64,000 nucleotides of DNA from NCBI RefSeq assembly GCF_001411555.2, contig NC_049909.1, positions 1,674,001-1,738,000 on the forward strand. The letters run 5' to 3'. The notes beneath the pieces are model-generated. The model saw nothing but the letters and a program-made list of their open reading frames with translations, searched no databases and was not told the origin of the DNA. This stretch comes from Juglans regia. Lineage: Eukaryota; Streptophyta; Magnoliopsida; Fagales; Juglandaceae. This document shows positions 1 through 64,000 of this stretch, piece after piece. Position 1 is the stretch's first letter; every line of letters begins with the position of its first letter. The translations under genes were made by a program, and so were the position numbers.

Positions 1-710
1 TCAAACAAATCCAATCACATAGCAATGCTGATATTTTTGTTTTAAGAAATTTTTTTTTTTTTTTTGGAAAGACAATCAATGCAAAAATGAGAATAAAGCT
101 TCAGGCTATGGAAGTGAGAATGGGAACATAAGAAGTAGGAAGTAAAACAAAATCCAAGTGTTGAATAAATCTGGCCGTAGCAAATGCGGGTTTGGCTAAA
201 TTCACTATGGTAATAGCAACACAGAGAAACAATTAATATATTTTCAAAACAAACCGATAGTGTAAAACCAAAGAAAGAGATAGTAAAACTCCCTTTGCTC
301 GTTGAGAACTGTGCACAATCGTTGAAAAGTCATGCGAAAGGACAAGCCACCCCGCTCCCTTTCTTTCTTTCTTTTTATTTCGGCTATTTCTGCGCTGGAA
401 GTCGCGCGAGAGGAGAAACTGAGGGAGAGATAGACGTCTGGTGGAGGGAGAAGAATCGGAGCTGAGATGTCGTGTTTCCGGCGTCGTCTACCTCAAGTCT
501 AGTGGTTTCGGCAAAGTCTGTATTGTTTTATTGGGATAGTCTGCTCAGGAGGTGCGGCGATTTTACTTGGTTGTGTTTTGGCTTGGAACGAAGGGAACTC
601 AGGTGGGTGGGTTGGTTTTCGGCTCTGGTTTTCGGAGGAAGGAGATGAAACGAATAGTGCTGGATGTTTTGTCAGCGTGGTTCGGTATTGTTTGAGAAAA
701 CAATAGAACC
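1..710 (-). other. internal part of LTR element F, no recognisable gene
   Basis: This stretch lies downstream, on the minus strand, of the LTR at 731-1069 and its primer-binding site, so it should be the internal region of that element. I see no gag or pol motif. It holds a poly-T run near 49-65, a GA-rich tract near 785-840 and a CTTT run near 360-378. The 92-codon minus-strand frame at 599-877 crosses the LTR border and is Ser/Leu/Phe-rich, so it is not a convincing gene. The final exon(s) of the MORC gene would be expected on this side, but none is recognisable here. Confidence 0.4.
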
Positions 711-726
711 GGCTCTTGATACCAAT
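711..726 (-). other. primer-binding site of LTR element F (Met-tRNA type)
   Basis: Read on the minus strand, the bases just inside the LTR are TTGGTATCAAGAGCC. This is close to the TGGTATCAGAGC motif typical of plant elements primed by initiator Met-tRNA. It starts about four bases after the CA end of the LTR, the usual spacing, and it fixes the orientation of the element as minus. Confidence 0.7.
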
Positions 727-730
727 ATGA

Positions 731-1069
731 TGTAGGATAGAAGTGAGGAGGAGGAGTAGAAACAGAGTAATAGGAAATAGAGAAGAGAAATGAACTAGAA
801 GAGAAGAGAGGAAGAAGAAGAAGAAGAAAGCGAAGAGGGACTAGAAGGAGGCGGCTAGCGCTCAACTCTGCATTCAAAAATAACTACTTCCCAATATTCC
901 TTCAGATGTCTTTAAGTAGTAGGGCAATACAAACTCTAAATAAAATAGACAAGACATTAATAAAATAACAAAATAGAAAATGTCTTTAAGTAGTAGGGCA
1001 ATACAAACCCTAAATAAAATAGACAAGACATTAATAAAATAAATAAAACATTAATAGGAGATATCCTCA
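731..1069 (-). repeat. LTR of element F (5' LTR, 339 bp)
   Basis: On the minus strand this block begins TGAGGATATC and ends CTATCCTACA, giving TG...CA ends, and it is followed by a Met-type primer site. The 3' part is very CT-rich on the minus strand, as in many plant LTR leaders. It contains an internal 74-bp direct duplication. The partner LTR is not in the window, so no target-site duplication can be checked. The truncated plus-strand LINE begins within about 20 bases of its outer end. Confidence 0.65.
906..1045. repeat. 74-bp tandem duplication inside LTR F
   Basis: Two copies with a 74-bp period start at 906 and 980 with the same bases (ATGTCTTTAAGTAGTAGGGC). They stay nearly identical for about 64 bases, with one visible C/T difference. 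They lie in the U3-like part of the LTR. Confidence 0.85.
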
Positions 1070-1088
1070 TCAATTTGTTATCGGAACC

Positions 1089-3201
1089 TCATGCATGGAG
1101 GCCTACGGTAGATGGCCTAGCTTTTGAAATAGTATGGCTTGGGCGGAGAGACCATTTGAAGAGGAAGAGGTACAAGAAATAATCAGGAAAATGAATAAAG
1201 ATAAAACTCCAGGCCCGGATGGATTCACTATGGCCTTTTTTAAGACTTGTTGGGAGGTGGTGCAAGGGGAAGTAATGCTGTATTTTCAAGAATTCTTCAC
1301 TTATGGCAGATTTGAGAAAAGCTTAAATGCTACTTTTATTGCACTAGTCTCTAAAAAGGTCAGTGCAAGAGAGGTACAAGATTTCAGGCCGATTAGTCTT
1401 GTGGGCAGTGTGTATAAAATACTTGCCAAAGTTCTTGCTAATAGGATAAGCACGGTCATGGAGAAGATTATCTCTAAGTCTCAAAATGTCTTTGTGAGGG
1501 GGAGGCAAGTTCTTATAGCTAATGAATGTTTGGATAGCAGGTTCAAGTCAGGAGCTCCAGGTATTTTATGCAAACTCGATATGGAGAAGGCATATGATCA
1601 TGTTAACTGGGATTTTCTGATGTATATGTTGAGGAGATGTGGGTTTGGAAAAAAATGGATGAAGTGGATGAGGCATTGTGTGTCAACGGTCCGCTTCTCA
1701 GTTTTGGTAAATGGTGATCCCATGGGCTTCTTTAATAGCTCGCGGGGTCTACGACAAAGTGACCCACTATCACCCCTTTTATTTTTCCTAATAATGGAGA
1801 CTCTAAGTTGAATGGTGTTGGCGGCAGTAGAAGGAGGATTTTTTTTCAGGTTTCTCGGTAGGAGATATCCACGACTCCACCATTATTTCTCACATTTTGT
1901 TTGCAGATGACACTTTGCTTTTTTGTGAGGCAAATGCAGGGCATATCCAATCTTTGAAGGCCATTTTACTCTGTTTTAAAGCGATATCCGGGTTAAAGGT
2001 TAATCTTGCAAAGACGGAGATGGTTGCAGTTGGCGATGTTAGTAATATTGGAGGGTTGGCGAATATTTTGGGATGTGGGATTTCTTTGTTGCCATTGAAA
2101 TACCTTGGTCTCCCGTTGGGGGCTTCTTTCAAAGCTAGACAATTTGGGAGGGGGTGTTGGAAAATTTTAGAGTAGGTTGGCAGGGTGGAAAAAGGTTGTA
2201 TTTTCTAAATGGGGGTGAATCACACTTATTAAGAGTACCTTATCCAATCTCCCCACCTATTACTTATCTTTATTTCCCCTCCCCGCTAGTATTGCTTCTA
2301 GAATATAGAAGCTTCAACGTGATTTTTTGTGGAATGGGTTAGGAGAGGAGTTTAAATTTCATTTCGTAGGGTGGGAAAAGGTATGTTCTCCTTTGAGAGA
2401 CGGTGGATTGGGGTCCGGAATGTGAAGGCGTTCAATAAGACATTATTAGGAAAATGGTTGTGGCGTTATAACCATGAGATGGGAGCTTTATGGAAAGGGG
2501 TGGTTGATATGAAGTATGGAAGTGAAAGGGAGGGTTGGTGTCCTAAAGAGGGTAGGGGGACATATGGAGTGGGGCTATGGAAGTATATACGAAAAGGTTG
2601 GTGCTCTTTTGCTAGTAATATTCGGCTGCGTTTGGGGGATGGTAGTAGAATAAGCTTTTGGCAAGATGTGTGGTTGGGAGACACGGCCTTGAAGGATGTT
2701 TATCCCATGATTTTCAGAATTGCACAGTGGACTGGTGCTGTTTGTGCAGAAAAAGTGGTGAAACGGTGGACCATCTGCTTCTACATTGTGAGTTTGCTCG
2801 AGATATCTGGACTTCTTTTCTCAGTAGAATGGGTATAGCATGGGTGATGCAGGATAGGGTGGTCGAATTGTTAGCAAGCTGGAAAGGGATCACAGGGACA
2901 CCACAGATTACAACAATGTGGAAGATGGTCCCTATTTGTATTCTCTGGTGTATTTGGAACGAACGTAATGAGAGACTTTTTGAGGATCATGAACGCTCCT
3001 TGGAAGAGTTTAGGAGTTTTTTCTGGAAGACTTTGTTTGTGTGGGCCATTGCTATTGATTTGAATGGTCATAGCTTTCATGATTTCCTTGTAACTTTTTC
3101 TAGTTTCTAACTAGGTGTAATCACATGTATACTTCTAGTGTACCTAGGCTATGCCTACCTTTATATCAATAAAATAACTTATTACTTATAAAAAAAAAAA
3201 A
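1089..3201 (+). mobile_element. 5'-truncated L1-type LINE
   Basis: The fragment contains the LINE reverse transcriptase, split over shifted frames. The palm start with KTPGPDGFT is near 1205-1230. The [14 protein letters not shown] motif is near 1580-1615. The catalytic FADDTLLF box is in another frame at 1900-1925. A thumb/connection region follows at 2371-2720. A zinc-finger zf-RVT segment with CCLCRKSGE...HLLLHC lies at 2740-2790 and ends at a stop at 3110. The 3' end carries an AATAAA-like signal and an A-tract at about 3190-3201. The 5' endonuclease half is missing, which is typical of incomplete target-primed insertion. Frameshifts near 1811 and 2160-2340 make it dead. It probably lies in the last intron of the MORC gene, on the opposite strand. 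Confidence 0.9.
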
Positions 3202-3339
3202 GGAATCCTCGCTCTCTTATGTTATAAATAGTCAACATTTTCCCATGTGAGGCCAGCCAACTGAAAAAAGCAACCTTAAGTGGAGCATGACTCCTCTAAA
3301 TACTTTTCTAAGGGAAGTCAATAGAGGAATGTGGCGACA

Positions 3340-3961
3340 GAACATTGTAGAAGGATCTGACCGAGAATTTGTTGTTCCCGTTGTGCTTCCAACGCAGCCT
3401 GTCTTCCCCTTCAGCTTTTAGATTCAGCGCGTATAGTGTCCTGTAAAGTTCTCAAATGTCTCCCACCTCCCAATCCTGGGCAGCTCAAGTAAATCTCACC
3501 AACCATTGAAAGGAACCAGCAGAAGTGACCATGTTATCAGCCACTGAAGCCTTTTCCAACGTGATCCTATAGAGCGAAGGGAAAGCATTCTTCAAGGCTA
3601 TATCGCCACATCATATGTCAAACCAGAATCTGGTTCATGTTCCCCTTCCCACCTCAATTCTGAAATTGTTGGAGAAATCTACCATCCGTTCCTGATACAT
3701 TTCCAAACTCCCACTCCGTATGCTCCTCTTACTTCATGAGAGCACCATCCTCCCCAAATGCTCCCGTATTTTGCTTATGACATTTCTCCAAAGAGCGTCT
3801 CCTTCCCGATGGTACCGCCATAGCCATTTCCCTTAAAGAGTAGAATTGAAGATTCCCAACTTTCTAATCCCCAAGCCACCATACGATAGAGGGGTGCAGA
3901 TTTACTCCCACTTTATTAAGTGGAATTTTTTCTCAACTTCTAGGCCTCCCCACAGAAATTA
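3340..3961 (-). mobile_element. LINE fragment, reverse orientation
   Basis: The minus strand matches the post-RT part of the larger LINE at 11188-15790. The segment at 3730-3960 corresponds to 12215-12440 and shares phrases such as CTAGGCCTCCCCA and GCCATTTCCC. The part near 3560-3620 matches the region before zf-RVT. It is interrupted by stops. Its left border with the preceding LINE tail is unclear, and the right border abuts a SINE piece. Confidence 0.7.
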
Positions 3962-4050
3962 TTTGCACCCAAAGGTTCAAATTTTAGACCTAGAGGAAGC
4001 ATACCAGCAAGATCAAAGCTCTTACCGCTTGAGCCAACCCTGAGGGGTTA
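3962..4050 (-). mobile_element. SINE fragment (tRNA-derived 5' part)
   Basis: On the minus strand this matches the 5' end of the SINEs at 15864-16090 and 16366-16616: a GGCTCAAG box-A-like start, the AAGCATACC(A/C)CCAAG-type segment and a box-B-like GGTTCAAAT block. Only the first 85-90 bases remain. The 3' half is replaced by LINE sequence. Confidence 0.7.
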
Positions 4051-4410
4051 ACACTTGCAGAAATTAGGTATATTAACTAACCTATACAGAGGATGACCAA
4101 TTATTACTCAAACCCCAAAGCTATAATGCTATATGATAGAAACAATGTCCCACCACTTATATTAAGATGGTATTCATATGCTGCAAAGCTTCAGTGTTGA
4201 AGATCACTTCATGATTCTGCTCTTGCTTAAAATAAATCTTAACAAAAAGTGATCATAATAGAAGGGAACTGGCAAAGGCAAAAATAGATATTTCTGCCTT
4301 AGAGAAAGCTCCAGAAATCCAACAAATTGCTATTTGTTCAAGCATCATTGAAATTTCTTTAACCAACTAACTCAAAACAAAAACAACAACGAGAAGGGCT
4401 AGAAAATCAC
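4051..4410. other. intron sequence after MORC exon 16
   Basis: The sequence is AT-rich and non-coding. The minus-strand donor GTGATTTT begins at 4410, immediately after exon 16. I searched it for a C-terminal coiled-coil exon and saw none. Confidence 0.5.
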
Positions 4411-5353
4411 CTTTAAGGGGGATTGTGTAGAGGGAGAAGATTTTCTTCCACCTGATGCAGAATCAAGCTGAGATTCAGTATCCTTCATGCATGAAGATGA
4501 CCTAGTCGTACACAAACCATCTTTGCTAAAAGATCTCATGGCATTGAATGTCTTATGGCCACTGCCATTTGCTTGTTTCTCAAGTAGTATATGCATGTCC
4601 TCATCACTCAGATCTTCTGCAGAAGATGCGTATGAAGGCTCAGAAGAAATCCGCCTTTTTCCAGACTTTGTACGGGTCTTTGTTCTATTTCTATCTTTAT
4701 CTGACCAATGTCCATTTCCGTATCCCTGAAATCTTGCCAATTCTTTTCCTCCATGCTTCTGATTTAGCTTTGAAGAGTTCTTCTCTGATACTGAATGTGG
4801 GGTCTTGCTAGACTTTTTTGAATGTGAAGTTTCTACAAAACCAGACATTTGGTTGTCTTAAGATAATTATTTCACAGTGAGATAAGAACTAAAGCAAGCA
4901 GCCTGTTTGGTGCATAAATCAATAAAAAAGAAAACCAATAGAATGAGAATTCCCATAATACCTCCCTTTGCAGCTTCATCTCCAAGTTTATTACCACGAT
5001 GTGATTGATAACCAATTCTGTGACAGTTAGACAACCTAAATAGAACAGAATAGCCAATAGTCACGACTATAGTAAATCAGCTTTCCCAGTAAAACTTCAA
5101 GAGGCAATAATAACAAACCAGTAATTCTTTTGCACTTGTATCAATCGTGCCTCAAGTCTTGCGAGGACTGTTGTACGCTCAAATCCCTGCTTATCATGAG
5201 CCGGTTCAACAAAATTAGCTTCCAATACACCTGCAAGCAGAAATGAAGTTCATCCGAAGTGAGCTCAAGTAAATACAAAAACTTCAACACAAAGATGATA
5301 CCTATTACTCCACGACCCTGACTTCCTGGAGTATTCCAAAGCCTCCAGAATGG
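4411..5353 (-). CDS. MORC7-like: MORC exons 13-16: end of transducer and basic tail
   Basis: Exon 13 (5302-5353) has the PFWRLWN motif. Exon 14 (5119-5230) has [15 protein letters not shown], a segment strongly conserved in MORC4/7-type proteins. Exon 15 (4962-5035) carries CHRIGY. Exon 16 (4411-4832) encodes about 141 residues rich in Ser and Lys. Its basic stretch near residues 594-609 ([16 protein letters not shown]) is a likely nuclear localisation signal, followed by an acidic [10 protein letters not shown] patch. Phases are 1, 2, 1 and 0 in order, so the junction codons are G-GT, TG-G and G-AA. No terminal coiled coil is present. Confidence 0.9.
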
Positions 5354-8300
5354 CTGACAAACAACAAGCACTTATTTCAGAAGGAATTCAAAGAAGATCA
5401 CGTGCCAAACAGACTCATCTAAGAAATAGCAACTCTCAGAACATATAAAGACAGAAAAACAAAAAAAGACAGAATATATATAGAGCTGTTCAGGATTGGG
5501 AATTGATGAAGTTTGAGCTTTCTTCAGCCTTTGATACTCTTTGAGGCTTGATGGTAATGATGGGATAGGATGTTGTGGAAGTCCAAGAGGCGTAAAAAGT
5601 TCACTGTTCATTCTTATTATAAGCTGTTGACCTTTCTTAAATAGTCTTCCTTTCCTTTGGAAGTACATTTGGAGGTCTCATCTGCCTTCCAGAGTTGTTT
5701 TTTTTTTTTCATATGGACTGCTTCTCTAGGGAAAATTTTGCCGTTGAACACTTTATTGAAGTGTAGTATTATAATTATGGATTGGTGTTTCATGTGTAGG
5801 GGAAACCGTGGATCATTTACTTTTGCATTGTGAGGTGGTATTATAGTTATGAATTGGTGTTTCATGCGTAAGAAGTATGGGGAAATTGTGGATCATTTAC
5901 TTTTGCATTGTGAGGTGGCAAGGGCTTTGTGGGATGGAATTTTTTGTAGAATTGGCTTGGCTTGGGTGATGCCTTTGAGAGTGGTTGATCTTCTTGCGTG
6001 TTGGAACAGGCTTCATGATTGTTCTCAAGTGGATAAGGCTTGAATGATGGTTCCTTTGTGTCTTATGTAGTGCATTTGGATGGAAAGGAATTAGCAGTGT
6101 TTTAATGATAAGGAGCATGCTGTGGAGCAACTCCAGAACTTTTTTGTGCCCTCTTTATTGCTTTCATTTTCTGCTTTAGTGATTAACGGATCTTTTGCTC
6201 ATGATTGTCTGTTGTTGCTTTTTGTTTCTGTATTTAGGTGTTTTCTTTTGAATGCTTCTTGTGTACACGGGCTTTGCCTATACATTCATTCCTAATAAAA
6301 TTACATGTAAAAAAAAAGGGCAAGTTTTAATGATTTTATCGTCTCTTTTTATTTCTTGTTAGGCATTCATCTTGTATACTTCCAATGTACTAGGCTATAA
6401 CTTTTTTCATTTTCTAATAAATTCTTCAATTACTTATAAAAAAACAATCCAGACGCTACTATCTTCATATCTACCCCATATTTTTGACATATTCTCATTT
6501 TGATCTTCTCTTTCCAAGATCATTTTGCTTGATGCATCAGTATGAGCATTCTAAAAGTTGAGATGACAAGAAGGGGGTGGGCGTGGGTAGAGCCAGAGAA
6601 CAATTCAATATGACAATAACAGGATTGCAAAATTAAAATCGTAAAAGCAAATCATACCTTAATAAGCCGATTTTTGTGATAAACATTGAATCCTTGAACA
6701 TCAATATGATGTTTTGCGTCCTTGACGAATCCAATGGTTACGACAGCAATCATCTGATGACAATAGTTGCATAGAATCAGAATACATACTGCAGCAGACA
6801 AGAATATATAACAAAAGAAACCATTTTTTGAGTGTTACATTCAAATTGTTTGAGCCCACATCAGCACCAGGATTTGGTCGGTACGTAACCTCCTGAGACA
6901 GCATCATGTCATTAACTATATTGTGGTGCTCCACATCTTTCCCACGAAGAATAATTCGAAAGCCTGGAGGAATCCTTAGATAGAGTATTGAAGCATAACT
7001 CTGGAAAATTAAATTTGAGTAATATAGTTAAAAATAGAACTGGAAAAGAAGAAATAAAGAGAGCATGAGAGATTAAAGACATTCTGGGTCTTCAAGCAAG
7101 CCATGATATCTCCTTAAAATCCTTTTTCACATGTCCCATTGTCATATTTCCCATTGTCATATTTTCTTTCAGATTCTTGGGATAAGTACGGCAAGTCTTA
7201 CTTTTTCCTTTGAAGAAGAAACAAGACCCATAATATCTTCAAGTAACAAATCAATCTCATCCCACTTAAGGATTTCCACACCTTAAGATGTTCAAGTTCC
7301 TTATAAACCTCCTCTATAACAGATTCAGGAATTTTGACTTTTGTACTAACCAGATTTCTCCTCGATATACCAGATTTTGAAGAATTGACCTTTTTCTTAA
7401 CATTTTTTTCTCTTTTTTCCACATCAATCTTCTGGTAATAATCCACATTCCAATAGAAATAGCACAAGTGAAATTTATTACGTAAGCAATGAATTACAAT
7501 TTAGTAAGCATCAGAATACACATTTATTTAATACACAAAAATTGAGCCTTTAGTTAGAAACTTTGTCAGTACGACTTATCTGTAACAATGCACTAAACTT
7601 TATCCGACAATCTAGAGAAAATTAGAGTTATCCATACTTTTCACCTTTCCATGTACATTTTTCAACCTCTTTAAACACCACTTTCCTTATTCTAGCATAG
7701 CACATAGTATTCCATGTGAAAAATTTTGTAGGGATATGCTTAAAGTAGACCTGAAGGCTTACAACTACAATTTTCGAATAATGAAACCATAGTGAATAGT
7801 TCTTGTGAGATCTTCATCAAGGCCAATAAGACATAAAAATAAGATAAAATCTAAAGCAATTATATCATTAAAAAGTCTAGCATTACTCTTAATGAATGTC
7901 GATACGTCAGAAAATGTCTAGAGTTGGGAAAAAGCTCTGCCATTTGTATCTTCTTCTCATCTCGGTTGACGCCTCTGATCTGAATGTCCTGCAAACAATT
8001 GATATACCACAAAAAGTTATGAATCTTAGAAGGAAAATCATGCTCAAATAGCACCATAAGAAAGAAAGAAAGAAAAGATTGCCAAAAATAGATGCAGGAC
8101 ATAAAGCACGTACATCAGGATCAGCATCAAAATCAAGTTCCAACAGTCCTTGGTCATCCTCCCAAAGATTGTAGATAATTATCCGTGTACCACAATCTCT
8201 CATCAGGTTAAACTATTAAGAAAAATTACAGTTAATCGCAGTGTCAATTTATAACTTAAGTTCCCATAAAGAAATTTTCTTTTGATAAGTAAGATTACAA

Positions 8301-11300
8301 AAAAAAAAAAAAAAACATAAAAGAAATTTGAGAGAACAGATAAGATAAAATGGAAACGTTTAGTCTGAATCAACTGAATTCAAATCAACAGTGTTACCAC
8401 AATATAACCATAAGACTGCAGCTGATGGCCTATGCCATGATAACTTGGGTGAAAGAAAACTGGAAAATTACTGTAAAATACAAGAAAATTTGAAATATAT
8501 AGCCTAGCCACAACTTGCATATGATTTCTCTCCAGCAAGAAAATTCCCCAACTAGATTATGTGCCCACAGATAAGGTCAATGTGCATGCATCGGGCTAAA
8601 CAAACTTAAAAGGCATGTGTCATGTCCCAACTAGTGGTTGACAGGATTTAATTGTGACATATGCTTTGCCTCAGTCATGGAGACTTCAAAACTTTGGCAA
8701 AAGAAATCCTGATTTTTCGAAATAGGAACCTTAGAATAAAGCTATCAATGGCCACTTCAATGTAGATCTCGACCGTTTACACTTTTAAGGCTTCAAAACA
8801 CCACATTGAATTCTCTTGCTGCTGACTAAAGAGATTTCATATTCAGCAGGAAAATACTGATGATACATGCGGGGGGAAAACACAGCAGAATAATGGATAT
8901 AATGCCAAGCCTTTCCATTCCTACACAAGAAGTATAAGAGTCACCTGACGCAGAAGATCAGTTTCACTGGAAAATGGGGACCATTGAACTATTGTTTCCA
9001 CATTTGTACTCCAATCACAAGGAGAAGACCGAATAATTTTGTTCCAATCTTGTCCCCCCCCTCTTGCATAGTCAAGCTTCATATTCAGTCCACAAAACAA
9101 TTTGATCAGAAGTGCAAATAAGTAATGGTAATAAAACCATATGCACAATATATATATATTTATATATATCAACACATTATCAATAAGTTTACAGAACAGT
9201 GATTATCAGTGTCACATGGTTCCTATGGTGACCAGTGACATATTCCTTAATGGCAGTACATGGTGTTTGTAAAAATCCCATTATATAGCTATATCAATCC
9301 ACCTATAGTTCCAAGTTGATATAATGTTTTTTCAAGTAGGTCCATGTTGATATATTGTCAACAGCAGTTACAAGACAATTGACATCTGCAAAGTCCATAA
9401 AATAATAAAAAGAAAATAAAGACAATTACCATGGGAACTACAATATCTTCCTTCCTTGTGCTCCTCAAGAAAGTATAAGACAGTAACCCAATGCTCTGCG
9501 TAGGCCTAGAAGCAACACCAAGAAAACTAGATTAGCTACTTGTGCGTACATGTGTTTGTGTGAGTATAAAGAAAACAAGTGCAGCAAATGTAAAAATAAA
9601 GAGTACCATGTAAATCATGCACAAGAAAAAGAGGATAAAATAGCAAAGGAAAACGCAATTTCATCAACTTTCCACTCCCCAAAAAGCCATAGACAAAGTA
9701 TGTTGTATTTGCTTTCTAAACAAGCTAAATAAACCTATAATTCACATCTATACATTTTTTTTATAAGTCCATTTACATCCATATTTGGAAAGGTAACAAG
9801 AAAGTAAAATAAAGAGTACACCTTTTTCCATCTTTCCCACAACAGCGTGAGAAAACAATTACATCTGCCCCAAGCCTCATGGTACTCGTCTTAAAACCAT
9901 TTCCATCTGAGAAAACAAACATAAAGTTATCCTTCTTCAAAGGAGAAACATGCAATCAAAATCATATTTGTGTGTACTTCCAGAACCAGAGGTTTACATT
10001 GTCCAATAGAATTTGCTACTTTGCTTTTGGCAGAATACCCCAATGACATGCATTGTCGCATTTTATCTGGATCCATCCCACCACCATTATCTGCAACATA
10101 GTCTAATAGATTGACATTCTGGACATAATTATCGTGTTATGGCAATACAAAGGCCAGATCTCCTCATACAAGATTTTGTTTTGGGGGTCGGGGGGGAGAG
10201 AAGGGGGGAGAGAGAGAGAGAGAGAGAGACCTAAATCCAGCAGCAAAAAATCACACTTGAGATGAAAACAACATACCTTCAATCAACAACATCCTGCTCC
10301 CATCTTTCTTATTTACAAGCATATCCACATTAACAGATGTAGCACCATTGCCGACCTGACATCAAAATGAAGAAGTTAGGAGAAGCGAGAAATGCATGCA
10401 TGTGTTGTATAATTTAGAATATATTACATGCAAGATACCTCATCCAATGAATTGTCCAGAAGCTCTGCAAAAGCTGCAGACAGGAATTCATTAAGCAACT
10501 TAACGAACTAGAAACTCTGTGTGAAACAAAGAAAAAGATTCATACTACCATGCATTATTGTGAAGAAACACAATCGTATCTATCAATCAATAAACAAAAA
10601 AAATAAACCGATAAATAAAAAGAAAGAAGCACAACTGTATCTAAAAAACTGGTTGAATAACTTTACCTCCAAGAGCCCACTTATGACTTGTCGCATTAGA
10701 ATGTAGAAATTTAGGATGAACCCTGACATGATCCATGCCAACTGAAGATTTCAACAGAAACATTAGATAGGGATTTGCATTGCCAAGTATGACAGATAAA
10801 CTAATAACCTCCGAATTTGGCAGCCATTCATTCAGGGTACATATTGGTGACAGACAGAATAAATGAACTCAAAATCAAATGTTTCAATTACATAAACTCT
10901 TCGTTTTTTCCTTTTCTGGTGGCAGTGCCAGGGGATGGAGCAAGGGGTTTGCTCAAGAGGATGCATGCATTCATGAGTAATGAATAAAATAATAAAAATT
11001 AACTTTTGAGAAGTCAAAAGTAGCCTCAATCATCCATAACCAAGGCCCAAAAATAAATAAAAACAAAAGCACTAACGGCTGACCAATAATTAGTTCTAAC
11101 TGGAAGCTCAGCATTTTGTCATCCACTGCCAGAAAATATAGGTACTTTCCAATCTTTAAGAACACTATATACCTCCTCAAAATCTATTTTTTGATACGTA
11201 AGAGATAAATTTTATTAATAAGAATGAAAAAGGCCTAAGCCATGTACACAGGAAGTATACCACAGAACACCTAAATACATTCTAAGAGTGATGAACTAAA

Positions 11301-14300
11301 GACAAGAAGTCATGAATATTATTCCCAACTAAAACAATAGCAGAAAACCAAAGCAATAAGGTATTTAGAAAGAAATTCTTCAGCTCCACCACTGTGCATT
11401 CCTTGTCTTCAAAACAGCGTGCATTCCTTTCCATCCAAATGCACCACATGATACACAACGGGATCATCTTCCATACTGCTGCCACTTGACGACAGCCCTA
11501 CAATTTTCTCCAACAGCCCATCAAATCCACCACCCTTATAGGCATTACCCAAGCGACACCAACCCTCAAAAAAGATCTCATCCCACAACACCCTTGTTAC
11601 GTCACAATGTAGTAAGAGATGATCCACCGATTCTCCATTCTTTTTGCACATGTAGCATCAATCCATCACAACACATCCTCTCTTCCTCAAATTGTCTATA
11701 GTCAAGATCTTCCCAAGGGCGGCATTCCAAACAAAGAAAGCAACTTTGGAAGGCACACAAGATCTCCAAATGTTCTTCCAAGGGAATGGAGTATGGTGCT
11801 GTGTTATCAAAAGGTTATAACACACCTTAACAGTACATGACTTATGATCCTTAGACCTCCACTTCAAGCTATCATGTTGTGCCCTAGTAGTCCCCGAGGA
11901 ACGTAATAGGCTGAAAAAGTCAGTAACCATATCTAGTTCCCAATCGTGAAAATCCCTATTAAACAGAATATTCCACTGATGTGAACCATGAGAAGATAAC
12001 CGCACTTCAGCCACTGAAACCTCCCTATTAGTTGCAATACGATATAAAGCTGGAAAAACCCTTTTCCAAAGTCTAATCTTCACACCACACGTCCCGCCAA
12101 AAACGGATTCGGTTACCCTCACCGACTACAAAGCGAATATGATTTTCAAAATATAACTACCCCTTCCTTATATACTTCCATAACCTCACTCCATACCCCC
12201 CCTCTCACTTCGTTGGAACACCATCCGCCCCATGCAACACCATATCTCGCGTCTATAGTTTCCTTCCACAATGCTCCCCCCTCCCGATGATATCTCCAAA
12301 GCCATTTCCCCAATAGTGCTTTATTAAATGTTCTCAGGTTACAAACACCCAACCCACCATTCACAATTGGGGAACATACTGTCTTCCAACTAACTAGGTG
12401 GAATTTCTTCTCCTCCCCTAGGCCTCCCCATAAGAATGCCCTAAAAAGTTTCTCAATCTTATTCACCACCCCCTGCAGGCATAGGAAAAAGAGATAAGAA
12501 ATATGTGGGTAAGTTAGTGAGTGTGCTCTTGATAAGAGTAAGACGCCCCCCTTTTGATAAGTACACCATTTTTCCATCCCGCCAGTCTTTTCTTTATCTT
12601 ATCCACCACCCCATCCCAAATAACTCTACTCTTGAAAGATGCTCCTAACGGAAGGCCCAAATATTTCATTGGAAAATAGGACACCCTGCAATCCAAAAAA
12701 CTTGCTAGACTACGGATATTAGGAACCTCACCCATCGGTACCATCTCAGATTTGCTAAGGTTCACCTTAAGCCTTGACACTGATTCGAAACAAAGTAACA
12801 ATGCTCGTAAAGTTTGGACCTGACTGCTATCCGCTTCACAAAATACCAAAGTGTCATCTACAAAAAGAAGATGTGAGATGATAAATGGGCCACCAAAGCC
12901 ATTTCCCACCTTAAAACCCGATAAAAAACCTCCATCAACAGTAGCTTGCACCATCCTACTCAATGCCTCCATAACGATAACAAATAGAAGAGGGGATAAC
13001 GGATCTCCCTGTCACAAACCCCTCGAGCTATCAAAAAAATCAGCAGGAGTGCCATTAACTAAAACTGAGAATTGGGCAGTTGAAATACAATGCCTCATCC
13101 AAGAAATCCACCTATTTCCAAAGCCACACCTCTCAAGCAGGTACAAGAGGAATTCTCAATTCACATGATCATAAACCTTATCCATGTCCAGCTTGTAGAG
13201 AATACCTGGGCTTCCCTCCCACAATCTAGCATCGAGGCTCTCATTAGCTATGAGCACCAAATCAAGAATATGTCTCCCATGAATAAAAGCATTCTAAGGC
13301 TTGGATATAATATTTTCCAACACTGGACTAAGCCGGTTAGCAAAAACCTTCAAAATAATCTTATAAACACTACTAACCAAACTTATTGGATGAAAATCCT
13401 CAATAATTAAAGCCCCGTGTTTCTTGGGAATGAGGGCAATAAATGTCGCATTAAGGGATTTTTCAAACTTCTGAAAAGCATGGAATTCACTGAACACCTG
13501 CAGAACATCACCTTTCACAACATCCCAACAAGTTTGGAAGAAACCTATTGAGAAACCATTCGGGCCTGGCGCTTTATCCTTAGCCATACCAGTGATGACC
13601 TTGAAAATCTCTTCTTCATCGAACGGTCTCTCCAAAACACTCCCATATTGCGGATCAATTGCTTCAAAAGACAAAGCATCAAGCTTCAGCCTCCAATTTG
13701 CCGATTCGATGAGGAGAGTCTCATAATAATGTACAATATGATTTTCTAATTCTGGTGGAGAGGATAACACCCAAGTACCAGAATGAAGCGACTCAATAGC
13801 ATTGTTTCGACGATGTGCATTAGCCACTTTGTGAAAGAACTTTGTACACCTATCCCCCTCTTTCAACCAAAGAGCCCTGGATTTTTGACGCCATGATATC
13901 TCCTCTGACAACAAAACCCTCTCCAACTCTGCCACAACCGTGCCCTTCCTCACTAATACCTCATCCGAGGCATCTCCCAATAATTCTCTACCCTCTATCT
14001 CCTACAATTCCTCCAACAAAGTAGACTTCTGATTGTTTGTGTGACCAAAAACTTCCAAATTCCATTTTTTCAGATCTTGTTTTAGAGCTTTAAGCTTATC
14101 TGCTAAAATGAAACTTGGCGTGCCACTAAACTGATATGATGCCCACCAGGCACGCACCGTGTCTACAAACTCATTCGCTGTTAGCCACATGTTCTCAAAC
14201 TTGAAATACCAGCTGCCCCTATGAATGCTCCCACAATCTAGAAGAATGGGAAAATGATATGAACTAACTCAAGCTAATCTTTTTTTACTTACTTCTGGAT

Positions 14301-17300
14301 AGTGAGCTTCCCATGACGGAGAGACAATGAATCTATCCAACTTCGACCAAGCTCGGCCATTAGACCATGTGTACTCACCCCCCCCCCCCCAACCACCAAG
14401 GGAAGGTCCATAAGGTCCAGATAAAAAATGAACTCAGAAAATTCCTCCATGGCCCTAGAATGCCGATGATGCCCTGAACGTTCACTAGGAAAGCGAGTAA
14501 TGTTGAAATCACCTCTCATACACCACGGCACTTCCCGTAATGAGTATATACCCGCCATTCCTCCCACAACGCAATCCCTGTTTGGACCATAACACCTTAC
14601 AAAAGCCCATTCCCATCCATCACACATTTTTGAATAAAATCGAAACAGAGAACTCACCAACACACTCCTCGATCGCCTCAACCACTCTTTTATCTCACAT
14701 TAATAAAACATCACCTGAGGCTCCCAATGAGGCCAAATAAGACCAACCCACATGCGAACATCCCCATAGGCTACGCACAATATTTCTATCTAATATACAC
14801 AACTTTGTTTCTTGTAGGCATATCCCACATTAATAAAACACCACCTGAGGCTCCCAATGAGGCCAAATAAGACCAACCCACATGCGAGCATCCCCATAGG
14901 CTACGCACAATATTTCTATCTAATATATGCAACTTTGTTTCTTGTAGACATACCACATCACCCTTCCACATCCTCAATAAGATTTTGATACGAAGACGTT
15001 TATTACTATCATTGAGTCCCCGTATGTTCCAAGATAAAATCTTAGGCTTCATAAAAAACTTAACTTGGCCCTCCCTTTCGGTCTATCCCTTCCACTACTT
15101 CCTTCCTTAACATCATAATTGATGGAACACATTAAACGTTTAAGTTCTCTATACTGTTTTGTGGCTGATTTCAAACGGCTAGCTTCAATAGCCACTACCA
15201 GAGCCATAAATTGCTCTTCATAACCTCCAAAAGAAACCCCAAAAATATATTGAAGCTCCTCTACCTTCTTAAAAATCCAATTAGACGAGCAACTCACATA
15301 ATTAGAACTGGGAGGGAGTGTACAAAGAGGAGTAGCTGCCCCCTTGTCACCTACATTGTCCTTGGGAAGCAACGACAATTCCGAGCCCCCCACAAAAATT
15401 GGTTCATTACTTGTAACCAAATTCCAAAGAAAATATCTTCTCTTGATTTATGTCCATGACAAACATCCATTTCCATTTCCGAGCTCCCCCCACATATATC
15501 GGAACCTCCAAACTCAATGACCCAAAATCTGACAAAGCAGGCTGCACCGGCACGGCATCTGGGGCTACAACCTCCACACACGATTCAGTTTGGCCACTCC
15601 CCAGCCCCACCTCAAGAGACGGCAACGGTACAACCTTACTCAAGGTCTCCACCGCGACTGGCTCCGACGCAATCTCAACATCCTCCAGCCCCTCCCATCG
15701 GAACACCCAGCACCATTTTTTTAGCACAACGGATGCTCTCCCCTTCCCCACCCTTTCTTTTCATCCCCGCATTATATGTTACTTTCTAACTTGAACCATT
15801 GAAATTTTCTTTTATTAGTATGAAAGAATATAACTGACCGAAAGTTTTACCATGGCTTTCTTTTTTATTGGCACCGGGTGTTCCGGAACAGTGTCCCAAC
15901 TAATCCTAGGGGTGCACAGGCCCTTGACAAGGAGTTTCCCACAAGTGCACCTCGGGTAATTTAAGGGAAAAATCTCCTAGTCCGATGGCTCATAGAGATT
16001 GTTTGCACCTAGTGATATTCGAACCTTGAACTTTGGAGGAAGCATACCACCAAGACCAAGGCCTTTACCATTTGAGCCAAACCCTAGGGGTTACCGTGGC
16101 TTTCTTTCAAACCTGTTGGAACGTTGTTAAAGATGATATTATAGGAGTTTTCAAGAGCTTTAATCAAGCTCAAGGATTCAAAAAGCCTCAACGCAAGCTT
16201 TATAGCACTCATTCCTAAAATACCTGGCGTAGGGAAGGTAAAAAAATTATCATCTTGTTAGTCTTGTAAATAGGGCGTAAAATTCTATCTAAATTCTTGG
16301 TGAATAGATTGACCACGGTAATGGATAATATCATATGCAAGAGAAAAAATGAATTCGTAAGAGATAGACACTCAAGTGGTTGGCTCAAGTTGTAAAGGCC
16401 TTAGGCTTGGGGGTATGCTTCCCCCAGGTCTAAGGTTCAAATCCCCTTAGGTGCAAACAATCTCTAGAGACCATCGAATTGGGAGATTTTTCTCTAGAAT
16501 TACCCTAAGTGCACTTGCAGGAAACTCCTTGCCGAGGGCTTGTGCATCCCCGGGATTATTCAGGACGCTGTTTCCAAACACCCGATGCCAATAGAAAAAA
16601 GGAAAAAAAAAAAAAAAAAGAAAGAAAAGGCCTATGATTTTGCTAGTTGCAAATTACTTGTGAGATGTGGGTTAGAGGAGAAATGGTGTTCTTGGATAGC
16701 ACATTGTATCTCAATAGTGTGCTTCTCTATATCGATGAATGGTACACCGAAATAGCTCTAGAGGTTTAAGACAATGCTAGTTGGGATGGTGTAATCAAAC
16801 ATATAGAGCACAGATTGGCTAGTTGGAAGAATATGTACTTATCCAAAGCCGGTAGACCACCTTGATCAAAAGTACTGTATTCAACTTACCAGCAAATTTC
16901 TTGTCCTTATATTTCCAATCCCCACTAAGGTGAAAATTACAATGCGATTTGTTATGAGCAGGGATGGATGATGAGTTCAAATTTCACTTAGTGAATTAAT
17001 AAAGATATGTACTCCAATCTCAGGGAGAGGGTTGAGAGCTTGCAACTTGCTTGTTTTCAACCAAACCCTATTGAGGAAATGGTTGTGGCGACACCACCAA
17101 GAAAGAGAGGCTTTGTGGAAGGCTGTAATTGACTCAATAGGTTGGTGGGGCTTGAGATGGATGGTGCTCTGATGAAGTGTGAGGATTGCATGAAGTGAGA
17201 TTGTGGAAGCATATACAAAGCATATAATGGACCAAGTGTCCACGATTTTCTTGAATCAGTTGTCAACCATTCTTAGGTGAATCACTTGTATGCGCCCCGT

Positions 17301-18198
17301 GTAAATGGGCTATATCTATTATTTTCACAAATAAAATCATTCATTACTCCTTTATCTCTTTAAGCCTCAACCACAACACCAATTAGCTTCCCATATCAAA
17401 GTCCAAATAACTTTAAAAATGTGTTATAACATCGTTTAAGTCACAAATGTTTTAAATTAAATCGAATACACCACAAAAATGCGGGTTAACAATTAATTCC
17501 AATTGGGGTAAGCAGAACGCAGAAGGCAAAGGCAAGATGGAAATTCGACAAGAAAAGAAAAGCCAGTGGCGTGACGGAAGCACTTGTTAAATCCAGATGA
17601 TTTTCCCATTTGCGCTCTCCCGCTATCTATAAAAAGAAATCAATGCGGTCTCCCAAACCAACAAGAAATTACCAAATGAAGCCTACTTCCTTACAACATA
17701 ACAACGCCAGCAGACATTTCAAAGAAATACTTTTATGTATCTTTTCATTAACATTCTCTGCAACCAAAAAGGGAACTCCGTAAACAGAAAGAATGTTACT
17801 ATGGGCAGAGTGACGGAGAGATTACCCGTGGACGAACCCCAGTCACTAGACGGAGCGCCCTCATAGTCTCCAGCTTTCCAGAACTGCTTGCATGAGCTCT
17901 GCCCACTCGCAGCGCGCACTCCAAAACATACGTCCAATGTCGGACTCGCAAGCGCCGAGGCCGCTTCCGACGGAGGAAGCACTCGGAGAAACCCGGGCTG
18001 CACAACCAACCCCAATCCGTCTAGTCCCATCATCTTCGTCGTCTTCTCTGAAACCTTAACTTTCTTCCTCGGAACGGCGTCTGAATCGGAGTCGGAGCCG
18101 CTGCTACTGAGTTCGATGACCGGGACAGGTCCGCTCGGCTCGGCGCCGTTTCTTGCACTGGAAGCCTCCTGTAACTCTTTCTTTACACCAGTCTCCAT
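4411..18198 (-). CDS. MORC7-like: MORC-family GHKL ATPase (MORC4/5/7 clade), C-terminus outside window
   Basis: This is a nuclear ATPase of the Microrchidia family. In plants these proteins work with RNA-directed DNA methylation to compact chromatin and silence transposons and genes. Sixteen exons, listed from the 5' end, are 17826-18198, 10667-10741, 10439-10473, 10277-10355, 9998-10090, 9822-9906, 9430-9505, 8945-9076, 8114-8212, 7887-7988, 6839-7000, 6658-6753, 5302-5353, 5119-5230, 4962-5035 and 4411-4832. All introns have GT-AG borders, and the exons sum to 2067 nt (689 codons) without a stop. Order of domains: acidic, SUMO-interaction-like N-terminus; GHKL ATPase (about 125-272); S5-like transducer (about 273-525); basic Ser/Lys-rich tail. 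The ATP-site motifs ELLDNS, DNGGG and YGNGF are all intact. Exon 16 ends at a good donor, so at least one more exon, expected to hold the C-terminal coiled coil, must lie further left. I am sure of the family; assignment to a single paralogue is less certain. Confidence 0.93.
5640..6319 (+). mobile_element. LINE 3' fragment in MORC intron 12
   Basis: The fragment keeps the zinc-finger zf-RVT end: [20 protein letters not shown] at about 5852-5913, then a run to an AATAAA-like signal and an A-tract at about 6309-6317. The upstream part (5650-5760) matches the preceding LINE segment in broken frames and includes a poly-T run. A 72- to 79-bp segment is duplicated in tandem at 5767-5917. It lies antisense to MORC. 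Confidence 0.85.
5767..5917 (+). repeat. tandem duplication within the LINE zinc-finger segment
   Basis: Two units start at 5767 and 5839 with TATTATA(A/G)TTATG(G/A)ATTG and both end with ATTGTGAGGTGG. The first lacks about seven bases present in the second (around AAGAAGT). The duplication repeats the CxxC...HLLLHC coding segment. Confidence 0.85.
6340..6447 (+). mobile_element. second LINE 3' end, adjacent to the first
   Basis: The bases CTTGTATACTTCCAATGTAC and the following CTAGGCTATA...CTAATAAA...ACTTATAAAAAAA repeat the 3' untranslated end of the LINE family (compare 3120-3201). Only the last 100 bases or so are present, directly downstream of another LINE tail. It looks like a severely truncated second insertion. 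Confidence 0.65.
6658..9076 (-). CDS. MORC7-like: MORC exons 8-12: transducer domain
   Basis: The exons are 8945-9076, 8114-8212, 7887-7988, 6839-7000 and 6658-6753. Each has a length divisible by three, so all junctions here are phase 0 and exon skipping would keep the frame. Recognisable segments are the VQWSPF block in exon 8, [13 protein letters not shown] in exon 9, [10 protein letters not shown] and [15 protein letters not shown] in exon 10, [17 protein letters not shown] in exon 11 and [20 protein letters not shown] in exon 12. This is the S5-like fold that couples ATP hydrolysis to dimer closure in GHKL enzymes. Exon 8 carries a run of G codons (RGGGQDW) where poly-G in the DNA could invite slippage. 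Confidence 0.92.
9430..10741 (-). CDS. MORC7-like: MORC exons 2-7: GHKL ATPase core
   Basis: The exons are 10667-10741, 10439-10473, 10277-10355, 9998-10090, 9822-9906 and 9430-9505. The Bergerat ATP-binding motifs are complete. They are [12 protein letters not shown] (motif I, catalytic Glu and metal-binding Asn near residues 153-157), DNGGGMDP at 188-195, CMSLGYSAK of the ATP lid, and [13 protein letters not shown] at 219-231. The sequence then runs through VIVFSR to [14 protein letters not shown]. The 35-bp exon 3 is very short yet holds motif I. Split codons across introns (G-CT, G-AT, T-AT, AG-G) all restore conserved residues, which is strong support for the exon borders. Confidence 0.95.
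10207..10229. repeat. (GA)n microsatellite in MORC intron 4
   Basis: A run of about 11 GA units follows a G-rich stretch in the intron between exons 4 and 5. It is a candidate polymorphic marker. Confidence 0.8.
11282..15052 (-). pseudogene. LINE ORF2 (endonuclease, reverse transcriptase, zf-RVT), broken
   Basis: The start [15 protein letters not shown] is a clean endonuclease N-terminus with the catalytic Asn. CLQETK follows with the catalytic Glu, and the GDFN motif appears in the next open piece (14681-14289). The reading is interrupted between them by a 130-bp tandem duplication at 14691-14950. The RT piece at 13980-13294 carries the GPNGF and IPKKHGA...[14 protein letters not shown] blocks. 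The FVDD box lies at 12972-12514, where VDD replaces the usual ADD. The zf-RVT piece at 12122-11409 has [15 protein letters not shown]. At least six frame breaks are visible. The frame remains readable enough to suggest a moderately young insertion. Confidence 0.9.
14691..14950. repeat. 130-bp tandem duplication within LINE endonuclease
   Basis: Units 14691-14820 and 14821-14950 both begin TAT(C/T)CCACAT-like and share TTAATAAAACA(C/T)CACCTGAG through TTGTTTCTTGTAG(G/A)CATA with only a handful of differences. 130 is not a multiple of 3, so the duplication shifts the ORF2 frame. Confidence 0.95.
15049..15751 (-). pseudogene. LINE ORF1-like region, frameshifted
   Basis: Two overlapping open pieces (15751-15407 and 15420-15049) cover the expected ORF1 C-terminal part. 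The second piece has a coiled-coil-like segment ([18 protein letters not shown]) and a basic end ([10 protein letters not shown]). Its TGA stop overlaps the ATG of ORF2 in the sequence ATGA at 15052-15049. The N-terminal RNA-binding part expected in plant L1 ORF1 is missing or unrecognisable, so the element is probably 5'-truncated. I call it ORF1 by position and not by a known domain. Confidence 0.6.
15847..15863. repeat. SINE target-site duplication, left copy
   Basis: TTACCATGGCTTTCTTT here matches TTACCGTGGCTTTCTTT at 16091-16107 with one transition. The duplicated bases belong to the host LINE (the FTMAFF codons). Confidence 0.9.
15864..16090 (-). mobile_element. tRNA-derived SINE inserted in LINE
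   Basis: On the minus strand it starts with a tRNA-like head: a GGCTCAAATGG box-A-like block and a GGTTCGAAT box-B. A body containing GTGCAAACAATCTCTATGAG follows, then CCGGTGCC and an A-rich tail (AATAAAAAAG). Flanking 17-bp direct repeats mark the insertion. Both RNA polymerase III box regions remain recognisable, although this is not a real tRNA gene. Confidence 0.9.
16091..16107. repeat. SINE target-site duplication, right copy
   Basis: This is the right partner of the 17-bp repeat at 15847-15863. The LINE reading frame for AFFQTCW continues directly from it. Confidence 0.9.
16366..16616 (+). mobile_element. second SINE of the same family
   Basis: It shares the layout of the copy at 15864-16090: GGTTGGCTCAAGTTGTAAAG head, GGTTCAAATCCCC box-B, GTGCAAACAATCTCTAGAG body, CCCGATGCCAAT end, and a poly-A tail to about 16616. 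It sits in the same LINE fragment in the opposite orientation. The target duplication is not clear because host LINE sequence around it is deleted. Confidence 0.85.
17826..18198 (-). CDS. MORC7-like: MORC exon 1: N-terminal regulatory region
   Basis: The chosen start is the ATG at 18198 ([11 protein letters not shown]). An in-frame upstream ATG at 18243 would add 15 hydrophobic residues and looks like leader sequence. The exon encodes 124 residues. VPVIEL followed by [10 protein letters not shown] (about residues 25-40) is a good match to a SUMO-interaction motif. PRKKVK at about 43-48 is a likely nuclear signal. The end carries [12 protein letters not shown], a signature of the MORC4/5/7 group just before the ATPase. 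The donor is ACGG/GTAATC. Confidence 0.93.
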
Positions 18199-18975
18199 AG
18201 CCTTTCCGAAGAAACCAAAAACAGAGTGACAGAGAGACAGCAAAATAGCAGCAGGTTACCAACTTTGTAAACCGAGGCTTGAGTTTATCTCTTTTTATTA
18301 TTATAATTTTTTAAAATTTTTATATAAAATATAATAAATAATTTAATTTTTTTAAATCTTAATTTAATTTTTTTAAATTTTAAAATAATATTATTATTAA
18401 AAATTATATTTTAAACTTTTATTTAATATCAAAAATTCTTGTCTCACTGTCCAAAACTATGTAAAAAAAACAATAGATATCTTAGAGTTTTTATAAAATT
18501 TTTAAAGATTAAAATTAAAAGTTAAATAAAATATTATTAGAATATAATTTTTAATATTTTTTTATTTTAAAGTTTTAAAAAATTAAATTATTTATTATAT
18601 TTTATATGAAATTTTAAAATAAATTATAATAATTATATAATATGAAATGAAATGAGTTTCATCTTATCTTGATAATCAAACTAGGCTTAAGAGTAAACGA
18701 AAGAGATAAATATAGAATGTGCATAGTATTCATCGAACATTTATTCCAACAACTATATATATTATAACTGCATTAACTTAGATTCGAAAAACAGTTCAAT
18801 TTTAGATTGATTCATTGAATCAATTTAAAATAATTGATTTTAATGAATTTTTTAAATTAGTCACTGAACCAATTTAATTGATTAATTCAAACTGATTTTA
18901 ATTAATTTCAGAAAAATTCAAATCAATTCTGATTGATTTAAAATTGTATTTATTTTTTAGTTATGTCTAATAACT
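18199..18975 (-). promoter_or_regulatory. MORC 5' flank (leader/promoter), duplicated at 47236-47680
   Basis: This is the region immediately upstream of the MORC start codon. It contains a large AT-rich inverted repeat (18275-18690) and, further out, a block rich in GATT/AATC words. The parts outside the inverted repeat have a clear copy at 47236-47680. No convincing single TATA box can be chosen because the inverted repeat is nearly all A/T. Confidence 0.6.
18275..18690. repeat. AT-rich inverted repeat, MITE-like, in MORC 5' flank
   Basis: The left arm (about 18285-18430) and the right arm (about 18515-18670) are imperfect reverse complements. For example AAAATATAATAAATAATTTAA on the left pairs with TTAAATTATTTATTATATTTT on the right. 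Together they could fold into a long hairpin. The paralogous region at 47335-47383 lacks both arms but keeps the central 45 bases or so. Clean target duplications were not found. Confidence 0.65.
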
Positions 18976-19600
18976 CTTTCTTTCTTTCTTTCTTTCTTTT
19001 TTGTACAAATAGGATTGAGTGATTGAGTGAATAAGTGACTTTTACATCATTCGATGAAAGTTTAACACGTATGGATTCTATAAGAAGAATAATGAACCTT
19101 ACACCTAGACAAGCAAATCTCACTCTTTTTCCTCTCTCTCCTCTCTTCTCTCCCCTCTCTCCCTCTCTCTTTGCTTTGTTGTGCTCTCTCTCTTTACTGG
19201 ACAACCTTTAAACTTGACCAAATGAAATGAGATGACATCACATCAAAGTACGTGAACAAAAAACACAACCTTGTCCAAGGTTTGTTTTTTTCACAATCAA
19301 AACACTACCTTGCAAAACAAGCAAAAACCCACGTTAAGAGAACCACAAAGGTTCAACTCTTTAGTAAGCATTTGACAACTCCCTTCCCAATTTCTCATAG
19401 CCTTCAAAATTAATGCACCAAAATTTGGGAGAGTAAAAAGACTCTTATTTTATACATAACCTAACCTGGGGAGAGTAAAATAGAGCCATAATATCATAAA
19501 CATTTCATTTAGAGAAAAGAGAAAATACCCAAATTGGAAAAATGAACGAAAAGCCATTGGACTTTATATCCAACTTGTCATACAACCAAATTTGTTGCGT
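18976..19600. other. spacer between MORC flank and LTR element A
   Basis: It holds a (CTTT)n run at about 18976-19000 and a CT-rich stretch at 19120-19195. The remainder is ordinary AT-rich spacer. No gene was recognised. The minus-strand Lys/Glu/Arg-rich 84-codon frame at 18950-19204 is only the complement of the CT-rich run. Confidence 0.5.
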
Positions 19601-20041
19601 TGATCTTATGATCCCGTCGTGATGTGATGTCGTTTGCTAGAGGATGTGTGGACATGCAACGCAGCATTTTGGGGTCCGTATTTACTTGTTGTTTGAGTCT
19701 TTTATTTACTTGTCGTTTGAGTCCTTGTAGTAGTCTATTTTCATAGAATCTATTTTTTACACACGTGTTGTTTGGTGATTTGTCTAGTCTGTTATCCCTG
19801 CGAGGATATGAGGAAAAGAGGACACTGAGTGAATGAATCTGAAAAGTTTTTTGAAAAGTCTGAATGTTTGGAGGTGTAGAGATTCCCTTGAAGAACCCTA
19901 TTATCAATACAAGCTTGTGACTCATTGAGTCCATTTTACAAACACTTCTCATTCCCTCTGTTATTTCTCATTTGTATTTCCAGTTACCATTTCCACGCAA
20001 CCATCTGATTACATCCACTCCCAGAGAAGTAACCTAATAAC
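19601..20041 (+). repeat. 5' LTR of element A
   Basis: It begins TGATCTTATGATCCC and ends ...TAACCTAATAAC just before the primer site. It matches 46511-46928 throughout, for example GATGTGATGTCGTTTGCT, TATCCCTGCGAGGATATGAG and AATACAAGCTTGTGACTCAT. It has an extra short tandem copy of TTTACTTG(T/C)(T/C)GTTTGAGTC near 19680-19720. Confidence 0.9.
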
Positions 20042-20056
20042 TGGTATATAGAGCCA
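20042..20056 (+). other. primer-binding site of element A
   Basis: TGGTATATAGAGCC directly follows the LTR and resembles the TGGTATCAGAGCC Met-tRNA primer site with small changes. Confidence 0.75.
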
Positions 20057-20066
20057 CCGATTCTTC

Positions 20067-21134
20067 ATGAACAGGGTAAGCTTCGACAAACAACAAGCAA
20101 TTTTGTTGTTGATGGAAAAGATTTTCGACAAGATGCTACATATCACAGATTTATTCGACCGATTGCATGAAAATCATAAGGTTTTCACACAACAAGTATA
20201 GGAAATTTTCTTGGTCTCGGAAGACCAAGCTACGGAGGAGGGCTTAGAAAGGGCAGCGGAGGTGGAGGAGTTTGTGGCAGTACCCATAGAAGTTGTTCTC
20301 AAAGAGATCCCCAAAGAAATCACTACTTCATCTATTCTAAGAAATCCAACTCTGAAATTAATTCCTAACCTCTCAGAAAAACGAGTTGTCCAGTCCAACA
20401 TTGTCCAATCTCGTCTGATTCCTGATGGAGAAATTATTAAGTGCGAAGCCAACATTGTCCAATCCCGTCTCAAAATTGGCCTTTACAAATCTAGGGGTGA
20501 TGTTCATCAAGATGGCGATTACCTTCGAGTTCTATATATGGGAATTTTTGCTGAAACTAATCAAGTTTCTTATTCTGGGTTGTGGATTTTTTACCTAGGC
20601 AGTCACACTTTCTCTCAAAATCATAGAGTATGGAACAACGTAGAGGAAGCTCCTCCTCAGTCTCTACTCAAGGTCGATTCAGAGCTCGGTCTCACTCTTT
20701 ATGCTGCATTGAAGCTCAACAGCAATGGCTCCATCATTCTCGTTTCCACCTATGTAAACCTAGTCGTGGCAAAAGGGAAGATCCCCAACAGTACTCAAAG
20801 GGTTGTACTCTTTAAATCTGAACCCAAAACAGAGGCTCCTCTCCTCAATAGGCTCACGGATCCAATCTTTGAACTACTCCTTGCACGTCTCATATGGCAC
20901 CTTCCCTGGAAGGCCCACATCCTTTTGATTTCCAAGATCAGAATGGAACACCCAGACCGCATGATGCCTAATCAGAGATGCATCAACTACAACAACTTGG
21001 GTCCTCTATATGTTTTTACAGATTTTTGGAGTTTCATTTGTATGACTTGCAATGGGAGACCTCGTGAATTTACACATCGCATGAAGTTTGTCTCCATGGC
21101 GAAGTTTACTTCTCAAGAAGTTGAAGCATTTTAA
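20067..21134 (+). pseudogene. chimeric leader ORF of element A (unknown N-part fused to ARF-GAP)
   Basis: From an ATG at 20067, eleven bases after the primer site, a single frame runs 355 codons to the TAA at 21132-21134. It is broken only by a TAG at codon 45 (20199). The first 44 residues (MNRVSFDKQQAILLLMEKIF...) are helical and could be a gag-like leader. Residues up to about 290 are not recognised. The last 65 or so (from about 20940) match an ARF GTPase-activating domain. After the TAG the next in-frame ATG is at 20538. A frame this long in an otherwise decayed element is unusual. It may be chance survival or an expressed chimera, and I infer no function. Confidence 0.55.
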
Positions 21135-21165
21135 AACGATGGTAACCAGCATGCAAGGGAGTAGT
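20943..21165 (+). pseudogene. captured ARF-GAP (AGD14/AGFG-like) gene fragment
   Basis: Recognisable blocks are MPNQRCINYNNLGPLYV, FTDFWSFICMTCNG, PREFTHRMKFVSMAKFTSQEVEAF and, after a stop, NDGNQHARE. This order and spacing is that of the zinc finger of plant ARF-GAPs of the AGD14 type. The second zinc ligand is replaced (CINY in place of C-x2-C), while the later pair CMTC is kept. The His-Arg of the catalytic arginine region is also changed. No intron interrupts the piece. It is dead as a GAP but clear as a captured exon or cDNA segment. Confidence 0.85.
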
Positions 21166-21400
21166 TTGATAAAATGCCTGAAGAAATCCTTGATGGCAGG
21201 GACTCAATAAATTCTGAGTACTAGAAGTGGGGAAATGAAGCTGAAGAGTTGGGCAGTACTCTTAGTGGTGAGCACATTTTCCCTCTCTATTTTCACTTCC
21301 TATCGAGATTTGAGTGGACATTTTTGAGATATTTGAAGCCCTTCATTTTTCTCTTATCACCCTTGGTGGAGGACCATCGAAAAATCTCACGGTTGAGTTT
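21135..21400 (+). other. unassigned segment of element A between captured pieces
   Basis: Broken reading frames lie between the ARF-GAP and TOPLESS fragments. The phrase FEALHFSLITLGGGPSKN (plus frame at about 21330) has no partner that I recognise. It may be a further captured piece or filler. Confidence 0.3.
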
Positions 21401-21413
21401 GCTGAGAATTTTA

Positions 21414-21900
21414 AGGGCGTTGCATTTAGCAAACATTTGATACACTTGCATTCTTACAATGGGTCAAATGATCAACGGCAGTTTCAGAGAGTGATGCTCA
21501 TGTTGGTGGTGTGAATGACTTAGCATTCTCACACCCAAACAACCAACCGTGTGTGGTAACTTGTGGAGTTGATAAATTAATAAAGGTTTGAGATTTTCCT
21601 AGAAGAAGACTTTAACTTTGAAGGCCATGAGGCACCTGTTTATTCCATTTTTCCTCACCAAAAAGAAAATATTCAGTTTATAATTTCAACTGTTGTTGAT
21701 GGGAAAATTAAGGCTTGGTTGTACGATCATATGGGCTCCAGGGTTGACCATGATGCACCTGGATAAAGGTGCACTAAAATGCTCTATAGTGCTAATGGAA
21801 ACAGACTATTCTCTTGTGGAACAAGTAAAGATGGTGACTCTTTCCTAGTTGAATGGAATGAAACTTAAGGAGCAATAAAGAGGACATATTCTGGACTTAG
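21414..21900 (+). pseudogene. captured TOPLESS/TPR-type WD40 fragment
   Basis: The frame reads GVAFSKHLIHLHSYNGSNDQRQ, DAHVGGVNDLAFSHPN, CVVTCGVDKLIKV, TFEGHEAPVYSIFP, KENIQFIISTVVDGKIKAW, LYDHMGSRVDHDAPG, YSANGNRLFSCGTSKDGDSF, LVEWNET and KRTYSGL. These are consecutive WD40 blades from the first propeller of a plant TOPLESS-related co-repressor. At least three stops and frameshifts are present. The segment runs without introns, suggesting capture from spliced RNA. Confidence 0.92.
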
Positions 21901-21949
21901 AAAGATATATGCTGTTAAGTACATTTCTTATGAGAAATTTGAGGAAAAC

Positions 21950-22265
21950 ATGGTATATGATGATATTGGCATGCTCGAAGAACAAGAAAGCTTGGCGATA
22001 GAAGAAGAAAATGAGATGGAACCTTCCCCCATCCCGACATGGACCAGTGAACATGGGAGCAAGGTTCTTGTGAATATGGATAGCTTTGGTGTTGTTGGTG
22101 ATGGAGTTTCTGATGATACCCAGGCTTTCTTAAAAGCATGGGACATTGCCTGCTTTAATCCAAAATCAGTCCTTTTTGTTCCTCAGGGACGACTTTATCT
22201 TGTTAATGCAACAAGATTTAAAGGGCCATACTAAAAAATATTAGTGATCCAGATTGATGGAACAA
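21950..22265 (+). pseudogene. captured polygalacturonase (GH28) N-terminal fragment
   Basis: An open frame at 21950-22234 contains VNMDSFGVVGDGVSDDTQAF, LKAWDIACFNPKSVLFVPQG and YLVNATRFKGPY. The frame then stops, and ILVIQIDG follows shortly after. This is the conserved N-terminal start of plant GH28 pectin-degrading enzymes, where FGAVGDGxxDDTxAF opens the beta-helix. The catalytic Asp region downstream is absent. The Cys that normally ends the GPC motif is Tyr here. Confidence 0.88.
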
Positions 22266-22525
22266 CTCCAAAACACTCAAAAGCAAGGTACAAGGAAATT
22301 GTTTAGGATAGCTCCTTGGTTAGTTTGGTTGTGCATGAATTACTACTGATTTACCTCTCACAACTCACCTTCAAAAGTTCATCTTATTCCATATTTTATG
22401 AAGGAAGTTAGCCTATTGTTTTACAAAGAGTTGGTTTTGCAACTGCAGATTTTGTCTTGTTACCATTGAGTTATTCTGGCGGTTCAAGAGGTGAAGCCTT
22501 AAGAAGTCCATTGGTAGACGATCGT
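22266..22525 (+). other. end of element A left part, unassigned
   Basis: This is non-coding or unrecognised sequence up to the insertion point of element B. The phrase LQILSCYH is followed by stops, and no domain was seen. Confidence 0.35.
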
Positions 22526-24111
22526 TGTGACACTCCCAACCTTCGCTTGGGATGGAACAAAGACTTAGAGCGTCGGGACGTGCAACACATGGTTACATAC
22601 CCACATTCATGACAGTTAATATGCAATGCATCTTAATATACAACTAGCAATATGCAATAATCACAACGGATAGAAGGGTGAAGACATAATTTATGCTAGA
22701 ATAACTAAAACATCTCAATTTCATTAAAAATCATCAAGTTCAAAATACCAACATAGCATAGACTTTGGTACAAAGTTAAATCGTTCTTTTCATACGATCT
22801 AAGGCATGAAGGACTAAGTCTATAAACATGATAATCAAATCTAGTCTCTTCTCAAGGTCAGGCTCCTCATCAATCAATCAGACCCAGTGCTCCATCTAGT
22901 ACATCCTCTTCGTATCCTGAGACAACTTCTATCATTATGAGTGGAATGATAGTGGATCTACAAGGAGTGAGATTTACATGAAATTTCAATAAGTTAATAA
23001 CCAACTTGCACAAAAATAAATTATGCATAAGGATGATAAATATGAAGTGTATGAAATGTAGAAAAATGGGCATGTGTCTACCATCCAGATTCCTCAACAT
23101 TTTTAGAAAAATCTTGATGCGCTTTCACTTTTAGAGAACATTTTCACTTTCTCATTCCAAAACCATGACATTTCGAAAGAGCACATTTCATACGTCATCG
23201 CTTTAAAAAATCATAACATTTCATCATTTATTAAAGACATCATTAACAAACGTTTGGTAGCAACATGGCTCCCCATATGCACCATGAGCACCTGCCGGTG
23301 ACCGTAGCACAACTCATGTTGGCACTACGTCATTGTCTGCAGATAGCATTCTCAATGCATTAGTTATATAACATAATATCATCGTAACATCATAATATAT
23401 ACACCCACCAGCATTAGGTGTTATAACATATGACTTTGCTCCGGCGTTCTTTAAAAAGAACTCATTCGAAACTCATTGACTACGCTTTGTTAACCCAGGG
23501 GTCACCACTCCATTTTTCCTCACTCCAGAGTGGACAGAGGAGTTCCACTAGGATAATTCCCCATACTAGCCTTTGGGGTCGTGACAAATTATTTTCATGC
23601 TAAGTTAGAAAAATGTGTTCTATGACATGTGCATATATAGTAAGCTTTTTATGTGAAATGACATTTATATATGCAATATGCTAAAACGGTAGAAATATCA
23701 CATGTCATGTAAATATATACTCAATATATCATATAACATGATACTTTTATGCTCTAAGTGATAATTGAAATATGAATGAGGCTTTTATCAATAAATTATA
23801 AATAATATGTTAAGGTGTAAGTTAGAGGTCAACTTACAAACTTTCAGAGTAATTGAAAATAATGTCGTAGCTGCGTAAATCAAGTGCGTACTAAGTTAGG
23901 ATTAATACTTCTATGGGTGAGATCCAAAATCAAAGGTTTCAAAAATGGATATTTACAAAAATAACCCTAGACCCTAAAAATTTATCGTTAAGGCCCTAAA
24001 TTTTCACTAATTGCAAACGAACTCCAAATTTAATAAAAACTCATAGACTTCATATTTTTGGCATTTTAAAACCATCTATGCCCTTGAATTTTCAAAAATT
24101 AAAGTGAAACT
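22526..24111 (-). repeat. 3' LTR of element B, outer part
   Basis: It starts TGTGACACTCCCAACCTTCG on the plus strand and matches 43386-44332. The right-hand copy lacks about 660 bases (22755-23420 here). The LTR breaks at 24111, where element C inserts, and continues at 38811. Confidence 0.9.
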
Positions 24112-25870
24112 TGTTCGCATAAAACTATATCTGCAAGTGCACAAAATCGTAACAATTAGTAAAGTGTTTTAAAAAAAACGGTTATCGAACCCACATGGAA
24201 TAATTATACTATTAAGAATTGAAATTGATTAAATTAATTACTATTTGGAAAACTAAAATTTGAATAATGGTTTATCTAAATTAAACTGAAGAAAAGAACA
24301 TTAAAATTAAGATTTTAATAAAATGAGAATAAATCTAGATCGTTTGACTTCACTTATCAAATCCCACACATTTTATTCTTCCTTATTATAGAATCCCAAT
24401 TATCCCACATTGTTGATAAAAATCCCTTAACTATTCAATATTTTCTCTCGAAAAATATCAAAAATATCTCTAACTAATAACTTCATATCTCTATATGAAT
24501 TTAACTAATTAGAAACTCATTAAGTTTTTTAGATTTTTCTTGAAAATCACAGTAGTCGTGGTAAAGCATCTCAACTTTCGATTAACTAATAGTGTTTAAT
24601 CCTAAAACTTTAATCACAAATCACCTCTTGGTCTAATTGCAATCCAACTGATTGAACAATAGTTAGGTAGAAAATTGTAAGTATTAATTAAAATCAAGGA
24701 ATAAATACTCAATCATGGAAAAATTGAAAACAAAATAACGTGGAATATAAATTATGTATTCAGTACTAGGGATACATCAAAGTTCTAAAAAATAAAATTA
24801 GTTCATAATGAAATTAAAAAGAAAAAGAATAAAATTGAAGTTCTTTGTTGAAGTCGATTGATGACGCATTGGGCTCTCGCCTCTGCCCTCCAGTTTCACC
24901 TTCTCGAAAGAACATTTCAAATTTAAAAACTGAAACTCTAAACCTAAACTCAGACTCTCTAAAACTCAAAATTCTCAACTCTTCAATTCAGAACTCCGAC
25001 CTCCATCCCACAAGACAAGATTAAATAGATGTTGAAATTCAAATCTGGAAACAAGATAACTGCGACTACCATCTCGCCTAGAAATCTAGAAAATAACCTC
25101 TAAAGATAGATGTTAACATAAAAGGAAATATCTCAAGAATAACGAGATTATCTAAAATGGGAGATTCAATGATATGCAATTTGATTTGCGGATTCAGGAG
25201 GATTTGCTCCCCAATAGATTGATTTCGAAACTCGGATTTGGTGGTCAGCAGCATATTGATCCTGATTGGAATGAATTATCTCATCGAGTAGATTCCGTGT
25301 GCGTTGAATATAATTGGCATGGAGGTCATAAATGAATGGGTGTGCAAGGTCACAAATGAACGGGCGTGAAGGTCACAAAGACCACACTGCCCTCTCCTCG
25401 CCTACCGAGTAGAAAGACTCCTCACCGGGATGAAAGACTCATCTCGCCTTTTATAGTTGTTGTTTAGGTTGATCTTTTAAGTTGGTCGTTTATACTAGTT
25501 GCCCAATCTAACTGCCTAGAACTTGGTTGCCAAGTCTTCGCGCCTTCAAGTCGTAAGTCTCCTCGCCTACCGAGAGGTAAGCCTTCTTACCTTTGGGCGA
25601 GAGAAACATATTTGCGGCCCATGGGACAATGTTCATTGCCCCAATCTCATCGGCTCTTTTCAGATATCACGCCTCTCATCAATCTAGATTCGTAGTCTTT
25701 TCTTTTGTACCAAAATGTTATCATTTTGTACTAAATCTTTTCATTCTTTCAAAACCAAAAAAATAAATAAAAATATGTAGAAATAAAATAAAATAAATTA
25801 TATTGGAGGGAAAATGACACTTTTCATAAATAAAATAGTGATAAAAATCTCATAAAATTAGCATTTATCA
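24112..25870 (-). repeat. 3' LTR of element C
   Basis: It begins TGTTCGCATAAAAC and ends GCATTTATCA on the plus strand. The minus-strand purine tract GGTTTATGGGTATT abuts it on the inside. It matches 37137-38810 through most of its length, for example ACGGTTATC(G/T)AACCCACATGG and AGCGAGG-type tracts near the right end. Confidence 0.88.
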
Positions 25871-26628
25871 AATACCCATAAACCTAAGCTTTGCTCGCCC
25901 TCAAGCAAAGTAGAAAAGAAAAGATAATTAGAACAATCATTGGTTTGATTCACAAATTTTATTTCCTCAAAGATTGTCTAAAGTCTATAATTCAAATAAA
26001 TCATTCAAGATCAATCAAGTCTAAAAGTTAATTCAAAACTCAATTCCACCGCATTATTCATCCTCACATTCATGCATACCCATCATTCTCACTTCATCAT
26101 TAGCTCACCGGATAGTTTTATGCAAACAAATAAATAAATAATGGATCTCTAAAAGCTTCATACGCTTGCTTTTCAAATCACTCTCCACTAATGTAGAACA
26201 AAAACTATTAACAAGAATCAATAGGTCTTTATTAAGCTTGTAATGTAAGGCTAGGGTAAGAGCTACAAAGAAGAGGTAGGATTCAAATAAAGCAAGAGAA
26301 TTTAAATTTAAATACTAACTGAATAAATAGAGCATTCTCACTTCTAACACAAACATCTCTTCTTAATCTTTGTAAATCTCTCAACATACGTCTATTTATT
26401 TCACTTTCTTAATCTTTGTAAATCTCTCAACATACATCTATTTATTTCACTTTCAAGTATCTCTCTATTTACCCCTCTATTCAGTAGGTCAAACTTTTTT
26501 TCTTTCATTCTTTTTCTGGAAATATTCCATACTTTTTTTACTGCATTTATGAATGACTCTCGTCGGCCTTTTCTTATTGGCCACACGGTAGACGAGTTGA
26601 CTCTTCACACCCCCAAACTTATGATTTT
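25871..26628 (-). other. 3' internal region of element C, no gene
   Basis: It contains a 46-bp tandem duplication (cttaatctttgtaaatctct..., at 26362 and 26408) and AT-rich sequence. Athila elements often carry an env-like ORF here, but none is recognisable. Confidence 0.5.
26362..26453. repeat. 46-bp tandem duplication
   Basis: Two copies starting at 26362 and 26408 are nearly identical, differing in ACATAC(G/A)TCT. Confidence 0.9.
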
Positions 26629-26633
26629 GATAA
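26629..26633. repeat. target-site duplication of element D (GATAA), left
   Basis: GATAA precedes the TGATATG start of the left LTR. The identical GATAA follows the right LTR at 31627-31631. Confidence 0.9.
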
Positions 26634-27365
26634 TGATATGAACCCGCGGGAATGGAATCCCTTGAACCCACAGTCAATGTGAAAACACCCTAAGAAAGCC
26701 AAAATATAGTCAATGGATGGAGAACATAGACCCGATGACAACTCGTTTCAAGAACCTAGATTATATTAAAATCTAGACTCGTTGAAGAACCCGTCTCAAG
26801 AACCCAGATTACAAAGGAGGAACGCCCCAAAGGTTGTGATTTACTTTTGATAAGTTCAAAAGTTCAATTAAGAACAAGAGAAGTAAAACTCAACTCACAA
26901 TGAATAAATTCATGAAATTTTATAAACTGCTGAAAATGAGGCTACAAAAAGTATTTAAACAAAAACCTAATTAAAACCCTAGTTAAAATAAAGCCCCTTT
27001 TACCCAAAACACCCCTAGATGAATAGTGCCACAGCTACAATGTCTTGGTTATAGTAACGCTACAGTAACCTCTTGAAACCCTAGTTCAATAAAATAATAA
27101 CTTTCCCAACATGTCCTAGCATAGGCCCCCTTAAGTGTTTCTCATAATAATTTCAAATATTCTAAACTAGTAAAATAAGTCCTTTAAATGAATTAAACAA
27201 GTCGAAAGCAAGTGTCCAAAGCCTTTAAGTCATCTTGTTGCCCTTTCCATAGCTTATCAAATGAATCAAAACTGAATCTTCATCATTTAAGCCCTTGAAC
27301 TTGTATTTGGCCCATCTGGAACTTGTAACATATCTTTAAGACTAGGCCCACCTTGGTTTCCATCA
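26634..27365 (-). repeat. 3' LTR of element D (732 bp)
   Basis: This is the left copy, with the purine tract on its inner side. It matches 30891-31626 along the full length. Confidence 0.95.
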
Positions 27366-27987
27366 TTCCCCCTCTCCTCAAAAGGATTCGACCTTGAATC
27401 TCCACCTGGATCAAAGGGAAAAACGTTAGTAACATTATTATTAATTTCGTATGCATTATCATTAATTTGTTCAAGAATTTCAAAAAATCCATCCAAGCTA
27501 CTCCTATTGTCAATAGATAAACGCATTAAATCTAAAGGAGTAAATGCATTAAGTTTATAAACAATTTTAAAAGGAGAATATAAAGTTGTAGTATGCATGA
27601 CCCTATTATATGCAAACTCTATAAATCCATCCATAACCACAAAAATAGAATCTCTACTCCATTCTTTCCTAGGCAACTCCAAAACAAAGTCCATAGATAT
27701 ATGTCTACACATGACTCACTAGGAACAGGTAATGTTGTATACAACCATTGTAGCAAAAGTTTAAATTTGGCCTTTCTGCATGTAATGCACCTGCTACAAA
27801 TACGATTGACATCTCTCTTCATCTTAGACGAACATAAATGTTCATGCAAAATGTCTAATGTTTTCTTGACACCAGAATGATTACTCCAATTATATGCAAA
27901 CTCAATGAAAGGTAAATGATAGTTCCGCAAATGTTCATGCAACAAGTCAATGTATGACAAATGATACTCCCACAAACATTCATGCAA
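27287..27987 (-). pseudogene. element D integrase remnant and pol C-terminus
   Basis: The upstream piece has a zinc-binding part (GVKKTLDILHEHL, then CSRCITCRKAKF). The next has HISMDFVLELPR and DSIFVVMDGF, which then jumps to EFAYNRVMHTT. The two later acidic residues of the DDE catalytic triad are therefore missing. The tail NPFEERGNDGNQGGP is the usual polyprotein end of this Ty3 group. The enzyme could not integrate DNA. Confidence 0.85.
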
Positions 27988-28221
27988 CTTATTTAAAATC
28001 TTCTTTATACCAAAATAACAACTTCAATTATATGCAAACTCAATGAAAGGCAAATGATACTCCCGCAAACGTTCATGCAACATGTTAATGAATGGCAAAT
28101 GATACTCCCACAAACGTTCAGACAACACATCAATGAATGATAAATGATACTTCCACAAACGTTCATGCAACATAACAATGAATGGTAAATGACACTCGCA
28201 CAAACGTTTATGCAACACATC
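27904..28221 (-). repeat. 45-bp tandem repeats (15-residue units) in element D integrase
   Basis: Four units start at 28042, 28087, 28132 and 28177. Two more lie at 27904 and 27949, after a 48-bp interval. Each begins AATGAA(A/T)G on the plus strand and encodes, on the minus strand, variants of HERLWEYHLPFI plus three residues. Frame is kept through all units. Confidence 0.95.
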
Positions 28222-29082
28222 AAAAGTCTTACTTACACCAAAGTTACCCAACAAACCACCATGTCTATCACACACAAGCAGCTTACACATAAAACTAGTA
28301 GGCACACAAAATCTATTCTCCCTAAACAAGTACCAATCTAATTTATGGAACTTACCAAATGATGCTTTCTCATATGTTCCATACACACTAACGAAGTCAT
28401 CATCATTAGCGTACAATTCCTTATCACACTCAAATCTCAACAGTTTTGCATCTAAAATGAAGACAAGGACATACCTTCTTGCTAAAACATCAACCACAAA
28501 ATTTTTCATACCTTGTATGTACTTGAATACATGAGGAAAAGTCTCAATGCAATCCTTCCGCTTAGCACGCATTCTAGTCAACAACTTACCTTGTCCCTTT
28601 AAGTGTGTTAAGGACTCATGTTCTTCAAAGAAAGATCGGGTAGGGATTGTCGCACCTAACACAAAATTAATGTAGTGCTCTATCTCCCTAATAGGTGGCA
28701 ATCCACTAAACACACCGCTAGGAATCATGACCTCATATCCCTGCAACAAAGAAACAACAACACTAGGCAAAGAGTCATTAAATTCATTAGTATAAAAGCT
28801 TGCCTTAGCATAAAAACTCACTTTTGCCTTTTTGTTTCTCTCTGCAATCTCTCTTTCTTTTTCCTCTTGTGGTTCCACTCTTTTTTCTTGACTCTCAACC
28901 ACCTCTCTATTTTCTTTTTCACTCTTTATTTCTTTTGATGTTTTGACCTCATTCTCTTTTTTCCTCTCACTCTCTTTGTTCTTTTCACTATCTTTTTTTC
29001 TTTCACTCTTCTCTTGTTTTGAATTCTCAGCCTCACAATTGTTTTTCAACTCATTTTTTTTTTCTTGAGGTTTCAGCCTCAC
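28024..29082 (-). pseudogene. element D rearranged pol: Lys/Glu-rich linker fused to integrase repeats
   Basis: A 352-codon open frame starts with about 90 residues of Lys/Glu-rich charged repeats, typical of the gag-protease linker. It continues with a polyprotein segment (GLPPIREIEHYINFV, just ahead of where RT should begin). It then jumps past the whole RT to VFKYIQGMKNFVVDVLARR (end of RNase H) and the integrase H2C2 start. The frame is intact, so the deletion of protease-RT was in phase. It ends in the 15-residue repeats. It looks like a large gene but is a deletion fusion. Confidence 0.85.
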
Positions 29083-29155
29083 CCAAATATTTTCCCTTAG
29101 GTGGTTCGGTCTTCCCCATTGTTACAGCTTGATCATTTTTGTCCCACTTCGATTT

Positions 29156-30046
29156 TCAAGGAGTACTAGAAACAGAAGTATACCTTAATGTACCCTTTCC
29201 TTTTAGCCGTCTCTCCACTTTCATAGCCATGTGCACCATGTCCTCTACCTCCTCAAAATGTTGCAACTCAACTATATTGGCTATCTCCCTATTCAACCCA
29301 CTCAAAAATCTTGTCATCGTGGCCTCCCGATCCTCCACTACATTAGCCCGAATCATAGCCACCTCCATCTCCTTATGGTAATCTTCTACACTCGTAGACC
29401 CCTGTGTAAGATTTTGTCATTTTTGGTAGAAGTCTCTATAGTAGTGGGTAGGTACAGATCTCCGCCTCATGATAGCTTTCAACTCTCTCCATGTTTCTAC
29501 AGGCCTCTCAAGATTCCTCCTCCTATTGGATATTAATTGATCCCACCAAATAATTGCATAATCAGTGAACTTAATTACAACCAACTTCACCTTCTTCTGC
29601 TCAGAGTAATTATGACAATCAAATACCAACTCTATTCTTTTCTTCCACTCTAAATAAACTTTAGGGTCAGTTTTACCTTGGAATGATGGTATTTTCATTT
29701 TCATGCTCCCAAGGTTCTTATCTACTCCATCTCAACCCCCTGAGTTAGCCCTAAATCCTCTTCCACGCCTAACTCCTCAATGTCTACCCAATCCAACTTC
29801 AGATGTTAGGACTTCCTCATCCTCACCATACTCTCTATTCTCATACCCATTCTCAATACTAGGCTCACGTCGCCTCCTATCTTTCTCTCCTTGCAGATTT
29901 CTAATCATTGCTTCTTGATTATCCATACTATCCCTCACTTCACCTAACACCAAGTTCAACAGCTCAAACTGTTGTTGCATGGCTTGCAACACAAAGGATG
30001 AGTTATCTTCTCTCCCCCTTGGTGATGAGCTACTCCGATGAGACAT
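29156..30046 (-). pseudogene. element D gag
   Basis: The frame at 30046-29777 is the N-terminal part (ENSSFVLQAMQQQFE-like helices, Arg/Glu-rich). After a frame break, 29704-29417 has the core gag fold (IPSFQGKTDPKVYLEWKKR, VELVFDCHNY-like, WWDQL, RRRSVPTHYYRDFYQK). The 29368-29156 piece continues with NREIANIVELQHF. This is a Ty3-type gag interrupted by at least two breaks. Confidence 0.85.
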
Positions 30047-30878
30047 TATAATGTACTGTCCAAAAGAATGTTAGTGGAAAACCTCACACACTCCCTTACG
30101 TGTTTACACTCAAATAATGGCACTCTACTCGTGTTTCACTCTTAATTAACTTTTTCCCGATAGCAGTCTCACACTCTCTTGCATTTTACCTCAATAGTTT
30201 TCCCGCTCGAGTTCTTTAAGAACTAATTGAACTAAATCAAGACAATATAACCTTGTTTTATTCCAACCAGTAATATAGATCCAAGAAACCAGGAATGAAT
30301 AAAATGACACGAGACTCAAGAAATTTATACGAGGAAAAGTGTAATTATAAAACAAGATACCAACTAGAAAGATGTATTCAGCTCCTATGATGATAAAAGC
30401 TCAATCAACAAATACTTTCCATCTCTTTATTATAACTATGTAGCAATCTTTGAATATGCTACCTTTTCTTTTCTAAATTTCTTTTCTTCTTTTTCTTCCC
30501 TCTTTCCTTTTTTTTTTTTTCGAAATTTTTTTTTTCCTTTCTTTTCTTTTCTTTTCTTTTCTCTAATTCAATTACAAATAACAATATTTAATTGTGAAAA
30601 TCAAGCAATTGAATTCAAGCACGACAACGAAGTAGAAGAGAATTAATGGAACGGCACTCCAAGCAACAGATAAACTTAGAGATGCAGGGAAACCCTAGAA
30701 TTTTGAAACCCAAGGTGATGCAAATTTCAGCCAAAACCAAAATCCTAAGAATTTCTGCAGCTTACTTTTTGTTTCTATTTTTTTTTTTTTTGGCAACCCT
30801 AGAACAATGAAGCCCTAGAATTAAATTAAAGGATGCTAGAATTAAAAGATAGAATCAGACCTGATTGGAAACCTTGCT

Positions 30879-30890
30879 CTGAATACCAAA
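30879..30890 (-). other. primer-binding site of element D
   Basis: On the minus strand the bases after the LTR read TTTGGTATTCAGAGC, one insertion away from the Met-tRNA primer motif. Confidence 0.8.
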
Positions 30891-31626
30891 TGATATGAAC
30901 CCGCGGGAATGAAATCCCTTGAACCCACAGTCAATTTGAAAACAACCCAAGAAAGCTAAAATCAAGTCAATGGATGGAGAACCTAGACCCGATGAGAACT
31001 CGTTTCAAGAACCTAGATTATATCAAAATCTAAACCCGTTGAAGAACCCGTCTCAAGAACCTAGATTACAAATGAGGAACGCCACAAAGGTTGTGATTTA
31101 CCTTTGATAAGTTCAAAAGTTCAATTAAGAACAAGAGAAGTAAAACTCAACTCACAATGAATAAATTCATGAAATTTCATAAACTGCTGAAAATGAGGCT
31201 ACAAAGAGTATTTAAATAAAAACCCAATTAAAACTCTAGTTAAAATAAAGCCCCTTTTACCCAAAACGCCCCTGGATGAACAGTACCGCGGCTACAGTGT
31301 CTTGGCTACAGTAACGCTACAGTAACCTCTTAAAACCCTAGTTCAATAAAATAATAACTTTTCCAATATGCCCTAGTATAGGCCCCCTTAAGTGCCTTTC
31401 ATAATAGTCCCAAATATTCTAAACTAGTAAAATAAGTCATTTAAATGAATTAAACAAGTCGAAAGCCTTCAAGTACCCAAAGCCTTTAAGTCATCTTGTT
31501 ACTCTTTCCATAGTTTATCAAATGAATCAAAGCTGAATCTTCATCATTTAAGCCCTTGAACTTGTATTTGGCCCATCTGGAACTTGCAACATATCTTTAA
31601 GACTAGGCTCACCTTAGTTCTCATCA
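30891..31626 (-). repeat. 5' LTR of element D (736 bp)
   Basis: It starts TGATATGAACCCGCGGG and ends GTTCTCATCA on the plus strand, followed by the GATAA duplication. Confidence 0.95.
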
Positions 31627-31631
31627 GATAA

Positions 31632-32191
31632 TATTGCTATAAGTACTTTACTTGTAGACCTTCTACATCTCTCGTCTTTCATGCTATTGTGAATCTGTGA
31701 CTTTGTGTAAACTTAGTTCTATTGAAAGATAAGGAAATCAGTGTTTAAGCTCAAATAAGGTAGGAAATATGAGGTTTACAAGAAAAAAAAATATAAGGCC
31801 AAAATATATTTCAATAAAGCTCAAAGGGGCGACTAGAAATAAAGAGAATAAATTGGTAAGCTTGAAATGCTCAATCAGTCCAAAGAATGCCTTAATAATT
31901 TCTCCAGAAATATTTTATCTAGAATTTTGCCTCGAGTGTAATCAAAGAAGTTCTAGAGTAAGTTGAGACCATATAAATTCATAAAATTCACGTAAAATTT
32001 CTCTAGGTACTTAAAATAATTAATGATCATAAGAAGCATTCATTGAACATAGAAAATATCAAACAAGTAAGATCAAGTAAAGAATTAATAACTAGACTTA
32101 ATTAATGAGAATTTTTCCTAAAAATGATAATCAATTTTAATCATATTCTAATCATAGGCTTTTTATTCATCAAACCATATTGTTTTTATCA

Positions 32192-32268
<77 letters not shown>

Positions 32269-32600
32269 ATTAATTTTTTTTTTTTTTAGAAAATAATATC
32301 TTTTCCCCAAACTTAAATATCACATTGTCCTCAATGGGGGGAAAAAAAGAGAAACTAAAGCAAAGAATGAGATAAGGTAAGAGATGCTCCCCTGATTTTG
32401 TCCAGTTCTGTCATTTGAATATTTTCCTTGAAGGTGCAGCCGTGTACTCCTTGGAGATTTCCTCGCCTCTTTGTTCCTGCAAAATAAAAGAAAAGGAATA
32501 ATAATAAGTAAAAATAAAAATTAATGAAATAAATAAATAAATAAAACTTGGGTTGCCTCCCAAAAGAGTTTTATTTAAAGTCTGTAGCTAGACATTGTCC
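31632..32600 (-). other. element C 3' internal region between integrase and element D
   Basis: No gene was recognised. It contains a compound (ATT)n(GTT)n microsatellite at about 32190-32270 and is otherwise AT-rich. Confidence 0.5.
32190..32270. repeat. compound (ATT)n-(GTT)n microsatellite
   Basis: About 16 ATT units pass directly into about 10 GTT units, with no interruption in the second block. Confidence 0.95.
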
Positions 32601-32602
32601 GC

Positions 32603-34000
32603 TCAGCATTTATTACTGGCGAGATCTGTGGAGCACTTTTCTGAGTTAAAGTCTCCATCCATATAGGGTTTTAATCTCTGTTCATTTACTTGAAATGTAC
32701 ATTTTGTCTCGTGATGGACTTCAACCGCCCCGTAGGGGAAGAGATGAGTTACCACAAACGATCTCGACCACCGAGAGCGCAACTTTCCCGAGAAGAGTTT
32801 AAGTCTTGAGTTAAATAATAGAACTTTCTGCCCGACTTCGAATTCCTTTATTAGAATATGCTTATCATGCCATCTTTTAGTTTTATCTTTGTAAATCCGA
32901 GCATTCTCATAAGCATCATTGCGGAACTCATCCATCTCGTTGATCAGCAGTATTCTCTTCTCGCCAGCCGCTTGTAAATCAAAGTTCAGTGTCCTCGTCA
33001 CCCAATAGGCTCTGTGTTCTAGCTCCACAGGTAGATGGAAAGCTTTTCCATAAACGAGCAGATAAGGTGACCTCCCAATCGGTGTTTTAAATGATGTCCG
33101 CTAGGCCCATAGCGCATCATCTAACCTTCTCGCTCAGTCTGTCCAAGAGACACTCACGGTCTTCTCCTGAATGCACTTTAGCTCCCGATTAGATACCTTG
33201 ACCTGGCTGCTCGTTTAAGGCTGGTATGGTGTCGCCACGTGATTGGTAACTCCATACTTAGTCAGTAGTGCTTCAAATTGGCGATTGTAAAAATGCTTTC
33301 CGCCATCACTAATTATGGCCCTTGGAGTACCAAATCGGGAAAATATGTTCTTCCGCAAGAAATTCAGCATGACCCTCGCATCATTGGTTGGCAAGGCGAC
33401 CGCTTCCACCCATTTGGAGACATAATCTACAGCCACCAGAATAAATTTATTAAAATATGAGGATGGAAAAGGACTCATGAAATCTATACCCCAAACATCA
33501 AATAATTAAATCACTAAAATATTGTTTAAAAGAATCTCATGTTTCTTAGAAATGTTGCCAACCCTTTGACAATGATCACATAAAGTAATAAAATTAAAAG
33601 AGTTTTTAAAAATAATTGGCCAATAAAAGCCGCATTGTAAAACTTTTGCTATTGTTTTTGCTCCACTAAAGTTGCCTCCCGCTTCCAAAGAGTGGCAGTG
33701 TCTGAGTATGCTCTTCATCTCTTCCTCAAGCACACATCTTTTGATTATCTGATTCGCGCAATGCTGGTATAGAAAAGGTTGCTCCCAAAAATAGTATTTC
33801 AAGTCAGAGAATAACTTATTCTTTTGTTGATATGTCATCTCTGTTGGGAGAATTTTGGACACCAAATAATTTACTATGTCGGCATACCATGGAACAACTT
33901 GTATAGCCATTAATTGCTCGTCCGAGAAGGTCTCATTAATTGGAAAATTCTCCTTACCAACCGCATCTTTAAGCTCAAGGCGAGATAAGTGGTCGGCCAC
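32603..34000 (-). pseudogene. element C integrase
   Basis: Zinc-binding part: HCHSLEAGGNFSG and CDHCQRVGNISKKH (33506-34000). Catalytic core: [20 protein letters not shown] and [15 protein letters not shown] at 33215-33478, with two of the three acidic residues visible. The C-terminal part at 32603-33028 holds RWHDKHI and FEVGQKVLLFNSRLK. Two stops split it. The order and motifs are Athila-type. Confidence 0.9.
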
Positions 34001-34009
34001 TACATTCTA

Positions 34010-35098
34010 GGTACCTTTCTTATCACTTATTTCCAAATCAAACTCTTGTAGTAGCAGAATCCATCGTAACATTCTTGGTTTGGCAGCTCCCTTCGACAAC
34101 AGGTATTTAAGAGGCGAGTGATTGATATAGAAGACCACCTTTGAACCTATCAAATAAGAATGAAATTTGTCAAAGGCAAACACAACTGCCTACAATTCTT
34201 TTTCAGAAGTAGCATAATTCAGTTGAGCTCCTGTTAAGGTCCGACTTGCATAATAAATAACATGAAATTTTTTATCTTTTCTCTGCCCCAAAACAGCCCC
34301 TATAGCATAATCACTCGCCACACATTAATTCAAAATGTAAATTCCAATCCGGTGATACAATGATAGGTGCTGAAATTAATTTCTTTTTCAATGTTTCTAA
34401 AGCATGCAAGCATTCAATAGAAAATTTAAACCAATTATCCTTAATCAACAGAGTGCAGAGAGGTTTAGTAACTTGGGAGAAATCCTTGATAAACCGATGA
34501 TTGAACCAGGCATTACCCAAGAAGCTCCTCACGCCTTTCACATTGGTCGGTGGTGGGAGTTTGTTAATAACTTATATCTTTGCTCGGTCGACCTCAATTC
34601 TCTTGAAGGAGATGCAGTGGCCAAGCAATATTTCCTCCTCGACCATGAAGTGACATTTTCCCAATTTAAAACAAGATTTGTCTCATTTCATCTCTACAAA
34701 ACTAAAGATAAATTATATAAGCAGTTATCAAAAGAATGACCAAAAACCGATAAGTAATCCATGAAGACTTCTAAAAATTTTTCCACCATGTCCGAGAAAA
34801 TGAATATCATGCATCTTTGAAAAGTGGCTGGCACATTGCAAAGACCAAAAGGCATGCGCCTATATGCAAAAGTGCCGTAAGGACAAGTGAAAGTGGTATT
34901 CTCTTGATCCTCGGGTGCAATGGCTATTTGATCGTCGGCCTTGACCATGTCTCGGTCACTTAATTGAAAACAGGAATGTACCTCGAACTGGAATTCCATT
35001 TATTTAAATACGTCAAACGTGACTTGCTCCTTGCCGACCCTCAAAACGAGTTTCACTTTCTGGACATCAATTAAAGTTCTCCCTATCGCTAGGAAAGG
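34010..35098 (-). pseudogene. element C reverse transcriptase and RNase H
   Basis: The RT piece at 34694-34999 contains TFTCPYGTFAYRRMPFGLCN and the catalytic box MDYLSVFG. The second Asp of the usual MDD box is Tyr here, so polymerase activity would be lost. The RNase H start at 34311-34541 carries RSFLGNAWFNHRFIKDFS and APIIVSPDWNLHFELMC. The first half of RT (before 34999) is out of frame. Confidence 0.85.
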
Positions 35099-35797
35099 TC
35101 AGCCTAGTATCAAAGGGATCTCCTCGACCTCCTCTATATCAAGTACAATGAAGTTGGTAGGGTAGATGAACTTATCAACTTTCACCAGTACGACCTCAAT
35201 GACTCCTCTTGGGTATTTGATAGATTTGTCAGCCAACTGTAGAAAGATGATGGTCGGCTTTACTTCTCCAATACCCAGTTTCTTGAAAACAGAGAGAGGC
35301 ATTAGATAAATACTTGCCCCTAAGTCATATAAAACTTTATTAAAATAGGAATTTCCTATAGTGTAAGGGATCGTGAAACTCCCCGAATCTTTCAACTTAG
35401 GTGGTAGCTTCTTTTGTAAAATTGCACTGCTCTCCTTGGTCAGCACCACAGTCTCATGCTCCTCCAACTTCCACTTGTTTGATAATATATCATTCAAAAA
35501 TTTTGCATATTTAGGCATTTGCTCTAAGGCTTCAATGAAAGGAATATTAATATGCAATTGCTTAAATATACTCAGAAATTTAGAGAACTGATTATCAATT
35601 TTATTTTTCTTTAATCTTTGCGGAAAATGAATTGGTGGATCATAAATTGAAGGAGAATAAGTTTTAGAAGTAAACTCCCTGGATTTCTTGGATTTTGCAG
35701 CCCCTTTATTCTCTCTAGTCTTTTCAGTTTGCTGGTTGGTCGCCTCCCAATCGGTTTCTTTCACCTCGTCCTCGATTTCCTTATTCTCGATCTCCAC
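35099..35797 (-). pseudogene. element C protease region
   Basis: The frame contains LYDLGASIYLMPLSVFKKLG, the Athila-type aspartic protease signature with DLGAS. Upstream is a Lys/Glu-rich linker followed by PQRLKKNKIDNQFSKFL. This is one of the longest surviving frames of the element. Confidence 0.88.
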
Positions 35798-35839
35798 ATT
35801 TTCAGCTTCTGCATCTCGCTCGGTACTTTCTTATTGTGG

Positions 35840-36967
35840 CTAGTCATATGTCTGCCCACTTCGCAATGTTATGGCTTTGACATGCTCCTTTGGCTTGGTC
35901 ACAATGTTGCTCGGTAAAGTCCCTGTTGTCCTCTCGATAAGCATGTTGGAAAGCTGACCGATTTGCACCTCAAGATTGTAGATGGATGCCGAGTTGTTTT
36001 GGATCACCATATCAGTCTTTTGCATGTACTGCATGAACATATCCTCAAGTGCCGGTTTCTTCTCTTGTTGTGGAAACTGTTGAGGTGGTCTAATCGACAC
36101 TTGGTTATTGCTCCATGAAAAGTTAAGGTGATTTCTCCATCTGAGATTGAACGTATTTGAATAATGATTGTTATGACGTTGGAAATTGGTCACTTAATGG
36201 GCTTGTTCTTGACTCGGTGGAACAAAAAGATTCCCCACTTGACAATCAACACTTGAATGATTTCTTGCGCAATGATCACAAGTAACATTAGTTTGAATAG
36301 CATTAACGTTCATCTTACCTAGTTGTTGTGAAAGATGTTCCATCTACGCCGCTAGTGTGGTAATAGAATCAAGTTCAAAAACTCCAGCCGCCTTTCTTGT
36401 CATTGCTCTCTCCAGAGACCATTGATAATTGTTGGATTCCAAAAGTCCATAGGTGGCTTCATGGGTCTTACTCATTAATGCTCTTTCAACGGTTCCAGCA
36501 ACCATAGATCGATTTGTGAGTCCCAAACCATTGTAGAATGTTTGTACTTGAAACTAGGTGGGAAGGTCGTGATGTGGACACTTGCGCAATAAGTCTTTGT
36601 ATCTCTCCCACACCTCATACAATGATTCACCCTCAAATTGGGCGAAGGTAGTAATATCATTCCTTAATTTCGTTGTCTTGCCCTGAGGGAAATACTTTGC
36701 TAAACATTTTTGTGCCAACTCCTCCCAGGTGGTAATAATGCCAAGCGGCAAAGAATTCAACCAAGCTTTTGCTTTTTCCTTAAGTGATAAAGGAAAAAGT
36801 CTTAATCGGATTGCATCATCTGTCACTCCATTGTGTTTAAAAGTATCACAAATTTTCAAGAAATTCGCAATATAGACATTAGGATCCTCTTGTGACAGCC
36901 TCCCGAACTGGATGGTTTGTTGGATCATTTGAATGATGGCCAGCTTGATCTTGGGATCGAAAAGCAT
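35840..36967 (-). pseudogene. element C gag
   Basis: The N-part (36554-36967) has FLKICDTFKHNGVTDDAIRL, FPLSLKEKAKAWLNSLP and YEVWERYKDLLRKCPHH. The C-part (35840-36193) has WRNHLNFSWSN, then NLEVQIGQLSNML, then KAITLRSGQ. These are Athila gag hallmarks. One or more breaks lie at 36194-36553. Confidence 0.9.
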
Positions 36968-37136
36968 ATGCTCTAACGATTTAAATCAGCACATGCACTT
37001 TTGATTCCTAAAAGAAAAAGATCAAACTGAGATCAAATTTAATCTTTTTTTTTAAATAAAGAAAATAAAATGAAATCTAAAGTAGTAAAAATCTAGCTAG
37101 TATCAATATCAAACCCATAGGGAATAAATTTTTTTT

Positions 37137-38810
37137 AAAGAAAACGGTTATCTAACCCACATGGAATAATTATACTATTAAGTATTGAAATCACTAAATT
37201 AATTACTATTTGAAAAACTAAAATTTGAAGAATGGTTTATCTAAATTAAACTGAAGAAAATAATATTAATATCAAGATTTTAATAATAATGAGAATAGAT
37301 CTAGAGCATTTGACTTCACCTAGCAAATCCTACACAGTTTATTCTTCCTTATTATAGAATCTCAATTATCTTAAGTTGATGATAAAAATCTCTTAACTAT
37401 TCAATATTTTTTCTCGAACAATATCAAAAATATCTCCAACTAATAACTCCATATCTCTATGTGAATTTAACTAATTGGAAACTCATTAAGTTTTTTGGAC
37501 TTTTCTTGAAAATCACACTAGTCGCGGTAAAGTATCTCTACTTTTGCTCAACTAATAGTATTTAATCCTAGAACTTTAATCACAAATCTCCTCTCGGTCT
37601 CATTGCAATCCAAAAGATCGAACAATAATTAGTTAGAAAATTGTAAGCATTAAGAATAAGGAATAAACACTCAATCATGAAAATATTGAAAATAAAATAA
37701 CTTGGAATATAAACTGTGTGTTTAGTACTAGGTTACATCAAAACTCTAAAAAATGGAATTAGTTCATAATGAATTTAAAAACAAAAAGAATAAAACTGGC
37801 GTTCTTTGTTGAAGTCGGTTGATGAAGCATTCAGCTCTCGTCTCTACCCTCCAATTCCACCTTCTCGAAAGAACACTTCAAATTTAAAAATCGAAACTCT
37901 AAACCTAAACTCAGGCTCTCTAAAACTCAAAATTCTCAACTCTCCGATTAAGAACTCCGACCTCTATCCCACAAGACAAGATTAAATAGATGTCGAAATT
38001 CAAATATGGAAACAAGATAACTACGGCTACCATCTCGCTTAAAAATTTGGAAAATAATCTCTAAATATAGATGTTAACATAAAAGGAAATATCCCAAGAA
38101 TAACAAGATTATCTAAAATAGAAGATTCAGTTATATGCGGCTTGATTTGTGGATTCGGGAGGATTTGATCGCTAATAGGTTGATTTCGAAACTCAGATTT
38201 GGTGGTCAGCAATAGACTAATCTCGGTTGGGATGAATTATCCCATCGAGTAGATGTCGTGTGCGCTGAATATTACTTGTGTGGATGTCACAAAGACCACA
38301 TTGCGCTCTCCTCGCATACCGAGTACAAAGATTCACGACCGGGATGAAAGACTCATCTCGCATTTTCTAGTTGTTGCCCACGATGTCGTTAAGTTTGGTC
38401 TTTTAAGTTGGTCGTTTATACTAGTTGCCCAATCTAACCACCTAGAGTTTGGTCGCCAAGTCTTCGTGCCTTCAAATCGCGCCTTTTGGTCGCGAGTCTC
38501 CTCGCCTACCGAGAGGTAAGCCTTCTCGCCTTTGGGCAAGAGAAACCTTTTTACTACCCATGGGACAAGGTTCCTCACCCCAATCTCATCGGCTCTCTTC
38601 AGATACCGATGCCTCTCATCGGTCTGGATGCGTAATATCTTCTTTTGTACCAAAATGCTATCCTTTTGTGCTAAATCTTCTCATTCCTTCAAAACCAAGA
38701 AAATAAATTAAAATATATAGAAATAAATTAAAATCAATAATATTGGAGGGAAAATGACACTTTTTATAAATAAAAGAGTGATAAAAATCACATAAAAATA
38801 ACGCTTATCA
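37137..38810 (-). repeat. 5' LTR of element C
   Basis: It matches 24166-25870. The outer end is TAACGCTTATCA at 38810. The inner end is uncertain because the first 50 bases or so of the left copy have no clear partner here. Confidence 0.85.
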
Positions 38811-40564
38811 AAATTTGCCCAAATGGTCCCAACCCATGGCATGCACATTAGTTGATGCCTAACTGTATTTTCAACTATTGGTCCCTATGGTTACATGCAT
38901 ATAAGATTTTATTTAATCACAAATAATCACTAACATCTTTAATGATATAGTAAAGACTAATTCTTGGAGAATAGAGTTCATCCCAACACTTAATCATGGT
39001 TAAGATATCCTTAATCTCTTCTTCATTCCAAACCGATTCATACAAGATGATCAAAACAAGATATATTCAAAACCTACCATGGCATGCTTCTAACCACAAT
39101 TTAAACCTTCCATAATTATGCTAAGACAATAATAAATCATATCAAATCATGCTTAAGACATGCCATAGCTAAATTTTCACTTAAAATCATTTAATTATCC
39201 AAACCATCTCTTAATTGATCCGGTTTTTATTTAAGCATGAAAACCTTCCCAAAACTTATCCAAATTTCATACCAACACATGGAAACAAAGCTTGACATGC
39301 TAACTAAGATCAAAAGCAAGAAACCTTGCACATTTCGTGCCCTTCCAAGCACTCTAGACAGCCTTATACCAGAACACTCAAGAACTCACTAAGAACTCGG
39401 TTTCACTCTTTTGATTTTTAAGATGGGGAAGTGCTCTTCAAGACTCAAGAGGAAGCTTGGCGCTGAGGTGTGGAGGAAAAGAGAGGGTGAGGGTGCCTTT
39501 TATAGGTGGTTAAGGGGAAGGGGACGTTGGCTTTGGTCAAGGGAAATGATGAAAGATGGTGTGTGAATCTGAAATTTCCAGATTTGCACTCCATCGCCTG
39601 TGTCATCTTGTACAGGTCAAAACAGTGCCCTAAACCACCATGATTTCAATCCTTTGGTTGCTACATTACTCCAATGGGGGCTGACCAAGTTGTGGGGCAG
39701 AGGAAAGGGAAGAAAAATCAACAAAACCACCCAAGGGGGCTGACGAGTTCAACTGGTTTTTCCCTTGGCAGATTTTGATTATTATTTTGTCTAATCCCAT
39801 TGAACCATCATGAAGGTGCAGCCCAAAACAAGGTGATGGGATGGAGGTGTCCTACTGAAATCCTAGACTGCCTTATACAGTTTGCGTCCTTTTGAGCAGG
39901 GGAATAGTGGCCTAAAACCACCATGATTTCTTCTTTACTATGGCTACAATGGTCTTATAGTGGCGGCCAGGTAATGGGGTGATAAGTGTGATTTTATGCA
40001 ATTTTCGTCTTGAATGATGAGAGGTAGCCAGAACTAAAGAGAGCCAACGAGATTTGGGTGAGGAGCCTTATTCCGTGGCAGCAAGGAGATTTCTCTTGCC
40101 CAAAGGCGAGAAGGCTTACCTCTCGGTAAGCGAGGAGATTCGCGACTAGAGGGCAAAGACCTAGGCGCGAAGACTTGGCGACAAGGTTTTGGGCAAGAAG
40201 ACTTGGTGGCAATATATATTTTTACCTTCTGGGTGAGATGACTTGGCAACAAGGTTCTGGACGAGAAGACTTGGGTGATTAGTCTAACCGACCAACCTTA
40301 AAGTCCAAACTAACCGACATCAAGTGCAACAACTTGAAAAGGCAAGAAGAGTTTTCATCTTGGTCGGGAGTCTTTCCACTCGGTAGGCGAGAAGAGTCTT
40401 TCATCCTGGTCGAAAGTCTTTCCAATCGGTAGGCGAGATGAGTCTTTCATCCCGATCAAGAGTATTTCCACTATGTAGGTGAGAAGATGGCCGTGTGGTC
40501 TTTGTGACCACCACGCCCATTCATTTTCAATGCACACCGCATCTACCCGATGGGATAATTCATC
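38811..40564 (-). repeat. 3' LTR of element B, remaining part
   Basis: It continues the LTR broken at 24111 and matches 44328-45890, for example ATGGTCCCAACCC(A/C)TGGCATG and the repeated CGAGA(A/G)G tracts. It stops at GATAATTCATC, short of the last 90 bases present in the other LTR. Confidence 0.88.
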
Positions 40565-41378
40565 ACGAGATACAATAGTGACCTCTGGCCCTGTCACGAG
40601 ATATAATAGTAACCTCTAGCCCTACCACGGGATATAATAGTGGTCTCTGCTCTGAGTGCAATCGTTTTGATAACATGGTGATTTATGTTCTGCTTGGCTT
40701 TCCGCAAAATGCACAACCCTACCATGGGGGTTAAACATGGCTTCTGTTCTGATATGATACTCTAACATGATATGGTAAGATGAATATGTTAGTCATGTTA
40801 TGCCAAAGGAGTCTTTGAATGTAAAAAGTTATTTTCTAAATATGAAATGTTTGAAATATCGCTCTGATTTTATGATAATATGTATTTTTGAGATTTGCAT
40901 ACTGAAACTGAAATGTTTTATTTCTGTATGCTAAACTCTGTGAAAATGCTCATGTTTACATACTAGCATATGTTCTTTGCTTACTGAGCTGTTGATAACT
41001 CACCCCTTATCTCCAGAACATTTTTTAGATATTTTTATGGTTCAACTGGAGATCAAGAGTAAAAAATATTGGAAAAGTCTGATGATCATAGATGAATGAG
41101 TGCTAAAGGTACAAGTATTTTGGAGGATCATATTTAGTAGTTTCATCTCTAACGGTTATTTTGGTATGTTAAATTATGAATCATTTGAGTCTTTGTGGAG
41201 ATGTTATTTTATTTTCTTGAGGTTTTTGTTTAGTATTTCTGTGGAGGGACACGTATGTTTGGATCGAACAAATAAGTTAAGTATTTTGTGGAGTTTCTGT
41301 TTATTTATTATTGATTATTGGAGATATTCTTAAGTGATAGGAGCTACCTCTCCGGACCTCCGAGAACGGGTCGTTACA
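40565..41378 (-). repeat. LTR-like fragment of another Ty3 element (G)
   Basis: On the minus strand it begins TGTAACGACCCGTTCTCGG, an LTR-type start. It is related to the piece at 50230-50946 (shared CACTAGCATATG-like and GTTGATAACTCACCCC blocks). It replaces the RT-integrase half of element B. Near 40570-40640 it shows three short direct repeats of a GATATAATAGT(A/G) word. Confidence 0.6.
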
Positions 41379-43368
41379 AGGTCAAATAAAGCCCTTCTCC
41401 AGTAGCTCTTCTATTTCTCCTTTAGTTCTTTTAGTTCTAAAATGGCCATACAATAAGGGGCTTTATGGATAGGCATTGCAGCGGGCTCTAACTCTATAAT
41501 GAACTCTATTTCTCTATCAGGGGTAATCCCGGTAAATGGTCCATGAAAACCTCGGGATACTCCTCAACTATTGGCATCCCTTGAATCTCCTTATTACTGC
41601 CATAATTCTCCATTATAATGCTAAGTAGGTTGTGGCGCCATTAACGATGCACTTTCCTGTCTGCAAAGCAGAAATTAGAGAGGGAGTAGCCTTCACAGTC
41701 CCTCCCGTATGACATATTTGGCCACCTAAGGGTGAATCAAAGATAATTCCCTTGCCCCGACAGTCTATCCTAGCACTGTGTTTGGATAGCCAGTCCATTC
41801 CTAGTATAACGTCGAACTCTAGTTGGTCGAAGATGATTAAGTCAACTTCCATCAATTTTTCCTTCAGGGTTAAAGGGCAGTTTTTCAATATACGGGTATA
41901 GGTGATCATGTTTCCTTCAGGAATTGACACTACTATAGCTTGAGATAAGGTCTGAGTCAGCAGGTTACATGTGCGTGCAAATGCTGCAGATACAAAGGAC
42001 CTTGCAGCGCTAGAGTCGAATAAAGCACAAGCCGTATGTTCGTATAACGTGATTTTACCTAAGGTGTAATCAACTACTGAGTACTAAGCAACTGCTGTAA
42101 AAATTGATTTTCTAAAAAGAAAGGGGTATTTTAAGGAAAAATACCAGTAATGACTTCCGTCTCTTCCTCTTTGGTTACCTCCTCGTTGATTTCACCATGG
42201 GTGATGGCGTACACACGAGCTTGAATAGGTGGCCTCTTATTGGGCCGATTGCTATGAGCATTCTTTCCACCTTGTGCATTCTAATGGCACTACCGGATCA
42301 TATGTCCCGACTGACCGCATCGAAAACATACTCCTAAACCCATTCGACATTCTCCACCATAATTCTTTCCACACTTTTTGCAGGTAGCAGGTGGAGTTGT
42401 CATAATTCCTTTGCACTTGTTGGCTCATTGAATTATCCTTCTTTTGGCATTATTCCCTCCGAAGGGGAAGGAATGAGCCGTTTTCGATCCAGGTTAAACT
42501 GGGCTGCCACACTTCGTTGCTCTGCTTCAGATATTGCAGCCACGTTAACCAACTTCTGGAAATTGTTGATGTGAAACCCAGCTACATAGCTACGAATCCT
42601 GGGTTGCAATCCTCCTTAGGATTTCTGAGCATGCATCCTTTCAATGGCAATCAGATGTGGAGCAAACCTCTCTAGCTCCATAAACTTTGCAGCGTAATGC
42701 TCAACGGTGAGATTGCCTTGTACCAATGTGGCAAATTCTTGGGCCTTCTGAGTCTTCATTGACTATGGGAAGAATCGATTGTCAAATTCCTCATTGAACC
42801 TATCCCAGGTCAAAATGGTGATATTTCTCAATTCTCTAATCAAAAGCTGCCTCTTGGTGTCCCACTAAATTTCGGCTTCTCCATTAAGCAGTTGCCCCAC
42901 GTATTGTACTTTTTGTTCCTCAATACAGCTGTTGATCTTAAAGGTCCTGTCGAGATCCAATAGCTACTTATTGGCTTTCATGGGTCCCTCAGTTTCCAAT
43001 AAATTGAGGTATCTATAAATCAGGACTTCTCGTAGGAACACCCTCGGTTCTCAACCTGTGGGTGTGGTTGGATCTGCCTCAGGATTACTTCCTACTGCTG
43101 CCTCATAGTCTCCGTCATCTAGAGAATTGCGTCTGCCAAATCGCTTCCTCCATTGACGCAATGATCCTGTTCTCTGCAGGTGTTAGAACCTTCAACATTC
43201 CTTTCTTGCCTTCCACGTGTCATCTTGGCTTAATCCTCCCAACTCCTGCCATGCATGCATATTAGACCAAGTTCCACCAGGATTCAAGCCTATGCAAAAC
43301 TAATGATTCAAACCAATATTCTGGCATAAAATTTCTAAGGACATGTTGGCTTACCCAAAGAAGTAATT
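41379..43368 (-). pseudogene. element B gag-protease remnant
   Basis: On the minus strand gag is heavily mutated at 42450-43300. Near 42290-42400 two zinc-knuckle arrays read CKKCGKNYGGEC and CFRCGQSGHMIR, the second followed by a stop before its last Cys. The protease follows with ALFDSSAARSFVS, where the usual DSG reads DSS, then FDVILGMDWLSKHSARIDC (41613-41930). Coding ends near 41390, at the point where RT should start. Confidence 0.85.
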
Positions 43369-43380
43369 GCTCTGATACCA
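43369..43380 (-). other. primer-binding site of element B
   Basis: On the minus strand TGGTATCAGAGC lies five bases inside the LTR, a perfect Met-tRNA-type primer motif. Confidence 0.92.
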
Positions 43381-43385
43381 CCCTA

Positions 43386-45983
43386 TGATGCCCCCAACCT
43401 CTGCTTGGGATGGAACGAAGACATAGAGCATCGGGACATGCAACACAAGGTTACATACCCCCATTCGTGACAGTTAATATACAATGTGTCCTAGTATGCG
43501 ACTAGCAGCATGCAATTATCGTAGCGAATATAAGGGTGAAGACAAAACTTATGCCAGAATAACTAAAACATATCAGTTTCATTAGAAATCATCAAGTTCA
43601 AAATACCAACATAGCATAGACTTAGGTGTCATAACATATTACTTCACTCCGGCATTCTTTAAAAAGAACCCATTCGAAGCCCGTTGACTGTTCTTTGTCA
43701 ACCAAGGTGTCACCACTCCATTTTTATTCACTCCAGAGTGGACAGAGAAGCTCCATTAAGATAATTCTCCATCCTAGCCTTTGAGGCGTGACAAAAATTA
43801 TTTTTATGCTAAGTTAGAAAAATGTGTTCTATGACATGTGCATATATAGCAAACTGTTTATGTGAAATGACATTTATAGATGCAATATGTTAAAATCATA
43901 GAAATATAACATGTCATGTAAATATACACTCAATGTATCATATAACATGATATTTTATGCTCAAAGTGATAATTGAAACATGAATGAAGCATTTATCAAT
44001 AAATCATAAATAATCTGTCAATGTGTAAGTTAGAGACCAACTTACAAACTTCCGAAGTAATTGAAAATAATGTCGTAACTACTAAATAAAGTGCGTATTA
44101 AGTTAGAATTAATACTTCTATGGGTGAGGTCCAAAATAAAAGGCTTAAAAAATGATTATTTACAAAAATACCTCTAGACGGGTTAGACCCTAAAAAATTG
44201 CCATTAAAACCCTAAATTTTCACTAATTGCAAACAAACTCCAAATTTAATAAAAATTCATAGACTTCATAGTTTTGGCATTCTAAACCATCTATGCCTTT
44301 TGATTTTAAAAATCAAAGTAGAACTTGCCCAAATGGTCCCAACCCCTGGCATGTACTTTAGTTGATGCCTAAGTGTATTTTTAACTATTGGTCCCTATGG
44401 TTACATGCATATGAGATTTTCTTTAATCACAAATATTCACTAACACCTTTTATGACATAGTAAACACTAATTGTTGGATAATAGAGTTCATCCCAACACT
44501 TATTCATGGTTAAGATATCCTTAATCTCTACTTCATTCAAAACCGATTCATACTAGATGATCAAAACAAGATAGATTCAAAACCTACCGTGGCATGCTTC
44601 TACCATTATTTAAACCTTCCATAATTATAATAAGACAATAATAAATCATATCAAATCATGCTTAAAACATGTCATAGTTAAATTTCCACTTAAAATCATT
44701 TAATTATCCAAACCATCCTTTAATTGACCCGGTTTTGATTTAAGCATGAAAACCTTCCCAAAACTTATCCAAATTTCATACCAACACATGGAAACAAACT
44801 TGAAATACTAACTAAGATCAAAATAAAGAAAACTTACAAATTTTGTGGTCTTCCAAGCACTCTAGACGACCTTACACAAGAACACTCAAGAACTCACCCT
44901 GTTTTACTCTTGTGATTTTTAAGAGGGGGAAGTGCTCTTCAAGGCTCAAGAGGAAGCTTGAAGCTGAGGTGTTAAGGAAAAGAGAGGGTGAGGGGGCCTT
45001 TTATAGGTGGTTAAGGGAATGGGACGTTGGCTTTGGTCAAGGGAAATGATGGAAGATAGTGTGTGAATATGAAATTTCCAGATTTGCACTTCATCGCCTG
45101 TGTCATCTTGTGTAGGTCAAAAAAGTGCCCTAAACTACCATTATTTCACTCCTATGGTTGCTACATTACTCTTATGGGGGCTGGCCAAGTCGTGGGATAG
45201 AGGAGAGGGAAGAAAAATCATCAAAACCACCCGAGGGGGCTGACGAGTTCAACTGGTTTTTCCTTTGGCAGATTTTGATTATTGTTTTGTCTAATCCCAT
45301 TGAACCAGCATGAAGGTGCAGCCCAAAATAAGGTGATGGGATGGAGGTGTCCTGCTGAAATCTCATATTGCCTTCTACAGTTTGCATCCTTTGGAGCAGG
45401 GGAATAGTGGCCTGAAACCACTATGATTTCTTCCCGTCACAACAAGGAGATTTCTCTTACCCAAAGGCGAGAAGGCTTACCTCTTGGTAGGCGAGGAGAT
45501 TTGCGACTAGAGGGCGAAGACCTAGGCGTGAAGACTTGGGGACAAGGTTCTCGGCTAGAAGACTTGGCGGCAATATATATTTTTACCTTCTGGGCAAGAT
45601 GACTTGGGCAACTAGTCTCCAACCTTAAAGTCCAACCTAAATGACATCGCGAGCAACAACTAGAAAAGGCAAGAGGAGTTTTTCATCCTGGTTGGGAGTG
45701 TTTCCACCCAATAGGCGAGAAAAGTCTTTCATCCTGGTCGGGAGTCTTTCCACTCGGTAGGCGAGAGGAGTCTTTCATCCCGATCGGGAGTCTTTTTATT
45801 TGGTAGGCGAGAAGAGGGTCATGTGGCCTTTGTGACCACCATGCCTGTTCATTTTCAGTGCACACCGCATCTACCCCGTGGGATAATTCATCCCTGCTGG
45901 CGACCAAAACCTTCAAGCTTCACAAATCAAGCCACATATCACTTCCGTTTAGATAATCCCGTTTAATTAAGCGGGGTGTTACA
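43386..45983 (-). repeat. 5' LTR of element B
   Basis: It runs from TGATGCCCCCAACC to GCGGGGTGTTACA on the plus strand (TG...CA). An internal deletion of about 660 bp relative to the other LTR is visible after 43618. The end near 45420-45860 is rich in CGAGAGGAG/GGCGAGAAG-type imperfect repeats. Confidence 0.9.
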
Positions 45984-46497
45984 GTCGCCTACTTGTGCTT
46001 CTTGTGCTCATTCATTATCATAAATGTGTTGTGAGAAATGAGTCCATAATCGATTTGAGTGTTGATGGTCATACTTCAGATTAGCTTCTGAAGGAAAATA
46101 CGTATTTTTCTGACAACCCTTATTGCAAGGCCATAGAGAATGTAACCGATTTTGAAAGTGACCGTATAGTTGTTGAGTGGCAGGAGTCGCTTTCAAATAG
46201 TGGTGTTTAATTGGATGAAGGGGGAATATTGCACCTCAATTGTTTAAGATATTGCCACTTAGGGATGTTCTGGGGTGGTATGGAATTGCTAAAACTTTGG
46301 GAATACCATTGGATAAAGAAACAAATCTTGTGGCCCTTTGATAGAGGAAAGGGAAAAGAAACTGTAGAAATATTGGATGCCAGATTCACTTTTGGCTTCT
46401 CAACACTCGAGACCAAGGTATTTACAGTACATGATGCTCCAAATGCAAGCTCATCTAGAAACTATCAATACTCTAAACCTTGAGGACAAGGTTCTTT
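45984..46497 (+). other. element A right internal part, unassigned
   Basis: The best open frame is 46211-46483 (90 codons). Another frame nearby reads LPLRDVLGWYGIAKTLGIPLD, then the 46211 frame has FDRGKGKETVEILDARFTFGFSTLE. This could be a fourth captured host fragment, but I do not recognise it. It is not RT or integrase. Confidence 0.35.
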
Positions 46498-46510
46498 AAG
46501 GGAAGGAGAT
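46498..46510 (+). other. polypurine tract of element A
   Basis: AAGGGAAGGAGAT directly precedes the TGTTATGATCCC start of the right LTR. Confidence 0.85.
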
Positions 46511-46928
46511 TGTTATGATCCCATCGTGATGTGATGTCGTTTGCTGGAGGATGTGTGGGCATGCAATGCAGCGTTTTGGGATCCGTATTTACTTGTTGTT
46601 TGAGTCCTTGTAGTAGTCTATTTTCATAGAGTCTGTTATTTTACTTTACACATGTTGTTTGGTTATTTGTCTAGTCTATTATCCCTGCGAGGATATGAGG
46701 AAAAGAGGACATTGAGTGAAGAAATATGAAAAGTTTATTGAAAAGTCTGAATGTATGGAGGTTTAGGGCTTCCCTCGAAGAACCCTATTATTAATACAAG
46801 CTTGTGACTCATTGAGTACTTTTTACAAACACTTCTCATTCCTTCTGTTATTTCTTATTTGTATTTCCAGTTACCATTTCCATGCAACTATCTGGTTATA
46901 TCCACTCCCAGAACAGTAACCTAACAAC
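46511..46928 (+). repeat. 3' LTR of element A
   Basis: It matches 19601-20041. It lacks the short internal duplication and differs in several short indels. Confidence 0.92.
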
Positions 46929-47235
46929 TGCTACTATCCAATGGATAGGTATATAGATATACATTTCAATCTTTGCATTCCAACAACATTTTCAAGTTCA
47001 AAAACTTCCAATAATCATTTAGAGAGTTTCGGTATTGCGATGAGAGAGAATAAACAGAGAGAGAGAACAACCAAGCAAAGAGAGGGGAGAAAGAGAGTGG
47101 GGTGAAGGAGAGAGAGCAATGGGAGGTGCGTTTGTAATTTTGTATGGAATTTACTTGTTTGTGTAATATGCTATTATTCTCCCCTTAAAATATAAACGTG
47201 TCAAAATTTTATTGGATGTACTAAAACCCCTAGCC
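46929..47235. other. spacer right of element A
   Basis: It contains a GA-rich tract (47050-47120) that resembles, in reverse orientation, the CT-rich stretch at 19130-19200 (shared AGAGAGA(A/G)CAAC(C/A)AAGCAAAG words). No gene is visible. Confidence 0.4.
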
Positions 47236-47680
47236 TCACCCTTCGAAGAAACTAAAAATAGAGATAGAGTGACAGAGAGACACCAAAACAGCAGAAGGTT
47301 CAGCAACATTTTAAACCGAGGCGTGAGATTTAGAGAAAAAAAATTGATATCTCAGAGGCTTTTTTATAGAATCTTAAGAGTGAACGAAAGAGATAGATAT
47401 GAAATGTGCAACTTAGTATTTATCAAACATTTACTTGGACAACCATAAATATATATTATAAATGTATTAACGTAGATTCGAAAAGATAGTTCGAGTTTAG
47501 ACTGATTCATTGAATCGATTTAAAATCGAATTGATTTTAATGATTATTTTGAATTGTTCACCGATCCACTTTAATTGGTTAATTCATATCAATTTTAATC
47601 AATTTCAGTCAAATTTAAACCAATTCTAATCGATTTAAAATTGTATTTATTTTTTAGTTAGGTCTGTCTAATTATTATTA
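47236..47680 (-). repeat. second copy of the MORC 5' flank
   Basis: It matches 18200-18290, 18455-18500 and 18685-18975 in the same order and orientation. Shared words include AGTGACAGAGAGACA, TAAACCGAGGC, CGAAAGAGATA and ATTGATTCATTGAAT-like blocks. It stops just before the MORC start codon, so no coding sequence is copied. The two AT-rich arms found at 18275-18690 are missing. Confidence 0.88.
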
Positions 47681-48095
47681 TTTATTTCTACAAAAATACC
47701 ATAGAGCTAAACTTATATACCCCCCCCCCCCCTTTTTATCATTGTATTCTATAAAAATGGTAGAAAAACTAAAAATTAAGTCCTAAGTTTGAACAGAAAA
47801 ATCATTTTTTTTTTATAGTTGAACAGAAAAAATTAAGAAATGGATGATTATTTTGTACTAAATTTGTGGTTATGTACAAAATTTTATTCAACCGATACAT
47901 GGCTTTTATGTAATTTCCTTGGAATGTTTTATTATATTATATTGTGGTTTTTTCAATCGGTTTTATTGCTCAAGAATGACTTACATCATTTCATTAATAT
48001 TGTGTGTTAGTTATGTGGAGATTCTTATTGATGTTATTAAATTTTGTTTTTCTTTTTTAAAATATTTTTTTATATATTTAAAAAATATATATATA
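47681..48095. other. AT-rich spacer with a C-tract
   Basis: A run of 13 C lies at about 47721-47733. It is otherwise AT-rich, with no gene seen. Confidence 0.5.
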
Positions 48096-48149
48096 TCTAC
48101 TTATATATAAAGTGCGAATCCAAGAGGAACAGTGTTTTCGTCTAGCACT

Positions 48150-49560
48150 TTTTTTCTCCATTTTACCCCTGCTTTGTATATGTTATTATGTTTTTGCAGT
48201 TTCCTTTTACTTTTAAACCAGCAAACATCTCTCTATCATTTCTCTCATCTCTCTCTCTCAACCGACAACCTTCCCTCAGTTTCTTTCTCAATTTGCCGCA
48301 ACCCTCTCTTTTCCATTTATCCATAGTCGTCGCCGTCCTCCACAAAAGCAAACATAAAACCCATCAAAAGCATCTTAACTATCCAACCATAAGACAATTT
48401 CGCAACTAGAAACAGCTCAAGACTCGATTTGTAACACCGGTTCCATCGTGAAACCCAAGCCCAAACCAGATGGAAGCCTAACCTTCATGAAAAACCGACA
48501 CCGTTTTGGGTAGGCTTCTCCCTTTCAATTTTTTATTTTTATTTTTCTTGACCCAACGATTACTCCTCTTATCTCTTTCTGTTCAGTTTTCTCTTTTCTT
48601 TTTTTTTCACACCTCCGAATCCCTCTCCACCTCGTGTACCACCTCCCCACGCCTCTATAATTATTTTCCGCCTTTTAAGTTCTCTCCCAACAAACTCTAT
48701 CTATCTGTGTCTCACATACTCTCAGTTCTATCTCTTAGAACCTCTCTCGTTCACTACAAACCTCCATGCAGACACCATAGCCCGGGGCCATCACTCACTG
48801 TTGCGGCATTGCCAACCATCCCGCACGGCCACCATCACGCCAACTTGTGGCTTCCACAGATGGACCAGCGAGCCACTACCTCGTACACACCACCACCACC
48901 ATGCAAGCCTCCCACGTTCACCACCCTAGTCATACCCAACCATTGCATGCACGCACCAACAGTCGCTGCCACCAGCGTCCACCCAACCAACGGCAACCCG
49001 GTCACACCTCCTCTTTGACTTCACACAATCCAAAGCCTAGCCCTTCGTCGTCCGTATTGTCACTACACCAGTGCACCTCCTCGTAAACATCTGCTCAACC
49101 AACCCACAACCCAGTACGCCGCCACCCCCATCTCACGAAAACTCAGCACGTTACTCCCCTGTTTTGTAGCTCAAAATAGAAAGCTCTTACCTCCAGACAA
49201 CCGTACCTCGCCAGCCGCTCTAAGTTGTCACCACTTGCATGGAAAAGGACACCGGACACCCACAGGTCACCTCAGCTCGTAGCAACCCCTCACGATGAGC
49301 ATCTCTCTCGGTTTACTTGCTCCTTCTTTCCGCCCTCTCTCTCGCTCACCACTCCCTCTCTTTTGCTCGTGCTCAGCCTGGCTCGACGGAGTCTCCGCCG
49401 CACTCCTGCTCTTCTATCGCACTACCTCGGTCCCTCCAGCCAGCCCTGTCACGCCTTACCCCTCCACGAGTGCCTCGGTTTCCCTTGGGTAAGCTCCTCT
49501 CACCGCATACATGGTAATCCCGTGTGTTTGTTTGTCTGGTTTATACTTATAAGTTACATA
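48150..49560 (+). other. CT- and C-rich region in the Helitron, no firm gene
   Basis: It is much richer in C than its neighbours and contains long overlapping frames in all three plus frames (such as 48506-49018 and 49225-49635) made of Ser, Pro, Leu and His. Composition explains the openness. It may be a captured 5' UTR or an LTR leader. Confidence 0.35.
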
Positions 49561-50229
49561 TACGTACATAATATATATATATTATATATGGAAAGTTTTA
49601 ACCTAATGGTTGGGTACTTACCAGTTTACCCTTAGTGTAGTTACCAGATTTATGTTTTCGAATGAGAGGTTTTTTTTTTTGGTTTTGTTTAAATGGGTTA
49701 TGTTTTTAATAAATGGTCTTGGTTTAATTTTTACTTTAGAAAATACATGATTTTTATAATGATAATAATAAAGATTTGTAATATGGTATTAGTATTTTTA
49801 TTATTAGTATTTTTATATATTTTTAGAAGTACAATATAGTGCAAGACTTTTATTTTGAACTCTTTAAAGAGAGACTAATTAAGTCTATTTTAATTAAATG
49901 GTATTTTTGCTTTGTCTACTTTGATAGATTTTTTATATAATTATGTTACCCAATAAGAAGTCCAAGTAATCGGGATTCTTATACTAGGCTTTACACGAAT
50001 TATTGAGAATGAGGTTGACTTTATGAAAACTTTGCATATTTTGTGATGAAAGGAGAACTTGGGAAAAACCAACATCGGTCGCTTATTTCACTAATCATGA
50101 AACCTGTACGAAAAATGAAAAATATTTTCTTACATGTATTGTGTAGACATGAATTAAATTTTGTCATGTTGTCTCTGAAATTTGAAAAAGAGCGATATTG
50201 AGAATTTAAAAAATTGTGCATTGATTTAG
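49561..50229. other. AT-rich stretch within the Helitron
   Basis: TA-rich (49560-49590) and T-rich tracts are present. No gene or repeat was recognised. Confidence 0.4.
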
Positions 50230-50946
50230 AAAGATACTCTGACGTTTGTTTTCAGTACGTGAGAATGATCTGACTATATTTTGGTACTCTGTTTTATTTT
50301 GATATGGCATCTGAAAACCTTTGGCATGGTGTACTGATTTTGTATCTGATTATATATCTGCTCTGCTCTATGAGATGCTCTGTTTTGATGTGATGATGAT
50401 GCTCAGGTTATATTATGCCAAAGTACTTTGGGTTTTACTTATCTTAAAATCATCGCTCTGTTACTTTTAAAAACGTGTTTTGTTCTGCATAATAACTCTG
50501 TAAAATATTTTGTTATGCATATTGTACTTTGTAAATGCTCATATTCGCACACTAGCATATGTCATCTACTTACTAAGTTGTTGATAACTCACCCCATTTA
50601 TCTTCACAATATTTTCAGATGATTTTGGATTTTTCGGCTGAGGATCAAGACTATGATGCATTGGGTGAGATGACTTAAGGATAATGGATTAAGAACCGAA
50701 ATTTTACAATGGGTATTGGTGATTTTTGTTAATTATATTGTTGAAATGTGAGTTCAAATGACATATAGAGAAGTTGATATTTTTTTGGGTTACTGTATTG
50801 AGGATTTGATATATGAGTTTCTGTAGTTAATTAAATTTGAAATGTTTACGTTTTAATTTAAAGCTTTTGGAAGTATATTAACAGTGTTGGAGTTGATTAT
50901 CAAGTAACATGAGTTAACTTTTCAGACCCTTGGGACAGGGCATTGC
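50230..50946 (-). repeat. LTR-like fragment related to 40565-41378
   Basis: Shared blocks include ATGCTCAT(G/A)TT and CACTAGCATATGT, then GTTGATAACTCACCCC and the GAGGATCAAGA-type block. The right end reads CAGGGCATTGCA, analogous to the LTR end at 41378. It is an old relic of a Ty3 LTR family. Confidence 0.6.
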
Positions 50947-51320
50947 ACGATTCCAATCCCACAGTCGGATCCGTGCACATTGACAGAGAGAGAAGAAAAA
51001 TAGGTACATTTTTGGGGCTCGAGTACACGAAGAAGAAGAAAATAAAGAGGACCAGGAAGAGTACAAGGAGGCACCGCGGCTAGACCAAAATCGAGATCAC
51101 TCGAGGCATCGTTTTGGGATTCTCGGTCTCTGTAACTCAGATCAACAACTATGTCCATTGGTTTCTTGGTTCCCCATGAATTATAAACACAAAGTTCGCT
51201 ATATCTCTCTAGACTAGAAGGGACCAACCAAAATGCATCACTCTCAATTGCCTCTCAGGAAGAGAGTGCAAAACTGCTTTTACCCGGTTGCTGCTGCCAA
51301 GTACTGCAGAGTGGAGAAAA
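50947..51320 (-). other. GC-richer block, possibly a captured exon
   Basis: A minus-strand frame (51227-50922, 101 codons) reads MVPSSLERYSELCVYN then DIVVDLSYRDRESQND and PPCTLPGPLYFLLLR. The block is less AT-rich than its surroundings. I do not recognise the gene. It could be a captured leader plus first exon. Confidence 0.35.
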
Positions 51321-51430
51321 ATTTTCCCTATGTATTTTTAATTAACAAAAGAGCCTCTAAATAGGGCCTAGCCTGGAAGAGATACTGAACAAGACTTTTT
51401 ATGGAAATTGGTTTTGTTAATAATTATTTA

Positions 51431-51607
51431 AAAAAAATATATATTTGCAATCGTGATTTGTGCAACCGTCGCGTAATCGCTTTGAAAAAAAGTGAATAAA
51501 ATATAGATTCACATGAAAAAATTTAATTTTTTAATAGTAGATTCCACACTTTTTCAAAGAGATTACGTGGCGTTTACGTACTTCACAGTTATATGTAGAA
51601 TTACTCT
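51431..51607. mobile_element. MITE, same family as 56416-56588
   Basis: Terminal inverted repeats of about 45 bp contain TTGCAATCGTG...CGCTTTGAAAAA on the left and the reverse complement (TTTTTCAAAGAGATTACG...) on the right. The centre shares TTTAATTTTTTAATAGT with the other copy. Confidence 0.8.
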
Positions 51608-53058
51608 TATTTTAAAGTACAATGATTTTATATTAAAAAAAAACCGACATCTTGATAAACTCTAATTATTTTATTCTATTTGCAAATAGATAAACATCCA
51701 TAACATAGGATTCATTATTTTTATCTTTAAAATTTAATGGAAAGTATATATTTTTTATAAATTTAAAACCTTTTTATTCATAACTCCACGTTGGATTAAC
51801 TATTGAATTCATCAAAATAATAATATAATATTATTTTTAAATTATAATATTTTTCATAATTTACAATTATATTAATTATATTTTAATTAATAATTTAATT
51901 TTATACTTAAATTTTGTTTTCCAAGTTAAATATATTGTAGTTCAAAATTAAAAAATAATAATTTAAGTAAATAAAATAATAGTTATAAAGTGTGAATAAT
52001 AAATTTTTAAATTTAACGATGAATTGAAATACACTATAGTTTAAAATTTAAAATTTTAATATTTAATAAATTTAATACAATAATTTTAAACATAAATTTT
52101 AAAAATTAAACTATTTAATAAGTCGAATACCAATGCTTAAGACATCCTTCAATAAATGAGGTAGGTTGATCGGTTGCAGCATTGGGAGAAGAGAAAAAAG
52201 GGATGCATGCTTGTGACTTCGGTGGGTTATTTTAAAGCAGTCGACAAATGTCGACTAAGTCTTGATAAATATATTTACGTTTGCTTACTAAACGCCTCCT
52301 GGACCCATTACCCAAAAACTTTTCTTTAATTTTGAAGTGAATTTCGGAGTATTGGATCGAATAAAGATAAATAAAGAAAGTAATTTTTTATTTAATTATA
52401 TCTTGATCTGCTTTAATAATTTACAGACCAATAATAATTGTAATAATAATAGTTAAGACAATAATTTCCTGACATTACTCGATTTAAAAGGATAAGGGAA
52501 TAAAATTAAGATATATCACATGATATTATTTATTGTGAATATATATTATATCCATGACAAATATAAAAAGTAAAGAGATATTTTCTCTACTTTAATTTCT
52601 CTTCTCCCAATGCCAACAACCTACTTTATTTACTTTGTACACTTTGGACATGATGGATGCCTTATATGTTTATAAATAAAATAATCAAATTAATATCTTT
52701 CATGGATTTTTTTTCTATTTTTTAAAATATATTATTACTTTTTTATTTTATATATTAATTTTTACAATATATTATATATTATTTTATTTATTTTTTGTAT
52801 TATTTAAATATTATATTTTTTAATAAAAAATTAACAATAAAAGAGAAATTAATTTAAAATATTTACAATGATAAATACTTTCTATAACAAAATGCAAAAT
52901 AAGAATCAAATATATAAAAAAAAAAGTTACATTTAAATGAATCTATTTATATTTTTAAAAAAATATATATTATAGATGAGTGCTTAACTACATCCCATCC
53001 ATTACTTTATTGGATTTATTTTTTGGTTCCCCATTTTATAGAATGGTGAGTCCAAGGC
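51608..53058. other. AT-rich Helitron interior, no gene
   Basis: Very AT-rich. I see no coding frame or known repeat. Confidence 0.5.
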
Positions 53059-53061
53059 TTA

Positions 53062-53555
53062 GAGCATTGGCATCGGTCTCTTCAAAATAGAGGAATCTTC
53101 AAATTTTGAATGGCTTGTTATTAAAAACATTGCATTGGATTTGGTAAACAATCAAAACTCCAACTTTGAGTTACAGTGCATTTACTTTTATCTCCATATT
53201 TGAAGACACACTGTTCTTGGTCTAATCCCATTATTTTATTACAAATTCACTTCCTCCAACTTTCAATTAATGTCATCACGATTTAAGTATTAATCAAGAT
53301 TAATTAGGTTGAGGAAAAAAATTACTTGAGAAATAATAATTTAAGTATCAAATTAAATTATTAATTAATATATGCTTAGTATAATTACAAAATATGAAAA
53401 AATAAATTAAAAATATTATTATTAAAAAATAATATTATATTATTATTTAGACTAATCCAATGTGAGGTTATGACTATGGAGGTTTTGGATTTAATGAAAA
53501 ATGTCTTTTTCATCAAATTTTGAAGATGGTTTTGAGGAAGCCAATGCGAATGCTC
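53062..53555. mobile_element. Tourist/Harbinger-like MITE
   Basis: The left end GAGCATTGGCATCGGTCTC and the reverse complement of the right end GAGCATTCGCATTGGCTTC form terminal inverted repeats. They are flanked by TTA on both sides (53059-53061 and 53556-53558), the 3-bp target duplication of PIF/Harbinger elements. The interior is AT-rich and non-coding. Confidence 0.85.
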
Positions 53556-53558
53556 TTA

Positions 53559-54410
53559 GAGCTTTTGGAATCATCTTCATTTTTTATTTTTTATTTTTTA
53601 AAACAGAAGAAATATCTACTCCAAATTAACCTAAATGATGCATGTCCACATTAATTATTTCCTACACTTAATTCATTTCAACACATATTAGAAATCATTG
53701 TGATTTTGCATTTTTTTAAAAAAGAAAATAAAAGAAAATAGAAAAGAAAAAATGTAATATAGATATCTTGTAATTGTATTCGATGATTTATAATTTCATA
53801 CAATAGAAGTACAAAATCTCACCAAGTAACGAAACAATTAACTTAAATAACATCCTAACAAGCTGAGGGAAAGTATTTCCAAATTATTTATAAATATATA
53901 TTTTTATTTTTAAATAATAAATTTAACTTATTGCATAATCCCACCTACTTTAAACAATTATTATTGCAAAAAATAAAAAAATCATACCAAATAATACATT
54001 AAATACCCAAAATAAATTAGACATATTAAAATATTCAATTAAAGTCTGTGAAATAATGAAATGTTATTTCCAAATTTTCAGCACGCAAATATTGTAGAGA
54101 GAGGGAGGGACAAAAAACCAACAACAATTCATTTTTTTTATCGAATTCTCTGATTTTCGAGTGATAGCGATAAGTTTTTTTGAGCAGGAAGTAGGATAGT
54201 GATAATTAAAAAATTTACTTGTGTAGGTAAATAAATAAATAAAATACGCAGGATTCAGGAGAGAGTAGAGTTTTTATATAAAAGAAAGAACTCACAGGAC
54301 CACCCGCATTTGAAATTTAAGACACAGTGAGCCACTGATGCACGCAATCAATCTATAGGAACGCCGGAAGCATCCCACAGCCCAGATCGGCAACATCTCA
54401 TTTACCTTGA
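53559..54410. other. Helitron interior, no firm gene
   Basis: AT-rich. The block at 54290-54420 is less AT-rich and may be exon-derived, but no domain is recognisable. Confidence 0.4.
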
Positions 54411-54414
54411 AGTT

Positions 54415-54885
54415 CCACTATATAGTCTATATGTCCCATGCAAATAATAAAGCAATCGAATATGACTACAACGAAAAATTTGTTTGCTATAATTGCAAAA
54501 ACATGAGCATCTCATAACCACGGTAAATCATTTTATCTCATTATTTTAAAGGATCATTGCTAACATGATAAATATAACATAATAATTGTTAAAATTATGC
54601 AATTACTAATATTCTCATTAATTTTTATCTGTTGAGGCTATCTAGAAGTAGAGGAAGATACTAGATGTATAGCGGTTGTTATATTCGAACTGATAGCAAA
54701 AGAAACATTGAATCGTACAACTATTGATCTCATTGAACACACAGACGAGGTAGAATGTTTAATGCATTATGTCTTTATATTTTTTCATTATTACAGGAGC
54801 ACCTACTATATTTAGCAAGAATTGCAACTACAGTTTCAGAAAATGAATGGATTATATACTTGTAGTGGGTAGAAATAAATCAACA
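54415..54885 (+). pseudogene. RPA1-like single-strand DNA-binding relic of the Helitron
   Basis: Piece one (about 54430-54515) reads NKAIEYDYNEKFVCYNCKN, which fits the zinc-ribbon of RPA large-subunit C-terminal domains with only the second CxxC left. Piece two (54640-54740) reads CIAVVIFELIAKETLNRTTIDL, the OB-fold segment that follows in RPA. Piece three (about 54797-54860) reads IFSKNCNYSFRKMNGLYT, matching the last strand region. The pieces are separated by apparent introns. Their order and strand agree with the Helitron orientation. The first zinc CxxC is lost and stops occur. Confidence 0.65.
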
Positions 54886-55159
54886 TGGATAACTACGTTA
54901 AAATAAACTCAACGTACTCTCTGTCTATCCTATAAATCAAACTACATCATAAGCACTCAAAATATCTTCTTCTTAAACTTTTCACTATTGTAATTATATA
55001 CTTAAATAATTAAGACACTAAATTAAATGTGAAGTCTATACTTCTTTCTGCACTTTGTATATTTTGTTTAATTTTTGGTTAAATTTCTTTTTTCATCTTC
55101 CCATTTACTTTTTTATATTTATCAACTAGGCATACGTGCAGCGCACGTTACCCTTACTA

Positions 55160-55160
<1 letters not shown>

Positions 55161-55196
<36 letters not shown>
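55161..55196. repeat. (TA)n microsatellite between Helitrons
   Basis: About 17 TA units lie exactly between the 3' end of the 7-kb Helitron and the 3' end of the next one. Helitrons insert into AT dinucleotides, so this is a natural landing site. Confidence 0.9.
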
Positions 55197-55200
<4 letters not shown>

Positions 55201-55889
55201 CAGTTATATAACGTGCAAAGCATGTTTGCCCATTTGTCTAACTGAAAATGATGTGTCCAAAAAAAAGAATATTATATGTAAAAATAATATGTTTTTTAAA
55301 GAAAATTAATTAGTTAATAATTTAATGCACAGGAGCAGGAAAATAAATCTTAAAAAGCATCATAATGATAACAAAACGTTACAATAATATGAGTAATATG
55401 AAAATTAAAAGATTTTAGATATTTTAACAATAGTTTTCTTAGCAAAATATATAAATTGTGTAGAATTTAACCATAATACTCAATAACCCAGGGAGCACTG
55501 AAAAAATACAGAATCTTTTATTTCTATATTGCTCTCACATTTTTTATCATTAAAGTAAGTCTTTTCTATTTTGGAAACTTCAAAAATATTATAATGGTAG
55601 AAAATCATTTTATCTAAATAATTTTAGTTAATTAAGAATATTATGAGATTTAAATTATATTAAAAACTCTAATTATTTATATGATTTTACTCTCTTAAAA
55701 ATATTTAATAAAACTCTATCATTTATTTTACTATTTAGCACTGTTTATGAGCACTGTTTATTACTGTAGCATTGTTCGAACTATTGATTACTATAGCATG
55801 TTCATACTGTTCAATACTGTTTATTACTATAGCACTATGCACTATTCATTATTATTCACGTTGTTTATAGCCACTTTTAAGTTAAAGGA
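55197..55889 (-). mobile_element. short non-autonomous Helitron, copy 1
   Basis: On the minus strand the 5' end is TCCTTTAACTTAAAAGTGG. The 3' end is ...CGTTATATAACTGCTAA followed by T. A hairpin ACGTGCAAAGCATGT-like (GCATGCTTTGCACGT read on the minus strand) lies 10 bases inside. It is closely related to 55906-56816, but without that copy's MITE. It has no coding content. Confidence 0.8.
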
Positions 55890-55905
55890 TATATATATAT
55901 ATACA

Positions 55906-56816
55906 CTAGAGGTTATATAACGTGCAAAGCACGTTTGTCCATTTATCTAATTGAAAATAATGTGTCTAAAAAAATAATATGATGTATAAAAATAATATAT
56001 TTTTTTAAAGAAAATTAATTAGTTAATAATTTAATGCATAGAAGCAGGAAAATAAATTTTAACAAGCATTATAATAATAACAAAATGTTACAGTAATATG
56101 AGTAATATGAAAATTAAAAGATTTTGGATATTTTTACAATAGTTTTCTTAGCAAAATATATGAATTGTGTAAAATTCAATCAGAATACTCAATGACCCAA
56201 GGAGAACTGAAAAAATACATAATATTTTATTTCTATATTGCTCTCATATTTTTTCATCATTAAAGTAAGTCTTTTTCTATTTTTGAAACTCTAAAAATAT
56301 TATAATGGTAAAAAATCATTTTATCTAAATAATTTTAGTTAATTAAGAATATTATGAGATTTAAATTATATTAAAAATTATAATTATTTATATAATTTTA
56401 CTCTCTTAAAAATATGAGAAATGATACTTGCAGTCGTGAGTATGCAAGCGCTGTGCAGTCGCTTTGAAAAAAGTAAATAAATATGAGATCTACATGAAAA
56501 TAAATTAATTTTTTAATAGTGGACCTCACTATTTTTCAAAGCGATTGCACGACGTTTGCGTATTCCACGACTGTATATAGGATTACTCTAAAAATATTTA
56601 ACAAAACTCTATCATTTATTTTACTGTTTAGCACTGTTCATTACTGTTCACTAACATTGTTCATCACTGTAGCACATTAATGTAATACTGTTCGGCACTG
56701 TTGATTACTGTAGCATGTTTCATATTGTTCGCAATGTTCAAGATTGTTCATTACTGTGGTATTATACTGTTTATTACTGTTCACGCCGTTTATAATCACT
56801 TTTAAATTAAAGGAGA
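55906..56816 (-). mobile_element. short non-autonomous Helitron, copy 2
   Basis: On the minus strand it starts TCTCCTTTAATTTAAAAGTG, preceded by A. It ends CGTTATATAACCTCTAG, followed by T, with a perfect hairpin CGTGC-TTT-GCACG. It shares almost the whole sequence with copy 1. The 173-bp MITE at 56416-56588 is an extra insertion. Confidence 0.85.
56407..56597. mobile_element. Mutator-type MITE with 9-bp target duplication
   Basis: The MITE body is 56416-56588. TAAAAATAT occurs at 56407-56415 and again at 56589-56597. The sister Helitron has a single uninterrupted TAAAAATAT near 55696, an empty site. Terminal inverted repeats of about 45 bp contain CAGTCGTG and CGCTTTGAAAAA. A 9-bp duplication fits Mutator-like transposons. 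Confidence 0.92.
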
Positions 56817-56824
56817 TATATAAA

Positions 56825-56998
56825 GGAAAGTATACGTAAATCAATTTTGGAGATGACTTCAGCTTCCTGTAACTGGCTGAACAAATCTTTAGTCCTGGGT
56901 AGGATACCTATTCTTAACTATCACTCTGTTAAATTTCTTATAGTCTATGTAGAGCTGCATTGATTCATCATTCTTTCTCACAAACAATACTGAAGTAT
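56825..56998 (-). pseudogene. Ty3 reverse-transcriptase relic
   Basis: The minus-strand frame reads VLFVRKNDESMQLYIDYKKF then NRVIVKNRYPTQD, the first conserved RT blocks of Ty3 elements. A stop follows. Only about 58 codons remain. It touches the 5' end of Helitron copy 2, so the Helitron may have inserted into it. Confidence 0.85.
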
Positions 56999-58349
56999 TG
57001 ATTAAGTTGAATTATTGTATATTTTATACATCTAAAATTAATATATTTTAATTATTTCATGATATTATTATTGGTTTTAGATTGATAAATAGTTAAGAGA
57101 TATAAATTCAAGTTATGATTTAAATTGGTTGATAGTATAGTTTATGCTTAATTTTATATATTATGATTTAATTGGATAATATTTTATTGAGAAATCCTAG
57201 CCTGCCATTTCAATATGCCCACTGCAGATGACTGCTTGATGTGGAGGCTGACGTAGCGACTCCATGTGACATGGTTAAGATAAAAACAGAGGTTCTTCAG
57301 TCACGTGACCCGATTGTTGTTTGTCTGTGTGAAGTGAAGAGTGAAGACCCTTCCTCACGGCGCAGACCACCGAACCCTAGCCTCGCATCCACCTTCCACA
57401 CTACCTCACGACACCGACCACTGACATAGCAGCAGCACTTACCTCACCTCATCGAAATCCACCGACGGAACTTGCACTCGATTTCACCGATCAATCTGAT
57501 GGGTTCTCACTAAAAGAAAGAACTGCACCTTACCAACAGGAAAATGAAAATATTCAGATACGGTAAAAAGAGTACTGCTATGGATCTCGAATTCAGAATT
57601 TAAAAAATATTTTGAATAGTATAATTTTTTTTATGTATTTTTTTAATCATCATAAATATTTTTAAAAAAATAAAAAATTCATAACATCATTAAAAAATAT
57701 TTTCTTAATCATTCGGTAAAAAAAAATTATATTCAAAATATTTTTTAGATCTCGAATTCGGAATCCAAAATATTTCTTCTGTAAAAATTAAAGATATGAT
57801 GATGATCATTAATTTTACATGATGATGATATTCTTTATGTGGACCCTTGCACCTACCTTGTCTTTATGTGGATCATTAATTTCGCATGATCTGCTTGCTT
57901 AATTTCGCGTGCATGGCAGCTGAGGTGATGACCTTGAGTGAATTGGTTTTGTGCGAATTAGTCATACAAATTAAAGATATAATTGGTTTTGTGCGAATTG
58001 GTTGAGCATATCCATTTGCTATTATTAAGTTCGGCGACGGAAGGCACTCGTGAGGTGTGATGGTGTTCAGCGACGGGGGTGATTGGAGGGCGATGCACCC
58101 ATGAGGGATTCTACCTCTCTCGCTTGTCTTCTCTGTCGGGTTTGATTTCATTCAGTCACTTTTATTTTTTAATTTAATATTATGTGAAGCGGTCATCTGC
58201 AGCGGTACTGTACTGCTGTACTGTGCAAGCAGCACAGTAACACCACTCTATTTTATTCACATGCAAAACACACATTTGATATTTTATTATGAAAAATATT
58301 ATTTGTACTTAAGAAAAATTTACAAAAAAAATTTACTTCTACACATGTC
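56999..58349. other. spacer with an 18-bp inverted repeat pair, no firm gene
   Basis: The left CTGCAGATGACTGCTTGA (57222-57239) and right TGAAGCGGTCATCTGCAG (58185-58202) are reverse complements with one mismatch. They frame about 1 kb containing two GC-richer blocks (57240-57490 and 57890-58160). This may be a non-autonomous DNA transposon or captured pieces. The 62- and 91-codon frames in it are not recognised. Confidence 0.4.
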
Positions 58350-58669
58350 AGTTATTGATAAGGGTGAGTTCGATCCGATCTCGAAAGATTTTGTAGACCG
58401 GACTGGACCTATTCAGTCCAGGGTTTTCCCACCCTAGACAAGACCGAACAGCCTAAGGACCGGTCCGGTCGGTCCGTTTTAAAATTAAGTGACTTATTAA
58501 ATGAAAATTACATAATAAATTATACAATTTGTAATATATACTAGTATTATATATTATAGTTATACATTAAAGAATATAATAATACATTGATCTAAATATA
58601 TGTAGTTATAGACTTAGTACCAATACTATAACTAATAAATATACTAGTAGTATTACTAATATACTCGTG

Positions 58670-59400
58670 AGGGAGTAAAAATAAAAAAGTCCATACGGAC
58701 TCGGCCACCAAGCCAAGCCCACTGGATAGAAACAATGGGACAAGAGGGGACAATGGGAGTGAGGAGGTAATGGGGGTGTGGGGCTGTCAGGAGGTAACAT
58801 GGGTGCTAGGGGGTAGGAGGTAACGTGGGTGTGGGGCTATTAGGAGTTTCAGGGTGCCAGGGGGTCATGGGGGACCAGGGCGCATGTGCTGTCAGGGTGC
58901 CCCTAGACGCGCAAAGGCATGGCCTTACCTGCAGGGGTGCACGCCGGAAAAGGCAATTAGGATAAATAGAGGCTCTCTCTTTTTCTTCCAGGTCTTCATC
59001 TTCTTCTTCTAGCTTCTTCTTCCTGGTTGACGGCTCTTCCAAACAAGGGAGCTCTAGCGAATGCCTCTTCTCCGATAAATTTATATATATCATTACCATT
59101 ATACAGTGAGATATAGAGATCATGAGAGGCTGTAAAGAATAATATTATAGTGGATTTCTCCTCCCATAATTCCCGTGGACGTAGCCTGGTGTCGAACCAC
59201 ATAAATCTTGGTGTCATATCTCTTTACTTTCTCTACTCTTATTTTCCATTAATCTCTATGGACGTATGCACCGCCGCCGTACAGCAGTAGCAGAACACTG
59301 TCGAAGGCTCCAAACAACACCGAACGAGGCCCAAGTTGTCCCAATGGGTCGGGAATGACTTTCTCCCTTTTCAACTTGTTGAGCGATTTTTACCGCATCA
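58670..59400 (+). repeat. 5' LTR of element E
   Basis: The U3-like part carries imperfect 30-45 bp repeats of GGAGGTAA(C/T)(G/A)TGGGTG(T/C). A TATA-like AGGATAAATAGAGG lies at about 58956. The downstream half matches 62580-62891. The left border is inferred from the composition change and a TGAGGG start. Confidence 0.65.
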
Positions 59401-59421
59401 ACAGTAGCGCCATTTGTGGGA
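59401..59421 (+). other. putative primer-binding site of element E
   Basis: AGCGCCATTTGTGGGA follows the LTR end and resembles the TGGCGCCGTTTGTGGG-type site. Confidence 0.55.
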
Positions 59422-59632
59422 TCTAATTTCTTCTCTTCGTCGGAGGTGGGACAATGACGATTTCTCGACGCACTGAATATATCATCGGATGAACAGATAA
59501 CACCCTCCTAGATAAGTATTCCGAACTTTCTTAATTTTTACATTTATGAAGAATGGGCAGATAGTGAATAGCACACTAGCAAGGTCGCCCATCTTCCAAC
59601 TCTGAGAGTTTGATTTATGCATAGCACCCGAG

Positions 59633-59783
59633 ACACTGTACTCAGTGTAGGGGCACCTAGAGATGGGAACAGTACACAGTGGCACTGTGTACTTAAGTGC
59701 ACAGTGCCAAGCACGTCTATTGTGCATGCATGCACAGTAGACCCGTACATCCCTCCCATGCATGGCACAAACAGTGCCATGCA
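59633..59783. repeat. cluster of four short hairpins
   Basis: There are four near-perfect inverted repeats in 151 bases. At 59633-59648, ACACTG pairs with CAGTGT around TACT. At 59681-59708, GGCACTGTGTAC pairs with GTGCACAGTGCC around TTAA (11 of 12 pairs). At 59716-59741, a palindrome is centred on GCATGC (12 of 13 pairs). At 59759-59783, TGCATGGCAC pairs with GTGCCATGCA around AAACA. All use GTGCA(C/T)/CACTG words. Confidence 0.9.
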
Positions 59784-60600
59784 CGGGGTATGTACTGGCT
59801 ACGTGCACGTCGTGCACCTAGAGACACTGCGGCCTGTCATGGCACGACGGGAGGTGGTGCTGGTGGCCACCAAACAAACTGTCGACGCTGTCTGGGGTGC
59901 TCGCCGACCACCCCAGTCCCATGGTGTGGTTCCACATGAACCACGCCTGTCGCACCCTCGATGGTGCCATAGCCCAATCGTGGCATAACCCAGATGCAAC
60001 GTCGGCGACCATCATGATGATCGTCGGCTCCATCTGATTCTTCTAGGTCGTTCATCGACTGCCCTTTCCCCACCTTGAAATGGTCTCACGCAAGCAACAT
60101 CCGCCGGGCTCGTTGGCCTTTGCGCGACCCAGCCATGTTGCCTGCAGAGGGGACACCAACGAAGACCCCTGTGGTCCGCCAGAGCTATCTGGTTGCACCA
60201 ACAGTGTCCTCAACACTTGCCACTTTCACACAGTGGCCAACAACCGTGCCCCATGCACATGCTGTAGTGTGTGCAACAAGGTGTTTGCGGCCTCCAGCCA
60301 CAAGCACGGTTAGCCTATCAGCAGTCACTGTGTGAACCGCTGACACTCTCTAGCTCAACCGTCATGGCCCCCATCCACAGTGGCCAACGGAGGCCGTTGA
60401 CCGTCTGCCCCCATGTTCACCTCGCTGTGCACAAGGGATAACAACCATGATGCGACGGAGGAAGGACGTTGATGGCCACCTTTGGGCCTACAAACGTCGT
60501 CTATCTACGGTGGTTGGTCCTTGACCACCACGACTGGCGCACAAGTACTGTCATTCCTCATGCACTCCACTGCCTCGACCCACCCGACTCAGCCACACTC
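59784..60600 (+). other. GC-rich interior of element E, no recognised gene
   Basis: Long frames are open on both strands because of composition. No gag fold, zinc knuckle or polymerase motif is seen. Confidence 0.45.
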
Positions 60601-60629
60601 TTCCAGGACTCGGAATGGTGGTGCCACTC

Positions 60630-60880
60630 GGCTTGACCACTCGGCACGGGTTCGAGAAGGGAAGACTCAGCAACACAGCGGCAGGGCCCTCCACCACTCG
60701 ACTCGGCAACCCAGCAGCAGGACCCTCCACCATTCGGCTCAGTAGACACCCCCACGGTGTCCTTCCCCCCACAGGGTCCACCTCCTCCTCGGCTCAGCAG
60801 ACACCCCCATGGGGTCCTCCTCCTCTTCGGCTCGGCAGACACCCCCATGGGGTCCTCCATCTCTTCGGCTTGGGCACACC
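60630..60880. repeat. 48-bp and ~45-bp minisatellite blocks in element E
   Basis: Units with GACACCCCCA(T/C)GG(G/T)GTCC(T/C)(T/C)C recur near 60747, 60801 and 60837 with CTCGGCTC(A/G)GCAG lead-ins. Just upstream, CAGCAGCAGG...CCTCCACCA-type units recur twice (60670-60735). Confidence 0.8.
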
Positions 60881-61059
60881 CCACACGAGCTTTGCTCATG
60901 GTTCTCCATAGCAACACCACAGCTCGGGAAGCAGTTCCTACATGGCAGCCCACCAACTTGAGACAGAACCACCTTCACAGGGATCACCAGTGCGAAAATC
61001 ATCTGCTCAGGAGTTGTCAAACTTAGGAGCCATCGGCCCTTCACGTTGCACCCCTCAGT

Positions 61060-61290
61060 TCGGGAACCACACTTGTACGGGGCACGGCCACACAGTTCGG
61101 ACCAGCCATTTGCATGGGTTCAGACCCGACCACTCTCCACAAAAGGAGTAAACCTGCGGACTCCTCACTTGCATAGGGCTCGGCCATGCAGTCGAACCAG
61201 ACCTTTGCATGGGCTTAGACTCGATAGCTCACCACAAAGAAGTAAACTAGCAGACTCCCCACTTGCATGGGACTCAGACAATGCTGCACA
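61060..61290. repeat. ~105-bp tandem repeat in element E
   Basis: Blocks with ACTTGCATAGGGCTCGG-like, CC(A/T)TTTGCATGGG(T/C)TTAGAC and CCACAAA(A/G)(G/A)AGTAAAC recur two to three times with about 100-bp spacing. Confidence 0.75.
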
Positions 61291-61324
61291 AGGCTTGGAC
61301 AGTGCACCATTTGCAGGGCTCGGG

Positions 61325-61766
61325 TGTAACGCCCCAATGGAAGGCCCAAACCACATGGCCTATACTCTAAAAGGACTAGTCAATGATACAATTGGAGCCC
61401 CATTGTAATCTTATAAAGAGCAAAAACTTCTCATTCCCAAACAATGTGAGATCTCATTCACCAACTACCCTTATCCATATCATATGGGAGATCTCTACCC
61501 CCCTTAAATTCCCGACGTGGACGTCGGGCCTATCCATTGTAGGTGGCATAGCTCAAGTTCCACATTTCTGGTTGAGATAGGCTCTGATACCATTTGTAAC
61601 GCTCTAATGGAAGGTCCAAACCACATGGCCTATACTGCAAAAGGACTAGTCAATGATACAATTGGAGCCCCATTGAAACCTTATAAAGAGCAAAAACTTC
61701 TCATTCCCAAGTAATGTGAGATCCCATACACCACCTACTCTTATCCATATCATATGGGGTATCACA
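61325..61766 (-). mobile_element. TRIM element with exact 5-bp target duplication
   Basis: The LTRs are 61325-61497 and 61595-61766 (about 172 bp each). On the minus strand they start TGTGATACCCC (right) and end GGGCGTTACA. The internal part is only 97 bp. On the minus strand it runs from a primer site AATGGTATCAGAGCC beside the right LTR to a purine tract AAGGGGGG beside the left LTR. TCGGG occurs on both sides (61320-61324 and 61767-61771). There is no coding capacity, as expected for a TRIM. Confidence 0.95.
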
Positions 61767-61823
61767 TCGGGTGGGACTCGTTTGCATGGTTCGGACCAGT
61801 GAGAAGACTTGGCATGCTTTCAA

Positions 61824-61825
<2 letters not shown>

Positions 61826-61861
<36 letters not shown>
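61826..61861. repeat. (TAA)n microsatellite
   Basis: About 12 TAA/ATA units are followed by an A/G-rich stretch. Confidence 0.9.
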
Positions 61862-61862
<1 letters not shown>

Positions 61863-62021
61863 GAAAGAGAAAAAAATGGGCAAAGCGAGATACAACTGCG
61901 GACAATTTTCGGCCAAGTAAAGACTGACTACAGCAGCTAGAAACTTTCCAGTATTGTCTCTCAAAATTTGTATGAATTTATTTCTACTAAAGAAATCACT
62001 TCTTGTAGTGTAGAATGCAAT

Positions 62022-62230
62022 CAAGAAGACGGGCCCCTTGACCCGCTGCGGGATAAGGTTCCAAATCTCCAAACTGGGTACTGACCCCCGTCCAAAAAAG
62101 TTGAGTCCTTACACTCGCAAGAAGACGGGCCCCTTGATCCGCTGCAGGGTAAGGTCTCAAGTCTCCGAATTGGGTACCAACCCCCCATTCAACAAAGTCG
62201 AGTCCTTACACTTGCAAGAAGACGATTCTC
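62022..62230. repeat. ~96-bp tandem repeat in element E
   Basis: CAAGAAGACGGGCCCCTTGA starts at 62022 and 62118, and a partial third unit (CAAGAAGACGATTCTCTTGA) starts at 62215. The units contain GAGTCCTTACACT(C/T)G. Confidence 0.9.
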
Positions 62231-62579
62231 TTGACTCGCGCCGAGTGCCACTCTCGAGTCATAACCACTGCTAGTGGGTTATCTTCGGGAATGAGCCTAC
62301 GGAGTTAACAGTCCTCCTAACTCCACAACCGCCATGTGCGGGTTACTTTCAAGAATGAGCTGACGGGCTCGGCAACCGCCTAAAGTGGACCTAGGAGGTC
62401 GACGGGCCCTCTGATCTCTTTGCGTGGGTTACTTCACACAAACTCTCAACACTAAAATAATGGCATTAAACAAACATACACTTTACAAATAACAACAAAC
62501 ATCCGAGCTTCGCACTCGCACCATACGTGGTCGAGCCAGCCTCCCGCCTCATTCAAGCTTCGCACTCGAACAATGCAGA

Positions 62580-62891
62580 ATTACCATTGTATAGTAAGAT
62601 ATGAGAGACCATGAGAGACTATAAACAAGAATATTATAGTGGATTTCTCCTCCCCAAATCCCCGTAGACGTAGGCCTGGTGCCGAACCACGTAAATTTTG
62701 GTGTCATCTCTCTTTACTTTCTCTGTTCTTATTTTCCATTCACCGTTACGGACGTACGCACTGCCGCAGTACAGCTACACCAGAACACTGCCGGGAGCTC
62801 CAAATAATATCAAACGAGGCCCAAGTCCCCTCAGTGGGTCGGGAATGACTATTTTTCCCTTCCGGCCTGTTGAGTGATTTTTACTGCATCA
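62580..62891 (+). repeat. 3' LTR of element E, 5'-truncated
   Basis: It matches the second half of the left LTR (from ATTACCATT(A/G)TA at 59088), including TATTATAGTGGATTTCTCCTCCC and TCGGGAATGACT. The U3 part is missing. Confidence 0.85.
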
Positions 62892-63374
62892 ATAATACTA
62901 TATGTTAGTGATAAATTGGTAATACACTACTAATACTATATTAAATAATATTCTATGTAGTTATAGTGATTTAATACTAACATATAAAGTTAACTATACT
63001 AATACTATTATGAATTTATACATATACTATAATTTATAATTTTACTCTTATAATATGTTAATATATTAATATATACTAGTACTATATGTTATTGTTATAC
63101 AATAAAGAATATAATACTTGTGTAATATTGTGATATTTTAATAATTAATTATATACAATTAATTATATAAATAATAAAATATATTTATATTTTTTTTTAA
63201 TTTTCATTCGATCCGATCCGGGGTGAAAAACCCTTGGACAGGAGATCGGACCGAATCCATTCGGTCCTATATAATTTGGACCTGACCAATTCGGTCTGGT
63301 CTGATCCTGTCCAAAAATGATAGGTTTGATCGATTTCTTCAATCTAAATTGGTCGAATTTCACTAGTTATTAAT

Positions 63375-64000
63375 ATGTTAGAAATTATAAAATTTAAAAT
63401 TTAAATTTAAAAATAAAATTGAGAAAATAAATTTTATAAATATAATTATAAGTATATATAGAATTACTCTTTTATTATTCCTTTCAATTTTTCTGATTTA
63501 TTTTTCATATAGGACAAAAACATCCATCGCTACAAGGAGAAGGAAGGATAGAACGGCAAAACAAAAGCAGGCAAAAGAAAGAAAATAAAAACACGCGGGA
63601 CCCAGCTGGGTGGAGGCAAGAGGGGGACACTTGAAAAGCTAGGGGACATAAAGTTGGCTGGTAGTTAGAAGCCATCATGCGGAAAGAAGAAATTAAAAAA
63701 AAAAAAAAAAAAAAGTAGTGATAGAATTACTATATTGTTATTATCTATCTATTATTTAAATTTTTTATAAATATTTTTTTAATATTCTTAATTCTCAAAA
63801 AGAAAGAAGGCAATCACGCGGAAAAGAAGGAACACTCACAGAATGCGAAAGCAATGAAGGACAGCAAGACGCGGAGAACCAAGAAATAAAAACGAAGAAG
63901 GAAGTGTGGCGCGGTGGAGGAAGACACGGACTATGGGCCAGCGACGCAAGACACAGAAGAAGAAAAGAATGAAAGAATTTGAGTGCTGGGCAACTCACGC
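63375..64000. other. right-end spacer, no firm gene
   Basis: A-rich tracts (about 63693-63716) and purine-rich sequence. The minus-strand 67-codon frame at 63795-63998 is the complement of an A/G-rich stretch. A gene start may lie beyond the window. Confidence 0.4.

Follow-up and report, generated by a model that had tools for sequence, protein, structure and literature searches.

An LTR retrotransposon family carrying spliced pieces of at least 11 host genes in one plant genome

Element A and its captured gene fragments

The window, i.e., the whole stretch of DNA analysed, comprises 64,000 nucleotides (C9:1674001-1738000); the genome searched with it holds 571 Mb in 21,811 contigs, of which C1-C16 are 20-52 Mb long. 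Within the window lies element A, which has the direct LTR pair, primer site and purine tract that the preliminary description had seen in it. Its 5' LTR (19602..20039, on the plus strand, as are all parts of element A) and its 3' LTR (46511..46926) are direct repeats, with 86.1% identity between 19606-20046 and 46513-46933 in self-BLAST. The primer binding site, TGGTATATAGAGCC at 20042..20055, we take to be of the iMet tRNA type, and the polypurine tract (46497..46510) directly precedes the 3' LTR, the same position as in relatives. At the primer-site position, the relatives L030, L031, L033 and L038 carry AGTGGTATC with AGAG. Ungapped, the LTR pair is 92.0% identical over 412 sites (K2P 0.0855); assuming between 2.06e-9 and 1.3e-8 substitutions per site and year, it would be roughly 21 to 3 million years old. 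The 5' LTR has 35 matches in the genome; its likeness to the LTRs of the sister copy L018 is lower, at 82-83%.

A distance of 27 kb lies between the two LTRs, since element A is split by B, an element of gypsy type (22526..45983, minus strand) with further LTR pairs inside it, as seen by self-BLAST and by comparison of the site with L018. Position 22525 is the last base before the nested element and the interior restarts at 45984, so that the span 20042-22525 described at first takes in the part of the interior that precedes element B and does not reach the end of element A. Element B is flanked by the duplication ATCGT/GTCGC, and L018 has the empty site, GTCGT, with both interior halves contiguous (8612 to 8617). 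Element B has long LTRs, the first of which is split by element C (LTR pair 24167-25872 and 37133-38812, 84%); the LTR pair of a further nested element, D, lies at 26632-27365 and 30889-31626 (92%).

Inspection of the flanks of element A revealed no recognisable target-site duplication. An origin of its LTRs from different insertions is unsupported, since they behave as a pair and L018 carries the same fragments; the missing duplication leaves the pairing unproven on that count. No reverse transcriptase or integrase domain was detected at E<=0.1 in 20042-22534 (three frames) or 45986-46511 (one frame). Lacking the gag-pol of an autonomous Ty3/gypsy element, element A is a non-autonomous LTR retrotransposon of Ty3/gypsy type, old and broken. 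Direct repeats at 18207-18968 and 47244-47665 (80-83%) flank it on both sides, and it may itself lie inside an older LTR or duplicated pair. Elsewhere in the window, frames at 1128-3110 (plus strand) and 11658-14001 (minus strand) resemble, by eye, the remains of LINE reverse transcriptases.

A genome DNA search with the interior of element A recovered the parent genes of the captured fragments as separate exons, distributed over four of the large contigs (C4, C12, C16 and C7), which rules out adjacent parents or a single fusion gene. E-values of the exon-parent matches range from 1e-16 to 1e-73, with two short exceptions (9e-7 and 0.004), and these matches exceed chance. Gene names come from Pfam; the names TOPLESS, AGD14, LAMMER and insulinase are in part presumed identities of the captured pieces.

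The element's own leader (20042..20965), common to other loci at about 69-87%, is followed by an AGD14-like ARF-GAP fragment with parts of four exons (20966..21161), and a 310-aa open frame (20202-21131) runs from the leader into it in the native ARF-GAP frame. This fragment gives a Pfam ArfGap match over the cut-off (E=1.2e-9) and is 89.2% identical to its spliced parent over 195 nt. The parent extends from C4:10513733 to about 10521811, with two exons in 10513733-10513977 and the others from 10521636, and its introns of 149, 7658 and 77 nt are missing in the window, the 77-nt call depending on 11 nt past the splice site. A segment common to L014, L017 and L018 (21162..21415) separates this fragment from a TOPLESS-type WD40 fragment of five exons (21416..21914). 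The TOPLESS parent, at C12:20242362-20243661 on the minus strand, has exons 91-96% like element A, and the fragment is 92.2% identical to the spliced parent over 499 nt. Introns of 91, 444 and 145 nt are missing; the loss of a fourth, of 118 nt (GC-AG), can be seen clearly in L017 and L018 but is ambiguous in the window.

Two joins in the window element contain fillers. One of 31 nt (21915..21945), the first 24 nt of which also occur in L017, leads to a GH28 polygalacturonase fragment of three exons (21946..22265), whose parent (C16:17539474-17540206, plus strand) has exons 89-93% like element A, matched by the DNA search at 17539474-17539947. Identity to the spliced parent is 91.3% over 323 nt, and introns of 164 and 245 nt are missing. 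The TOPLESS (WD40) and polygalacturonase pieces of the window fall under Pfam cut-offs and are clear only against their parent genes. All three of the genes named in the preliminary description are thus present, as identified there, but the count should be four. Behind a second filler of about 30 nt (22266..22296), a Dymeclin fragment begins at 22297..22525 and continues beyond the nested element at 45989..46158, the second part being 91% identical to the parent locus L011 and joined to the first in L018. The parent lies on the minus strand of C7 (C7:40932016-40932508), with a duplicate 30 kb off and a paralogue on C12; it matches Pfam Dymeclin at E=1.5e-8, and the window reaches only 0.085. 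The two parts are 87.8% (229 nt) and 91.5% (164 nt) identical to the spliced parent. Introns of 86 and 266 nt are missing, and an 82-nt intron is ambiguous because the parent and the 3' module are alike there.

In total, element A lacks at least 10 parent introns at splice sites, and all four fragments are in sense. The absence of introns and the placement on the element's strand, both claimed earlier from the sequence, were borne out by alignment to the parents, which rules out retained introns. The interior ends with a 3' module common to the family (46159..46496), for which 42 matches were found at 40 places including the window (40 scored of 59 candidates).

Relatives with other gene sets

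The search for other copies and parent loci proposed in the preliminary description was productive on both counts: the fragments match spliced parents, and the same four fused fragments occur on C7 in L018, between its own LTRs (92.65% alike). The four-gene composite therefore exists on C9 and C7, each copy with its own LTR pair. L018 has two insertions of its own. One, of 417 bp (7702-8122), lies within the captured polygalacturonase with a 4-bp duplication and resembles L026 sequence and a stretch near the ARF-GAP parent. The other, a LINE-like insertion of 2.6 kb (4452-7058) between the shared segment and TOPLESS, ends in an A-rich stretch, contains an open frame of 315 aa and has a duplication of about 18 nt.

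Other relatives carry other gene sets, and the real unit is a family with at least 11 traceable host genes. L017 (C1) combines ARF-GAP and TOPLESS with an HGSNAT-type fragment, which is under the Pfam cut-off, has a parent on C13 and matches it over 355 nt without a gap, with three introns gone. In L022 (C13), the ARF-GAP piece is longer and is accompanied by an HMG-box gene (six introns gone, one of them GC-AG), an inositol-phosphatase gene (IP5P, three gone) and a PPR-like piece. L030, L031, L033 and L034 (C3, C11, C9 and C5) hold pieces of a LAMMER-like kinase (three introns gone), an insulinase (one gone, Pfam match under the cut-off) and TOPLESS, and the last three are 94-97% like L030. 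L041 and L045 (C6 and C2) hold coatomer-epsilon (one intron gone), aminopeptidase P (eight gone) and a fragment from a C14 gene that lacks intron evidence. Across the family, captured pieces are 84-98% identical to their parents. In L030 (about 2790-2880) and L031 (about 2776-2874), a Rieske match barely exceeds the Pfam cut-off, off the main frame. L014 (C8) carries PPR/E-motif sequence resembling C1:33137873-33138827 and a second piece resembling C13:903471-903826.

Several composites are young, with LTRs 97-99% identical and, for most, exact 5-bp target duplications. LTR identity is 99.2% in L030, 99.4% in L031, 98.3% in L033 and 97.4% in L041; that of L034 is only 86.1%, in a gapped alignment. 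Exact 5-bp duplications flank L030, L033, L034, L038 and L041. None was found around L017, L031 or L045, of which L045 is truncated by the end of its locus; for L018 and L022 there are ambiguous candidates only. Relatives were found via shared parts, and these counts are no estimate of the share of the family that bears captures; host domains over the Pfam cut-off were present in one (L041) of four loci examined that have the ubiquitin-like leader.

L032 is a plausible representative of a helper type. It matches 248 aligned columns of the 3' half of the LTR and the edge of the primer site at 88%, and carries gypsy protease, reverse transcriptase, RNase H, integrase and a Tf2-1-like SH3 domain over three frames; it is broken and matches only half of the element A LTR. 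L039 and L046, in a 13-kb locus on C13, were considered as an autonomous partner and rejected, with no Pfam domain at E<=0.001 and no 250-aa ORF in L046.

Shared changes give some order to the captures. The TOPLESS pieces of all seven elements compared have three derived changes in common, at residues that we take to be conserved, in differing contexts. From these common changes, a single capture of TOPLESS followed by pairing with different partners is the most likely history. Likewise, the ARF-GAP pieces of the window, L018 and L022 have two common changes relative to the parent, and the same kind of history is likely for them.

Open frames and the ubiquitin-like head

Native reading frame is kept in at least one copy at eight of nine joins between traced genes, for which the probability is about 0.001 at a chance of 1/3. 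TOPLESS/polygalacturonase and polygalacturonase/Dymeclin are in frame in the window and L018. TOPLESS/HGSNAT, coatomer/aminopeptidase (two copies), and kinase/insulinase and insulinase/TOPLESS (four copies) also keep the frame. For ARF/TOPLESS the frame is kept in L017 alone and lost in the window and L018, HMG/IP5P is in frame with unrelated sequence between the two, and ARF/HMG is out of frame; without ARF/TOPLESS and HMG/IP5P, six of seven joins are in frame.

An ORF with a ubiquitin-like domain opens many relatives; the leader of the window element differs. This head resembles the RAD23B domain (PDB match, E=1.3e-5) and is present at all 40 scored loci (of 71 candidates), at 528-839 in L030. 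Its dN/dS is 0.14-0.45 in all 21 pairs from seven loci, with p<0.05 in 20 of these non-independent pairs; L034 and L014 were omitted because they are broken. These data show that the ubiquitin-like head is under purifying selection. L038 (C6:24908300-24912300), with LTRs 99.74% identical, has no host domain over the Pfam cut-off but contains an uninterrupted frame of 910 aa, 843 codons of which are in the interior; the longest in 500 shuffles was 181. Apart from the ubiquitin-like domain near its start, this frame has only a sub-threshold DUF6498 match, and its residues 60-220 matched nothing in the protein database at E<=0.001. A second copy of L038 lies at C7:1987690-1991149, with LTRs 100% identical after rounding; both copies are very young.

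The length of the frames could suggest that the captured proteins are functional cargo under selection, as in oncogene-bearing retroviruses. L030 and L041 have open frames of 603 and 533 aa. With 131 substitutions in their kinase, insulinase, coatomer and aminopeptidase pieces, these two elements have a single stop there, a single 6-nt deletion and no indel that shifts the frame. By comparison, seven frame-shifting indels and 13 stops accompany 267 substitutions in the fragments examined from the window, L018, L017 and L022, and every captured fragment of the window copy contains a stop. Kinase and insulinase have dN/dS of 0.97-1.16 relative to their parents, which speaks against selection on the cargo, and the values of 0.39-0.66 for coatomer and aminopeptidase are below 1 because the parents' own constraint lowers the ratio. 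Comparison of the four L030-type copies with one another gives an overall dN/dS of 0.50-0.72, and variation across codon positions is flat (77/68/67). We therefore regard functional cargo as unlikely. In the young branch, selection would instead appear to keep a frame open behind the ubiquitin-like head and not to maintain the sequence of the captured proteins.

Quite possibly, although we hold this tentatively, the family is a modular lineage in which a slot between a conserved ubiquitin-like head and a conserved 3' module is repeatedly refilled with in-frame pieces of spliced host mRNA, with selection keeping the frame open while its content drifts. If so, the open frame may be kept for translation, RNA stability or packaging, and the family would be a running exon-shuffling machine.

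Spliced origin and route of assembly

Across the family, 11 host genes with spliced parents were traced, from which 38 introns are gone: five in ARF-GAP, four in TOPLESS, two in polygalacturonase, two in Dymeclin (plus one ambiguous), three in HGSNAT, six in HMG, three in IP5P, three in the kinase, one in insulinase, one in coatomer and eight in aminopeptidase P. All 11 are in sense, which for random strands has a chance of 2^-11. The PPR and C14 pieces, the L022 ubiquitin, the Rieske matches of L030 and L031 and the second piece of L014 were left uncounted because no splicing was shown for them. Introns were called by a script that accepts GT or GC with AG at up to 12 nt from the join and can occasionally succeed by chance, and the main argument for intron loss is that spliced parents align without interruption. 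For example, the spliced TOPLESS parent aligns with L017 without a break over 501 of 501 nt, and spliced aminopeptidase P aligns with L041 over 912 nt (93.9%, six gap positions). Because the parent introns are missing, the fragments originated at the RNA level.

The family thus has spliced, sense, multi-gene content. It comprises five or more types of composite, whose copies have LTRs of their own and in some cases are recent. It is highly probable that this family repeatedly takes up pieces of spliced host mRNA between its leader and 3' module, a process in which we infer template switching, a helper and reshuffling. In this process, host mRNAs would be packaged together with element RNA, and reverse transcriptase may switch templates at short homologies, building composites stepwise. 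Relatives that carry pol, of the L032 type for instance, could supply the enzymes, the finished composite would be mobilised, and the modules would be reshuffled by subsequent exchange among element RNAs. Homology of 2-3 nt is seen at the ARF/HMG (CC), coatomer/aminopeptidase (GCT, in L045) and aminopeptidase/C14-gene (AA) junctions, and Dymeclin and the 3' module share 20 matches in 24 columns. These homologies, together with the sense orientation and internal position of the fragments, the lack of poly(A) and the stepwise gene sets, point to repeated template switching. The preliminary description had proposed RNA template switching for a multi-gene non-autonomous element, and our data support this; switching itself fits the data as a step that we infer.

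To our knowledge, Bs1 is the main known case of an LTR element that took up several host genes. Among the literature records listed, titles and opening abstract lines revealed no described equivalent of the present family, nor of a ubiquitin-like domain at the 5' ends of LTR elements, and a plasmid collection gave no near-identity match, as expected for plant DNA. According to a 2026 review, Bs1 of maize is an LTR retroelement with segments of three host genes that later formed a chimeric gene (PMC13317346). Judged by description, the features in common are several unrelated host-gene fragments between LTRs and the loss of parent introns. Unlike Bs1, four genes in one element, at least 11 traced genes and at least five composite types occur here in one genome; many relatives begin with a ubiquitin-like head, and the modules they share allow events to be ordered. 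A maize survey reported 425 intact LTR elements with gene fragments and, under its conditions, no LTR element with more than one standard nuclear gene (PMC2774510); host gene fragments are likewise described inside LTR elements of rice and sorghum (PMC3726574). The present elements resemble these in carrying host fragments and differ from the maize survey in being multi-gene. Abnormal template switching was proposed for the Veju long form and BARE-2 (PMC13317346), which took up unknown or retroelement sequence, whereas here series of spliced host exons were taken up. With composites of different ages in one genome, the sequence of captures and their fate can be followed directly, along with frame bias and the chemistry of the junctions, and the assembly of exon-shuffled genes by retroelements becomes testable in a recently active family.

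Alternatively, trans-splicing or read-through might first have joined host transcripts, with the chimeric RNA captured afterwards. The native frame is preserved across most of the fusions, and as far as mapped the TOPLESS start and both the start and end of HGSNAT lie on exon borders, as such a route would predict. The polygalacturonase start and end, the TOPLESS, ARF and HMG ends and the Dymeclin start lie inside exons, and exon borders were accordingly rejected as a general rule for capture ends. The gene sets are also stepwise (L017 has ARF and TOPLESS without polygalacturonase or Dymeclin, and L022 has ARF and HMG), which makes prior fusion very unlikely.

LINE-made processed pseudogenes, inserted in turn into an LTR element, would likewise be stripped of introns, and LINE-like sequence is at hand in the L018 insertion adjoining TOPLESS and in the window frames that resemble LINE reverse transcriptase. 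We nevertheless consider this origin highly improbable. LINE retrocopies have a poly(A) tail and a duplication of their own for each fragment; here the longest A run in the 25 nt past 13 fragment ends is 4, and such duplications, judged by eye at printed joins, do not accompany the fragments. Furthermore, the fragments are internal, in sense in 11 of 11 cases and mostly joined in frame, and neighbouring pieces meet at 2-3 nt of homology or across a short filler.

Pack-MULE/Pack-TYPE elements and Helitrons capture at the DNA level, and they resemble the present family in gene capture and shuffling. DNA-level capture by such elements or by gap repair, followed by insertion into an LTR element, is a frequent multi-gene route in plants, but for the traced fragments it is refuted by the absence of the 38 introns, which Pack-TYPE elements and Helitrons keep, and LTRs are present here.
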